Positions 1-64,000 of a stretch of 64,000 bases of DNA are shown here, piece after piece. This DNA comes from Alligator mississippiensis (taxonomy: Eukaryota > Chordata > Crocodylia > Alligatoridae). The notes below the pieces were generated by a model, which made no database searches, was not told the DNA's origin, and saw only the letters and a program-made list of their open reading frames with translations. The translations under genes were made by a program, and so were the position numbers. The first letter of the stretch is position 1, and each line of letters opens with the position of its first letter. The stretch is from positions 2,681,001-2,745,000 of the forward strand of contig NC_081828.1 of the NCBI RefSeq assembly GCF_030867095.1, in the 5' to 3' direction.

Positions 1-413
1 GCCGAGCCTGTTCCCACCAGCACGGGGGACCTGGGCTTTGGAGCTGCCTTGGCTTCTCCTACCCTCAGGCCCGAGCACCCAGGGCTGAAATACTGGGCCA
101 AAGCAGAGTCTGGTCACAGCGGCCTGACGCAGGCTGGTGTGGGGTGGGACGGAGGGGTCCGTGCCCCCGCAGGACTCAGACTAGACGAGGGGCATGGCTG
201 GACCAGGTGAGACTCTTGGCCCAACCAGCTTTGGACGCCTGCTGCGGTACCCATGCCCACGTGTCTATAGCTTCAAGGGCCAGGCAAGCAGATGGACACG
301 GCGGGGAAACCCAGACCTAGTCAACCGCTGCTACCCCGTTACAGACACCTGGCGCAGCGGGGCAGGATGCAAAGGGGTAAGTCACCTCCTGCCTCCGGCG
401 AGACGCTGCTCAC
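1..413 (-). other. CCDC17 intron to the left edge
   Basis: GC-rich intronic sequence following the GTGAGC donor of CCDC17 exon 11. I found no stretch that continues the family's C-terminal sequence with good splice borders. Confidence 0.5.
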
Positions 414-629
414 CTTGGAACCGGCTGCTTGGTGGCCAGGATCGCCCCGTTGCCTCTCCGCCCATCCGCGAGGTACCGCGGGGCCCGAGCCACGTCGCAA
501 TCGGCGCTGGGGAGAGGGGTTGGCTTGCCCATCTCTTGCCCATCACGGTAAAGCCCGGCCACCAGGCGCACCTGGACGACGGTGGGGTCCAAGCCCAGCA
601 GGAAGTCGTAGAAGATGGCGAAGCCGGCG
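414..629 (-). CDS. CCDC17: CCDC17 exon 11 (last exon found in the window)
   Basis: Acceptor TGCCCCTGCAG and donor GTGAGCAG. Seventy-one full codons beginning AGFAIFYDFLLGLDPTVVQV and ending KQPVP plus two bases. The next exon was not identified in 1-413 and is presumed to lie left of the window. Confidence 0.93.
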
Positions 630-3600
630 CTGCAGGGGCAGGAGGCAGCGTCGTGAGAACGGGGCCAGGCGCGCTGGCGGGAGAGCGTCCGGCTTCAGCG
701 CCGGACGTGGGGGCTGCAAAGGACAGGGCCACGGGACCGCCGGTGACAAAACCCAGGTGGCCTGACGGAGCAGGCGGTGGGAGGCAACTTGCTCGTCACA
801 GCATGGCTAATTAAGCCCCGGGGGGTTAAGCTGGGGGCTCGCTGGGGCCCTGATGCCTGCAGCGGCTGCACTTCCAGGCAGGAGGAGTTTGATTCCTGAC
901 CTCCCAAAGCCGGACAAAGAGGGGAACGGGCACAAGCATGGAAAAGGCACGTACCCAGGGTCATACGGGGCAGGTCCCAGGGCATCCGGCGATTCCAGCC
1001 AGGGTCTGCTGAGCGCTGGGGTCTGAGGTCCCATCGACTCCTGTAACACACGGCGGTTTTGGAGAGGTTACAGCTGGCCCGACGGGGCGCAGCGCTCGCG
1101 GCTCGCTGGGACGAGCGTCTGGGGCCTGCACACAGGATGCCCGCCGAAGCATGTGAAGCCCCGGGCGGGGGTGGAGGATGCTTGCTGGTAGCAGGGCCGC
1201 ATATGGTTTTTGAATGACTCACAGATTTGGACTTGATTTGGCTGAACACGACAAATTTCCCTTAAAACAACAAGTCGTGATGGCCTCCTCTCCTGCCTAA
1301 CACGCCGACGAGGGCTTTGTCAAATTGCGAACAGCGTCAGAAAAATCCCCGGGGGGGGAACGAAGCTGCTGCTGCCCTTCCTCCTTGCCCTCCAGGAGTG
1401 GATCAGTTCAAGAGTGTGATGGAGAGAGGACTCGTCGACCCCATGGCCACAAACTCTCCCTGTCCAGACACCTCCCTCTAACGCGTGGCTGGGCTGGTCC
1501 TCACAAGGCTGATTCTGCCTGGCGCAGGGCTGGCAGCATTTCTTGCATGAAGCTGATGACTTAGACAAGTCCAAAAACTCCCAAAATGCCCCCGAAACGG
1601 GTAACATTTCATTGCAACGTTTCACGCATGGAAGATTGTAATTGGAACCTGATTTTTGGTTTGAAATCTACTCACCAGGACGGGGGGCTCGCGCAGCCCT
1701 GGCAGAGGCAGGGGTGGCGGAGGTGGCAGGGGGGGCGCCACCGGCGGAGGGAGCAGAGGCGGCGACCGCCTGCCACCCCGTCGCGGCTGCATCCTTTCGG
1801 TGTCGCGCCTCAGCATCCCAATCTCGGCCTGCACCTGTGTCATCTCCCTCACGTGTGCCCGCTGCAGCTCTGCCAGCTCCCTGCCCAGCACACCTGGGGG
1901 ACAGGAGCTCGTTAAAGGGTGCGGGAGACTCATTAGCATGCAGATGCACGGCTGGACCGGCGGGATGCGGCGTGCAGCTGCCAGCCACGGGCACTGGGGC
2001 TGCCCTGGGAGTGCAGCAGCGTGGGAGAAGCAGCCAGGAGCGCATGGGCTGCATGGGTTTCCCTCAGCCTGGGATCTAGTCCCAGGTCTTGGGCCTCATC
2101 TCCACTGCCCGCTGCTCTGGGTCTGTAAGACCGGCCAGTGGAAAATGTTCAGGCCACATGGACTCCTGCCAACCAGGGGTCTGTGCAATCGTATTAAGTA
2201 TTGCTGCAGTTGAGGTGCACAACCCTCACCGTGCCAGGGGCTGCACAGGTTTGGCAGGGATCACATCTGGGGACACCCTCATCAGGGGCCGTCAGGGAGG
2301 AGGGAGGGTGAGACCCGGGGAGCAGACGCAGCAGTAGGAGGTTTTATTCCTCTACGAGTTTCCCCGTGGTCTCTGTGCACATTACTGAAGCGCTAGCACT
2401 GATGCATTTCCTGCGTGACACCGATGTCGGTGCCTGAGACGCGCACACTCATCCGGAGCCGGCGAGGGACCGCTCACTTTATTTCACAGGTGGTTACGGA
2501 CGTGTCCGCACCTTGACTGCAGCCAGACAGACGGCAGGAGGCAGAACGAAGTGCCCTGTGCTGCTGGGTCTCAGGCTGCATCTGGGCAGAGGCTGGGGAG
2601 GGCACTGCTGACGGCGGGCACCGGCACCATCCTGGGGGGCTCCAGAGCTGAGCTCAACCCTGAGCCTGCCACGTGCTCCAGCTGGCACACGTGTGCAGTG
2701 GGAAGCAGCATCCCTTGACTACGCTATTCCAGCAGCCACTGCTGCGATTCGGTGAAGGCAACATCCTCCCGCACCGGCCTACAGCCACTGTGATGCTGCT
2801 CGCCTGGGCATCCACTCTGCTTTGACCAGCCTACCCTCATCCGCTCTCCTCTTATCCCTCTGGATCTTCAGCTTGAAGAGCTCGTCCTCCAGCCGCTGGT
2901 TCTGCAGCTCCACGGCCAGCAGCTCCGCGTCCAGGGGCCGGGCGTTGTCGGCGCGGGGCTCTGCAACCACAGCAAGAGGAGACGGAGACGCTTGCAGCTG
3001 TGTGCAAAGGGCTGCACCTGGGGCCGGAGCAGGACAAATACCTGCCCCTGCCAGCATCTGAACTCAGATCCAAGCCCTGGGTTTCAATGAGCTCCAGGGC
3101 AGGCACATGGGGGTGGGACTGGGAAACTTGTGTGTTTTGCAGATGCTCTGGTACATGTCTGTGTTAATGCTGCACTAATCCCAGACCTGGGGGGACTTGG
3201 GGAAAAGCCCCTTCCCCTGTTCCAGACTCACTTTTCTTCTTCTCTCTGCGCTCCGGCTTCCCTGCTGCTGCCTCCAGCACCATTGCTTCCCCCTGCAGAT
3301 CGTACAGCTGAGCCAGGACTGCCGGGTCACTGCCTCCACCCTGGAGATACGCCAAGTGCAGGGCTCTGGGGGCAGGAGACAGGCGTCAGGGCCCTGGCAG
3401 CCTGCATCAGTGAGCCTCTCTCAACTCGGGGGAGAGAAGCAGCTCCAGCCTTAAATGCACTTAAAAACTGGACAGCTGGGTTGCCTCAAGCCCTTTCTAT
3501 CCCCAAGCAGACAGAGGGATGGCAGGTCGGAGAGACGAAGGAGAGCACCAAGCAGACAGGGGAGCTGGAAAGTGGGGAAGTCTCCCCCATACCGAGGTGC

Positions 3601-6600
3601 TGCACCAACCATCGCAGCGGCCCTCGCTGCCTCGTGGGAGGTGCTGGCAGTGGGGCCGGCGCTCACCTTATCTCAGCGGAGAGGGGCCCCGAGGCTGGGG
3701 GCAGCGGGATGAGGCTGAGGGAGACCTGCTCCCTTCTCTTCTCTGCAGCACCGGCCGCGGTTCGGTGGCTGCTTGGCTCCTGCTGGCTTCTGGAAACGAA
3801 CCGAGGAGCAGAGGAGCGTGAGCTCGACCTGGATGTCAGCGACGGCAAAGCCCTGGCAGCAGCTGCACCCTGGGGACCCTGTGGACTTGGCCCTGGCTGG
3901 GCAGAGAGGAACCTGCTGTCCCAGAGCTCACCCCCTTTCCCTGACCCGGGATGCACGTGTGTTTTGAAACGTCCCCATGGACCTTCCCTGCTGCAGGGGT
4001 AAGCATCTCCCGCGCGGCTCCCGGAGACGGCAGCAGCCACTGCGGGCTTCGACCCCAGCCGCACAGCAAAGCCCTGACCTCGTGTCTTCGCCCCCAGTCT
4101 CGTGGCTGGGCTCAGGTCAACACTTCACACAGGGATTCAGGCTGCTGCGTGCTCCCAGGAAGGTCCAGGGGTGGGAGCATGGTGCTTCCCCTCCGCAGCC
4201 GTGCTATGATCTGGAGGCTGGGCCAGGAGGTTCCTGGACCAGAGTCCTGCACGGTTTGCTCCCCAGGGCTGGGGACACGAGGCCAGGAGGCAGGGGGCTT
4301 GACTGCAGTGCCAGCCATGCCCACCTCCCAGCTTCACCTTGCTGCACTGTCCTCCTGCCAGCAAAGGCCCTGCCCTTACAGTAGCAGCAAGAAACTCTCC
4401 TCAGCATCACCTCCTGCCACACCAAGGCATTGAGAGGCTGCAGGGCAGGGCGTGCTCTGGGGCTGCCCTGCCCCATAGCCGTGCTCTGTGGCTCCCATGC
4501 CAGGCCCCAGACCCTGCCTGGACCCTCACCTCGCGCCTGCAGCTTGCAGGAGTCCAATCTGATCCCTCAGGGCATCCAGCGCCAGCTGGTTCTTCCCTTC
4601 CTGGGCTCTCAGCTCCAGCAACAGCTGCTCCACATGAGCGGTGGAGGAGTCCTGGGCAGCCAGGTCCGACAGGCGCCTCTGGATTTCTGCAGGATGCGGG
4701 AACAGCCGCGCTGCCTCAGGCTCACGCGGCCCCGTCTCCCCTCCCTTACTACAGCATCACATCACAGATTCAGCCCCGTCTTCCTGTCCCCGGCTGCACC
4801 AGCGTAAAACCCTGCCGCTCTGAGTCTCCTCTTCCACCTGCCTGGGTCTAGACCCCCTTCCTCTGACCCACCCCAGCAGCAGGGAGAAGGCTTTCACGGC
4901 TAGAGCCTGGCAGGTGAGCAGGTCCCTCCAGGGGCTGGTGGGGACTCCTGCCTGGTTCGCTGCACCCTGCTCGGTGCGATGTGCGGGGTGAGGAGACGCG
5001 TGCGATGGATGCTCTGTGCCCAGCTGCCTCCCTGCACTCGGCACGTGTCCACAGCTCCTACCCTTTCTCTGCTCTTCCAGGCGCTGGTTCCTGGCCTGGA
5101 TGTCCGCCATGTAGTATTCGTGAGAGTCTGCCAGGTCCGCCAGCCGCTGCCTGTACGCCGCGTGCAGGGGGATCCAAGGGCTGGTTTCCTCCTGGAGCAA
5201 AAAAGCAAAGCTCGAAGGAGCGGGGGGCACGACACACTGCGAGCCAACCCGTGTCAGCCCCAGCGTCGAGGATGGCAGAGCAGCAAGGCCGCGGGATCCT
5301 GTGCACCCCACAAGCTCAGCCAGGAAGAGGGGGAGAAAAGTCCCGTCCACCTAACACCCATGCAGCGAGATGGTGACAAGCCTGCAATTCAACACTGGGG
5401 TCCGGGCTCTCTGAGCTCTGCCTCACGGCCGTGCAACAGGGTTGATGGTGTAGTTTTAGTACCAGGTGAGACGGGGGTTTGTTTGGATGGGGCTGGACAA
5501 GATATGACCCCTGCAGCTCTTCCCAGCCCCGCTGCTCCGTGACTCGATGAGACGGCTGCGCTGCTTCAGGGGACGGCGCAGGGCTCGTCCCTTAGGTCGG
5601 GGTGGTGGGTTGGGGGGTCCCAGGCAGCATGGCCAATGCTTGTGGTTTCACTGCAAGTCTCGCAAGCCTCAAGGAAACCCGGCAGGCTGAAGGCCCCTGC
5701 CCCAAACGACAAACACAGCACTTACATTTTCCATTTTGTCTCCTGTTTTTGGGGACCTGCCTTGTAATTTTTTACCTCTTTGGGGCTGACAGCACTGCAG
5801 AGGTAAACCCCCTCCCTCCACCTCCAGTCACCGGTGAGGATTGCACCCAGGACCTCTGCATCTTCTTAGATGCTCAGAGTAAATAAAAGCCTGTGCCAAC
5901 TTGCTCCAAGGCTGCAGCCAGCTCCCTGGCCCCGGGGACCAAGCTAAGGACAGCTAGTGCAGGGACCTCTGCAATGTTTCATAGCTGTTGGAGCTGCAGG
6001 GTCAGCATGACGGGATGTGGGTTAGCGGGTTCCCAGCACCGACGTTACAGGCTGCGCAGCACGAAGCCAAAGGGTGAGCATTGACCCCCACTGGAGCAGG
6101 GCCCAGCTCATCCACACCTCGGAGGGGCTGGTCACCCACGCACACCAACCCGGCCGTCCTTCACGTAGCAGCAGACATGGGATTACTAGTCCCAGGAGCC
6201 AGGCTATGTGCTGGGAGCGCTATCTACTGGCACTTGACCTGCTACCGCGCTGCGTGCACGCGAACAGACTGCGGGTTGCTGCAGACGGGCCCGGGGCTGG
6301 AACCAGTCCTCCTTTCCACACCCAGCTGCCCGGTCCTTTCTCCCCTCTCCCAAATGCAGCCTGTCTGCCAGTTCCCCCTCAGCCCCCGAGTCACGCAGAG
6401 GTTACCTCTGGTTGTAAGAATCGGCGCGTCGGGACGGCGTCCTCCAGAGACATCCGCAGTTTGTGGAACTGGGAAGAGAGAGAACAGGAATCGCAGACAA
6501 TGGGGGTGGAAGGATGCTCGGGAGGTCACATCTAGTCCAACCCCCTGCTCCAAGCAGGACCAGCCCCAACTACATCATCCCAGGCAAGGCTTTGTCTACT

Positions 6601-9600
6601 GGGGTCTTAAAATCCTCCAAGGATGGAGATCCCCCCCACCTCTCTGGGCAACCTGTTCCAGTGCTTTACTACCCTCCTCGTGAGAAAGCTTTTCCCCAAT
6701 ATCCAACCTCAACTTCCCTTGCTGCAGCCCATTGCTCCTTGTCCTGCCATCTGCCCCCACTGAGACCAGCCCAGCTCCATCCTCTTTGCAGCCCCCTGCA
6801 GGGAGGTGAAGGCTGCTATTCAACCCCCTCGGTCTTCTCTTCTGCAGTCTAAATCAGCCCATTTCCCTCAGCCTCTCCTCATCGGTCCTGTCCCCCAGCC
6901 CCTAACCATTTTCATTTCCCTCCACTGGACTCTTTCCATGTGTCCACATCCTTTCTGCAGTGGGGGGCTCACAGCTGGACACAGGACTCGAGAGACAGAG
7001 AAGAGAAAGAAATGGTCGTGCCCCAGCAGCCGGCTCCTCCCTTCAGTATCAGCCCAATTTAAATGCTCAGATGGGGTCATGCTCAGTGATCTGTCCCATC
7101 AGGGGAGGCAGAGCAGACAGGTGCCAGGGGCAGCAAACCCTACCTGCAATCGGGAGGGATTCGCAAGCACCTGCTGGCTCAGGAGGCTCATTAAAAGGGT
7201 GTGACAAATGGTTGAATCATTGTATAAGCAGCCCAGAGAGTGTCTTTTCCTACCCCAAGAAATATCCTGGGCCCACTGTTACATTTGCAACTCACCCCTG
7301 GGTTAGCCCCAGCGTAAAGTGGCCGACAAGCTAGACCACAGCTCTGGATGCTTTTACCCACCCACCCCTTACCCCCCCTCCGCGGCACCATGGTGCATAG
7401 GATTCAGCGGCGTATCTGCAGAGTGGATGAACGGCGCCTACAAGCCCCATGGCCAGATTCATGACAGGCAGGGGTGAGCATCTGAGATGATAGCATGGGT
7501 GGAGGGCAATGCAACTGCTCAGCCAGCCCTTCCCAAACGGCCCCAGCCACGTGGATCGTGTCTTGCATGCATGGGAACGTCACCAGGCACAGCCTGGAGG
7601 GGCCAAAGGGCTACTCTCCTGGTGAATTTGCTCTGCATGCCCACAGCTCCCCCAGCACAATGTCTGCTCTTGGCCCGTACCTCCTCAGCCAGCTTCTGCA
7701 GGGCCTGGCTGTCTGAGATGCTCCCTGGCGGGCCACGGCCTCTGAGAAGGGTCCTCTCACGCTCGCTCAACACATCCTTGTGCTGCTCCTGCTGCACTCC
7801 CCTTGCCCTCAGGTCTCTCAGCTGCGGCTGCTGTCTCAGAGAAGCCATCATGAAAGCAAAGGGGTAGGGCAGAGGTTAGAGACTGACAGAAGGACACACT
7901 CCCGCAGACGGGGCAAGGCATGTGGGTGTATGAAGCTCAAAGCCCCTAGCACAAAAGGACAGGTGTTCCCAGTAGCTTCTCAGGTGCCAGCAGCTCTCAC
8001 GCTCAGACCTCGCATACCCCTGCACAGCTCCACAGGGCGAGCACCGCCACGCCTGCCATGGCAGGGTGCTTCTGCGCCTTAAACCGTACCTGGGCACTTG
8101 AGAAGCTACTGGAGAGTGGGCCAGGATTTCACCCCTGGGGGAGACCTAAGCACAGTTTACAAACAGCTCCTCGAGTTTCCTGGGTGTGCATTTCCAAGGG
8201 GCCTGTGCTGTGCTCTTCCCTACCTGCAGCACAACCCCGGCACTCGCCAGGACCTCGAGCCCAGGGCATAACCAGAATGAAAAGCAAGCCGCTCCCACCC
8301 GGTGAGTGCATCTGTGTGTCCCGGTGATGGACACGTGTCCTCGTGGGCTGGGGCACGAGGGGCAGCAGTGCACTGCTGTGCTCAGGGGAGAGCTCCCTCA
8401 TCGAGGAGTGGCAAGTTAGGGCCACGGGGGACAAGCAGGGCATCTCATCTGACCCCACGGATACCGGATGCAGGCGTTTCGCCCACTTACCACTGTAACG
8501 AGACTAATGACCTGAGCTGGTCCAAAGCGTTTCAGCCTTTAGAAGACTGAACTGAGCGCCGCAGACAGAGACCAGGAGAGCGCAGGGCCCGCGCAGCGCT
8601 GGGGACCGACTACTTGAGAGGTGTCTGGGTGACCGCGGCACACAAACTGCGTCCCCAGCCCCTGTAACCTTCTTCCTAACCCCAAACCTCCAATGCCCCA
8701 GGAGAAGGCACAATAAAATATATTCAAATTAAATAAACCACCAAATCCATTTGTTGAATGGTTCCACACTAGGCAAGATGGCCAGTTGACTACGTATTTT
8801 TGACTGGTCAAAGATTATTAGCAATTTTACAAAAAAGTTACTTTTTTTGTCATTTTCTTCCAGCCCTAATATCTATGAAATCTATGAAATACGACTTTTT
8901 ATTGGTTTTTTGTTTGTTTGTTTTTGTTTTTACACATTTGTAATGGAAAATTTGTGCTTTTTCTGTGTGTTATTTGGGCCTATTAGCAATTCTTTTACAA
9001 TCTCTGAGCGATACTTGACCGGTCAGTTGTCTGAACTTTATTGGACTAGTCGAATACACAATGTTATCCAGTACTTGGATACCGTGCTGATGGGAGTCAG
9101 CCAGCCAGATTAGATTAGATGCATGGGGAACTGAAGACTTTTGGTCCAGTGTTTTGAACACCAGACCAGGGGCCTCCAATGCACGTCTCGGTTATCTGGG
9201 AGGGGAGGTGGCAATTTCATAGTCTACCGACATGCTTACATCGCACCCATGCTGGACTCCGATTTGGTTTAACATCAGCAAAAAGCATCTTTTGCAGTGA
9301 GCCCCCCAAAAGTGACCAGGTGTGACCCTCGGTCCTCTCCGCCCTGGGAAGGCATGGCAGATGCTACAAGTTACTGTCCGCAGCGGGGACACAGATACGT
9401 TATGGGGTCCCTGGGGAGCGGTGTGAATTACTTGGCAGTGGCATTTTCACAGGGCTTTGGGGTGGGAAGCCCCACTGCACTGCAGAATCAGGGCTGTGAG
9501 CGTGCAAAGGAAACGCTTGCACTGGAAGCTCCTGCATCGTCACACCTACCCCAGTGCAGGGCCCAGCCCAGGGTTCAAAGGCTGGCGGGTTGGCAATGAA

Positions 9601-10513
9601 GCATTAGGTGTCCGGGCTGGCTCAGCTGCCTGTTTGCACGCAGCCGCCCGTCTCCTAGTGCCTCGGCGTCCGAGCCATTGGCAAGAGGCCATTTCTGTTG
9701 GGGAGCGAGCGGTTCTTTCCAGGGCAGGTCCGTGCCAGGCTCACGCTCGCTGCCAAGAGCCAGGCGAGGGGAGGAGCAGCCGAGTGTGACGCTGGCACCT
9801 TCCTCCACGTGGGTGGGGAAGCCTGCAATGAGCTGGAGGCAGCCTTCTCCCAGAGCTAGATGCCTCTACAATGGCACTAAGAGTGTATGTGGTCTGTGGT
9901 GAGCTAGGTGCTGTATATTCATTCAGCTAGGGAGACTAGAGGATCGAATGATCTCTTCTGGGCTTAGAGCCTGCCCTAATGAGAAGGGAGATGTGTAGGG
10001 TGGGAGAGAGTGCACTGGAGCAAGGGGTCTCTCTCTATGGGTACACACAACAGGGCTCCAGTGTTAACTGAGGCCTGGAGGCAAAACTGTAGTAGAAATA
10101 CCCACAACATATCCTGCATGGTGCCCTGGGGTCTCAGCTCTCCTGCAGACACACTAGACTGACCGATAGCTGCTTCACTTAAACACCGGGGAGAGAAAGT
10201 CTCTGCTGCAGGCTGGTCCTCCCTGCCCTTCCCACTAAGGGCTGGGGAAATGCCACAGTCGACACCCCCACCAGCCAGCCCTGGACTCGGGAAGGGCTGC
10301 CCTGCCTTTGGTTACCGTGTCGTTGGGTGTCTCCGGCTTTCTTGGCTCCTTCCTGCCCTGGCGTCCCTGCCGCTCGGGGTATCTGGAGTTGGGAACGAGG
10401 GAGTCGCTTGCTGCTCGGCCCCCGATGCAGAACTTCTCCACGTGCTTCTCCAGCAGCGGCCGGGAGCGGAAGCCCATGTCGCAGCTCGGGCAGTGGAAGA
10501 TCCCCACGTCCAT
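414..10513 (-). CDS. CCDC17: CCDC17, coiled-coil domain-containing protein 17 (partial; 3' end beyond the left edge)
   Basis: Eleven exons join in one open frame of about 515 codons: 10513-10316, 7830-7681, 6468-6406, 5191-5062, 4686-4530, 3735-3667, 3365-3232, 2960-2835, 1893-1676, 1040-955 and 629-414. All have AG/GT borders and matching phases. The protein starts with a CX2CX12HX4C zinc-finger-like motif (Cys8, Cys11, His24, Cys29). Coiled-coil segments rich in Leu, Glu, Gln and Arg follow, then a proline-rich linker (PPLLPPPVAPPLPPPPP), the family motif LGPAPYDPG, and a segment containing FAIFYDFLLGLDP. These match what I recall of mammalian CCDC17, which is about 620 residues, so roughly the last 100 residues are missing to the left. 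The ATG at 10513 is chosen because it gives the short N-terminus typical of the family. Molecular function is poorly known. Position next to GPBP1L1 fits amniote synteny. Confidence 0.93.
955..1040 (-). CDS. CCDC17: CCDC17 exon 10
   Basis: Acceptor GTGTGTTACAG and donor GTACGTG. It encodes ESMGPQTPALSRPWLE and the conserved LGPAPYDPG motif. The exon ends two bases into a codon. Confidence 0.92.
1676..1893 (-). CDS. CCDC17: CCDC17 exon 9 (coiled coil and polyproline)
   Basis: Acceptor CTGTCCCCCAG and donor GTGAGTAG. Seventy-two codons: a helix (RELAELQRAHVREMTQVQAE), then a basic stretch and the polyproline block PPLLPPPVAPPLPPPPPLPL. This block is a CCDC17 hallmark as I recall it. Confidence 0.94.
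2835..2960 (-). CDS. CCDC17: CCDC17 exon 8 (coiled coil)
   Basis: Acceptor GTGGTTGCAG and donor GTAGGC. It encodes LDAELLAVELQNQRLEDELF and continues with KLKIQRDKRRADE, a strongly charged heptad helix. Confidence 0.92.
3232..3365 (-). CDS. CCDC17: CCDC17 exon 7
   Basis: Acceptor CTGCCCCCAG and donor GTGAGTC. It encodes ALHLAYLQGGGSDPAVLAQL and a helix with LYDLQGEAMVLEAAAG. This is one of the best-matching family segments. Confidence 0.93.
3667..3735 (-). CDS. CCDC17: CCDC17 exon 6 (acceptor uncertain)
   Basis: The 3' part encodes PPASGPLSAEIR with donor GTGAGC and matches the conserved family motif just before the next helix. The only nearby AG that keeps the frame with exon 5 follows GAGAAGAG at 3736-3737, a weak acceptor. 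The 5' border is therefore tentative. Confidence 0.7.
4530..4686 (-). CDS. CCDC17: CCDC17 exon 5 (coiled coil)
   Basis: Acceptor ATCCTGCAG and donor GTGAGGG. The frame gives EIQRRLSDLAAQDSS and then a regular Leu/Glu/Gln coiled coil ending LLQAAGA. Phases 1 to 2 match the flanking exons. Confidence 0.92.
5062..5191 (-). CDS. CCDC17: CCDC17 exon 4
   Basis: Acceptor TTGCTCCAG and donor GTAGGAG. It encodes 43 codons plus one base, with ETSPWIPLHAAYRQRLADL and a heptad-like helix ending RNQRLEEQRK. Confidence 0.9.
6406..6468 (-). CDS. CCDC17: CCDC17 exon 3
   Basis: A short 21-codon exon encoding FHKLRMSLEDAV and onward. It lies between a strong acceptor (TCTCTCTTCCCAG) and a GTAACC donor, phase 0 on both sides. 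A CR1 element ends immediately upstream of its acceptor. Confidence 0.88.
6485..7005 (-). mobile_element. CR1 LINE, 3' fragment
   Basis: The plus strand shows the antisense of a CR1 3' end: CTAGTCCAACCCCCTGCTCC, then GCTTTTCCCCAATATCCAACC and GTGTCCACATCCTTTCTGCAG. On the minus strand the reading KLRLDIGEKL and VSVGADGRTRSNGLQQGK corresponds to the C-terminal tail of CR1 reverse transcriptase. The copy is 5'-truncated, broken by frameshifts and in the same orientation as CCDC17. Confidence 0.88.
7681..7830 (-). CDS. CCDC17: CCDC17 exon 2
   Basis: Fifty codons in phase 0, between an acceptor ending GAGACAG and a donor GTACGG. The product is charged and predicted helical, ending in QALQKLAEE, which leads into the conserved coiled coil. 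The acceptor choice is moderately certain because the pyrimidine tract is interrupted. Confidence 0.8.
8697..9130. other. AT-rich patch in a GC-rich intron
   Basis: A roughly 430-base AT-rich block lies inside the GC-rich CCDC17 intron 1. It contains two imperfect copies of TATTAGCAATT followed by TTTACAA (near 8816 and 8981) and related GACTGGTCA/GACCGGTCA words. This suggests an old inserted element, but I cannot assign a family. Confidence 0.3.
9915..9975 (+). mobile_element. Possible CR1 3' end remnant
   Basis: GGGAGACTAGAGGATCGAAT followed by GATCTCTTCTGGGCTTAGAG resembles the sense 3' terminus of CR1-type LINEs. It is short and diverged. Confidence 0.35.
10316..10513 (-). CDS. CCDC17: CCDC17 exon 1 (zinc-finger-like N-terminus)
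   Basis: The exon runs from ATG to the donor GTAAC at 10315. It encodes 66 residues, including MDVGIFHCPSCDMGF and LLEKHVEKFC, a C2HC metal-binding pattern. A basic Arg/Lys/Pro-rich stretch follows. It ends in phase 0. Confidence 0.9.
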
Positions 10514-13400
10514 CCCGAGTGTGGCGGGAGGTCCCCGACTGCCCAACTCTCATGTGACGGCTGATCTGCGGGTCAGAGCCGCTCCAAATACCTACACCAG
10601 GGAAACATCGAGTAAAAGAAGGACAACCGGCATTCAGATGGCTATTTTGGTCCTCAAATTGACAGCGTAACCCTGCTACCCCAAGAGGCAGCGTGCCGTT
10701 GCCACTAGCTCTCATTATTCCCAATTTGAAACGGGAAAACCGAGGCCCTGAGAGACTTTATGACCTACTTTAGACTACAAAGGGACTTGGCAGCAGGGCT
10801 GGGATTCTAGCTTTAGTGAGTCTGAGTCCTGGCCGTGGGAGCTGGACCTCGGGGCTGGAGACGGAGGGTGACAGGCAGGAGAAGGGAGCCCTAAGGAGAC
10901 AGAGACACCGGAGGAGACAATGTTAGCAGGGACATCCTTTGATTCGGGCAGAGGAAAGAGAGAGCGATTGTCTAGCCATCTGATTCTCCAGCCCAGACTG
11001 TGAGGCAGGTAAATGTTTATGGGGCTTCCCCATGTCGCTGCTGCCCTTGCTCTACAAGACCTGCGAGGGGGGTTTCTGCTGTGACCTTACCCTCTTTTTT
11101 GTTCTCTGTGTGTCAAGCCTCGAAGCAACTAGTGGGCAAACCCCTCCTTGCCCTGACAAGGGGCAGAGCAGCCCAGCAAGCTCCCCAAGTTCAAGGACTT
11201 GGGATCATTATAACACATTGTTCCAGGAGTGAGAGAGAGAGAGATTTAAGGACTGACCTGTTCGGCAGCACGGCTGGCTCTCAAGCCGGAGCTGGGCTGG
11301 GAGCTGTCGTTGCTATGTTGGTAATGGGGTGGGGCCCGCTTTGCAGGCAAAGGGACATTGCAGACAAGCCGGGCTGGGTAGCGAGGGCAGCATTGCCATG
11401 GTGGTGGCTTGTGTGTGCCTGCATTGGGCAGGGCGGGGATTTGTGACGTGGGACAGCAGGGGCAGGTGCAGCATACAGAGCAACCAAACCCCTATGGATC
11501 TGCTTTTAGGGACTTTTCAGAGGGCTCTGGGCACCAAAGGGAGGGGGTGTAAAGATGGTGCCTGCGCCCTTGTAAATGAAACATGTCCAGAAATGAGACC
11601 AAGCAAACATCCCTGCTTGCTGCACAGGACAAGAACGGCCCGTGTGCAGGGCTCTGCCCCTGTGAGGTTTGGGCATAGCAAAAATAGGAGAGAAGGGTTA
11701 ATAAAATCTTTGTCAGCTTCAGGGGATGGAGCCCCTTTCTAAACAGACATGCGAAGGAAAGCTTCACAGCCATTTCTCAGCGAAGTCTGCTCCACGGAGT
11801 CCACTATTCCCAGAGTATTTTGGTCCATCAGGATTGAAGCAGCCCACAGAAAATCCTGTGCCGTGGGGCAGTTTTCAATGACAAGCCTGATTTCCAGTGC
11901 CTACCCCAACAAGTTGGGTATCAACTTTGTGCACAAGTGACTTAGTGCAAAAAGCAGCATCCAGAATAAGATCCCCAGTGGCCAACTAGGCTCTGCTCTG
12001 TCAGCCGATGCTGCAGGGGCCCACAGAGGATGGACAGGCCTGGATGGGATCACAAGGAAGATGATGGAAGAGGCCAGTAAGCAGCCTGCCTTGTAGTTTT
12101 CTGTGGCAATGGTACAACAAGGCCGCAAACACGTACACTGTGCCATAAAGCTGTTTCGTATTTCAGAACAAACTTGCTCTCAAGCACCTACGAGTTAAAG
12201 GAGCACGTCAGCAGCAGGGGAATAAACGCTGGTGGAAAAGCTGCACAACGGGTCCTCCAAAAGAACATGCACCGTTGTGGAAATCAGTTGTTGGCAACCT
12301 TACCCCAGAGTAAAACCTCCTTCAGCATGGGAGTGACATGGCTTGATTCACCTATGTACTGTTGAAGGCAGAAATGAATCGGACCGGCTCATTCCTGCCC
12401 TCACCCATTGATTGCCTCAGTGTGCCGGGCTCTAGCGGCTTATAGTCCAGGGAAGCTATGCAGGTCTTGCCCTCCAGCATCTCCGACTCCCAAGCAGGTT
12501 GTACGAGTCTGTGTAGGACTGGGGCTAGAAGGAACTACCAGGCCCACAACAGCTGTCCTGGGGTGGACCAAGCCGGGGTGAGGTCACTGCACCTGTTTCT
12601 TAGGGATACCCAGTGCATCTCATTTCATTTCTCCCCTTCAGACTGTCTGCCCTTGTGTACTGCTCACATCACATCTCATACAGCATTTGCCTGGGGCCTT
12701 ACAATAATTCATTTAAACAAATGCTGCTCATGGAGACACTGGTGAGCTACCCATCACTCACCCCAAAAGCTGGCACGCTGGTAAGCTGCTAGCCTTGCAC
12801 CCTGCAGGCTCATCTTTAGTATCTAACTCGCGGCTAAATATGCATGCACCAAACCTGCCATTGGGGCGACGGGAGAGTGAAGCAGCTCACCCTCCTCATT
12901 GGCACCTTATTTTCCCAGCTACTCAGATTGAGCATCTCCCCTACACCCTCAACCACCGCCTGAGTCCACCCCCACCTCGTATACTCTAATGCCTACCTCT
13001 GTAAATGCTCATCAGTTGTGCGCAGTGCTCACTCCTGCCTTCCTCGACTGGGTGACCTGATCCTGCACAGATACTCTACAACCCTCTGGCGAACAGGCTG
13101 CTCTTATCAGCCATCTCCTCGCTTGCTGTCTACAGGCTGCTGAGGAAGCAGGTTTGCTCAGTTAGTGCATCTGAAGATAACCTCCACGAGTCACCATGCT
13201 GTAGTGCGGAGGAAGAAAATGTAAGCTAATGCAGGTAAGTCTGGGCACATGACAGAGAGGTTGTGAACGGATAAAATTAACTCACCATGTTGGGGAAAAA
13301 AAATGGACCCCCCCCCCCCAGCATTATATAAAGGAAGCTGTTCTCTGCCCAAACTTCTTGAGTTTCCTGAACGCTTAGTTATCTGCCTAGAGCCTTGCCT
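10514..13400. other. CCDC17-GPBP1L1 intergenic region
   Basis: Sequence upstream of the CCDC17 start and downstream of the GPBP1L1 3' end. It holds a MIR-like fossil at 10715-10850 and a C-run near 13308. Otherwise I see no gene or recognisable element. Open frames here are short and show no conserved pattern. Confidence 0.5.
10715..10850 (-). repeat. MIR-like SINE fossil
   Basis: GAAACGGGAAAACCGAGGCC, then CTGAGAGACTTTATGACCTA and GGCAGCAGGGCTGGGATTCT follow the reverse-complement MIR consensus. Key words are 'gaaaccgaggcccagagag', 'tgacttgcccaa' and 'cagagctgggattc'. The copy is highly diverged, as expected for an ancient amniote repeat. Confidence 0.7.
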
Positions 13401-15388
13401 GCGTGCAGAAACTGTGGAGGTTGCATGACATTGATTTTAAAGACATTAAACGAGACCAGTGCATGTAGACGCTCATTTTGGTTTGAATGCCGTATTGATA
13501 CTTAGCTTAGTTCTGCTCTCAGTAGATTTAAATAAGCTTATTTACACCAAAACAAGGTCCACACTTTTTAACATCATTATAAAAAATAGGGTATTTTAAA
13601 AAAAAAACCCCACATCTTACATTAAACTGGTACAACTTCCATGTAGATGGCCTCATGTCTTGAAGAGCTTTAACACTTAAATCCCACAAAAGGAACTAGT
13701 TCATTAAGAGAAGCAATTAATGGATGACTAGAGAACGACAACTAGAGCCACTAGGCTGAAGACTGGTTCCAGTGTGACAGGGATAAAAAAGTTTTCGTCA
13801 GCCTTATTTCATGTAACCATATTACTGTTACAACAACAGAGGGGCAATAGCACTCCAGGAGGCACAAACCTGACAGCAGTTTACGGCACTTAGCAGATAA
13901 TGCCCCCCAGGGTCCAGATAGCTACCTAGAAGGAAGTCATTAATTAGTGCACTGGTAGCGGTCTTAATGGTTCAGGTTAAGGCTGATCAGAAATGATGTT
14001 ATACCAGAGCAATTAGAATTTCATATCCAATATACTGATCATCTTTCCTGATCTGCCACCCACACTTAAAACGTGCGATTGCTGCTGACGCTTCCCAAAC
14101 AAAGGTGCCGGCGTACACATTCAACTCAGGAAACACGGAAACGGCTTAAAACAAAAGCTGTCTGCAAAAATCCTTTTTCACTTAATAGAAATGCCCTTGT
14201 GAAAAAGGTTTCAATGGAAAAAATCTTTGAATGTACAAATTCCCTTGCCATGTGGTAAAAACGGATACCTGCACTGGAACATGAGGATCAGACAAACCGG
14301 GCAGTCTGGCTTGCCTAGCCAGTGTATGAAATAAGAAATGAAAGCAAATGCTCATACTGAAGCAGCTCCAAGTAGAAGTCTTCTCTTTACATTTGTTTTA
14401 GAACAGCTACATGCCTGGCTGTCCTCTCCTCGCTGTCCCTTTATAAAGCAAGAATATTTTAGCTATTGTAACGTAAGCATGACAGCAAAACGCAATGTTT
14501 GTCAAGTGGAAAAACAGGGTCAGGAGAATAAAGTATTTACTTCCAGGTGCTACTAAAGCCCCACAGCTGCAACTCCCTTTCAGGCAATCTTCTCTTACAT
14601 AAGAAAGACAATTAGAATTGGCAAACTGATGCAAAATATTTATTCCAAGTTAGTTATTTTTTGATGCAGTAGTTTTTCCCCTCATACAGACTCAATGTGA
14701 TAGTCACTTTTTTAAATCTGTAAATAATGTTATCAAAATAATCTTAATCTTTGAAATCTCACAAAAAATTTATATTTTACAATCCACCCTGAATATCAAG
14801 GCTGCAAGAAGAACACAAACAATTCCTATATCCAAATATTTTACAGCTGTACCCAAAAAAAAGAAAACCACAAACGCCTGGTTAAGTGATGAAGCTCCCC
14901 GAGCCGCCAAAAAAATAAAATAAAAAACTCATGTTATTAGCATTAATTTAACACAATTAGAACTTCAATAGCCATTTTGTCATTGACAATGATTGTTTTA
15001 GCACATTGTTACCGCGCAACATTATGCAATGCAGGCGGCATTATTAGAAGCTTCTTGTTGCAAAGATCAGTCCCCTGTATCCTGCTTACAAGACTGAACT
15101 TGTGCATTGCCCCAGAAGGGATTTCTGTCAAAATCTGCTAGCTGCACAAACTTCTATTAAGCATTAGGGCAAAACCAAAAGAAAAAGCTAAACAAGCCAA
15201 TTTCTTTTTTTCTTTGGGATACGATTATTTCCCTTGTGCAAGAAGTATTCAACAACGAAAGAAAAACTGAACAGACTGGAGACAGAATAAACTCTGTTTA
15301 GTTTATACAACCCCAAACACATGTTGAACTATGAACTGAGTTTATTGGGTTGGTGTTATTCATTTTTTTAAATTGTGTGTGCCCACTT
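13400..15388 (-). other. GPBP1L1: Probable GPBP1L1 3' UTR and downstream region
   Basis: AT-rich, repeat-poor sequence directly 3' of the GPBP1L1 stop. An AATAAA signal on the minus strand lies at 14639-14644 and another near 15339. The true polyadenylation site cannot be decided from sequence alone. Confidence 0.45.
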
Positions 15389-15535
15389 TCAGGCATCATC
15401 GTCTGAAGTTTCGCTGCTACTAGTTTCTGTGTCTGAGTCCTCAAACTCTGTCTTAAAAGTGCTTCTCCATTGGGAGAACAGGCTGGAGCTGCGGCCCTGA
15501 AGAAATCCATTCTTCCCGAATCCATTTCTTCTTAG
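15389..15535 (-). CDS. GPBP1L1: GPBP1L1 last coding exon
   Basis: Acceptor CCCCTCTAG. It encodes LRRNGFGKNGFLQGRSSSLF through the acidic tail SETSDDDA and stops at TGA (15391-15389). Mammalian proteins, as I recall them, continue with Trp-Lys, so the stop looks like TGG changed to TGA. Confidence 0.95.
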   Translation of the reverse strand, partial: LRRNGFGKNGFLQGRSSSLFSQWRSTFKTEFEDSDTETSSSETSDDDA

Positions 15536-18500
15536 CTAGAGGGGAAAAGAGAAAGAAAGCTGAAGCCAGGATGAAGTGTGAAGAACAAGCAGTCAGTGAC
15601 AATATCCATTCTAGCTGTACATATGTATTTTTTCCACCATGGATGATTCATGATCACTTGAAAAATCAAGATACACTTCCTATTACCACTTTGTCATACA
15701 GAACAGGAGTCTAAAAACTCATTGCAGGAACTCGGTGTGCAATGGGGGTGAGGGAGAAGAGCCAGCACAGCCATTAACATACCTGCTCGGATTTAACTTG
15801 GAACTCTTTGAGCTCATCCTCAGTGAGGGGAAGGTAGTTCTCTTCATTTTCAGGATACTCCTGCCATCCCATTTCTTTTAATAATCTGGTCCATTTTTTT
15901 GGTTATAAAAAAAAAAGAAGTCAAAAGGTTAAAAGGAAACGGAAGAAAAAAAAAGAAGGATTGGTTTTAATCAGATGCACGAGTGACTGAACGGCGATGG
16001 ATGCTTCCAGGAGTTAGCCATCCAGATTTGGGAAACATCATCTATGTTTTTTTTGTTGCTAAGCCTGGTGTATGCATCACACACTTCCTGCTCAACATGA
16101 ACATTTACACGTTTCTAATCATCCACAGCCCGGCAAAACGGGTAGACTGCCTTAGCTTTCCTGTTTCCACGATAAGACTGAGTGGGCGGATGATTTTTCT
16201 TAGGGACACTGAATGGGTGAAGCGTGGCAGCTGAAAACATTAGACCTGAGGAGCATTTCCCAAACCCTGTTACCCTGGCTCAAATCACTAGATCACACTG
16301 CTCTTGGTTACTCGAAGAAAATCTACACTTTGACACAATGTACAATTTCCCCGATTTTTCATGTTTTAAAAACATGAGGAACCTATCCAACAGGGACACT
16401 ATGCGAAGAGAAGGGGAGACAAAGTCCTAAGCTGCAGGAAGCGCCAGCGGCCGGGGGGTGCCGCTTTCCTCCCCCGCTCAGCAGCAGGTTGTTCCCTGCC
16501 GCTGCTGCTAGCCTGGGCTCTGTGCCGGCTCCGGGCTCCCCGTCGGGCTGAGCTGGGCACAAACTGCTGCTGGGACGGAGGAAAGCGCCCCCCTCCTCAC
16601 CGCTCCTGAGCGGCGTTTGCTACCGGAGTCTGGGCTGCGGCTCCTCCGCCGCCGGCTCTCTGGTGCCCAGCGTGGCAGCAGTGGCCGCGTGGAGCAGCTG
16701 CGCTGGGCAGCTCAAGCAGTGGTGAAGGAGCTGCATCGGAGCCTAGCGCAGCAAGGGCTCCGGGCGGGCGGCCACAGCAAGAACTGCCCGGTGGGGAGGG
16801 GGGGGCAGGGGCAGAGTGCTTCCCTCTGCTTCAGCAGCAGTTTGTCCCCCACTGCCACTGCTCAGCCCGGATGGGCGAGCGCGGAGGGGCCGGGGCTGCT
16901 TGTAGTCGTCCCCGTCTGTACCGTGGGGCTGGGAGTGAGTGGGCATGCGGCAGCCAACGGAGCATGAGGCTGCACCAGCGGGGCAGCAGGAGCGCGGGGT
17001 CCCGGACGGCTGGGGCTCTTTGCACCCCATGGCTCCCATACCCCTCCACCCACCCACATACATACCCCTCCACCCACAAACCCCCATACCCACCCAACCA
17101 CAGCTCCCCACAAACCCCACACCCACCCACCCACCCCTGCACACCCCACATGATATACAAGTCAGACTATATTTTGAGCTATTATGCAATCACTTCTACA
17201 TACACAGCACAAATACACACAAATCAGGACTTTTTAAAAAAATTAAATTAAAATACATTATTATGAGTGTTTGATTTTTAGTATACAATTTTTTTTTTGT
17301 AAGATGGCAAACCCTCTTCTCCAAAGGAGTACTTCCAGGGGCAAGGGGAGGGACGTCCGGTGGCAAAGGTCAGAGGTTAAAGGGGTGGAACTTCAAGTCC
17401 CAAGATATCAACCAGGGGGTGGGGCACTGTCAAGGGGCAGAGCTACCCATGCAGCCCTCCACAGCTTGCCAAAACTGGGTAAGCAGTCCTCTGCTCAAAA
17501 TAATTGTCCTCCCCTGCCCTAAGCCTTGCCACCCACATTTGGAAACCACCTGCAAGTCAGATAGAATAGGACCAGAGGCTGTCTCTGGTTCGCCTGCTCT
17601 AGGAAAGAGCCAAAAATCCAGGCACCCTTAGGTGGTTTGGAAACCAAGCTAGAAGAGTGCCAGGTGAACAACAGAATTTGGATGAAATCCTGGCACCAGA
17701 CTCCAGTGGGGCTAATATTTCATGCCTGTATCTTGCTTTCTACAATGTCTTCTCCCAGTCCCTTAACTGTTCTGTAGCCCACACACCTTTAGCACAGCAC
17801 AAGCCACACTTGTTCTCTGGAGAGGAATCTCCTTTCCTTCTGCTTAAAGCAGCAAATTACCTCTCTTCCACCCCAGAGACCCTCTTCTGTTGTCTTCTCA
17901 CCTGTGTTCTGCTTCCAATGAATGAGAGAGATTCTCTCCCTCCTCCATCAAAGGGAGAGAAAGGCCGTTCTGGTGGCAATTCTCTTCCCAATTTTCCTTT
18001 GGTTCTGGTGTGCTGTTGCCCTCCACCTAAAGAAAAACAGGAGCTGCACCACATCAATGAGACACCAGCCCTTCAATACACGCAGTCCAAATCAAAGTCT
18101 CAAATACTCATCTCCGGTGAGTGCTTCAAAACTGAATCTAGGTTATCATGAAAAAGTAGATGCTGCCCGACATGGACTCGAGTTTCGTGCCTTTTGGTTC
18201 CATTTCAAGTGGACCGAAGTCCACAACGCAAGCTGCTGTTTCTGGCTGCAGAGGCCAAGGAGCGGATACTAGAGTGAACTCCTCCCGTCTATCACAAGAA
18301 GTACCCATCTGCATCAGGACTCGCCCAGTGGTGTGGAGAGGAAGTCTACTCTGCTACTGCTTGTTCTGTGGCTCTTAGGGACCATTTCAGGTCTCCAAAG
18401 CATCATTCCTGCACCTTTCTCCAGTGCTACAAATCAGCTTCCCTTTTGGAACAAGGCATATTTTCTAAAGGGGCAGTTTATTCACAGAAGCATAAAGGAG

Positions 18501-21500
18501 AACAGCACTGTTGTAAAACGCTGTCCCAAAAGTACTATTTAAGTGCAGACTGGCAAGGAGATTTGGAAAGTGGTTGAACATTCTTTTAAATATTGATAGT
18601 GTTCATCAGAAAAATGCCTCAGAACCTCGTGATTCTAAAAACACCACCCTTTTCCTTTGCCGAATATCTGACGTTTTCTTTTCTCATTCACTCTCCTTTG
18701 CTGTGCACTGTACACCATCTTTACTCGCAAGGAAGTACAACTATAGGGACAGTGCCCATGAGCAACTGCAGATCTAGCAGAGGCAACATAAGAGCTGTTT
18801 CTCTCCGTTACATTCCCTACCCCCATTTTAGAGAAATGATGAATAGTTTCCCCCCACCCCAATAAAAAATGTTAAGACAAAAGGTTAAAGTGTGGGTAAC
18901 ACAAAAACACAGAAGAGGTGTGGGGTAGGCACACATCAACATGCAACATGTTGAACCCTCCTGCATTTCTATTCGATATTCTCTCCCCCTAGTGACTGCA
19001 GCCCAGGAAGCAGGATTTAAACTATTACTGACAACTCTCTTTAAGTAAGGGATTAGCTGGCAGTGATGCAGTCATCTCTATTTGTGAGGCAAGCGCTTGG
19101 AATTAGGTTCCCTCCTGCTTGAAGTAAAGGTCTGACTATTGTTTCTGTGCAGAGATCCTTACGACATGCAATGCCCAGGGAAGTAGAGGGGGCAGTTTTC
19201 TTACATCATCCAATTTGTCACATTCTCTGTTCTCTGTGATCTCCCCATTCCTGTCATCTTTCAGTGCCTTCAGGAACTCGCTCTTCTTATCGGTGGGACG
19301 GCGCATCAGCTTTGTCAAGCGTGAAGAAGTGATCTCAATGGGAGGGGTGGTGCTGGAAGGACTCTGGACAGAGAAGGTGGAACACACATTAGAAACATTT
19401 TTTAATCCATTCCTGAAAAGCTGGCTCTGCTCATAGTTTGGGTTTTGTTTGCAACTTTTAATACTGTGACCAAGAGCTCCTGATCTGGCTGAATTGCCTG
19501 CAAGAGATCTCCTTTCAGATCTCCTCCAGAGTGCTTGGCTGCACTGTTCCAAATCGATTCCTTCTTCTCTCACCAGCCTGGAAGGCGAGTCTCCCAACAA
19601 GCCTTTTCATCAGTTCTGCCACTGTTTCTTCTCCTCTTAACTCATGCTGTCATGGAGCTATCACACTTGTCTTGCTCCTCACTTAATACACCGCCTGACG
19701 ATGTGAGCTATCCATCCTGGCATCACTTGAGGTTAATTCAGTGCCCCCGCCAGGAATGATGCAGGAATGCATTGATGACTCTTGCCCGTTTGCAGACGAG
19801 TCCACAGCCTCCCCTCCCTGCCCCCCACTTCTCCCTTCATACCCACTGACCTAAACAGCTCTCCAGACCTCATAAAAGCCTACCCAATTAAATTAATGAA
19901 ACCAAAGTGGTCCCATTATCCTCTGCAGCGTGTATAACAACACTGGTTGTTCAGTGGTATGTGAGCCAGCCAGATGGTAGAGCAGCTGGCATATTAGCCT
20001 TCATGTACAGTGTTACAGAGGTTTTAAACTCTGAGAATCAGGACTGATTTCAATAGACCCGTTTCATCTTTATAGTTGAGATGCACAATCAAAATTAAAT
20101 TGGAGGATATGTACCAAGTTCCCAGCTTCCTAATTTTCCCCATCGCTCCCAGTCTTCATCTACGGTATTCAAGACTGGCTGTACTCCAGAACAATGAGAA
20201 ATCCTGGGTTTTTTGAGTCTTCACTCTCCACCGAAGGAAATGTCAAAAGAGTACCTTAGAATCACATACACAAATCAACCCCTTTCGTTCACCTACGTGC
20301 TTTGACTTATCCCCCTCTTCTTACAGTATACACGGACAAGAACTACGTAAAGTAGCTTCTTGTTGCAGGATTTGGAGGGGCTTTGCAGGAACATTTCAGA
20401 GTCTTCTTGTGGGGGTGAGAAGGTTGCCAACAGATAATATGCTTAAGATGTCAAATTTACTTTGCAACGCATTCTCGGTACAGTGGACACAGCCCTTCTA
20501 AGCAGAGACAGACACAGGGGAAAAATGTTCAACAAAACAAAGGTAAGAAGAGGGCCAGTGCTGGCTTTGGTTCCTAATTCCCACTGTATACAAACGCTAG
20601 GCTGAAATAAATCTCTTCTGGAGAAGCGTGCACTATAAATGGTAATAAAATTGTGTAGTGACATGTGTCAGGCAGTCATTTCAAAACCTGTCTAATTCAG
20701 TAGCAGGAAAAGCAAACAGTTGATTGTAAAACCCCGGTTTCTGACAGGTATGGGAATGTCAGGATAAAATAAAAACCGAAGTGCTGTTGAGTTTGAAGCT
20801 GTCAGCATTAAATTAATCTACCTGTGCAAGTGACAGAAGGCGACTGAACAGAAACACAGATAATATGAAAATATGACATTTCTAGTAGATTAGAAAGCAT
20901 GTATAATGCAAGTCCATAAAGTATCTTGTGCTCTTGTCTACAGAAGCCTTTTCAAAGACAACGGTTCCGAAACGCTCACATACCAAGAACTCTATTTTAC
21001 AAACTTTAAGGGGCGAGGAGAAAGGCAACCATAAAAAGGCACCGACTGAAAAACAGACAAACCCTTGAAACTAATGTGGCTACCTTATCTGAGAAAGGAG
21101 GAAATTCACGGGCTTACATTTGTATATTCAAAATTCTTTACAGAAGGATTTTGAATTTGAAATTAAGTCATCTTTCTTTTACTGAGGGCTCCAGGCTCTA
21201 GAAACGTGGAGACTGCACATACAAAAGCTATGCGTGTCATAATAAAGAACGAGCTTTAACAATGACCACTCACTTACAAGTGAGCTGCTAAGATTGCAGA
21301 ACATGCTCTTAGGGGAAACACTGGAAAACCTACACCTCAGGGTTTTAAAAGCCAATTAGGTAAAGCACCTAAAGCATCCTCATAAGGAGTAATCGTCCCC
21401 CAATATTCAGAGAAAGGTGCTGGTGACCTAGTAGCCATCTCCCCTAATATCCAGTATGAAACAGTAACGTGTCATATGGTACCTTTCCTTTTCAAAACAT

Positions 21501-24500
21501 TTTACAGATGTATAACTTGGGTCTTCGGCACCTTTGTAAGGTGGCCGTTAGTCCTCTCTTTCCAGAAGCAGGCATTGCTTTTACTAGGTCAGTGCCAGGA
21601 TGGACTGGAATTAGATCACCGGGTTGCAATCCTGGGTTTAGACCATGTCTTTAAATAGTGGGAGGTGAAGCGGAGTAGCTGCAACTCTGCACTGATTAAT
21701 TCTAGCCTGGACAAAAATCAATCTATCTGTTTCCAGTTCAACTGATTACAGATCCTGGTGTTAGTGATGATACAGCTGGAGTGCCTTTCAACTTGTTTGT
21801 TTTCTCCTGCAAAATCATTAACAAGCAGACTGTGCTGGAAAAAGTTTAACATAATGAGGAACTTTCAGACATTTTCTAAAAAGGATTTCTCGTCTCTGAA
21901 GAAAAAAAAAAAAAAATACAGATTTTCGGCCCCAACTGCTGCCTGGTAAGTACCTTTATGTCTTTCCTACCCAGAAATTCAGACAAGAGCTACCCAAGAC
22001 AGAGTACAGTGTACTACCTGCATCAGGAAACAAGCACATGTCTATCTGAATTTGTTTTATGCTACTTATCCGGTGATGAAAGTTTATTTCACGTATGTAA
22101 CTGGTGTTGTAGCAGCACCCAAACGATCTCATATGGACACAAGGAAAAAAGTCCCCGACTCCCAAAAGGGCTTACACAATTTAAAGCGAGTCTTTTGGCA
22201 AAGAGAACAAAAGGGACAGACCACAAAATCAAAGTCAAGATGACTGGCATGTTCGTCAGTGTTGCCTTCTGCAAGAAGCTTCTTTCCAGCTTCTCCTCCC
22301 CTGAATCTGCTTGCTTCAGCAAAATTGAACTCCTACTTAAAATACTATTTGCAGTAGATTATTATCATGGCTCCCAGAGAGGAATTACTTCCATTTGAAA
22401 AGATTCTCTTTGTTCTGTAAGAAATAGTTACAGACTAAAAGGACAGCATGCGCACCAGACAGGTTCTCTTACTTGTGTTACTGCTGAGTAGATACCCAGG
22501 CATTTCTTTCAAGTTGGGGAATGACATCAAGCTGCTTGTTATTAAAATTACAAGGATCACTGTCAACAGAGTTTAACTTCTTCCTTCCGAACCATTATAC
22601 TGAACATTTAAAAAGACAGAAGTCTTGGCCAAGTAATTACTAGTTATTCTGAGGTGCTTTTAAGGATGCTGATGGTCAGAGGAAGGGCATTAACACAATG
22701 AAGATGAATGTCAAGTACAGACCCCCAAAACTGCTACACAATCATTCGTGTTTGATTTTAAGAATAAAAATTGAAATCCAGCAGATTTTTTATTTGTACT
22801 TTACTCAGTTTGGACATTAAAACGCAACTAATTAGTCTCACTTGGTTTTTACAAACTAACAAAAAGCTAATGTGTTCTGCCTCCCAGTAGCAAAGGGGAA
22901 GTTTTCACATAAATTCACTGATTCACTTTAATTCTGTGCAAGCCCAATTACCCCACACACTGTTATTAAAAGATGAAGTACGTGCACCTTGTATGACGGG
23001 TTCAATTCCAGTAAATCTGGGCAAACGCTTGCTGCAGCACTTCTTACATCAAGTAAGCCCATTGTCCATGAGTGTTTCCAGTGACGGACAGGGAATTTAG
23101 CGCAATGTGCAAAGACCTTATGACACCTGTGCGCTCTTCCAGCGTTCCCAGCTGGGTACAGACAAGATCGCCTCTAGAAGGAAACATTAGTTGAAGAAAT
23201 TCCCAACCCGACTTCTTACCTCTTTGGGAGAGGTGAGGACTGAGCCACTCGCCAGTACCGCTGGTTTGGTTACGGACACCGGACTGGTAAAGGCAGAGTC
23301 ACGGTTGGAGGAGAGTGAGCCCGGTTTATGTTCACTTCGGTTAGATTTCCATGGACTTGGCTATAGGGAAGAGAACACAACACACTAAAAAGTAAGTGGT
23401 ACAGCACAAGAGTGGGATGCTTACAAATGATATAACAAGTCAAAGCAACATCCAATTGGACTAACGAGTTGTCAGATGAACTGAACAGATTCTCTCCTCC
23501 CACTCCAAAAAGGTCTCTCAACTTCCTCATGTTTGACCCTGAGGATCCCCCTTCCTTGTCTCTCAGCACCCAGCACAGTCCATAGCGATACTTTGAATGA
23601 GAAATGGTTGGAACTGTACTAGGAACCAACTAAATGTGTCCAAAAACTGCTCCCAACCCAGAGGCAAGATCATAATTAAATTAACCCAAATTTCCTACAG
23701 AGCAGTGCTGCACACCGCCACCAAACTGACTGCATTATTCAACAGGAACTTTCCCTGGCTGAGAAGAAGAAAATCCAAAGGGTTTGTAGGCTAGGAATAA
23801 AAGGAAGGACATGGGGAAATGAAACAGTCCAGTTATGCCTTGCTTGTTCAGTGAGACACAGAAGACAACAGATATAATAAAAATCTAGAAAGAAGCCTCA
23901 AGATTTAGACTGGGAATCCAATTTACTGAGGAACAGAAGCCCATACACCAACACATTTTCTACATCAATCCTCATGCAGCTACGCAGGGGAAAATTTCAC
24001 TCTGATCCTGCTTGGTGGCAAAGCCATGACCACGGTTACAGAAAGCTGCCTTGGAAAACATATCTGCTGCATGGAAAATTATTTTCTTGACTGTCTCTCA
24101 GCCGAGAACAAACTATGCAACAGGGATCTCAAAACAGGAAGCATGGCACCAAGTATCACATGAGAAAGACGCACGATGGAGTAGGCTCTTGCTTCTACCA
24201 ACTTCATTTTAGTGAATCTTAACGTTCTGAATTAATACAGCACTAAATAAGTAGAATACTGTATTTTCCTGCATAACGTGCTCCCCGCAAATACACGCAC
24301 CTTGTTTGTGGAAGGCAGGATGTAGCAAAAGACTTTTCCAGTGTCATGGCTGACTGCATGTTGCAGTTCACTTGCCCTCAGACAGCTCAATGTTGGCTTC
24401 AAGCACAAGCTATAGCGTTAACCCCCCTCAGCCACGAAGAAATCAGCAGCTTTTGGACGCTCGGTCAAAAGCTACAGCCAATTCCTTGCTGGCTGCAAGA

Positions 24501-27500
24501 GGGTTACACTGGACTCCACCCCTGCTGTTTGCTGGCAGCGAGAGAAGTGGTAGCCATTAGAATCCAGCATCTCCATATACCTGTTCTGGCCTAGAAAAAT
24601 CAGTTCCCCTGCTGAAGTCACGCACCCCAAATTTGGAGGGCTGATTCTTTGGAAAACGGTGCATTTGGTATGCAAGTAAATACTGTACTGCCAGAGGCAT
24701 AAAGGATGAAGCTACATCTAAGCCTAAAATGGATTTTGTACTTACAGAGGAGGACAGCAGAGGCCACTGTTTCTATGGCTTAAGTACATGCAGCTCAATT
24801 ATGGCACCAAGAAGCATCATAAGGTGACCCGCTGAGCTCCCTCCTAGACGGGAGGTCATGTAGCTGAGGCAGAGCACAATGATGCTTACAGGGAGTTGCA
24901 CTAATGCACCAAACTACTTCTGGATGGAGCAAGCCCAAAGGAAACGTGCTATCTTAGTCTGGTACTGCTTAGGGCTCTACCTGAATGGTACACATACATT
25001 CAATGTGATTTCTTTCCTTTGGGCATTTATCTTTTTTTTCAGTTAAGTCTCACCAGCTCTTCTCCTTCCTCCCACCTATACTCAGGTGGGCTCAGCTAAT
25101 AAGTTTGTTTCCGCTTCGACCAAATCCCACTGCCTTATGCTTTTTCTTGCCAAAAGGAAAAAAAAAACAGGAAACAGTCCTTGTTATGCTAAAAACTTTC
25201 CATCCCATTTCATTCAAAATGAAACGAGTCATTTTCAGGAACTTGTAAGAAAGACAAAAGGAAACAAAGGGCCAGATGCACAGAACAGGTAATGGCCAAG
25301 GCATCAACATCATCCCCTTAGCTAACGGGCTGTTTGTTAGGTCACTCATCCAGGATACAGAGAATCTAGTTCAAGTCCCTTCTTTGCCTTAAGGAGACTG
25401 GAACCCACTTTCCTAACTAGAGTATACCTTAGCTACCGTGTAGTTAGGGTGTTTTGGGGTGTGGTGCTCACTCTCTCCAGTTGCAGCTGCTCTACTTCAT
25501 GCAAAGCAGGCTGGTGCCTAAGCCTTTAACCCGTTCTGAGCCTCTGACCACAGCTAATTTAAGTGACAGACAAAGAAAGAGTAGGACAGAAAAGCAAGAT
25601 GTCTTCAAAGGTGCATTTGCAATGAGTTAGTGGTGGGGGGGGCAGGGTTGAACTGATCTGGGGTCCAGAAACTTTTTTTCCCCCTTACATCAACCTGATC
25701 CTCTGTTTTAGACTTCCCTCCTACCTTAGTCTTTCTCTTTCTACAAGTCAGGAAACTGGTGCAGATTATAAGCTTCTCTGGGGTAGAAACGATGTTTTCA
25801 TTTCCTGTCTAACATATAAAATATGTGCAGTCCATTTATTTAACTTGTAATCACTGAAGAAGTCTTAGAAAACGGCAGCCCCTAAGAGCCAAATTTAGCT
25901 TAAGAACTAAAGGCAACATTCTTTGGTTATCTGCTCCTTGACCAGGGTCTTTTTGCACTGTCAGCACACACAGATCAAATTCCAAATACTTGAGGAACAA
26001 GGCATGCTGTGCAGTATTGGCCCATTAACCCTTTCTCTGTATACCATGCAAGAGAAATCACGTAAGGCACAACGTCAGCTATGCTAGCATGCACTGCGGC
26101 CATTATAAGACAGAAACAGAGAGCAGAAGTGAAAAATGACATCATGTTGTAATCGGTATTTTGGCACGAAGGTTTAGTTGTCCACCTTCTGCACCAAAAC
26201 TGCAGTGCCACTTTAGTATTCAAATCAAAGACTTCATGTTACTACATGCTCTATTAGGTCTGCACTTGAGGATCCATCCAATTGATCCACGAACTATCTT
26301 AGCAGGGTCAAAACACACTGCTAGTAGAAACCCTGGGATTCTCAAAGAAGCCTAAGTGACTTATTAGGTTATTCATTTCCAATGGATGTGGGCACCTAAC
26401 TCCTCTAAGACCTTGTGAAAATCCAAGTACAAAATACCATTTTCAAGGCACAATGAAAACAAGTTGAGTATTAGGAAAAGCTTCCAGACAAGCTGTTAGA
26501 CTGACATAGTCTTTTCCAGGAGGGAAGCCCCAGCCAAAACAGAGTGCTCTGGAGACTACTCTGCATGGAACTATTGTACATTGGCAGAGGAGAATAGGTA
26601 ACCAAATAAGCTTTCCATCTCCAGGATCTCAGATTCCACGCAATACTGCTCTGCTGGGGGATGTGCAATAAGCAAACAGGAGAAATACAACCTAACAATT
26701 GAAAAGACTAGATTTCTGGCCTTCTGCTTCAACAACTGTTTGATACCCTCATTTATCATGACAGGCACACAGGTAGGTTACACAAGATGTAAAACTGAAT
26801 ATAAAAACAGCAAATGGGAAGCTCAGTAAATATCAATCAGAAATCTACAGAATAACTTTGAATTTTTCTGGTGTTTGTAGGAAAGAGGGGTGGATGAACT
26901 TTAAAGGCAACCTGTAAAGTAGGAAAGAACTGTGCATGTGTCCCATTACAAAAATCCAAAAGGGGTTTTCCAGGTTTTTCTTTATTATAGGATAAAACAC
27001 TAAAGCTGGCCCTCATTCAGAATCACTGGATGTTTCTTTGCGGACATACACTACTAGGACAGCCCTTGTTTATCACAGCTACTGAACAGTTGGGAAGACA
27101 AGATTTTAGATCATCATACATTTGAGTTAAAGAGGTATTCCTCAGTCACAAAAAGAAAATGCCAAAATAAAACAAAGAAAGATGAATAAAAATAAAGCTA
27201 ATGGGCAAAATCCCAGATGTCTTTTGTAGGGCACCTGTAAACCTTACTTAGACTAAAACTGCATTGAAAGATTATGTTACATGATTTAGTCTAGTCTTTT
27301 GGGATGGGTCCAAACTATTTTAACCATATTGATGAATCATGTTACAATCTTGTAAGGTAGTCATGTGAACAGCCTAATCCCTGTTATTAGTTCATTTGCC
27401 TTCTGGCACCCTTTGTCTGTCTTGTCTAATTTCGGTGAATTTCTGGACCCCCTAAATCCAACAGACATTAACAAGGTTTAATCTTGTCTGAGGATAAAAC

Positions 27501-30500
27501 CAAAATGTATGGTCACAGGTGAGCGTTAAGTTACAATGCAATACACTGATAGTTTTAGCAATAGACAGGTCTTAACCCTAAAGCTCCCATGCAAATGCAT
27601 TAGCTCTGACTTGCTATTTACATTTCTTTCTTCCTTTATTTGTTGGCTATTTCCACAAAATGCTCACTCCACATGCAGTGTGCTAACCCAACGGAAAGCT
27701 CCTGTACCTTGGAAGGAGGAGCTGCAGGTTTAGGAACTAGATTTTTGTAGACACTTGGGACAATGGTGGTAGTCTTGTTGCCATTTGCCAGATGTGGAAC
27801 AGGTGATGTAAATGCAGCTGAGAAGGCGGCAGCAGGATCCTCTTTAGAAACCTTTTTGATGACCAGCATCTTGGTAGGTTGCTTGGCACTAGGAGGGTTT
27901 TCTATAAAAGCACAAAGGGAGAAAAACCTCAGAAAAAAAAGAAAGAAACCTCAGGAATTTGATAATACTTTGTTCTCTCTCCACTTCAAATCCCCCTTTC
28001 AGAAGCAAAGATGCTGGGAGAGTTCTCTGCTGGTGCTGCTATTGGCAAGTCTGGTGCTGGTTTTCAAGCAAAGAGATTACTGTATTGAAGAAAAAACAGA
28101 AAAGTCTGGTATTTTCTCCACTTGAATCAACCCATGGGAGCCCCTCTTGATTTAGCAAAAAAAGATAATGCTTGAGATAATAACAATTAATAGCCTCCTG
28201 GACTCAGGGAGGGTATGGACATACGTACTAGTATTTGTTCTGCGCAATTAGAGCAGTGAATCTCAACCAGGGTGCTGCAAGATCCTTTTATGAGTGCCAG
28301 AGGATGCTGTGCAATTTTAACCCTGTTAGGTTTCAAAACTCCTACACATGATTCACAAGAGGAACTCAGAGGTTTCAAATAAGAATCCATGTCAAAACAT
28401 TCTCACTTGTTGAGGTATTTCTGAGTTCACTGCAAGAAAAGAATTGCTCTATTATTTTTGAGTGAAAACTAAGAGCTAGCATTTTCCAAGGGATACCTTG
28501 AATCTAACAAGATTGAGACTGGGTGAACCAGAGAAGCATTTTATGTTAATTCACTAACACAGCAAGAGAAATAAGAGAAAAAAATCATACTTTACTGTCT
28601 AATCATTTGCCACCTGCCACAGGCAACACAAGTTCTCAATACCAGTAAATTGTGAAAAACTATAGCAAGGTAAACAGTTAAATGATTCAACCTTTTTCAG
28701 TAGCAGCTGATCTTGCTATTATATTGAGGAAAGATGATGAATATCTGAATCAAATTTGCAAAAAAGAACAGAACCTGGATCTTGAATCTATTTTTCTGCT
28801 CTACCAGAGAGCATCTGTTTTCTATGTACTAATATAAACGCCTCACTTACCCCACACTCCAGAAGGTGTCCCTAAAGGTTTGCTCTGGTTATTCTGTTTC
28901 CCAGCTTCTGGATTCAAAGATGGCTGTTAAAAAAATCCACAGTTGGAAATATTAAAAGACTGCATATCAAAGACACATGTACTGTGTTGGGAAGAAATTA
29001 AACTCAACAAACCAGAGGTCCTGTTTTAAAGTACTTTTACTAAACATTTAAGATATTACCCAGAATTAAATACATATTTATCTGCAGAGCTCCAGGCACT
29101 GCAGGGGTGTATTGTTAGTGCACGCACTGCTTCGAGTCCAATTCCTCATACCAGTTGCACACACAGTGCCCCACATATTTTATATATGATAGACATCTAT
29201 CACTGCACCGATATGATAATAATATCAAGAACGTATAACCTTGAATTTGATGGAGAAAATGAATATAAGCATTTATGTAGACAAGAAAGGAAAGCTGCAT
29301 TTAAGTGTTGTTCAAATTCTGACAGCATTTCAAGAGTTCATATTTTAGGCAGATATTACCACAGTAGGGCATGTTCGTTCTAACCTGACTTTTGATTTTG
29401 GTTCACAGTCTAACTTACTATAATGATTATGGATTTGTCCAAGTTAGGGGAGGAAAACAAATCCGACCCCCACAACACTCCCCCTCCCCCCCAAAAAAGA
29501 AAAAGTACCCACTGATAAAAGACCCCCAGCTAATTAGCTACTACCATGTCTTGCTATTTTTTGAAACAGATGATTGAACATTCAAAACCAAATGAATTTT
29601 CTCCTCATTCTGATACAATTTTATGTATTAGCCACTATGATTATTATAAGTAAAGCTTCTACCCATTAGCTTCTGAGAAAGCTAACATTCCTACTTTAAA
29701 AGCTGGGGGAAAATTATACTGGATCTTACCATAAGTAACAACCTTAGCTTAAAAAAAAATTCCCAGGCACTCACAAAGTACCCCAGAAGTGGCATTTAAA
29801 CTAAAACCTTGTGGGAGATATCATGGCACTTTTAGCAGATTAAGGTGCCAAAAAAAGCCGTATTTGCCTTGGATACAAGCATACCTATGTGTGATACATC
29901 CTTATTATCACCCTTTTGGGGTCTGGCTGATGGGAGAGGCTTGCGTATCACAATACTGTCTTCAGTATACAACATCAATCTGATAAAAATATGATGACAA
30001 TGTCCAACCCACAATTCAATGTCAAGAACTCCTCAGGAATTTGGGAAAACATTTAAAAGCCCCTAAGCACTACCTTCAGGATCATTCCAATAAAAACTAG
30101 AATGATCCCAGAAAGCATGGAAAAGAATGAAACGGCAGACCCCTGTCACCTACTGACGGTACCAAAATGAGCCCTGGAAAGCTATTTCTCATGGGTGACA
30201 CCTTTAATGAGGAGCCACAACTTACAAAGTCTTCTTCTTCAAACTGCAACTTCTCCTTCTCTTCCTTCTTCTCTTCCCTGGCTTCAGCAGGCAGCTTCTC
30301 TTGAAAGGCAGAACTTTTCCGAGAGTGGAAGTTGCCATTCCAGTGGCGATGGGCTCCACTTCCTCCTCCACCACGCTGGTTCATGCCATCATGACCCCGC
30401 GAAGGGCCATGCCAGCCAGGCTGACTGCCGGATAGCCCAACATGAGCTCCTTTAGAAACCCCGGAATCTACAGAGTCATGGCGAAGCAGGGAGGGCTGAT

Positions 30501-32312
30501 GCCAGCAATCTAAATGAAGGGATTAAAGAGATCAATGCTGCCAGCAAAAATCCAAAAAGCGTGAAGAACAGCCTCCGCCCCCCACCTCCCGTGGGGCCGG
30601 GTGAAGCTCCCTTTCCCCCCTTGCAGGGCCAGCGTCAGGCCAGGCTGCCTCTGCCCCCCTGTGTGTGGCTGGAAGGTGGCCCCCGTGCTGTGCTGTACCA
30701 CATCCGTGCCAGGCCCATGATTAGTCCAGGCACTGTCCATTCAGCCTGTCTGGGAAAAATGCTGGGCACCACTATTATAGAGCACACGGATCCCTTACCT
30801 CCCGCAGTTCTGAGAGGCCCATTATTGAAAAATCCATCAGAGGAGTTGTGTCGTCTGCGGCTCACGCCAAAGCGGCTCTCTCCCCGGGGAAGATGCTCTC
30901 CATGTTTCTCAAAGGTGGCTGCAGGGGACTATAGGAAGTTAAAAAAAAGAAAAAAAAGGATTAAATGAATAAGCATTCTCTAGGTCACCCTAGGAATCTG
31001 TTACCAGTGAAATAACGCTGCTAATCTAAAGAGACATCTCTGCATTAGTTTCTAGTAATTAGAACAACAGTTGCTAAGATGACAAATGTAGGAATATTCA
31101 TATGAGTGCCACAAACTTGCACGTGGCTGTACATTATCACCTCACCAAAAAAAGAGGGAGGCTCTTATAGCAGCTTTCCTTGCACAATTTTTGCAAAACA
31201 CATGCAATGCTTTCATCAGAGTCCATTTAAGGAATTTTACAACAATGCACTGCATGTTTCTAATCCCACAGAAGTGCTCAATCTCTAAAAACCACCAATG
31301 TTGATGGAGGAACAAAACCGGAGTTGTGCAAGGCCCACTCAGAAACTGCCTAGAAATTAAAAATACTTCACATGAGATGGTAAAAGGATCCTGGGTTCAG
31401 ACAGCGCGGAGGCTACAGAAGTTACAAGCTTTCAGCATGAATCATCTGTTCCAAGTTCCAAAGCATTTCCCTACCGTTCCCTACTCTACAAGATTAAAGA
31501 GCCACATCAATGTATTGCACATTTGGAAGTTATTTTTGCCCACTTTAGTTGAAATGTGAAGATGAAAGCAGTTTCATTCCTGATTCCTTTGCTCTTTAGC
31601 AACCTCATTCACTCTCGCAAAGATTCTCTGCACAGCTACTCTCACGCACAAGCAATGCAAGCTCCCACCCGAGGTCCCAAACAGACTCAGACCTTTAGGG
31701 GCGAGCGTGATCTTCCCTTCAGATCCTGTTAGCAGCAAGCAAGGCATCACAACCTAACCCCTTCCTGGTGAGATTCCACATGAAAAGCCACCCTAATGAA
31801 GGTACAGGATTCTAAGATGGAAATGAATGTCCCATTACTGGTGAGTTGCTTAACAATACCACGTTTTGAAAAGTCCAAAACAGGAAACGCTAAAAATTAC
31901 ACTCAAATTTGTACACTGCAAGCCAAGTTTTGAGGTACCTCTTTATATAAATTCCCCATGTCTACCAAACCTGGGCAGATAAAATTAACACAATAATTGT
32001 GCAAGGAAGTAAAAAATAAGAAAAAGAAAAAAAAAAAGGTAACTCTCTCTCCAAGGCAGGGAGCATAATTTGCTGAAAAAAGGTAGAAGAACAGATTTTG
32101 CATTAGCTTCCTTAAAAAGGCTACACACGAGGATTGAAGAATACTCTAAACCAGAAAGGCAGCCATGTTCAGTCCGGTAGGATGTTGGGCCCAGCTTGCC
32201 GTGGCCATGTACAGTAAGTATTAGGTTTCCAGTGCTCTGAACAGCAAGTTACCTTGGTTGACTGTGGCGTTGAGAAGTTAAGCCAGGCAGGAACAAAGTC
32301 ATGCTGCGCCAT
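15389..32312 (-). CDS. GPBP1L1: GPBP1L1, GC-rich promoter-binding protein 1-like 1 (vasculin-like)
   Basis: Ten coding exons join with consistent phases into 471 codons plus stop: 32312-32253, 30928-30799, 30509-30226, 28923-28851, 27901-27708, 23360-23220, 19363-19205, 18026-17902, 15885-15783 and 15535-15389. The protein opens MAQHDFVPAWLNFSTPQS and carries SRRRHNSSDGFFNNGPL, EKLQFEEEDFPSLNPEAGK, KMLVIKKVSKEDPAAAF, PIEITSSRLTKL, EAEHRLLKEMGWQEY and an acidic/serine tail SDTETSSSETSDDDA. These are diagnostic of the vasculin family and closer to GPBP1L1 than to GPBP1 (FFNNGPLRTAG, SKEDPAAAFSAAF). Mammalian GPBP1L1 is about 474 residues. The family is proposed to bind GC-rich promoters in the nucleus and activate transcription. 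A noncoding first exon lies at the CpG island near 54.75 kb. Confidence 0.97.
15783..15885 (-). CDS. GPBP1L1: GPBP1L1 coding exon 9
   Basis: Acceptor AATGGACCAG after a long T-tract, donor GTATGT. It encodes LLKEMGWQEYPENEENYLPL and TEDELKEFQVKSEQ, the most conserved C-terminal motif of vasculins. Confidence 0.96.
16434..17035. other. GC-rich island inside a GPBP1L1 intron
   Basis: A roughly 600-base CpG-containing block lies in otherwise AT-rich intronic DNA between coding exons 9 and 8. It contains partly repeated phrases (CTCAGCAGCAGGTTGTTCCC near 16480 and CTTCAGCAGCAGTTTGTCCC near 16830). This points to an inserted GC-rich element with internal duplication rather than a promoter, but I cannot name it. 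Confidence 0.4.
17036..17150 (-). repeat. CCCACC-type low-complexity tract, G-rich on the GPBP1L1 sense strand
   Basis: The plus strand is an irregular run of CCCACC, CCCCAC and CCATACCC words. The minus strand, which is the pre-mRNA sense strand, therefore has many GGG and GGGG runs spaced by 1-7 bases. Confidence 0.75.
17902..18026 (-). CDS. GPBP1L1: GPBP1L1 coding exon 8
   Basis: Acceptor GTTTTTCTTTAG and donor GTGAGAAG. It encodes VEGNSTPEPKENWEENCHQN and an acidic segment ending SHSLEAEH plus two bases. Confidence 0.95.
19205..19363 (-). CDS. GPBP1L1: GPBP1L1 coding exon 7
   Basis: Acceptor TTCTCTGTCCAG and donor GTAAGAAA. It encodes SPSSTTPPIEITSSRLTKLM and KKSEFLKALKDDRNG. The SRLTKL..RR.TDKKSEFLK block is a core family motif. 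Confidence 0.97.
23220..23360 (-). CDS. GPBP1L1: GPBP1L1 coding exon 6
   Basis: Acceptor CTTCCCTATAG and donor GTAAGAAG. Forty-seven codons in phase 0 with PSPWKSNRSEHKPGSLSS and DSAFTSPVSVTKPAVLASG. Confidence 0.96.
24256..24679. mobile_element. Nonautonomous DNA transposon with terminal inverted repeats
   Basis: TACTGTATTTTCCTGCATA at the left end is matched (16 of 19) by the reverse complement of TATGCAAGTAAATACTGTA at the right end. They enclose about 424 bases without a coding frame. No convincing target duplication is visible, so the superfamily is unassigned. Confidence 0.5.
27708..27901 (-). CDS. GPBP1L1: GPBP1L1 coding exon 5
   Basis: Acceptor GCTTTTATAG and donor GTACAGG. It encodes KMLVIKKVSKEDPAAAFSAA and IVPSVYKNLVPKPAAPPSK. 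The SVYK.LVPKPA.PP motif is shared by both vasculin paralogues. Confidence 0.97.
28254..28520. mobile_element. hAT-like MITE, family A, copy 1
   Basis: It begins CAGTGAATCTCAACCAGGGTG, close to the common hAT end CAGNGGTTCTCAACC. It shares its 3' part, GTGAAAACTAAGAGCTAGCA, with the copy at 41499-41791. No clear target duplication remains. Confidence 0.65.
28851..28923 (-). CDS. GPBP1L1: GPBP1L1 coding exon 4
   Basis: Acceptor TTTTTTTAACAG and donor GTAAGTG. Twenty-four codons plus one base, PSLNPEAGKQNNQSKPLGTP then SGVW. It completes the EEEDFPSLNPE motif begun in exon 3. Confidence 0.95.
30226..30509 (-). CDS. GPBP1L1: GPBP1L1 coding exon 3
   Basis: Acceptor CCTTCATTTAG and donor GTAAGTTG. 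It encodes WHQPSLLRHDSVDSGVSKG, a Gly/His/Arg-rich middle (NQRGGGGSGAHRHWNGNF) and an acidic end EKLQFEEEDF. Confidence 0.97.
30550..30776. mobile_element. Candidate GC-rich hAT-like insertion in a GPBP1L1 intron
   Basis: A GC-rich block ends ATGCTGGGCACCACT, the reverse complement of an AGTGGTGCCCAGCAT end typical of hAT MITEs. The left end CAGCAAAAATCC is a poor match. It lies between coding exons 3 and 2. Confidence 0.35.
30799..30928 (-). CDS. GPBP1L1: GPBP1L1 coding exon 2
   Basis: Acceptor CTTCCTATAG and donor GTAAGGG. It encodes SPAATFEKHGEHLPRGESRF and GVSRRRHNSSDGFFNNGPLR. The SRRRHNSSDGF core is diagnostic. Confidence 0.97.
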
Positions 32313-32367
32313 TTAGGTCCAGTGTCTCCCTTCAATAAAGTGAGGCATCAAACCTCATGGCCAGGAT
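32253..32367 (-). CDS. GPBP1L1: GPBP1L1 exon 2: 55-nt 5' UTR plus first coding segment
   Basis: A plausible acceptor CTTTCCACTTGTAG precedes 32367. Coding starts at ATG 32312-32310 and encodes MAQHDFVPAWLNFSTPQSTK up to donor GTAACT. The MAQHDF..AWLNF start is the invariant vasculin N-terminus. The 5' UTR part holds two short upstream ORFs. Confidence 0.95.
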
Positions 32368-35300
32368 CTACAAGTGGAAAGAAGAACATTGACCCGGCCA
32401 TCAAATCTGTCAGACTTCCCCACATTTGGAATAACTGCACAACACCACCAGCTATGGCCCTGGCTATGGTGAACAGAAGAAATGTGTCAGTATCCCTCTT
32501 TAAAGCAACTTTTACTAGAAAGCTGCCAACACCGTTTCCCCAGCCAGAATAATCAAGGCCCTTAAAACTTCCAATTATTTCCTGTTTACAACAGCAGCTA
32601 ACAAGGCTCCCATAACACTCCTGAGGGGAAGGATAGGCAGGTAGAAAGGCTACTGAACAAATGCCAAGGAAACAAAACATGTGTTGTATAAACATGTATG
32701 CAAAACGGCACACATGCTAATTTGTGGATCTGCTCCTCCTTGTACAAGGTTCAGCCCCGTATTGCTTGCGATTTGCTTTACCAAGTGAGTAATCATATCA
32801 AAACCACTGAGCTGCCCAAAAGTGCACTAGTTATGTACAGATTAGTCCTGTAGGAGAAGTCGAATCTAACAACCGCCCCATTTTAAGGCCCCCAAAGCGC
32901 TAGACATCCCCCAACTACAGTATCTACCATGCTGTCTCCGTAGAGGGAGTTTAAAATGCCCCAAGAACAGGATCCAAGTTGGAGAGAAGACAAAGCAACG
33001 CCTATAATTGAACTGTCACCAACACTAGGGACCAGCTGACATGGAGCTGAGGATCTGAATACTCTGAAGCAAGGAAAAGTTACCTTTGTAACGATGCCTG
33101 GCACAACGCTCGCTGTACATTACACTAACAGGCATCGTTCCCCCGTTTCTTCTGAATTACATTTCATGGAGGTTCTCAAGGTTCCCTCACTTTCCTTTTG
33201 CTTCACATCCCCTTAACGATCTGCATTACCCAAGTCCATTTGATAGGAAAGGGATGAGTGATCACTTACCCAAGAGCTTGGCCTCTGCAGTCCAATTCTC
33301 TTGTTTTTTTCTGTCTATCACTCTGGTCTTCAAGTCCCTTCCTTCTCCAGGATGCAGTTATGCCAATCTTGAAGCAACAGTGCGTCTCGAAGCAGTGCAC
33401 GAGAAGCCGCACTGCGTGCTGACTGCACCGTTCACCCCCTCAGCTACTCATCTTAATATGTGTCTACACTCACACTACGAAAAAAAATACCTAAAAAGGT
33501 AATTTACATAAAAAAAAAGTCACGACCACGTTCACCTCATTAAATTTCCTCTGGTTGTGGTGCTATGGAACTCGAGATTTTTACATTACAGAAGCGTGTG
33601 TGTCAGGTTTGCACAACAACATTTAGAGCAACACCATGGTTAATACTGAGCAGATCCACCCAAGTCTGCTGAATTATTCATTGTTTGAAGCAGAGCAGTT
33701 AAAGCATAGGGGGGAGGCGGGGGTGGGCAGGGGAAACAACGTTATAGAAAAATCTTTTCCCCAAATTCTGAGATTAAGTGGGAAACATCTGGCCAAATGC
33801 TCTTAAAATATAAGCTTCGTTTTCATCACACATACAGTTGCTAAAAAAATTCACGGTGTTAATGTTCTTAAAAATAAATGATTTTTCGATGTATTCTGCA
33901 CTTCATGGAACTGTTAGTTTCCACTCAAAGACACTAAATGCTATTGATGGGAAGCTCATAGGCGGTCACAACTGTTTGGCTCTCTGCTGGTTCACCATTT
34001 ACATGCTGAACTAGAAGTAAAATTAACAGGAAGGTGCCAGGTCCAAAAGTAATCTTCTCTCTTCTTAAGCTTTTCTTCTGGGTGCTGCTGCTGCAAGAGG
34101 AGGAAGAGTTATCCAACAAGGGCTTCTTGTTCTATGTTGAAGAGCTCACTTTTGGATTATAGTCCTCTTCCATCAACGAGTGGTGGAATACAGGAACTAA
34201 ACACTACAAAGGAAAAACAGACACGTATCAGTACAATATACTTTCCATTTTGGATATGGATTACGGAAGGAAAACAGCACAAGGTAGTACGAGTAGCTGA
34301 ACATGATAAAGCAGTTGCTAGAATTGTTTTCAGTCCACCTACAGAAAACCAAAACGCATGCATCCACACAAGATATTTTCACCTAGGCGCCACATAAAAA
34401 TGTGCAACCACTGTCAACACTACTACAAACACTCCCCTCCCCGTTCACCAGATCTCAGTGCTGCGCTGAGTACAAAATGCTCTTAGCTGCGTGTGGCCAC
34501 ACGAACGGGCACAAATGAGGAAAAGGGGATTCTAAAACTGCATAGAAACAATTCTTATAACGCTCTGAGATCCAGCCAAATATCAAGGCCCTTCCCCTCC
34601 ATCTAATAACATACAAGGGGAGCAGGAAAGGCTAATCACCCCACATGATTTGCCTCTGATGCTGTTAGGATACTTCTTAATTGTTGCTGCCACTTGGTCC
34701 CTTTGAGCAGGGCCAGGCAAGCATGGAGATGCCCCTTGACCCAACACAAGAAAACTCTCCTACATGGTCACAGGCCCTGGCATAATAAGGCCCAGGCCCT
34801 GACCCTGACTGGGGTCTTTGGATGCTATAGCAGCGAGGGATTCCAACACATTTACTATTTCCCTGGGATCCTCACGAAAAATCAAAGGGCCGAGGTAACG
34901 GTGGGCAATTCTAGCCCACAAGCTCAAAACAAATACAGCATCGGCTGTTCAATGGGTCACAGTAATAAGACAGAATTAACAGAAAAGTTTTAACGAGAGC
35001 TTAAATACTCTGCCCAGGCGATAAAACCCAGAAAAAACATCCCGCAAACAGTGACAACAGTGTTCACGTACCAATGGCTGCTACCTGTAATGAAGTAAAA
35101 CCTTCCCAAATCACCCACTTCCGTGCACACTATGAAGGGAAGCTTATCACCTGCTGCAGAGAGACTAGATTTTCTCTCTACCCTTCTGCCCAGAGCACCG
35201 GAGGGGTGTGAGCCAGCCAGCCACGTCTGAACCATGCGAGGTGAGCAAGGGATGGCTTATGCAACGCAGTAGACATCAAAGCATTCATTACTGTACTCTC

Positions 35301-38300
35301 AACAGCTGATTTATTAAAAGGATGAACTGCACAGCAACCAAGTCATTTCAGCGTACCGACAGAAACACATTATACCACGTAGAAGAACACCTTTTAATGA
35401 GATCTCACAAAAAGCCACGCTGACTTCAGGCTTGAAATGGAATCGGGAGGTGGAAAAATGCACAGCTCTGCCCTCTAGATCAGAATTCAATCTATATTGC
35501 CCGTGTATGCAGATTACGAGCTCTGAAGTAGCAACCGTGTCTGGTAGTGTGCTTCTAAGCCCGCAAAAGCATGCCGTCCACGTTGGACAATTGAGCTTTT
35601 CGTTCTGTATCTGAAACGCAGAGAAACGGGTCCGAATCTGTCGAACCTGGATTTCTTTGCGCCTACCGCAAATCACTCAGCCTTGCTTTATTTCCCTTTG
35701 TTCAAATCCCAAACGCTAGAAGAGCATCCCATTTGGAAAAGTTCTTGTGAGAGACCGAAGTTTCAGTCTGCTGACTTCCCTTTAACCGGGGCACCTCTGA
35801 TTCGGAAACGTCAGCACCTACCGAAGAATTAGCAGCAACTAACCTGCTTTTAGGCACCTCCACCCTGCTTTTAGACCGCTATGACTCGGAAATGTGCCAC
35901 TCGTCCTTAAGCATGCCAGTCCTTTTAGACCAAAATCAACCTCCTGTCTACCCACTTCTCAGTTTAAATTATGGGCTTCAGAAATGCTACATTAGGAAAC
36001 TAAAGGCAGGCATGACACATGTTAAGGGAACAACTTCTCTTTCCTGTAACATATTTTAATGCTGCCGTAGCTTCTTGAATTTGCATTTTTTCAAAAGCCT
36101 GAATCTCACGTGTGATACTTGCACACAAGAGTTAAGTCTCTATTTGAAGTGACTCGATTCTTTGATGCAAATGACAGGGAGAGGCCAAGGTTATGTTCAC
36201 CCGCTTCACCAAAAAGCTAAACACAGCAATAATGTACAGGGAAATTTCTCACAATCGGGCAGAGAACATGGAGAAGCAGGAGTCATTGAGGATTTTATTT
36301 ATATTGCAAATCCAAGACGATTCATTTAAAAAAAAAAAAGCAATCCTGTGTGTGGAAGTGCGCACATGCACAACCCCCCTACCACTTAAACCAGAGCACC
36401 AGCTATTTTATAGTTAACTTAGGAACACGTTTCTATTTAAAGACCTGCTTTTTCTAAAACCTTAAAATCAACATGCTGACCTGCACTGCCTTTGAATTTC
36501 AACATGATTCACAGGATAAAGGGTAGGCTTAATCATCCAAGTTTTGGTCCCTTTAAACAAGTTCTTCAGACAGAGCTTCAAAAACCTCCCCCAGATTCTC
36601 ATAACTTTTTACACACCCTGGAGCTGAAACCCTTGCTCTTATAGCGCCCAGATAATCTAATCTGATTTCTGCTCCAGCAAGTGTACACCAATAACACATG
36701 AAGGCAAAACAGAAAATTGTATTATAAAAGTGTGGCGAGTGCCCATGCACACGGCTAGGTAGATCAGAACACACATACACGTGCAAGTCGAGACGGTTTT
36801 CTAGGCAGCCAGTATTCACAGGATGTAGGCAGCTCAAGAGACACGGTCTGTTGCCACTGAGCCTACCTTGTGCCCAGCCACCGCCAGCTCAAACCCCATT
36901 TCCAGGCACGCTACTAAAATAGACTCCTGGCAAATTTTCTTTCTTTTTTTGTGAAGAAGGGGCAGGGGAAAGGGACTTGACCTTTTAGAGGACCGCAATC
37001 TGAACACAGCAGAACTCTGCCAGCCTGCAAGGGAAAAGCCATGGTTTCCCACATTTTTCTCCTTCAAAAGAGCACCCATTTTTAAAGTTTGTTGATCCAT
37101 TTTTCAAGTTTTTTTCACGACCCTTTCATATATTCTGGTTGAGAAAACACTGATCTAAAAGAACCGCATCCCTCCGAAGGGGCCTGAATTCCCCCGTGAA
37201 TCGCCATGTAAGCTCGCATCTCAGCAGCATCTGCTCTCCTGGGCGAGGAGGTGGGAAGAGTCGCGCTGACAGCATGCACCGAGCACGCAGTGCTGAGACC
37301 AGGGGGAGGAGCAGGGAACGGGCATGCTTGTGCCCATCTCGGACTCCAGCAATGGGGAGGAGATGAGAAGACCTAAATGAGACAGATGGAGGAGTAAGCA
37401 TATTATAGTCAGAAGCTGTATCCGCTTCTGTGCAATGTTCCCATTTGGCAGAGGACAAATCACTGAAATAAATGAACTACTTCACATCTGATCCTCCTGT
37501 ACTGCAGCTGCTGCTTCCAGCTCTTTCCCTTCCCCCCCCTGCCCTCCTCACCCCAAATCCCACCCAAATATGGAGCCCTTTGGCCAAGTGGTTGCTGGGG
37601 CAGAGCCTGACCACCCGCTCACCATACAGCTTTGCATAAAGTTTAGCTCTTACCTTCTTTGCACACGCCTGAAGCTCAAACTGTGGATCCAACTCCCTAC
37701 CCCACTATTCAGTCGATCAGCCATTATCCCAAGAAAAAGAGCTTGGCTCAGTGAAGAGCGACGCTTCCAAGAATTTGCAAGGTGCATTTGCACTTAGCCT
37801 GCCTTCACAATGCAGGTGGCCCAAGAGGATCCTGCTTTGGCCATTCAGCATAGGTTTCAATACACTGCTTGGTAAAGATCTGAGAACAAACTGTAAATAC
37901 CATGCTAAAATCCCTATTCATCCAGGGAGAAGGGGCATCTTGGGGAACTTTATCACAGCAGGTAATATCGAAGGCACACCACTAGTTTGAAAGAGAAAAG
38001 TCACACATGGGTGAATGCCCTGTGGCAGGGGAGGAGGGGCTGGGAGTAGAAAAATGGGTGAGAAGAGAGGGAAGGATTTTGGGGATCAGAGCCACCGACA
38101 AACAGCGATGAAAAGAAAGGGAGGAGAGGAATTAAGGAGTAGTGGGAAGTATGGGACAACGAGCATGTGGGAGGCCTGAGCTGCTCTCCTTGCCCCATCT
38201 GTAAACCAAGATTATTGGGGGAAGAGGTGGGGGAAATGAAAGTACTGTAGATGTAAACCTCTGTAAAGACAAAGACAAAAGACAGGACATTGAACACGAA

Positions 38301-38795
38301 GGCACGCGACATCTCAGTGCAGAACGGTAGGGGCAAGAAAGTCTGGAGTGGGACAGGGGTAGGACCTGGCTGAAGGTGTGGAGGAGAGGACTGGTCGAGT
38401 GTGCAACGGGGGCTACACTGGCAAGAAACATGCAATCTTCCCAGAAACTGTTGCCTGTGATGTGTGTGGACAACAACAGAGGGCACCAAACGGCAAGGAA
38501 CAACTGCGGTACTTGCCGACAGGCGCGCACAACTCGACCAGCTTCGCAGGACAGGGAGCGGACGAGCTGGGCATGCTGCTGCTCTCAGGACCGGTCAAGG
38601 AAGAGACGCTCAAGGCTTCTCTAATTTTTAAAGCTGCTCTAACAGAAGAGTCAAGATTTTGGGATGCATTCGATTTCTCTCCCAAGCCTACTCAGTGGCT
38701 CCAAGCGTCTCAAACAACTGCCAGCCTATTCCACTGCAATCAAGTGTACAGGGGAGAGAGAGAAGGGATTTAGGAGCAACAGACACGGGGGAAAG

Positions 38796-38935
38796 AACGG
38801 GGGACTGGGATTTGGGAGACAGTATTTCTAGTTTTGGCTCCGTCACCAGCTTGTTAGGTGACCCAATCCAGCCGCTCGACTCCTCTGCGCTGAGCTTCCC
38901 CTTTTCACAAAATAAGGCAACAGATGCAAATGCTT
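38796..38935 (+). repeat. MIR-like SINE fossil
   Basis: GGGGGACTGGGATTTGGGAG, GGCTCCGTCACCAGCTTGTT, AGGTGACC and a GAGCTTCCCCTTTTCACAAA end follow the MIR order: 'tctggttctgactctgccactgac', 'gtgacc', 'cctcagtttccccatctgtaaaat'. Confidence 0.65.
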
Positions 38936-39445
38936 TTGAAATCTACTGAAGAACATTATGTAAGCTCTTGCCTGGGGTTATTACTTGTCACAGCAGCCTG
39001 ACCACTGCACACTTACGCGACAACTACAACTGCCTAATGACCAAAGCTTACAAATATACATTTTCTGTTAAGCCGAGGAAAACGCTGAAAAATGCTACAT
39101 TCATACACGGCTATTGTTTCCTTGTGGTGCCTTAGGTTCTTCCATAATTCAGTGATGCTTGGAGGTCTGAAAACCAGAAGCTACAGAATTAACGTACATG
39201 CCAATGCAAACTCAGCTCCGTTTATGCCCAACACGTCCGTAACACATTCACGCTTTGTCTTTGTAGACAGCGCACGGCGCTCAAAGACGACCCGAGACAA
39301 CCGCAGCAGAATGCCAAATACCTTCTGCTAGAACGAAACTTCCTGCGGCATCCACGTTTGGTGTGCCTGCCGAAACAAGCCCCTTAATCGCTGGGGGGGG
39401 AAGCACTAAAGCAGTGGGACGCAACCTTTTTTGGCAGATGTGCTA

Positions 39446-39515
39446 CAAGATAAGGCCGACAAGGATCTTTGGGTAAATGGGATATTTTTTATTAGACCAA
39501 CTAAGTAGTTGGAAA
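39446..39515 (+). mobile_element. SINE fragment (same family as 46425-46558)
   Basis: GACAAGGATCTTTGGGTAAA and TATTTTTTATTAGACCAACT match the reverse complement of GGTCTAATAAAAGATATCAG and CCCAAAGAACCTTGTC in the copy at 46425-46558. It is truncated at both sides. Confidence 0.6.
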
Positions 39516-40104
39516 AAATGTTCATTAGAGTTAAGGCCTGGACCCTCAAATGCCACTCCAGTCTGCTTCCCCTGCCTGATCTGCTGCTCTGTTTTTTGCT
39601 CCCAGCCCATGTTGCTGCTGCGTTCCTGTTTTCTCCCCTACCTGTCGCTTGCCGTACTGCCCTTCACACGTGTGGTGTGCAGGCTGTGGGCTGCCCCTGC
39701 ACTCGAGGCCATGCGGTCTCCGTTCCAGATGGCACTGCTGGTTTCATGGGAGCCAAGTGAAGCACACTCAAGCTCACGCTGGCAATTACCTCAATTCTGT
39801 CTCGGTTTTCAGAAGCTTGAATCATCGTTACATGCAACACTGCAAGAAGGCCAGGCACCTTGCAGAACAGCCTCAGCTCAACATTAATGATGTTGGCATA
39901 TTACGAAGAGAAAGCTGAACACATCGCATTTGCTGTCCCCACACACATCATCGCACTTGATAAGAAGGCGTGTATATACTCTGCAGCAACCTACCTCATG
40001 CAAAATAACTGTTCTTTCATTCATGACCTCAAAAACTAAGTCCCTGCTGACAAATCATATGGACACACAATATTCAAATGCAGGTTAAGAGGTAGACTCC
40101 TAGG

Positions 40105-40400
40105 AAGTGAGGGCTGGAAGGGAGCTCAGAAGTCACATCTAGTCCAACCCCTGCTCCAAGCAGGACCAGCCCCAACTACAGCATCTAGCCAGGGCTTTGT
40201 CTACGGGTCTTGAAAACCTCCAAGGATGGACAGTCCACAAACTCTCTGGGTAACCTGTTCCAGCACTTCACCACCCTCCTAGGGAGAAAATTCTTCCTGA
40301 TATCCAACCTCAACTTCCCTTGCTGCAGCTTGAGCCCATTGCTCCTTGTCCTGTCATCTGCCCCCACTGAGACCAGTTTAGCTCCAAGATTCAAGAGACA
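40105..40400 (-). mobile_element. CR1 LINE, 3' fragment
   Basis: The plus strand shows GAGGGCTGGAAGGGAGCTCA, CTAGTCCAACCCCTGCTCCA and CCTGATATCCAACCTCAACT, a CR1 3' end in antisense. The minus-strand translation KLRLDIRKNFLPRRVVKCWN then RLPREFVDCPSLEVFK is the reverse-transcriptase C-terminal tail. It is severely 5'-truncated. Confidence 0.9.
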
Positions 40401-40977
40401 TATGAACAAGCTAGTTAAAATCTTTCATTCTTGATGACAATGTGCTTTTGAATGGGAAACCTCAGATACAAGATGCCTTTAACCATATATACAACAGGCA
40501 GTTAGTTACACATATTGCTTATTTGACAACCTATTAAAGCTGCTTACTATTTTTTCAAATTTCCCCCAACCCTCTTAATACATTTTTATCTCTATACATT
40601 TGACAGTTTCTTTGGTTTTAAATGAAAGAAATATATCACTGGATTAAATATAAAACAGAATGGCACTAAGATAAAGAAGAGCCCTGCGCATAATTTGGTC
40701 CAAATGTACATCCTCCAATATATTGTTTTACAATTGCTTTACTTTTTTAAAAATAACTGCTGTTTCATGACTGGAAATGAAAGTTATTAATTTGCAACAA
40801 TTTATATCACTGCATTACAAACCAGGGAGATTAGAAAACTCCAGGATTACAAGCAACTCTGAAATCAAAGAAATCCTTTATTTCTGTGCAGGAGGCGTGA
40901 TAGGAAGTGCAAACATCCTCAATGGAGACCTAATCTTTCCAACTACCGTGGCAGACAAGGATATGGCAACTAATCCA

Positions 40978-41003
40978 AAAAAAAAAAAAAAAAAAAAAAA
41001 AAG
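40978..41003 (+). repeat. Poly(A) run
   Basis: About 25 consecutive A residues, the longest homopolymer of its kind here. No retroposed body could be recognised immediately 5' of it. Confidence 0.9.
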
Positions 41004-41498
41004 TTTGTAAATGATAGATATCCTTCCTGTTACTGTCACAATAGACTTTAGATAATACATTAAATATTTGCCTTTGAGAAGCATGTTCTAATATTAAATA
41101 GCTGATCATCATACATTTATTGAAGGAAACACATTGCCTCGTCAAAAACGCATTTCAATCAATCAATCAAAAAAGCCCCAAAAGCCTCTTAACCCTCACT
41201 CGTGGCTGCTCTATCTTCTTATCGAAAAAGGTAATTTTCAGTTAAATTTCTGGTCATAACAAAAATCTCTCAATAGGACGTTAGAAAAACAACTGTTTGG
41301 GGTAAGAAAATGCCCTCATATTTTATACATCATCTTACACCAACTGATCTCAATCGGAGGGGCGCTGCAACAGACACTTGAACAGTTTCCTTCTCTTCCC
41401 TTTGTTTCTTATGTCACTTCTTGCTAGTCTAGTAAGTTTTTAGTTTTGAATAGTAATGCCCTTGCTTATCAGATTTCTGCTATTCCAAGGGTTTAATA

Positions 41499-41791
41499 CC
41501 GTGACTCAACTAGGGGGCTGTGGCACCCTAAGGTGCCATGACACCCTTTCAAGGGTGCCCCAGGGTGCTACACAACTGTAGCACTGTTAGGTGTGCAAGC
41601 ATGATTCACAAAGATAAACCCAGACATTTCAAACAGGAATTCAGAGCACTAAAAACGTTCTGACCTGTTGCAGTCCGAGTTTTTTACAAAACAACTGCTC
41701 TGCTATATTTCCGTAGCCAAAAAACAAGTGAAAACTAAGAGCTAGCATTTTTGGAGGGGTGCCTCGAGCCTAAAAAGATTGAAGACCAACG
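41499..41791. mobile_element. hAT-like MITE, family A, copy 2, with 8-bp target duplication
   Basis: Ends CCGTGACTCAACTAGGGGGC and AAAAGATTGAAGACCAACG form diverged hAT-type inverted repeats. They are flanked by GTTTAATA and ATTTAATC, 6 of 8 identical. The GTGAAAACTAAGAGCTAGCA block is shared with the element at 28254. Confidence 0.72.
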
Positions 41792-44315
41792 ATTTAATCT
41801 GAGTATTTGGAGCAGATGTGCCCTCCTTGCAGAACTGTTTACCCACTTGGCATCCTAAATCCCCTAAGGGGGAGGAAGGAGTGGAGGATCCCTACCTTCT
41901 CCTCTGCAACTTCTAAGAAGAAATGACATGTTCCTACAGGGATTTTTAATTTCCCAGATGCTTTCCTACAGATCACCATTAGTCCTGAGTTAATGTGATC
42001 AAGTACTACAGGGAGCAAGGAAAATTGTTCCTTTCGCAGCCTTCAATGAGAGCTTGGCCTCTAGGGAGTTTCCTCTCTTCTCAATTGCCTCCATTTTTTA
42101 ATCAGATTCTCTCTGCAATGACAGAACATGTGAACGGCACCTACAGTTTGCCCGAAACAACAAGGGGCAGACGTCTGATCCCCCCCGAGGGCTTTCTTAG
42201 ATCGCTGCTGAGCAACAAAGAGGGCTGCAAGGACTGCAGGAAGAAGACTGCATCAGTTATGATGGTGGGTTTACTGGAATACCACATCTGTAAGAGCTCT
42301 ACTTGCGATGCATAATTAGGTGCAGCCCCACAAGTTTCAGGTCTTGTACATGACTTGCAATGCCCCGTCTGTGACAATGTGCCAATGGAAACTATGCTAT
42401 AACTTCTGCAACACACGTATGAACCAGAGATAATGTGCTTCCCAGAAGTTAATATACACCTACAGCCTTTTTGCCAAACGTATCCAGGATTTGCCACGTT
42501 CTCTCTCCACCCCTAAGCTACCACACACTTCACAAACAGCCCATTCCTCCGCTGGCAGTTTCTGAAACGTCTGGTTCGTTTTTCAGAGTCTCATCCGGCG
42601 ACACCAGAAAAGAGTAAGAAACCCAATAAACCATCAGTCAAACATCTGCAAGGAAGAGGAAATTAAGAGACAAGTTAAGGTTTTATAAAGGAAAGGCTTG
42701 TGACTGAGATGAAGTTACTTGTGGCAAATGTATTAGGAGATTTCAGCAATACTCAGGGTTTACTTAGCTAGCCAGTTGTTTCCATGCCTCCTTGTCCCAG
42801 TTTGCCCAGGAGGGTTACAAAACCTTAAAGGCTTACTGTAAAGTTGGAAGTGGGCAGTGGTTTCTAGGAGTATGCTTGCTGGTGTCTGCCGCCTATGCAA
42901 CGCTGCACTAACAGCTGAAATATTCAGTTCAAAAGCCAAGAATCGACACTTTAATTCTCTATTATTGTTACCAGAACTATATAGCTTGTGGACTACTGGT
43001 AACCCGCTGTGCATAGCTGGTCTGGGTCTCCTCCTAGTTTCCATTTGCTAAATACATTAAGGACTAAAATATCTATTTCCTATTGCTTTCCACGTAAGCA
43101 ATTGCCTACAGTTGCCACAGGGATGTTAGGGGATCATGAACAGAAGAGAAGGCAATCCACAAATTCTGAATGCAAATGAGAGCTGGATTAAAAAAAACCA
43201 GCCTAATAAAGTTGGCAACACTGAAAGTAGATGCTCCTCATCTGATAATAATTAACCCAGAAAGAACACTATGTTTGTACTACAATTTTACTACTAATTT
43301 GCTGCCTAAGGGCCAACCAATTTGAAATGTAGTTAGATTTTTTTTTAAAGGTAAAAGAAAGCACAGGTAAAAGTGCCAATTGGGTGGATTTACAGCTATA
43401 TTATTCTCCTGTAAAAATGCCTTCTCCTAAGCCATGAGGGTCATATGAAGGGGGTGGAGGGGAGGGAAATGAAAATGATTTTGCATAAATGTTGTAAAAT
43501 ACAAGTAGTAATCAGTGAAACTTATTTTTATCATTTCATAGCTAGTTATAGTCATGTGTTTCCTAACAGGTAATATTTTCAGACAAGTTCTTTTTAGGTA
43601 GTATCTTTTACTTGCATTCTTTAATATACGTCTCTATTGTAAAAACATAAAAAAGGAAGATGTGTGAAATGGCACTTCTTTTGGAAACCTGTTTCGTGAC
43701 TATAATTTCAACTACGCATTTTTAATGTTGCATTAATACCTTTATAATGTTATCAGACTGTGGCGCAGCTTCCATGTTTGAATAAATTAGCCATGCAACT
43801 AATTTTAAGCCACAGGTGTTTTACATATTGATTTCATTTGCAGGAGGGACACTGTGGACTCCAGAACTGACATCTCCCAGTCTACAGACAATACTGAAGA
43901 ACACACTTTCCCCCCCAAATCTGTCACTTGATTTGACGTTTGATGATCGTGCACTAAGCAGTGTGCAGGAGGCAAGACCACTAGGAACTTGTCTACACAG
44001 TTCAAGTTACTCCTATAATAAGCTAACTCACAGCAAGCAGCCATCCAGGAGTTAAAGGAGTACATTTCCCAGTGTAGAAAAGCTTTAAGGTGGTCTTTGC
44101 TGCAAACAGTATTTTCTTGCTCTAAGGCTGCTAACCCAAGTCTGGATTTTGATGCGAAATCCTACTAGAAAAGATGCTGTCGTTTTTATCTTGATAAAGC
44201 CCAAGTAGACACAGTGCATGCAACTTGCAATTTAACTCGAAGTAAGGTCTAATTTTCAAATGCTGTCGACTCACAGACCAAAGTCTTACTGAAAGTCAGC
44301 ATCAATGTCTTAAAT

Positions 44316-44665
44316 CACGGCAGTCCAAATGACAGCCCATGGCCTGCATGCACCTTTGAGGGGTTAACATGGAGCTTCTCAAGCTCCCACCTAGCTGCTA
44401 CTGCCCCTATGGCTCCCTCTCCCTCCCCTAACTTCTGCCGCATGCCCCTGCCCCAGGAGGAGTGGCATGGTGCAATGCAGCCTGTGGTGCCAGGGGAGCT
44501 AAAGGCGAGTGCCCACCTGCACATAACTGTTGCACTGTGAGGGAGGAGGGGGTGCCTATGAAGCTTGCAGCCTGGGGAGCCCCATGATCCCCGCTAGTGC
44601 TGGCCCCATAGCCCGTGGCCCCTGCTGATGTGGTCTGTGGTCCACTTTTAAATTGAACAACCCTG
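44316..44665. mobile_element. hAT-like MITE with 8-bp target duplication
   Basis: The left end CACGGCAGTCCAAATGACAG pairs with the right end TTTTAAATTGAACAACCCTG, flanked by TCTTAAAT and TCCTAAAA (6 of 8 identical). The interior is GC-rich and noncoding. Confidence 0.65.
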
Positions 44666-45942
44666 TCCTAAAATCACTTTGGAGCATTTGAAACATTTAC
44701 ATGCAAGCGAAGGAGGTTAGCAAGCTTTACGTTTCTACAAAATGGAAACTAATCAACTGGTAGTTGCAGTGAACGTGACAAAGAAAATACTTAAATTGGA
44801 CCCTTACATTTGGTTTAGATAAAGTACTGGGATATATTATAGGTGCATTATATAAAGGGAAAAATTCCTCAAACACTGAAGGAGCTGGTCTAGGTTACTT
44901 TAGGCCATGGCTATAAAAAACAAAATTAACCCACAACAGAAAACCTCACAGCAAAGACCTGCAAAAGCCTCGGGACAAATGCATGCAAACAATCAACCAC
45001 GCCAGGAAGAAGCTGCCTGGAACTGGAACTGGGAAAATTCCTGGGTTAGGACAGGTTGACCACTCTTCAAGGGGAAGCATCAGATTGACAAAACTGCGTT
45101 CCTTGAAGCAGCAAAGTCTTCCTTGGGAACATCCCACTGGCAAGCCCGTGGTCTTAAAATGTTTTTTTGTGCTAGCTTTGGACAGATATTTAAAGCATTC
45201 AGAAATCATGTTCTAATTTGTGACATTTAGTGACTTTGGATAAAGAAATTACTTTACTGAAACGTAAAGCATCATTCACTTCCAGGACAGGGAGGTGGGG
45301 AGTGCTGGGTAGCCCACATGGAAGGAGGGGAAGTTTTGGACTGGGTTATACCTCCGTCACCTCCATCGAGGTAACTATTCTGCGCACCGCATTCAACATT
45401 ATGAGGCTCTGTGCTGTTCCCATGGCCCACTCTGGCTTGAAACTGGCTCTGTCTGTGTTTTTGAAATATATCTGCATAGAGCTCCTCAGAGATAACATTA
45501 CTTACTCATTACAAGGCGTAATTAAGCTTTCACACTGTACAGTAAGCTTCCATAGCAAGATAAAGGGATTTTTTTATTATTAAGGCAATTTAATTCTGAA
45601 TAAGTGGATTATCCCACTAAGTCACTGAATTTTTACATTTCTGATTAACTTAGCTTTCCATAAAGGTAACCAGAAACATTTCCTCTAGAATTCAAGGTAT
45701 GCCATTGGTATTTGTCACACTGCCTGCTAATATTGCTCCTGGAACCCACTTCTGTATTGCTTAACTGATGCTGAAATGTTCCACACTATATTTCAATTTC
45801 CAGGTCTTTGGGAAATCCCTGAAATCCATATGCTGAACTGAATGAAGGAAGAGGGGGATAATATGGATTCCCACTTTGCTTGGTTCAAATAGATTTACTG
45901 ATTTCCATTTTAAAGATTATGCTTGTAGTGGAAAAGATAGGT

Positions 45943-46169
45943 CAGGGGTTGGCAATGCCTGGCATGGGTGCCAGAGAACGGCACGTGAAGGTGTTTTGCT
46001 TGGCACCGCACCTTGGGGCAGGTGGCAGGGAAGGGTTGTGGCAGCACAGCCCCGGCCAAGGATCGGGCCCCTCATGGCTCCCCCGCCATCCACCCCGGCA
46101 CTCCAACATCTTACAGGTCAAGGCTGCGGGGGTCTTTGACACGCTGCCCAAAAGCATTACTGACCCCTG
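45943..46169. mobile_element. hAT-like MITE
   Basis: The left end CAGGGGTTGGCAATGCCTGG and the reverse complement of the right end (CAGGGGTCAGTAATGCTTTT) are similar over about 15 bases. The interior is GC-rich. No matching target duplication is visible. Confidence 0.65.
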
Positions 46170-46424
46170 GGGTAGATTCTCTCTTTTTTTTTAAATAAGT
46201 TTGGAATTTGCAAAAAATGCAAGCAGGGTTTGTTGCAGAATCTGACTCTTAAGCCTGTGAGCCTGCCTTGTCCTTGCTATAAAGGCAGTTTGTAGGAAAG
46301 ATTAGCTCTGTATGTCATAGAGGTGTTGCCTTATTCAAGTGATTGGGAAAATATCTGGCTTCTTTACTTGTCATTCCATCCAGGAAGAGCACACACCAAC
46401 TGCAGGGACTTCCTTAGCCTGACG

Positions 46425-46558
46425 AAGGGTATTTCTACCCAAAAGCTTGCTTAAAAATTGTTTTCCATCTATGTAAGTTGGTCTAATAAAAGATATCAGA
46501 TTCACCCAAAGAACCTTGTCTGCCTCTGTCCTTAGACCAACACGGCTACAACCGACAC
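46425..46558 (-). mobile_element. SINE of sauropsid type
   Basis: On the minus strand it begins TGTAGCCGTGTTGGTCTAAG and continues GACAAGGTTCTTTGGGTGAA, ATCTTTTATTAGACCAACTT and AAGCAAGCTTTTGGGTAGAA, then CCTTCGTCAGG. I recall this dispersed unit as common in crocodilian genomes, with relatives in turtles. It is part of the basis for the organism guess. Confidence 0.6.
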
Positions 46559-46847
46559 CGGTGGGAGAGTATGGCGTGTTTACCAGGCTGGGCAGGGAGC
46601 GAGTGCACTGATGCCACAAAGGGAGGAGCTCTCACTACACCGCAGCTCCACCAAGTTACTTTTCTACTCCTTACGTTTTTCAGCCTTTTCACAAGCCAAA
46701 TCTTACAAAACACACACACCTTATCAACACCTATGTTCATGCAAGACTCAATTTTCAGTCATTCTAGCTTGGAAGAAAAATCCCCACGTGTCAGATGAAT
46801 GCAAACTGTGGCTTGCTTGACACAATGAACCCACAGATAGCCTAGAA

Positions 46848-47150
46848 GAGTGGGGCCCAACCTTTTGGGCTCACCGATCAGAGGAGCGGTGCCAGGTCTT
46901 CCTGTGGGTTGGATCCCATCTGTGAGCCAGATGTAGCTGGACTGTTTCTGTGCAGTTGCATCAGGCCCTAAATCCCTTTGCATAGGGCTGGCACGGCCAG
47001 TGTCAATCCAGCCATATGGACTTGAAAATTTGGTGTCGGGGAGCAGCAGCAGCATCCCTTGCTACTGCTACCCACTGCAAATTTCTAACCTGTGCAGAGC
47101 CCCACAGGCTGGACTGCATGGGTCTGTGGGCCAGGGGTTGAGCACCCCTG
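46848..47150. mobile_element. hAT-like MITE with degraded target duplication
   Basis: The left end GAGTGGGGCCCAACCTTTTG and the right end GGGCCAGGGGTTGAGCACCCCTG form hAT-type inverted repeats. Flanks GCCTAGAA and GTTTAGAC agree at 5 of 8 positions. Confidence 0.62.
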
Positions 47151-49023
47151 GTTTAGACTATCAGATCTGAGAAGCATGATTTTCTCCAATTCATCTTGAT
47201 GAAACTTGGTAAGAATAAGTTTTGTATCCATACAAAATATTTCACTGCTGATTTAGGCAGAAATCCCTAGCTAGCATGTTTAACATTCAAAGTACCTCAC
47301 CATTTCTTCTCCTTTATTCCTGCAGCCTCTGCCCAGTTACTAAGATCTCCAGCTTTCCACCAACCCCACTGCTGCTGCATCAATATGCTGCACCAAAGTA
47401 CCGTGCAATCCAGGGGCCTTATTGGAGATCAAGCATTACACAAAGCAACCTGAGTTTAGATAGACCTTGCAGCGTGAGCTGCCATTTGGAATAGCTAGCA
47501 GCCTCTGTGAACTTTACACTCCATATAACACAAAACCAGGAAAGTTGAAAGACAAGAAAAATACCATATGCAATTTGAATTTACCATCAAAACATGTGAA
47601 ACAGATTGCGCTGATTTTTGTACAGGAGACACTTGCATTGTTTTTTTAATTGTGAGAAAGCAAGTAGGTGCTAAGATCAGTGATGAAACAGGGATTTGTT
47701 GTCACCTGTTCCATCCAACCCTGTTAAACGACCCAAGATTATCCTGTGGCTTTTTAGCAATCTATGCAAAGCGAGTTGGCATCTCCGTCCACATCAAAAG
47801 CACCTCAACTGGTTCCATCTGTGCAGGTTGCCAAAAGGCAACAGAGCAGGCGGATCACAGAAACTCATCTCGCTCCTCCTACTACAGAAACAGCCTGCCT
47901 AGAACGAGACTGATACGCAGTCGTGGGCGAGTACACAAGCACCTCGCACTCGGCTCGCTCTGTGCATAAAGGGGCTCAACGTTCAGAGCTCCCAATATAG
48001 CCCCTCGAGACCACTGAAATCACTCAAAAGAATATTACAAAGCAAAAATGCACATAAAGTTAAATGGGAACCAACTCTGCTCACCCCAAACCTGAACAGG
48101 ACAGAATTCAGAACATGTGCTGTGGCCGTTGCGGAGACCACAATAATCTCGAGATGACAGCAATTTAATTTTCATGCTGCACTTAAATGGTGGAATCTTG
48201 TCTGCCCGACCAAACATCAAATGCTTGTGTAACTTCAATACCTGCCCACCAGACACTGGAAGAAAATAAACTGTACATAATCCAGCAACCACACCGCCAT
48301 GGCCAGTTCCATAAGCTGTTTACAGCTTTCAAAAACACCTGAATACTTTCAATAAACTTAAGTAATACCCTGTTCTGAAAAGTGAGTAAAAACTACATTG
48401 CAGTATTCTGAGTTTGCTTCTACAGGGAATGTGCTTACTTTACAAGTGAGTTTTCTTTTTCTGAACAGTCATCCTTGCAAACTCAACTCCAGGATCATGT
48501 TCGTGCATCACCACATCGCGTTTTGCAAGGCCAGATGCTCTCAGCTGGATTGCAGAAGTATAAACAGGTTGTCCGTGGTAAAAGATTTGGCGGATGCACA
48601 AAGAGAAGAAAAAGATTTCACCTCACTCATCTTTTTTTCTTTGTAGTCAGCTCTTTTTAATCATCAAATGAAGCATAAAAGACTAAACAGACATAAGAAA
48701 ACCCACTGACTATGGCATTTTATGTAATTACTTTTCAGAGGAAAACCATACAAACAAGTATATTTTTAGTTCCTCATCCTCAAGAATTACCAGCATATAC
48801 GTTCGCCAAAACATTACCCTTCCCCATTAAGCTTCACTAACGAACTTAGGAGTCACCCAATACGTTCAGATGGATAGCAGATGACTAGGAGTCCAACCTA
48901 GATTGAGTCAGAAGTCTGCACTCCCCAATCACAAAAGGAAGGTGGGATGCAGGGTACTATCCTCTTCGAAAGGCATCAGACATCCCCTTCATACCTCTCT
49001 GTAAGAGGAGAATTGCTCTACGC

Positions 49024-49218
49024 CAGGGTCAGCAACCTACAGCCTGTGGGCCAAATCCATCCTGCCAAGAGGATGGATTAAAAGAGCAGATGGGTGGCTG
49101 GGTGCAGCAGCCCCTGCCAGAGGAAAGGGTGGCAGCAGTGGCCAGATGAGAAGTGCCTTGCTTTTAGACCTAGCACCAAGAATTCAGGCCCCTGCTCCTA
49201 AAAAGTTGCCAACCTCTG
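49024..49218. mobile_element. hAT-like MITE with transition-decayed target duplication
   Basis: The left end CAGGGTCAGCAACCTACAGC pairs with the right end AAAAGTTGCCAACCTCTG. Flanks CTCTACGC and CTTTGCAC differ only by three transitions. Confidence 0.68.
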
Positions 49219-51864
49219 CTTTGCACCAACAAGAAACATCCATATGACAAAGGATGACTCACCTCTGTTATTAAATAAGGCAACCACAAACCTGACCTCA
49301 TTTCTGTATTATACTACAGACTTTGCCATAAAAGACATTACTGCAGTACATCCAGATTAGGAAATAGCAACTGAGGCATTTTAATAAAAGTAAACTAACA
49401 TTCATTTGAAGCTTTATTAATCGGTTTGTTGTTGCTAGCCTTTTCAGCCACATGAAGTCCTCCTTATGGCAAAATTCCAACTTTCACTTTCAATTTCCAT
49501 TGCTATAATTGTATAAATGCACCTTCCTTGTTAAGCCACTGCAACCATTTGGGGGAGAGAATACAGATATCACAGAGCAATGTGTATACTGCCCTGCTCA
49601 CAAGTGTTCAGTATTATCTGCCGCAAAAACCATCACGTAAATCAATCGGTATTGCTGGCCTTTTTCCACTTCACCATATGACTAGACCTCACAAATAACT
49701 AATGCCGAATACCACACACAGACCTAATTAAATAAAGATGGTACATTTGACACTTATAAGCCAGGACACTCAACATTTTCTTTTTGAAAGGTCTGTTTGT
49801 AGGGTATTTTGTAAGAGTTCTCAGGAACAGAAATCTAACTATTAAAACATTATTCCTGTATCAAGTAGACCAGAACACTAATTATACATAAGTATGCACT
49901 CAAAACCCTTGTAAAAACAGCTACCTATAAAGGTTAAAAAAATCCCCTTAACTGCTTTGTAGGCTTAACCCACTAAAATACCTACATATTAAGAAAAAAA
50001 AAAAGATTTAAAACTCCCAGTTGGGGAAAAAAGCAAACAAAACTCTGCCAAGAAATCCAGTCTGCAAAGCTACCAGAAACATTTGTACCTTCAGAAGCAA
50101 GACAAAAAACCCCCCAACTCTCCGATTTCTGGATGACTAGTTCAAAAAGAAGTATATTCAAATTTAGCTACACAAACGCAATTATTTTAGATTAATTCTT
50201 CAACAAAAGTTCACAGGCAAACTTCCTGCAAAATCCTCACTGTGTAGATAAGACTGAAAAATAAAACCTACTGGAACTGTTTTACAGGACCATTTCCTGG
50301 GTTTCAGGCTTTTAAATTCAAGAAGCATTCACATTGTGTTTGAAAGGCAAACAATGCAACGTTTAAAAAAATATAATCTGAGAGTTGTATTGTTAAGCGC
50401 AGCGCTGCTTTTATATAGTTAAGTAGTACACTGTCAAACTTCAAACACAAGATACTTGAAGCAAAGACGACAGGTTTCTCCCATGCTCATTAAAAGAAAA
50501 ACGCTGTCAAAGCTCAGTAAACAACTGTTCAAGAATTAAACCTGCCTGAAAGATTCAAGCATTTCCACCGAATCGAACAGCGCAGTCACTTACTGCAAAA
50601 GCAAGTACTTCAAAAGACTCACAACGGTGAAAAGAAAGATGATTTGTAAGGGGTAAAAGAGGTGGATTTGACTTGTTGCCTCCACAACTTACAAAGAATA
50701 TCTTAAGTTGCTGTGAAGGGTTTTAGCTAGTAAAGTTCAGAGAGATCAAGAGCAGCAAATTGTTTTCCTTACTTTTGGGGGAAGACGAGATTACATGACC
50801 GTATGCTCTCAACTGACAGGATAAGGTGATTCAGTCTTTCACAAAGGGTGTTTCTCACAAATATTTCAGGACTAAATTAATGTTAAGAATAAAAATTACA
50901 TGTTTCAATGACCTCTTCCAGGGGATCACCAAAACTGGACACATTTTCATCAGAACCTCTGGACTTCAGGAACGTTTGGAGCCCACCAAATATTCAGCAA
51001 AGAGCTACGATCTGTCTAACGCCAGATCAAATTAGTAAAAAGCAGGTGCGTTTAGGATCTCTGCACCCTGGAGAGACATACAGATGCATTCTTTATCAAA
51101 CAATAACCTTTCGCTACACAAGCAACGCGAGATCATCTATAAATGAACAGAACTGCTCGTCGCTTTGAAGTACTTTCAGCTCTTCTCTCTTCATGGAAAC
51201 ACGACCGCTTCCAAGGTCGAACCGAAATGCAGTTCATGTAAAACTTTAAATCCTACACATCTCAGTAATATTAAAAAAGCTCATCTACACAGCGTGCTGG
51301 AAGCTTACACAGCTTTGTAATCGTTCCACAAATAAGGTGCGGAATCAAATGTCTCACATCAAAATACCATCTTCCTTTTGGTCGTATGGCTTTTACAGCA
51401 CGCGGTAGAAAACCATCGAGTGGGACAAATCCCAAACAAAAGCCGCTTCGCAACCATGAGGGCTCCAATACGTTCCAGTGGCAATGGGTCCTGAATTGCT
51501 GTTTTCCCTATTTGCGCCCAGACATAAACGCACACTCTCTCATACCTACCCTTCATTTAAGCCAATTCAAGAGTTTCATCACTGACTAATATTACCATAT
51601 ATTAAGCAAGCTGAAAGAGCAAACACAAGACTGAACCTTTAATCTTTTCAGCCAATGGTTTTTCTTCAAGCTGTTGAAACAAAGGGTTTTTTATCTGATG
51701 CTGCAGGCTGCTGCACAGTTTATATACTGAATCACAACATTTTTCCATATTCAGAAATTAAACTCCCACTTAAAAGGTTATGATAAAAAGCTGGGCCACG
51801 TTTTCCTGGGAATAAGCAAACAGAACAAAACCAATCAGAGGATAAGGAACTGAAGTACAAATCT

Positions 51865-51985
51865 AGAGACCTGGGCGCTAAGTCACAGCTCTAGCAATGA
51901 CTCACTACCCCGCCATGAAAAGGGAACCGCCTCTTTCCTGCGTCTGTGTTCCTACCTGTAATGTGAGAGTAAGTTTTGTAAACCA
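51865..51985 (+). repeat. MIR-like SINE fossil
   Basis: AGACCTGGGCGCTAAGTCAC, GCTCTAGCAATGACTCACTA and TGTTCCTACCTGTAATGTGA match the MIR order 'gacctgggttc', 'agctctgccactgac' and 'ttcctcatctgtaaaatgag'. Confidence 0.65.
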
Positions 51986-53565
51986 AACATATGGAGGAAA
52001 AGCATTGTACAAGCATCTCCCTCAAACAACAGGACTGTCCAAACGTTTTCCCTTGCAAGAAAAGGCAAAGCCTGGCCCAGGTAACATCTGCATTTGCCAT
52101 CACAGTGAAAACAACGCAAAGCAAGATATACAGCAAGGCTGACTTTGCATCAGGAGTGGAAATGGTTCAATACGGTGACTAATTTAAAAGATGACACAGG
52201 GTATTCTCAAGTACTTGTATTACTAATTAGAATAACCAGATTTGTTGTTTCTTTTCCCACCACACAAGTCACAAATCTTGCCAGTTCCCCAAACTCCTTC
52301 ATATTTACGTACTGCAATCACTATGCCTACAAAAAAGCCTGGCCTCATACACTTGTAGTCTGTTCTTCCTCTCGCTATTAATTTGTACAAACAGCCCCAA
52401 AACTTGACTTCTAGAAAGCTTTTAAGCCCCGCGTAAAGCAGGAGTTTTCCACTGAACAAGTTATTAGACCAGCCAAGTGTGAGCATACCAGGATACATTT
52501 TGATATGGTTTCAGAAATAAGACCAATAATTATCCAAAATCCATCATTTTTAACTGTTTTGGTAGAAGTTTTACTCAAGACTCTGCTCTACAATAGCTCT
52601 GTTTCCCCCTGCGCACGTTAGCATTTCGAGCAGTAACACCACCACATTAAAGCACATTATTTGTAAAACAAATCAATCTAAGGGTGGAATCTAAGTCGAG
52701 TCTTTTCCCCGGTGGATTGGAAAGAATACGCGCTTTCATTTTATTCATTATATACCGCATCTGAATTACTAAAGACATCTGCATGAAAACAATTTTTTTT
52801 TTTTAAAACCTCCATCTGTTCCTACTGCATATTTTCACTTGAAGTCCCAGCCTGGCATCTGTGGCATAGATGGCGAAAATACGTGCGTCACGCTACAAGG
52901 ACAAACATTAAAAGCAAAAAGTTCTCACTTTCATACAAATAACTAAAATAAACCAGGAAAATGCGATCGGAAAAGTTTCTAAATAGATTTTTAGAAGTTT
53001 TCTTTGGAGGCGCTAGATGCCGTTTTCCTAGCTGCGATGTGAGAGATGAACACAGAGGAAAAAAAGCTCCTCTAAAGCGAATGGTTTTACTTCCTCCTCT
53101 GCCAGGGTGGGAGGAAGCTCCGCGCTACACCTGCTCCTCCTCCGGCTCTCGCCCGGGGCTCGGCAACGCGCAGCCCCCACGACGACGGCACAGTCGTTCA
53201 ATCGCACCCGGCTACGCGTTCACCTGCGTTCATCCAGGAGGCGACACTTATCTGCCCCCGCAACTCTCCCGCGACCCAAACGTGTCTTCGTCACCAACCA
53301 GCGCTTTTTAGCAATGCCTGCAATTCACGCGCAACCTTTCGCGTCTCCCACGGAGTCTCTCATCTCGATTATTTGTGCGTTCAGCTCGGTTTAACCGTTT
53401 CTGAACGGCCCAGCTTTGAAAAAAATGCTTCTTCACGTGAAAGGGAACGCAAAAAACCCGCAATTCTTGGCTCAGAAACGAGACCTTTTATTAAACCGAC
53501 TCGGAAATGGCAACCCCCCCCTCCCCCCCCCATCTCATTTTTGGCACGCTTTCGGGCTCAATGGC

Positions 53566-54310
53566 GATTCCCATGAAAAGGTATTTAAACCCGAAAGCTT
53601 GCAAAGGCAGTTCCCATGAAAAGGTATTTAAACATGAAATCTTGCAAAGGCGGCTTCCCTGAAAAGGTATTTAAACCCGAAAGCTTGCACAGACGGCTCC
53701 CATAAACAGGTATTTAAACCCGAAAGCTTGCAAAGGCGGTTCCCATGAAGAGGTATTTAAACCCGAAAGCTTGCAAAGGTGTGAAAAGGTATTTAAACCC
53801 AAAAGCTTGCAAAGGCGGCTTCCCTGAAAACGGCATTTAAACCCGAAAGCTTGCAAAGGTGGTTCCTATGAAGAGGTATTTAAACATGAAAGCTCGCAAA
53901 GGCGGTTCCCATGAAGAGGTATTTAAACCCGAAAGCTTGCAAAGGTGTGAAAAGGTATTTAAACCCAAAAGCTTGCAAAGGCGGCTTCCCTGAAAACGGC
54001 ATTTAAACCCGAAAGCTTGCAAAGGTGGTTCCCATGAAGAGGTATTTAAACATGAAAGCTCGCAAAGAAGTGAAAAAGTATTTAAACAAGAAATCTTGCA
54101 AAGGTGGCTTCCCTGAAAACGGTATTTAAACCCAAAAGCTTGCAAAGGTGTGAAAAGGTATTTAAACCCCAAAACTTGCAAAGGTGGCTGCCCTGAAACC
54201 GGTATTTAAACCCGAAAGCTGGCAAAGGCGGCTCCCGTGAAGAGGTATTTAAACCCGACAGCTTGCAAAGAAGTTCCCCTGGAAAGGCTGCGAAGCCCGA
54301 AAGCTTGCGA
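53566..54310. repeat. Minisatellite, ~18 units of 36-44 bp with higher-order pattern
   Basis: Each unit contains GGTATTTAAACCCGAAAGCT followed by TGCAAAGG. The TTTAAAC core recurs near 53583, 53624, 53668, 53711, 53753, 53789, 53833, 53875, 53920, 53955, 53999, 54042, 54077, 54121, 54157, 54202 and 54245, with a decayed last unit near 54280. Full units are 42-44 bases and short ones about 36. The spacing series 36, 44, 42-43 occurs twice (53751-53875 and 53918-54042), showing a roughly 166-base higher-order duplication. It lies in GPBP1L1 intron 1, about 400 bases from exon 1. Confidence 0.95.
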
Positions 54311-54724
54311 AGAAGCCTGCAGAGGCCGGGGGTCGCGGCGCCGGGTGCTTTGCTGCACAGGTCCGGGAAGCCGCGCGCGTGCCAGGGCGGCTGGCACGGA
54401 GAGGCGCAGTGTACACGCGGCAGTGTGCCAGGGCTGCTCCCCGGGAAGGCGCTGAGAGGGGACCGCCTGCGCGGAAGTTTCCCCGGGCACGGTGCTGAGC
54501 CGCGAGCGGCTGCCGTGAGGCGGGATTGAGCCCCGGCGGCGCTGGGGTCGGGTCGGGGTCGGGCAGGGCGCGAGGCCTCGGGACTGGGGCCCGCTCCGGC
54601 CGGGACCCGCGGCTCGGTCGGTCGCTCGGGGGTGGGGATGGTGGTTCCCCGGCCGGCGGGACCCCGCGCCCCGCCCGCCAGCCCCGGGCGCCGCGCCCCG
54701 CGCCCCCCCCGCGCCGCTACTCAC

Positions 54725-54790
54725 CGGCCGGGCCCGCGCGCCGCCACCATAACAAAGCTCGGCCCAAAATGGCGGCGCGGCCCTGCCCGG
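54725..54790 (-). other. GPBP1L1: GPBP1L1 noncoding exon 1 (3' part; 5' limit approximate)
   Basis: On the minus strand CGCGGGCCCGGCCG is followed by the donor GTGAGTAG (GT at 54724-54723). It lies just downstream of GC boxes and an AAAATGGCGGC element. It is the best candidate for the first exon, spliced to the exon at 32367. Confidence 0.7.
54766..54776 (+). promoter_or_regulatory. YY1-type element
   Basis: AAAATGGCGGC matches the classical YY1 core found at or just after start sites of CpG-island promoters. A second one in opposite orientation (CCGCCACCAT) lies at 54741-54750. Confidence 0.65.
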
Positions 54791-54883
54791 CCGGGGGCCG
54801 GAGGGGGCGGGGCGGGGCCACGCCCACCGCCGCGGGGGCGGGGCCCGGCTCGCGCGTGCGCGGAGGGAGCAACGCCGCTCGAG

Positions 54884-54902
54884 ACTACGCGCCCCAGCAT
54901 GC
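54884..54902 (+). promoter_or_regulatory. ZNF143/Staf-type site (SBS)
   Basis: ACTACGCGCCCCAGCATGC agrees with the long ZNF143 motif ACTACNNNNCCCAGCATGC at every fixed position. Such sites are enriched in bidirectional housekeeping promoters. Confidence 0.75.
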
Positions 54903-54979
54903 CGCGCGCACGTGGGGGGGGGCGTCCTACCTGTCCTTAAAAGGGACAGACGCGCTTTTGCATGCGGCGACTCCCCTCT

Positions 54980-54987
54980 CCTTATAA
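54980..54987 (+). promoter_or_regulatory. TATA-like CTTATAAG palindrome
   Basis: CTTATAAG sits upstream of purine-rich sequence on the TMEM69-proximal side. It could position a plus-strand start, but CpG-island genes often lack a functional TATA box. Confidence 0.25.
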
Positions 54988-56410
54988 GTGTGTGCGGAGA
55001 AGGAGGAGAGCTGAAGTCAAACAAGCAAACAGGCTGATAGGAAGCGCGAGGACGGCCCTGCCCCTGGGCGGAACTCGAGTGCCAAGTCCGTGCTCCCAGC
55101 CGGGACACGGGGGGGGGGGGGGAAGCGCACGTTTCCTGCCGGAAGCTTCCCCGAGAGCACCGGAAGCGGTTGTTGCTGCTGCGGGCCCACGTGGGCGGTG
55201 GGAGTGCGGAGCCGGCGTGGAGCAGCGACGTGGTGTGTCGGCTCGGACCCCAGCCCAGGACCCCCTCGCGGGCATCCCCCCCCGAGCGCTGCACCCCGCA
55301 GACCTGCTTTGTACTCAGTCAATCGTAGACGGGGAATATAGCTACATCATGTATTTACAGTGTCAATACCGATCTATTGATTTGGAAGGACTTCTTCGAG
55401 GTGACGCTGCTGGACTTTTTGAAGGGCACTTGGCTGGAGTCTCGGCGGCAGGTTTTTCTGGAGTCTCGTCGCCTTTCTGAAAGGAAGCGGCCAAGGCCGT
55501 TTCGACAGACGTTCTCCGGGGAGATGGGCAACGCAGCAGACTTGTCCAGTCGCTTCGAGCGCTGTGACGTCAAAACTGATGTTGGGAAGTCGAAACGGCG
55601 TCAACTCATAAACGTCGTGAGTGCCGTTCGTTGTAACTTGAAACGTCTCACGTGGAAAACTGCCTCTGTAAGTGGGGGATGCTTGGCGACAGGATGCAGC
55701 ACGGGTCAGCGCTCTTCGTCCATACACACGACCCCAAACCAGAAGAAGATGGAAATGGTGAAGAGAGCTAACTGCACGTGAGGCGTAGCACAGGCAGGCA
55801 GATGCGGGAACAGGGATAGAAAGGAGGCGGCACAGTCCTGATCGGCTCTTCTCGGATTGTATTTCTCAGCTAGCTCCTCTGAGCCTTTTGGACACGGCAG
55901 GATGCAGGTCTGAAAAATAATGATCTGCTTAACTATCTGTAGACGAAACGGTTTCTCTGACTGTTGTTCCAACAGACTAAACCAGATGCAGTAACTTTGG
56001 TGTGTCTCATGGTAGAGCTTGGTTACCCTGCTGAGTACAAGCTACTGCCTGAATGGACTCATGATTTTGGGTTTTTTTTCCTTCTTTTATTCCTTTAGGC
56101 TGTGGGGCCGAGCTGTGTGGCCACCAGGCGCGTCCACAGGTGGTGGGTAGTGGAATGACCTTCAGGGAAGGTTAGCTGTGAAATAAGCAATCGTAGACTC
56201 CACCAGGATGTGAGGAGAGCAGATGGTAATGCTTTCTCTCCTGAAAAGCCACCTGTATCCTTTGACGGTACTACTGTGACACGGTGAGTGGAGGTCGCCA
56301 CTGTAATAAGCCTGCCTAGTCCCCAGCCATGGGTCTGCAAGTCCTCAATGCTGAAGTAGGCAGAAGATGTTATAACTCAATGGCTGCGAAGGGAGATGAA
56401 GGCTGTAGCA

Positions 56411-56561
56411 TGGCTGTTCCCAACCTTTTTCCCCCCCGCGCCCTGCTGCTGGGACTGGAGTGCGGGGGTGAGGGAGCTCCTGGCATGTGGTGCGGTGTGG
56501 TGCTGCTGGCATTGCCCCCGCGACCCTCATTTGGGTTGCAACCCAAGGTCTGAAACCGGTG
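56411..56561. mobile_element. hAT-like MITE with perfect 8-bp target duplication
   Basis: A 151-base GC-rich insertion begins TGGCTGTTCCCAACCTTTTT and ends GGTCTGAAACCGGTG. It is flanked on both sides by CTGTAGCA (56403-56410 and 56562-56569). Confidence 0.72.
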
Positions 56562-57469
56562 CTGTAGCAGAACAAGATCCCCGGTTGCCTTGGTCTCTTT
56601 GCCATTGCATCAAAGTCCTGTTCTGTTAAGAGCTGCATGAAAGCTGATGTGCAGCAGCTTCTCCACAATAAAAAGATGTCTTCCATTTCCTTAAGGCCTG
56701 CTCATAAGGCAGATGTTTCCCCTTACAGTGATGTTACTTCTCTGCACCTTTCAAACTAAGTCTCTAAAGTGGTATGTACCTTGTCCAGAAATAATTAAAT
56801 AGAATGGAAAGGGACTTCTGTATTAAACACTATTGGCTTCTGTTTTATAGCAGATGGGTTTCATTTTCATCACGCTTAATTTTTCCAAGTGACTTTTCCC
56901 GCATTTGTACAGTGTACAAGAGTGCAAAGCATTTTTCTCCCTAAATGCTTGTCTGGTATCTGCCAATAGTCTGTTCCTCCATTTGAATCCCAGCTCAACC
57001 ACGTGGCTTCACTGTAGGCCTACTACTACATCCATCACTAGTAACTGACTCCTGTTAACATCAGAACATGTAAACCTGTGTTTAGCTGCAGCTGTACTGG
57101 TTAGTGGGATTTCACAGCTGTAGCTACCAATGGATTTAGATATAAAGGATGCATGATGGCAGCTGGCACCTCAAAATTCCTCTTTAAAACTATTGTAATG
57201 ACACAGCCATGAAATTGTGATCTAGAGACAAGACATTAAGAATAAGTGTCTGACTTGCCCCTTTTGATCGATACAAAGAAGGGCCAGCGAGGTGGGGCTT
57301 AAGTGAAGGGAAGAATGAAAAAAAACCCCAAACTGTTAATAGAGTATTTGACTCTTCTTAAAAGTTTTTAGAACATGGCTTAAATTCTAGACTGGGTACA
57401 TCCAATTGGCTCTCCTAGTGAACAAATGCTAGTTAGACACTCCTAATAATTTCTGTCTTTGCAGCTCCA

Positions 57470-58150
57470 GAAGTTGTCTCTTCACAGACTGCTGCAACAC
57501 TGAAAGAATAAGATCACTTGCTCTTCTCTCTGTGTCTACCTGCAGGGAACCTTGTCCCTTCCTTCAAAATGCCAACTCTTCATCCAGGCACCAGCATGCA
57601 AAACCATGGATTGGGGCTTCAACATCTCCCCTCACTACTTGAAGAAACCAGAACCCCAGAAACTGGGCCTACTGCGATCCGATATGAAGACCACTAAAGA
57701 AGTCTCCAAAGCCAGCCGTTTACCTCAGACTCGTGGGGCTGATTCCATTTGTTTCAGTGCCAGTGGTAAAGGTCATCCAAAAGACTTACCACCCTGAGCT
57801 GGCATTTACTCAGGTTTCCTGTGAAGCCTGTATAATCTTTTTTCTAGATAGAAACCTGGTGAGGATTTGCTGTCCCAGAACACAGCCCTACGAGTCCAGA
57901 TTAGCTGAATTTGGCCATATGTACAGTTCCTCCTTTTAATAGCCTGGCTTGCTTTACTCTTCTGAAATGACTTCAGTGAAGCTGCAGTCATGTTGATAAT
58001 TGGTTTAGGCATAGCAAAACATTATGACCTTGCCCTCCTTCCTACTTATCCTTGTTGATTGATTTAAAGCTCAAAGGGGAATTTTAACAGCACTGGCTGT
58101 ACTTTGGCAGTGCTGGCTGACACGGCATAGATGACCAATCTTCCAGAGAA
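57470..58150 (+). pseudogene. TMEM69: TMEM69 unitary pseudogene (decayed at the syntenic locus)
   Basis: Between GPBP1L1 and IPP, on the plus strand as expected, pieces of a TMEM69-like protein appear in changing frames: KKPEPQKLGLLRSDMKTTKE; then, after an extra base near 57702, SPKPAVYLRLVGLIPFVSVP and KTYHPELAFTQ; then, after a shift near 57850-57862, GFAVPEHSPTSPD and LNLA, separated by a TAG at 57902; then, after another shift near 57966, DFSEAAVMLIIGLGIAKHYD and LALLPTYP; then TGA at 58056; then, after a 4-base TTGA duplication, FKAQRGILTALAV. TMEM69 is a small multi-pass membrane protein, probably mitochondrial. No intact start exon was recognised. At least four frameshifts and two nonsense codons make function as this protein very unlikely unless the assembly is wrong. 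Confidence 0.85.
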
Positions 58151-59817
58151 GCAATTAAGTAACAGAGAAAAATAAGAGCAAATGAAAACAAAACAACTCA
58201 ACAGAAGAGACTTGTTAGATGTTTCTGTATTGTGTCTTAGTGGGAATATAATGTTTCACCTCCTTCCACTTCCAGCCTAGAACCTTAACTGGAAATTGGA
58301 AGCCAGCAATATACAAAGCAGTGCATTTGAGATCAAAGGCAAAGAAGGACTTGCATCTGTCACCATTAAGACTGTTTTCAAGACATGTGCACCTTCCCTG
58401 AGTGAGGTTTTAGGATCCTGCTGCAAAACAAGTCTTCAAACTGAATTGCTCAGTTTCAATATTAAAGTGGTGATGGGGATAGGTGGTTTAACTGAAGTGT
58501 GACAAGTTCTGCAGCAGGAAGAATGAACTCACAGCTTTCATAAAGATTACACATCTTTTGGAGAAAAGCCCTGTTCGTTCTCCCTGAGTGGAACAACACC
58601 TGCAGTGTAGGTGCTTTTGATGACTGGAAGGAGCTGTGCCAGGTCATAGTATATTCAGCAGTTTTTCTGGAAATGCTGGCTATGAATTGCTCAATGCAAC
58701 AGGTAAAAGCAACTCTTCCCTTGCCCAACTTCAACTGAAGAGAAATCGAAGAGTTATTGGTAATTATGAGTTAATAATAATATAATGAATGCAGTACACA
58801 AAAGGTGTCAAGCTGAGATCAGTGCTTACCTCAGTAATGTCAACTAAATGTGGTTAACTGTACTTCACCTGTTTAAAAAAAAAACGAAAGTAAGTGGACC
58901 TTCTCTAAGATGCCTCCTGTAACAACTACGTACTGGCTTCCAACACAAAGATCCTTCTCATTAAAGTTAACTAAGGACCCAATCCAGGCTGAACATGCAC
59001 TTCAGGGTTAATCACTCTCTTCCCCACCTTCCCGACAACCTTAGCTAAAAAAGTGCACTGGCACAAGGAGAGCTACTCATAAGATTTGGCAGAAGGCTTG
59101 GGGCTCGAGTCTTTTTTTTTTTTTTTTTTGTAAAGCAAGCTAGTTTGTTCTCCTGCGTGAGCTGAGCAACTACGTTCTAGGCTGGTCAAGAGAATGCAAA
59201 TGTACTAAGTAGCAAATGTCAACCCTGCATCACAGGTGTTCATGATAGTCTTCTCTTGCCCCTCATTCCTGTTACAGCCAGCGAGAGCAGAAATTTAAGT
59301 GGGGAGGGACTATGTACATTTTCAGTTGTGGTCTAGTATTCCTACGTGCAGGTGCACATGCTAGAAGATAGAAAGATAGCAATCAGTGGGTATTTAAGAA
59401 TGAGTTAAAGAAGTTTTACTAAATGCTAGTTTCCAAGGGAATAGAGGGAAATGTTCACTACTGTAAGGTCTGCAGTTTAATAAAGTTACTTCCCTACACT
59501 ACTTCTGCAGCTGTAAATTTCCTTGTTCCTTCAATAGAACAATGAGTCTTTCACTTCTTTTTAAAGTAAGTGAGTTAAAATTAGGGTTTCAGTCAGAAGG
59601 ACTTCAAAGACTTATGACTTATTCATTCTGACACAAACACAATAACTTGACAAGCCTGTATCTCTTAAAAATAGCAACCATAAGTCCCAATTCCTGCAGA
59701 ATACTGGCTGCATACTTCAGACTCCAGGATTTTCATTTAAAGTTTTGTTAACATTTTTGCACCTTTAATTACAGGGTTGCCTCTGGGAACAGAGTTCATT
59801 TCAAGCTTTCGTTATTT
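58151..59817. other. TMEM69-IPP intergenic region, left part
   Basis: No gene recognised. It has a poly(T) run at about 59111-59130 and otherwise AT-rich unique-looking sequence. Confidence 0.5.
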
Positions 59818-60200
59818 CATAGATTTCATAGACATTAGGGCTGGAAGGGACCTCGGAAGATCATCAAGTCCAGCCCCCGCCCGAAGGGCAGCAGGCCAGC
59901 TGGGGTCATAGGATCCCAGCAAGATAAGCATCTAATTTACTCTTGAAGGTGTTCAACGTAGGTGCTTCAACCACCGCTGCTGGCAGGCTATTCCAGACCT
60001 TGGGGGCTCGGACAGTAAAGAAATTCTTCCTTATACCCAGCCTGAAATGGTCTTGCAGGAGTTTATAACCGTTCGATGTCATCATCCCTTGGGGCCCTCT
60101 GGTGAACAGATGTTCCCCCAGATACTGGTAGTCACCACTGATAAACTTACAGGTTATGGAGGAAGTAAAGTGCAATTTGCAAACAGGCACACAGGATGAG
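59818..60200 (-). mobile_element. CR1 LINE, 3' fragment
   Basis: The plus strand starts ATTTCATAGATTTCATAGAC and GGCTGGAAGGGACCTCGGAA, the CR1 3' terminus in antisense with its short terminal repeat. The minus-strand translation FRLGIRKNFFTVRAPKVWNS then LPAAVVEAPTLNTFKSKLDA is the reverse-transcriptase C-terminal tail. It belongs to a subfamily distinct from the copies at 6.5 and 40.1 kb. Confidence 0.92.
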
Positions 60201-62177
60201 AGACCAATAAATTAAGTCTACATTACCCAACTGAAGTCGATCATAACACAGAAAGGCCAGGAGTTTTAAGTTATCCGATTACAAAATCCTTCTCTCTTTC
60301 TCTTCTGGCTTTTCAAAAATTGGGCAGTACAGAGAGACAGGGCCTGGTAGCTATGCAACTCTCCACCAGTTCCCATATTACCAAGAATGTATTACTACAA
60401 CAGCCATTTAAAGCACTTTCCATCCAATGATCTCACTACAAGGAGGAAACGGGAACTATTTTATTTTAGAAGCAAACGTACATTTTTCTAGTCACTCCTT
60501 GACTTAACTTTGTTCTAACTTTTGACTTCCTTAAGAAAGTCTCTCTTATTTTAGATGATAGCAGCAGCAATGCTATTTATTACAAAAGCAAAGATAATTC
60601 CATCATGAGTGAGGAACGTAAACATTATATGGAACTAACTGTGAGTAATTTACAGCAGTTTAGAAACCATCTCACCTGGATTAAACTAAAGAAACACGGA
60701 ATAAGGATTTCTGACGTTAATCCTTTCTGAAGTAAAAGTATCCAGAACCATTTAAAAAAAATCAGAGAAGCAAACACTCCAATATAGAGCAAACTTCAGC
60801 ATATGGTGTTAGTTGTAATGTGCAAGTGGGTGAATTTTTAAGTACTTATTATGTCAAGTGTAGGCTTTTATTGTTACGAACTTATATTGCACAGGCTGTC
60901 CATGGGCTAGAGACAGTGACTGTCCCTCCATCTACAGAATGCTGACTTCCAATCATGCTATATTTTTTATGATGGTTTTGTGATGTAGAACAGTGCAGAG
61001 CAAGTTCTGATACTCTCTTTTGGGACACATTGCTCAAGTCCCAAGATGCTTATCCAATGTATGCAAGTATACTACAACACTACTGCATGAACAGGCATCT
61101 CGAGTACTGGGATTTGTATTAAATAGGAAAATTTAAGTTTGGATTTGGTGTCAAACTTACATTTGCTAAAAAATAAGTGTTATTATTAATAAAAAGCTTT
61201 TTTCAAGCTAAATATAGGACCTTCAAGATCATGGTGAAATGAAGACCAGTAATATTACTTTAAAATTGAACAGAGCCAACTTCTATTACATGGGCCCTTT
61301 CTGCTTCAGCCTGGAAAAGGCATGAGTGCAAAATTAGAGGCATCATTTGGAAGCGGGAAAAGAAAACAGCAGCCTGTAGAAGGGTATTTGTGTTACCATG
61401 TGTGGGTGTAGGTAGATACTTTAAGCAAAGGGGGGAAAATGAAGGCAGAAGGTATGGACATGATGCAATATAGAGGAAAGATGGCCTCAGTGATACCTCT
61501 CCGTAACAGCAGGAACAAAAAGATGTTGGGCTTTACTGAAGGACAAATGAAGAAGTAGAATTGGCAGTCACCTACCACCACATCCTTTGTCCAGAAAGTC
61601 TAGCACAGTAAAATTCACCTCCAGTTGATTTTTAGTTTGCATATTCAGCAGTGAAAGATCTTTCCCATTAGCTCTTCCCAGTACTTTCTCTGCCATCGCT
61701 TTAGTAGTAACGGAATGGCTAAGCTGCTCTTTGCTTCAGGTAAAACCTTGCTGCTTAACAGGAATCATCTAGGCTTCAAGAGCTATGCCTGGTTCTAGCT
61801 TTGCCACATCACAGAGACACCATGGCATTGGACTACCCCACCAATGTTATCCCAGGAGGAAAGATCATCTTGGGGGTGGGACTGCTTTGCCAAACAGCTC
61901 CTAGCCATTTCACGCTCAGCTAGCTTATTGTAATCATTTCTCTCTACGTTGTATTTCATGAAACAGTCTATGGACTGACTGGTTTTAATCTTGAGGGAAA
62001 TTAATCCCTTTTTGCCAAGGAGAAGCCCTACAACCCACTTGAGATTTGCTCTTCCATCCGTTCCACAAAAGCACTTGGTGGTGGGTGAGGCCCTGGGCAA
62101 AGAAACATGAAGCCTCGTCTCAGAAGAGCCAGGTGTTCCTCCTTCCTCTGCAAGTTCCCCAAAAACCTCCTATAATT
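60201..62177 (-). other. IPP 3' UTR and downstream region
   Basis: Sequence 3' of the IPP stop. Several TTTATT words (AATAAA on the minus strand) occur, for example near 60577 and 60868, but none can be singled out as the poly(A) signal. No other gene was seen. Confidence 0.4.
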
Positions 62178-62402
62178 TCAGAGCACTGCCACGCCTCCTT
62201 CGCAGCGGCTGGTGATCATGTTGGCTATTTCAGTCCAAGTGTCCAGATGAGGGTTATAAACTTCCACGGTGTCGGAGGTTACCGGGGCAGCAAAATCGTG
62301 ACTGGAAGCTCGACCTCCTACGGCATACAGAAGTCCGTTTACAGCTACCACGCACACTCCAGCTCTTGGCACCTTCATTGATGCAACTTCAACCCACTTC
62401 TC
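62178..62402 (-). CDS. IPP: IPP (KLHL27), last coding exon, partial gene
   Basis: Acceptor CCTCTCTCTTCAG at 62403-62415, phase 0, 74 codons and a stop. The product EKWVEVASMKVPRAGVCVVA, VNGLLYAVGGR, SDTVEVYNPHLDTWTEIANM and ITSRCEGGVAVL is a terminal kelch repeat, with the GG doublet, the YNP turn and the spaced Trp typical of a beta-propeller blade. The ending agrees with what I recall of IPP, and IPP is the kelch gene expected next to TMEM69 and GPBP1L1. IPP is a BTB-BACK-kelch protein thought to bind actin and possibly act as a CUL3 adaptor. Upstream exons lie right of the window. Confidence 0.88.
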   Translation of the reverse strand, partial: EKWVEVASMKVPRAGVCVVAVNGLLYAVGGRASSHDFAAPVTSDTVEVYNPHLDTWTEIANMITSRCEGGVAVL

Positions 62403-63254
62403 CTGAAGAGAGAGGAAGGGAGGAGAAAATTAAGCAAACAGCTATGAGGTTAACAAGCCCTGACTCCCCAGAGTAAGATTAAGGCTGAAGTATCTAAAAC
62501 GACCACTTAGTATAATTTATTACTGTAATCATGTCTGAATCTGTGTCCACAGCACCTTCCATCCTGAAACATCAGAAAGCACTTTACAAAGATGAGCTTG
62601 ATCCCTCTGAGAACAAAGTCTGTGGGAAAACTAACAAACAAATTCCCAGGCCACATGCCATGTGTGTGCTTGACACATTCACCACCAAGGGGATTCAGTC
62701 ATCCCTGGGATAGCACATCTTTACCACACTGCACAGCAAGGCAGAAAATGAAAATATATCATCCAGTGCAAATTCAGGGGAAATTTAGGGAATAAAAAAT
62801 ATAAATACCCCCAAAAGAATTGGGTAACATACCAGTGTTGCCCAGACTACTCTTTACAAAAAGTACCGTAGAAATCATATTTAGTAACAGTAGTCAGCAC
62901 CTGTTTTACATCCCATCCAGGAAACAGACCTATGAAAACAGCAGTGATTTCTACGATCACACTGGGACACTGATGCAGTATTTACTGCAGAAGAAAAAGT
63001 GCCACCTACTGTACAATCAGCAACAATCACTCTGGGGATCACTCAGGCTGGTTTTACAATAAATGCCATGCCTCGTTAACTTGCATCTGGGGTAACCTAC
63101 CGGATATTTTATAGTAAAACTGCTTCCCTCTCTCATTTTTAGTAATCTATAATGAATCTATTTACTGCGGGGTGGTGAACTTAAGTTCTCCTGGGTAATT
63201 TTGAGTTTTCTTTTCAAATGCTACATGATTGAGGTTAAATTATTGAAATCAGCT
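62403..63254 (-). other. IPP: IPP intron
   Basis: Intronic sequence upstream of the last IPP exon. CAGCACCTTCCATCCTGAAA plus AAAGCACTTTACAAA at 62550-62590 resembles an ancient dispersed repeat of unknown class. No further kelch exon was found. Confidence 0.45.
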
Positions 63255-64000
63255 CCCACAATGTCCTCATGGTCAAATTGGGAAAATGCGGCCTCCACTA
63301 CTTCATGGTCTGGTGGCTAGGTAACTGGCTCCCTGGCAGGACCCACAGGGTACTGATTGATGGAACAGAGTCATCAAGGCACATGGTGACCAGTGGCGCC
63401 TCTCGGGGTTTGGTATTCGGACCAGTGCTCTTCAACATGTTCATTAACGATTTGGATTCATGTATTATAAGCAATCTGGCAAAGTTTGCTGACACCAAAC
63501 TATGGGGGAGTGTGGTGACGCCCAAAGACAGGCTGGCAATACAGCATGACCTGGACAGGTTTGTGAAGTGGGCGGACCTCAACCTGATAACGTTTAATAC
63601 AGAGAAACGTAAAGTGATCCACCCAGGCAGAAATAACCCACAATACACTTACAGGCTCAGCAGTGGTAGGCTTGCCAGCACCACAACTGAGTGAGACCTA
63701 GGTGTCATGATTGACAGCAAAATGAACATAAGCCACCAATGCAATGCCGTAGCTGCATGCAGAGCTAACCAAACACTGGCATGCAACCACCAAGGCATCT
63801 TGCGTAAGGCAAAGGATGCCATCCTCCCACTCTACTTGGCCTTGGTGAGACTGCAGCTGGAGTACTGCGTCCAGTTCTGGGTGCCACCCTTTAAGAAGGA
63901 TGTGGAGAAGCTTGAGAGAGACCAGAGGAGGGCCACACATGATTCGAGGCCTCCAGACCAAGAGGCATGAGGAAAGGCTGAAAGACTTGGGACTGTTCAG
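63255..64000 (+). mobile_element. CR1 LINE reverse-transcriptase fragment, antisense in IPP intron, runs off right edge
   Basis: The plus-strand frame reads NWLPGRTHRVLIDGTESS, FGPVLFNMFINDLDS, KFADTKLWGSVV, DLDRFVKWADLNLITFN and LPLYLALVRLQLEYCVQFWV, the palm, thumb and C-terminal region of CR1 reverse transcriptase. It is inactive. The FADD catalytic motif has lost one Asp (FAD-T), an in-frame TGA sits at 63692-63694 before DLGV, and a frameshift follows near 63937, after which MIRGLQTKRHEERLKDLG continues in another frame. The 5' end is truncated near 63255. Confidence 0.93.

Follow-up and report, generated by a model that had tools for sequence, protein, structure and literature searches.

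The stretch of DNA beside GPBP1L1 in the genome of Alligator mississippiensis raises the question of whether TMEM69 has died at its native position, as a first-pass annotation of the sequence had claimed, and, if so, whether a working copy survives elsewhere and how far back the loss may reach. We analysed a window of 64 kb (C5:2681001-2745000), taken from an assembly of 2.35 Gb in 195 contigs, and found a broken TMEM69 on its plus strand, in the interval between GPBP1L1 and a kelch exon (Table 1). A unitary pseudogene is the lineage-specific loss of a single-copy gene, dead at its own place. Judging from the sequence, we consider it highly probable that TMEM69 has become one here, standing at its own position and likely long inactivated in a crocodilian lineage.

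Table 1. Features of the TMEM69 locus, in positions of the 64 kb window.
Feature	Position	Strand	Basis
CCDC17	413-10549 (about 0.4-10.5 kb)	-	sequence comparison; stop-free pieces
GPBP1L1, left neighbour	15386-32312	-	ten tblastn pieces; query residues 138-159 without match
CpG-island-like stretch, between GPBP1L1 and TMEM69	54560-55260		G+C 0.75, CpG observed/expected 0.95
TMEM69 coding exon 1 remnant	56713-56755	+	frameshift-aware alignment; N-terminus match
Lost splice donor, CTAAGT for expected GTAAGT	56756-56761	+	sequence; expectation from donor consensus
Retained intron, intact AG acceptor (57463-57464)	56756-57464	+	alignment and sequence
TMEM69 main coding exon remnant	57465-58160	+	frameshift-aware alignment; tblastn pieces in several frames
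Decayed DUF3429 domain, including destroyed GGxRWG stretch (57847-57865)	57703-58112	+	Pfam and frameshift-aware alignment
Kelch exon, right neighbour; putatively the final coding exon of IPP	62187-62402	-	Kelch_1, E 6.5e-15; open over 72 codons

The identity of the remnant was established by searching its read-through translation against a database of 5.8 billion proteins at E <= 0.001. All 29 proteins matched carry PF11911, the best of them being box turtle TMEM69 (E 6.1e-49, 55% identity, 90% coverage), and the similarity to TMEM69 runs along the full length. Every match that bears a name is called TMEM69; eight or so are unnamed, and one fish protein is listed as "hypothetical" in one source and as TMEM69 in another. 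The open piece at 57688-57939 matches the Pfam family DUF3429 with E 6.7e-5 and a score of 23.6 bits, below the curated cut-off of 39.1 (intact turtle and rhea TMEM69 reach 153.1 and 145.1 bits), and since this piece is a mere fragment of the domain, its score concerns working membership of the family and not ancestry. A search of Rfam returned no match. These comparisons, with matches far beyond chance, confirm at the level of sequence that the slot beside GPBP1L1 carries a decayed TMEM69, as had been claimed.

The remnant also lies in the orthologous position, adjoined by GPBP1L1 and CCDC17, and by IPP only through the kelch exon. The NASP-CCDC17-GPBP1L1 neighbourhood is said to contain TMEM69 in most vertebrates (PMC4082323). 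We take the kelch exon, named from its Kelch_1 match only, to be the end of IPP. GPBP1L1 was located with the human protein as the tblastn query, and its ten pieces contain just one stop, which occupies the last codon but one. There, in the final piece (15386-15535, minus strand), TGA stands where the human protein has its penultimate Trp, and GPBP1L1 may thus end two residues early in this genome. Over 17% of the query, the window's CCDC17 shares 90% identity with a protein of Gavialis gangeticus, with turtle proteins covering the same share at 69-71% identity, and a second stretch agrees with gharial at 26 of 27 residues; by this measure the genome very likely belongs to a crocodilian other than the gharial. 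Only one crocodilian protein is named among the 108 matches to this CCDC17 (gharial, 261 aa, two member sequences), and the gene may be poorly annotated in crocodilians. The CpG-rich stretch would be a promoter common to GPBP1L1 and TMEM69; directly upstream of it lies a minisatellite (53559-54312), in which a 43-base unit recurs about 18 times with 77% matches. Two further stretches, 59810-60160 and 63300-64000, resemble what we take to be pieces of CR1 retrotransposons, and a 37-base string from the former occurs once in the window.

Both coding exons of TMEM69 can be recognized. When its N-terminus was compared with both strands of the 64 kb, exon 1 scored best (43.6, with a runner-up at 34.5 and a maximum of 33.1 among ten shuffles of the plus strand), and it is placed where it would be expected. 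Its reading runs from MFPL through a codon of which a single base remains, then Q and a TGA, to CYFSAPFK; the curtailed codon marks a loss of two bases at 56725, and the stop lies at 56729. A processed copy was ruled out, since the intron has been retained.

Lesions were called by aligning the DNA, with frameshifts allowed, against a profile built from 11 intact TMEM69 proteins of turtles and birds. Across the two exons this gave seven stop codons, together with six frameshifts that we trust, and the reading frame is thus disabled. Beyond the stop in exon 1, stops stand in the main exon at 57501, 57860, 57902, 57963, 58056 and 58128; those at 57860, 57963 and 58056 sit in codons aligned as insertions, and the four others of the seven replace an aligned residue. 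The trusted frame changes comprise those at 56725, 57690, 57853 and 57932, together with the TTGA repeat (58059-58062) and one at about 58099, the last being trusted because the frame downstream of it reads PEKQLSN, as in turtles. Frame changes at 58161 and 58180 were set aside, as they fall in the C-terminal tail, which is variable and through which the alignment was made to run to its very end. Much of this damage had been noticed in the first-pass annotation: its extra base near 57702 is real and is placed by us at 57690-57693, its shift near 57855 falls at 57853 and is joined by the TGA at 57860, and its TGA at 58056 and TTGA duplication both stand. Its Tyr-to-TAG change at 57902 was right about the stop but not about the residue: of 19 intact proteins, the 16 from turtles, birds and squamates have Trp here and the three from mammals have Phe; likewise, a frame change reported near 57966 exists but lies at 57932, with a TGA at 57963. 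The TGA at 57501, the frame change at about 58099, the TAG at 58128 and the whole of exon 1 had gone unmentioned.

We then have to ask whether such lesions could be sequencing or assembly errors within a working TMEM69. Several of them are small indels, which are a frequent type of error. Nineteen amniote proteins (3 turtles, 8 birds, 5 squamates and 3 mammals), picked by eye from 148 fetched TMEM69 proteins, served as the intact reference set. They share 56 invariant columns, of which the remnant retains 43, while each intact protein, when left out in turn, retains 56 of 56-59. Among the invariant residues whose codons are whole in the remnant, 12 of 55 have been replaced through base changes, which sequencing error alone is insufficient to explain. 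The contrast holds when whole clades are left out: turtles retain 58-61 of 62 columns and the remnant 45, birds 59-62 of 67 and the remnant 49, squamates 61-64 of 67 and the remnant 50, although for mammals (57-60 of 73, against 55 for the remnant) it is weak. Within the DUF3429 domain, the remnant has 80 of 136 residues in common with turtle, where rhea has 102 and flamingo 99. Selective constraint thus appears to have been lost, if weakly so when measured against mammals as a clade. Moreover, stops and indels are scattered across both exons, and the adjoining coding pieces of GPBP1L1, CCDC17 and the kelch exon are free of comparable damage. An artefact of sequencing is hence rejected on the base changes at invariant sites, and we regard it as extremely improbable; the earlier judgement that this is decay and not a single sequencing error is upheld.

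It could also be argued that the locus is a relic, and that relocation or duplication has placed a working TMEM69 at another site in the genome, given that assemblies are never complete. A search of the whole 2.35 Gb assembly with turtle TMEM69 gave three matches at this locus and nothing significant elsewhere (one match on C1 had E 0.81), and all four matches of rhea TMEM69 fell at this locus. The decayed locus was itself detected at E 7.1e-16, and an intact copy should therefore score far better. The assembled sequence, as probed by these two proteins, thus holds no other working TMEM69; we have rejected the relocated copy on these searches, and consider it very improbable. Still less probable, in our estimation, is that the remnant remains in use as a non-coding RNA or a shortened protein. 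The CpG-rich stretch upstream persists, the acceptor of the main exon is intact and an open stretch of 83 codons spans part of the domain, but that stretch has no ATG before its conserved part, the GGxRWG stretch is destroyed and GPBP1L1 alone can account for the CpG-rich stretch.

We therefore return to a gene dead at its native locus, the claim from which we set out, and borne out by the seven stops, the six trusted frameshifts, the retained intron and the replaced invariant residues. Intact TMEM69 (DUF3429, PF11911) of turtles, birds, squamates and mammals shows the same sequence along nearly its whole length, the same two coding exons in alignment and the same gene neighbourhood; the remnant differs in its broken frame in both exons, its missing donor and its replaced invariant residues. 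It resembles unitary pseudogenes generally in its native position, its retained intron, its many lesions and the lack of a second copy in our searches, and we saw no feature that would set it apart from them. We suggest that selection on TMEM69 would have been relaxed, that a first disabling mutation would then have been fixed, and that the exons would afterwards have decayed at an approximately neutral rate, with the adjoining GPBP1L1 staying in use. The animal likely lives without the TMEM69 protein.

From the 43 of 55 whole-codon invariant residues that were kept, we estimate a neutral divergence since the loss of 0.115 (0.062-0.195, kappa 2). At a rate of 3.9e-10 per site per year (PMC4299795, PMC4263362), this corresponds to 295 (160-500) million years. 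At 1e-9 per site per year, which is our assumption for a faster ancestral lineage, it corresponds to 115 (62-195) million years. Birds and crocodiles split more recently than 295 million years ago, and the older value predates that split, so the rate was probably once higher, or some of the changes preceded the loss. The neutral model must also be considered rough, since at a divergence of 0.1 it expects 2.3 stops and seven are observed, four of them at aligned residues. The alligator-crocodile split is put at 97-103 million years ago in PMC4299795, and the loss likely came before it, judging by these divergences, with the lower age bound at the faster rate being younger than the split.

The loss is perhaps common to all crocodilians. 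No crocodilian TMEM69 is among the 29 read-through matches, although the database does contain the gharial CCDC17 protein; as that search drew only 195 candidates and had one bird among its matches, the missing crocodilian match is informative for close relatives only, of which a crocodilian TMEM69 would be one. Birds do retain the gene, as a search with mousebird TMEM69 found 779 proteins and, among the matches listed, 120 of 120 were avian. On balance we lean towards a single loss that predates the divergence of living crocodilians some 100 million years ago, which would leave the whole order without TMEM69.

What kind of protein was lost can be sketched from its relatives. Intact TMEM69 consists of a variable N-terminus followed by one DUF3429 domain, and the model of the turtle protein shows several long helices with moderate confidence (mean pLDDT 63.8). 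A fold search of this model against the PDB gave no match at E <= 0.001 (best E 0.11), a sequence search of the PDB for a solved relative gave a single match at E 0.44, and no function for TMEM69 was found in the literature searched. BCMIMP1 of Botrytis cinerea is, like TMEM69, a membrane protein with DUF3429; fused to GFP it was mitochondrial, with the inner membrane as its predicted location, and according to its authors it was the first member of the family to be characterised (PMC4767927). By this analogy, the lost TMEM69 would have resided in the mitochondrial inner membrane, yet BCMIMP1 is a distant fungal member and offers no direct information on the vertebrate protein.

Unitary pseudogenes as a class are well known, and the TMEM69 case is a real one; the loss of TMEM69 seen here is undescribed in the literature searched. 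It would add a lesion-documented gene loss for crocodilians, a slowly evolving group. If the loss is order-wide, then crocodilians lack a membrane protein, probably mitochondrial, which has been retained by birds, turtles, lizards, amphibians, fishes and mammals, and they would be a natural knockout from which the role of TMEM69 may be learned. A vertebrate lineage without the gene would offer a clean comparison, in which genes that shift their rate or vanish alongside TMEM69 would become candidates for its pathway.
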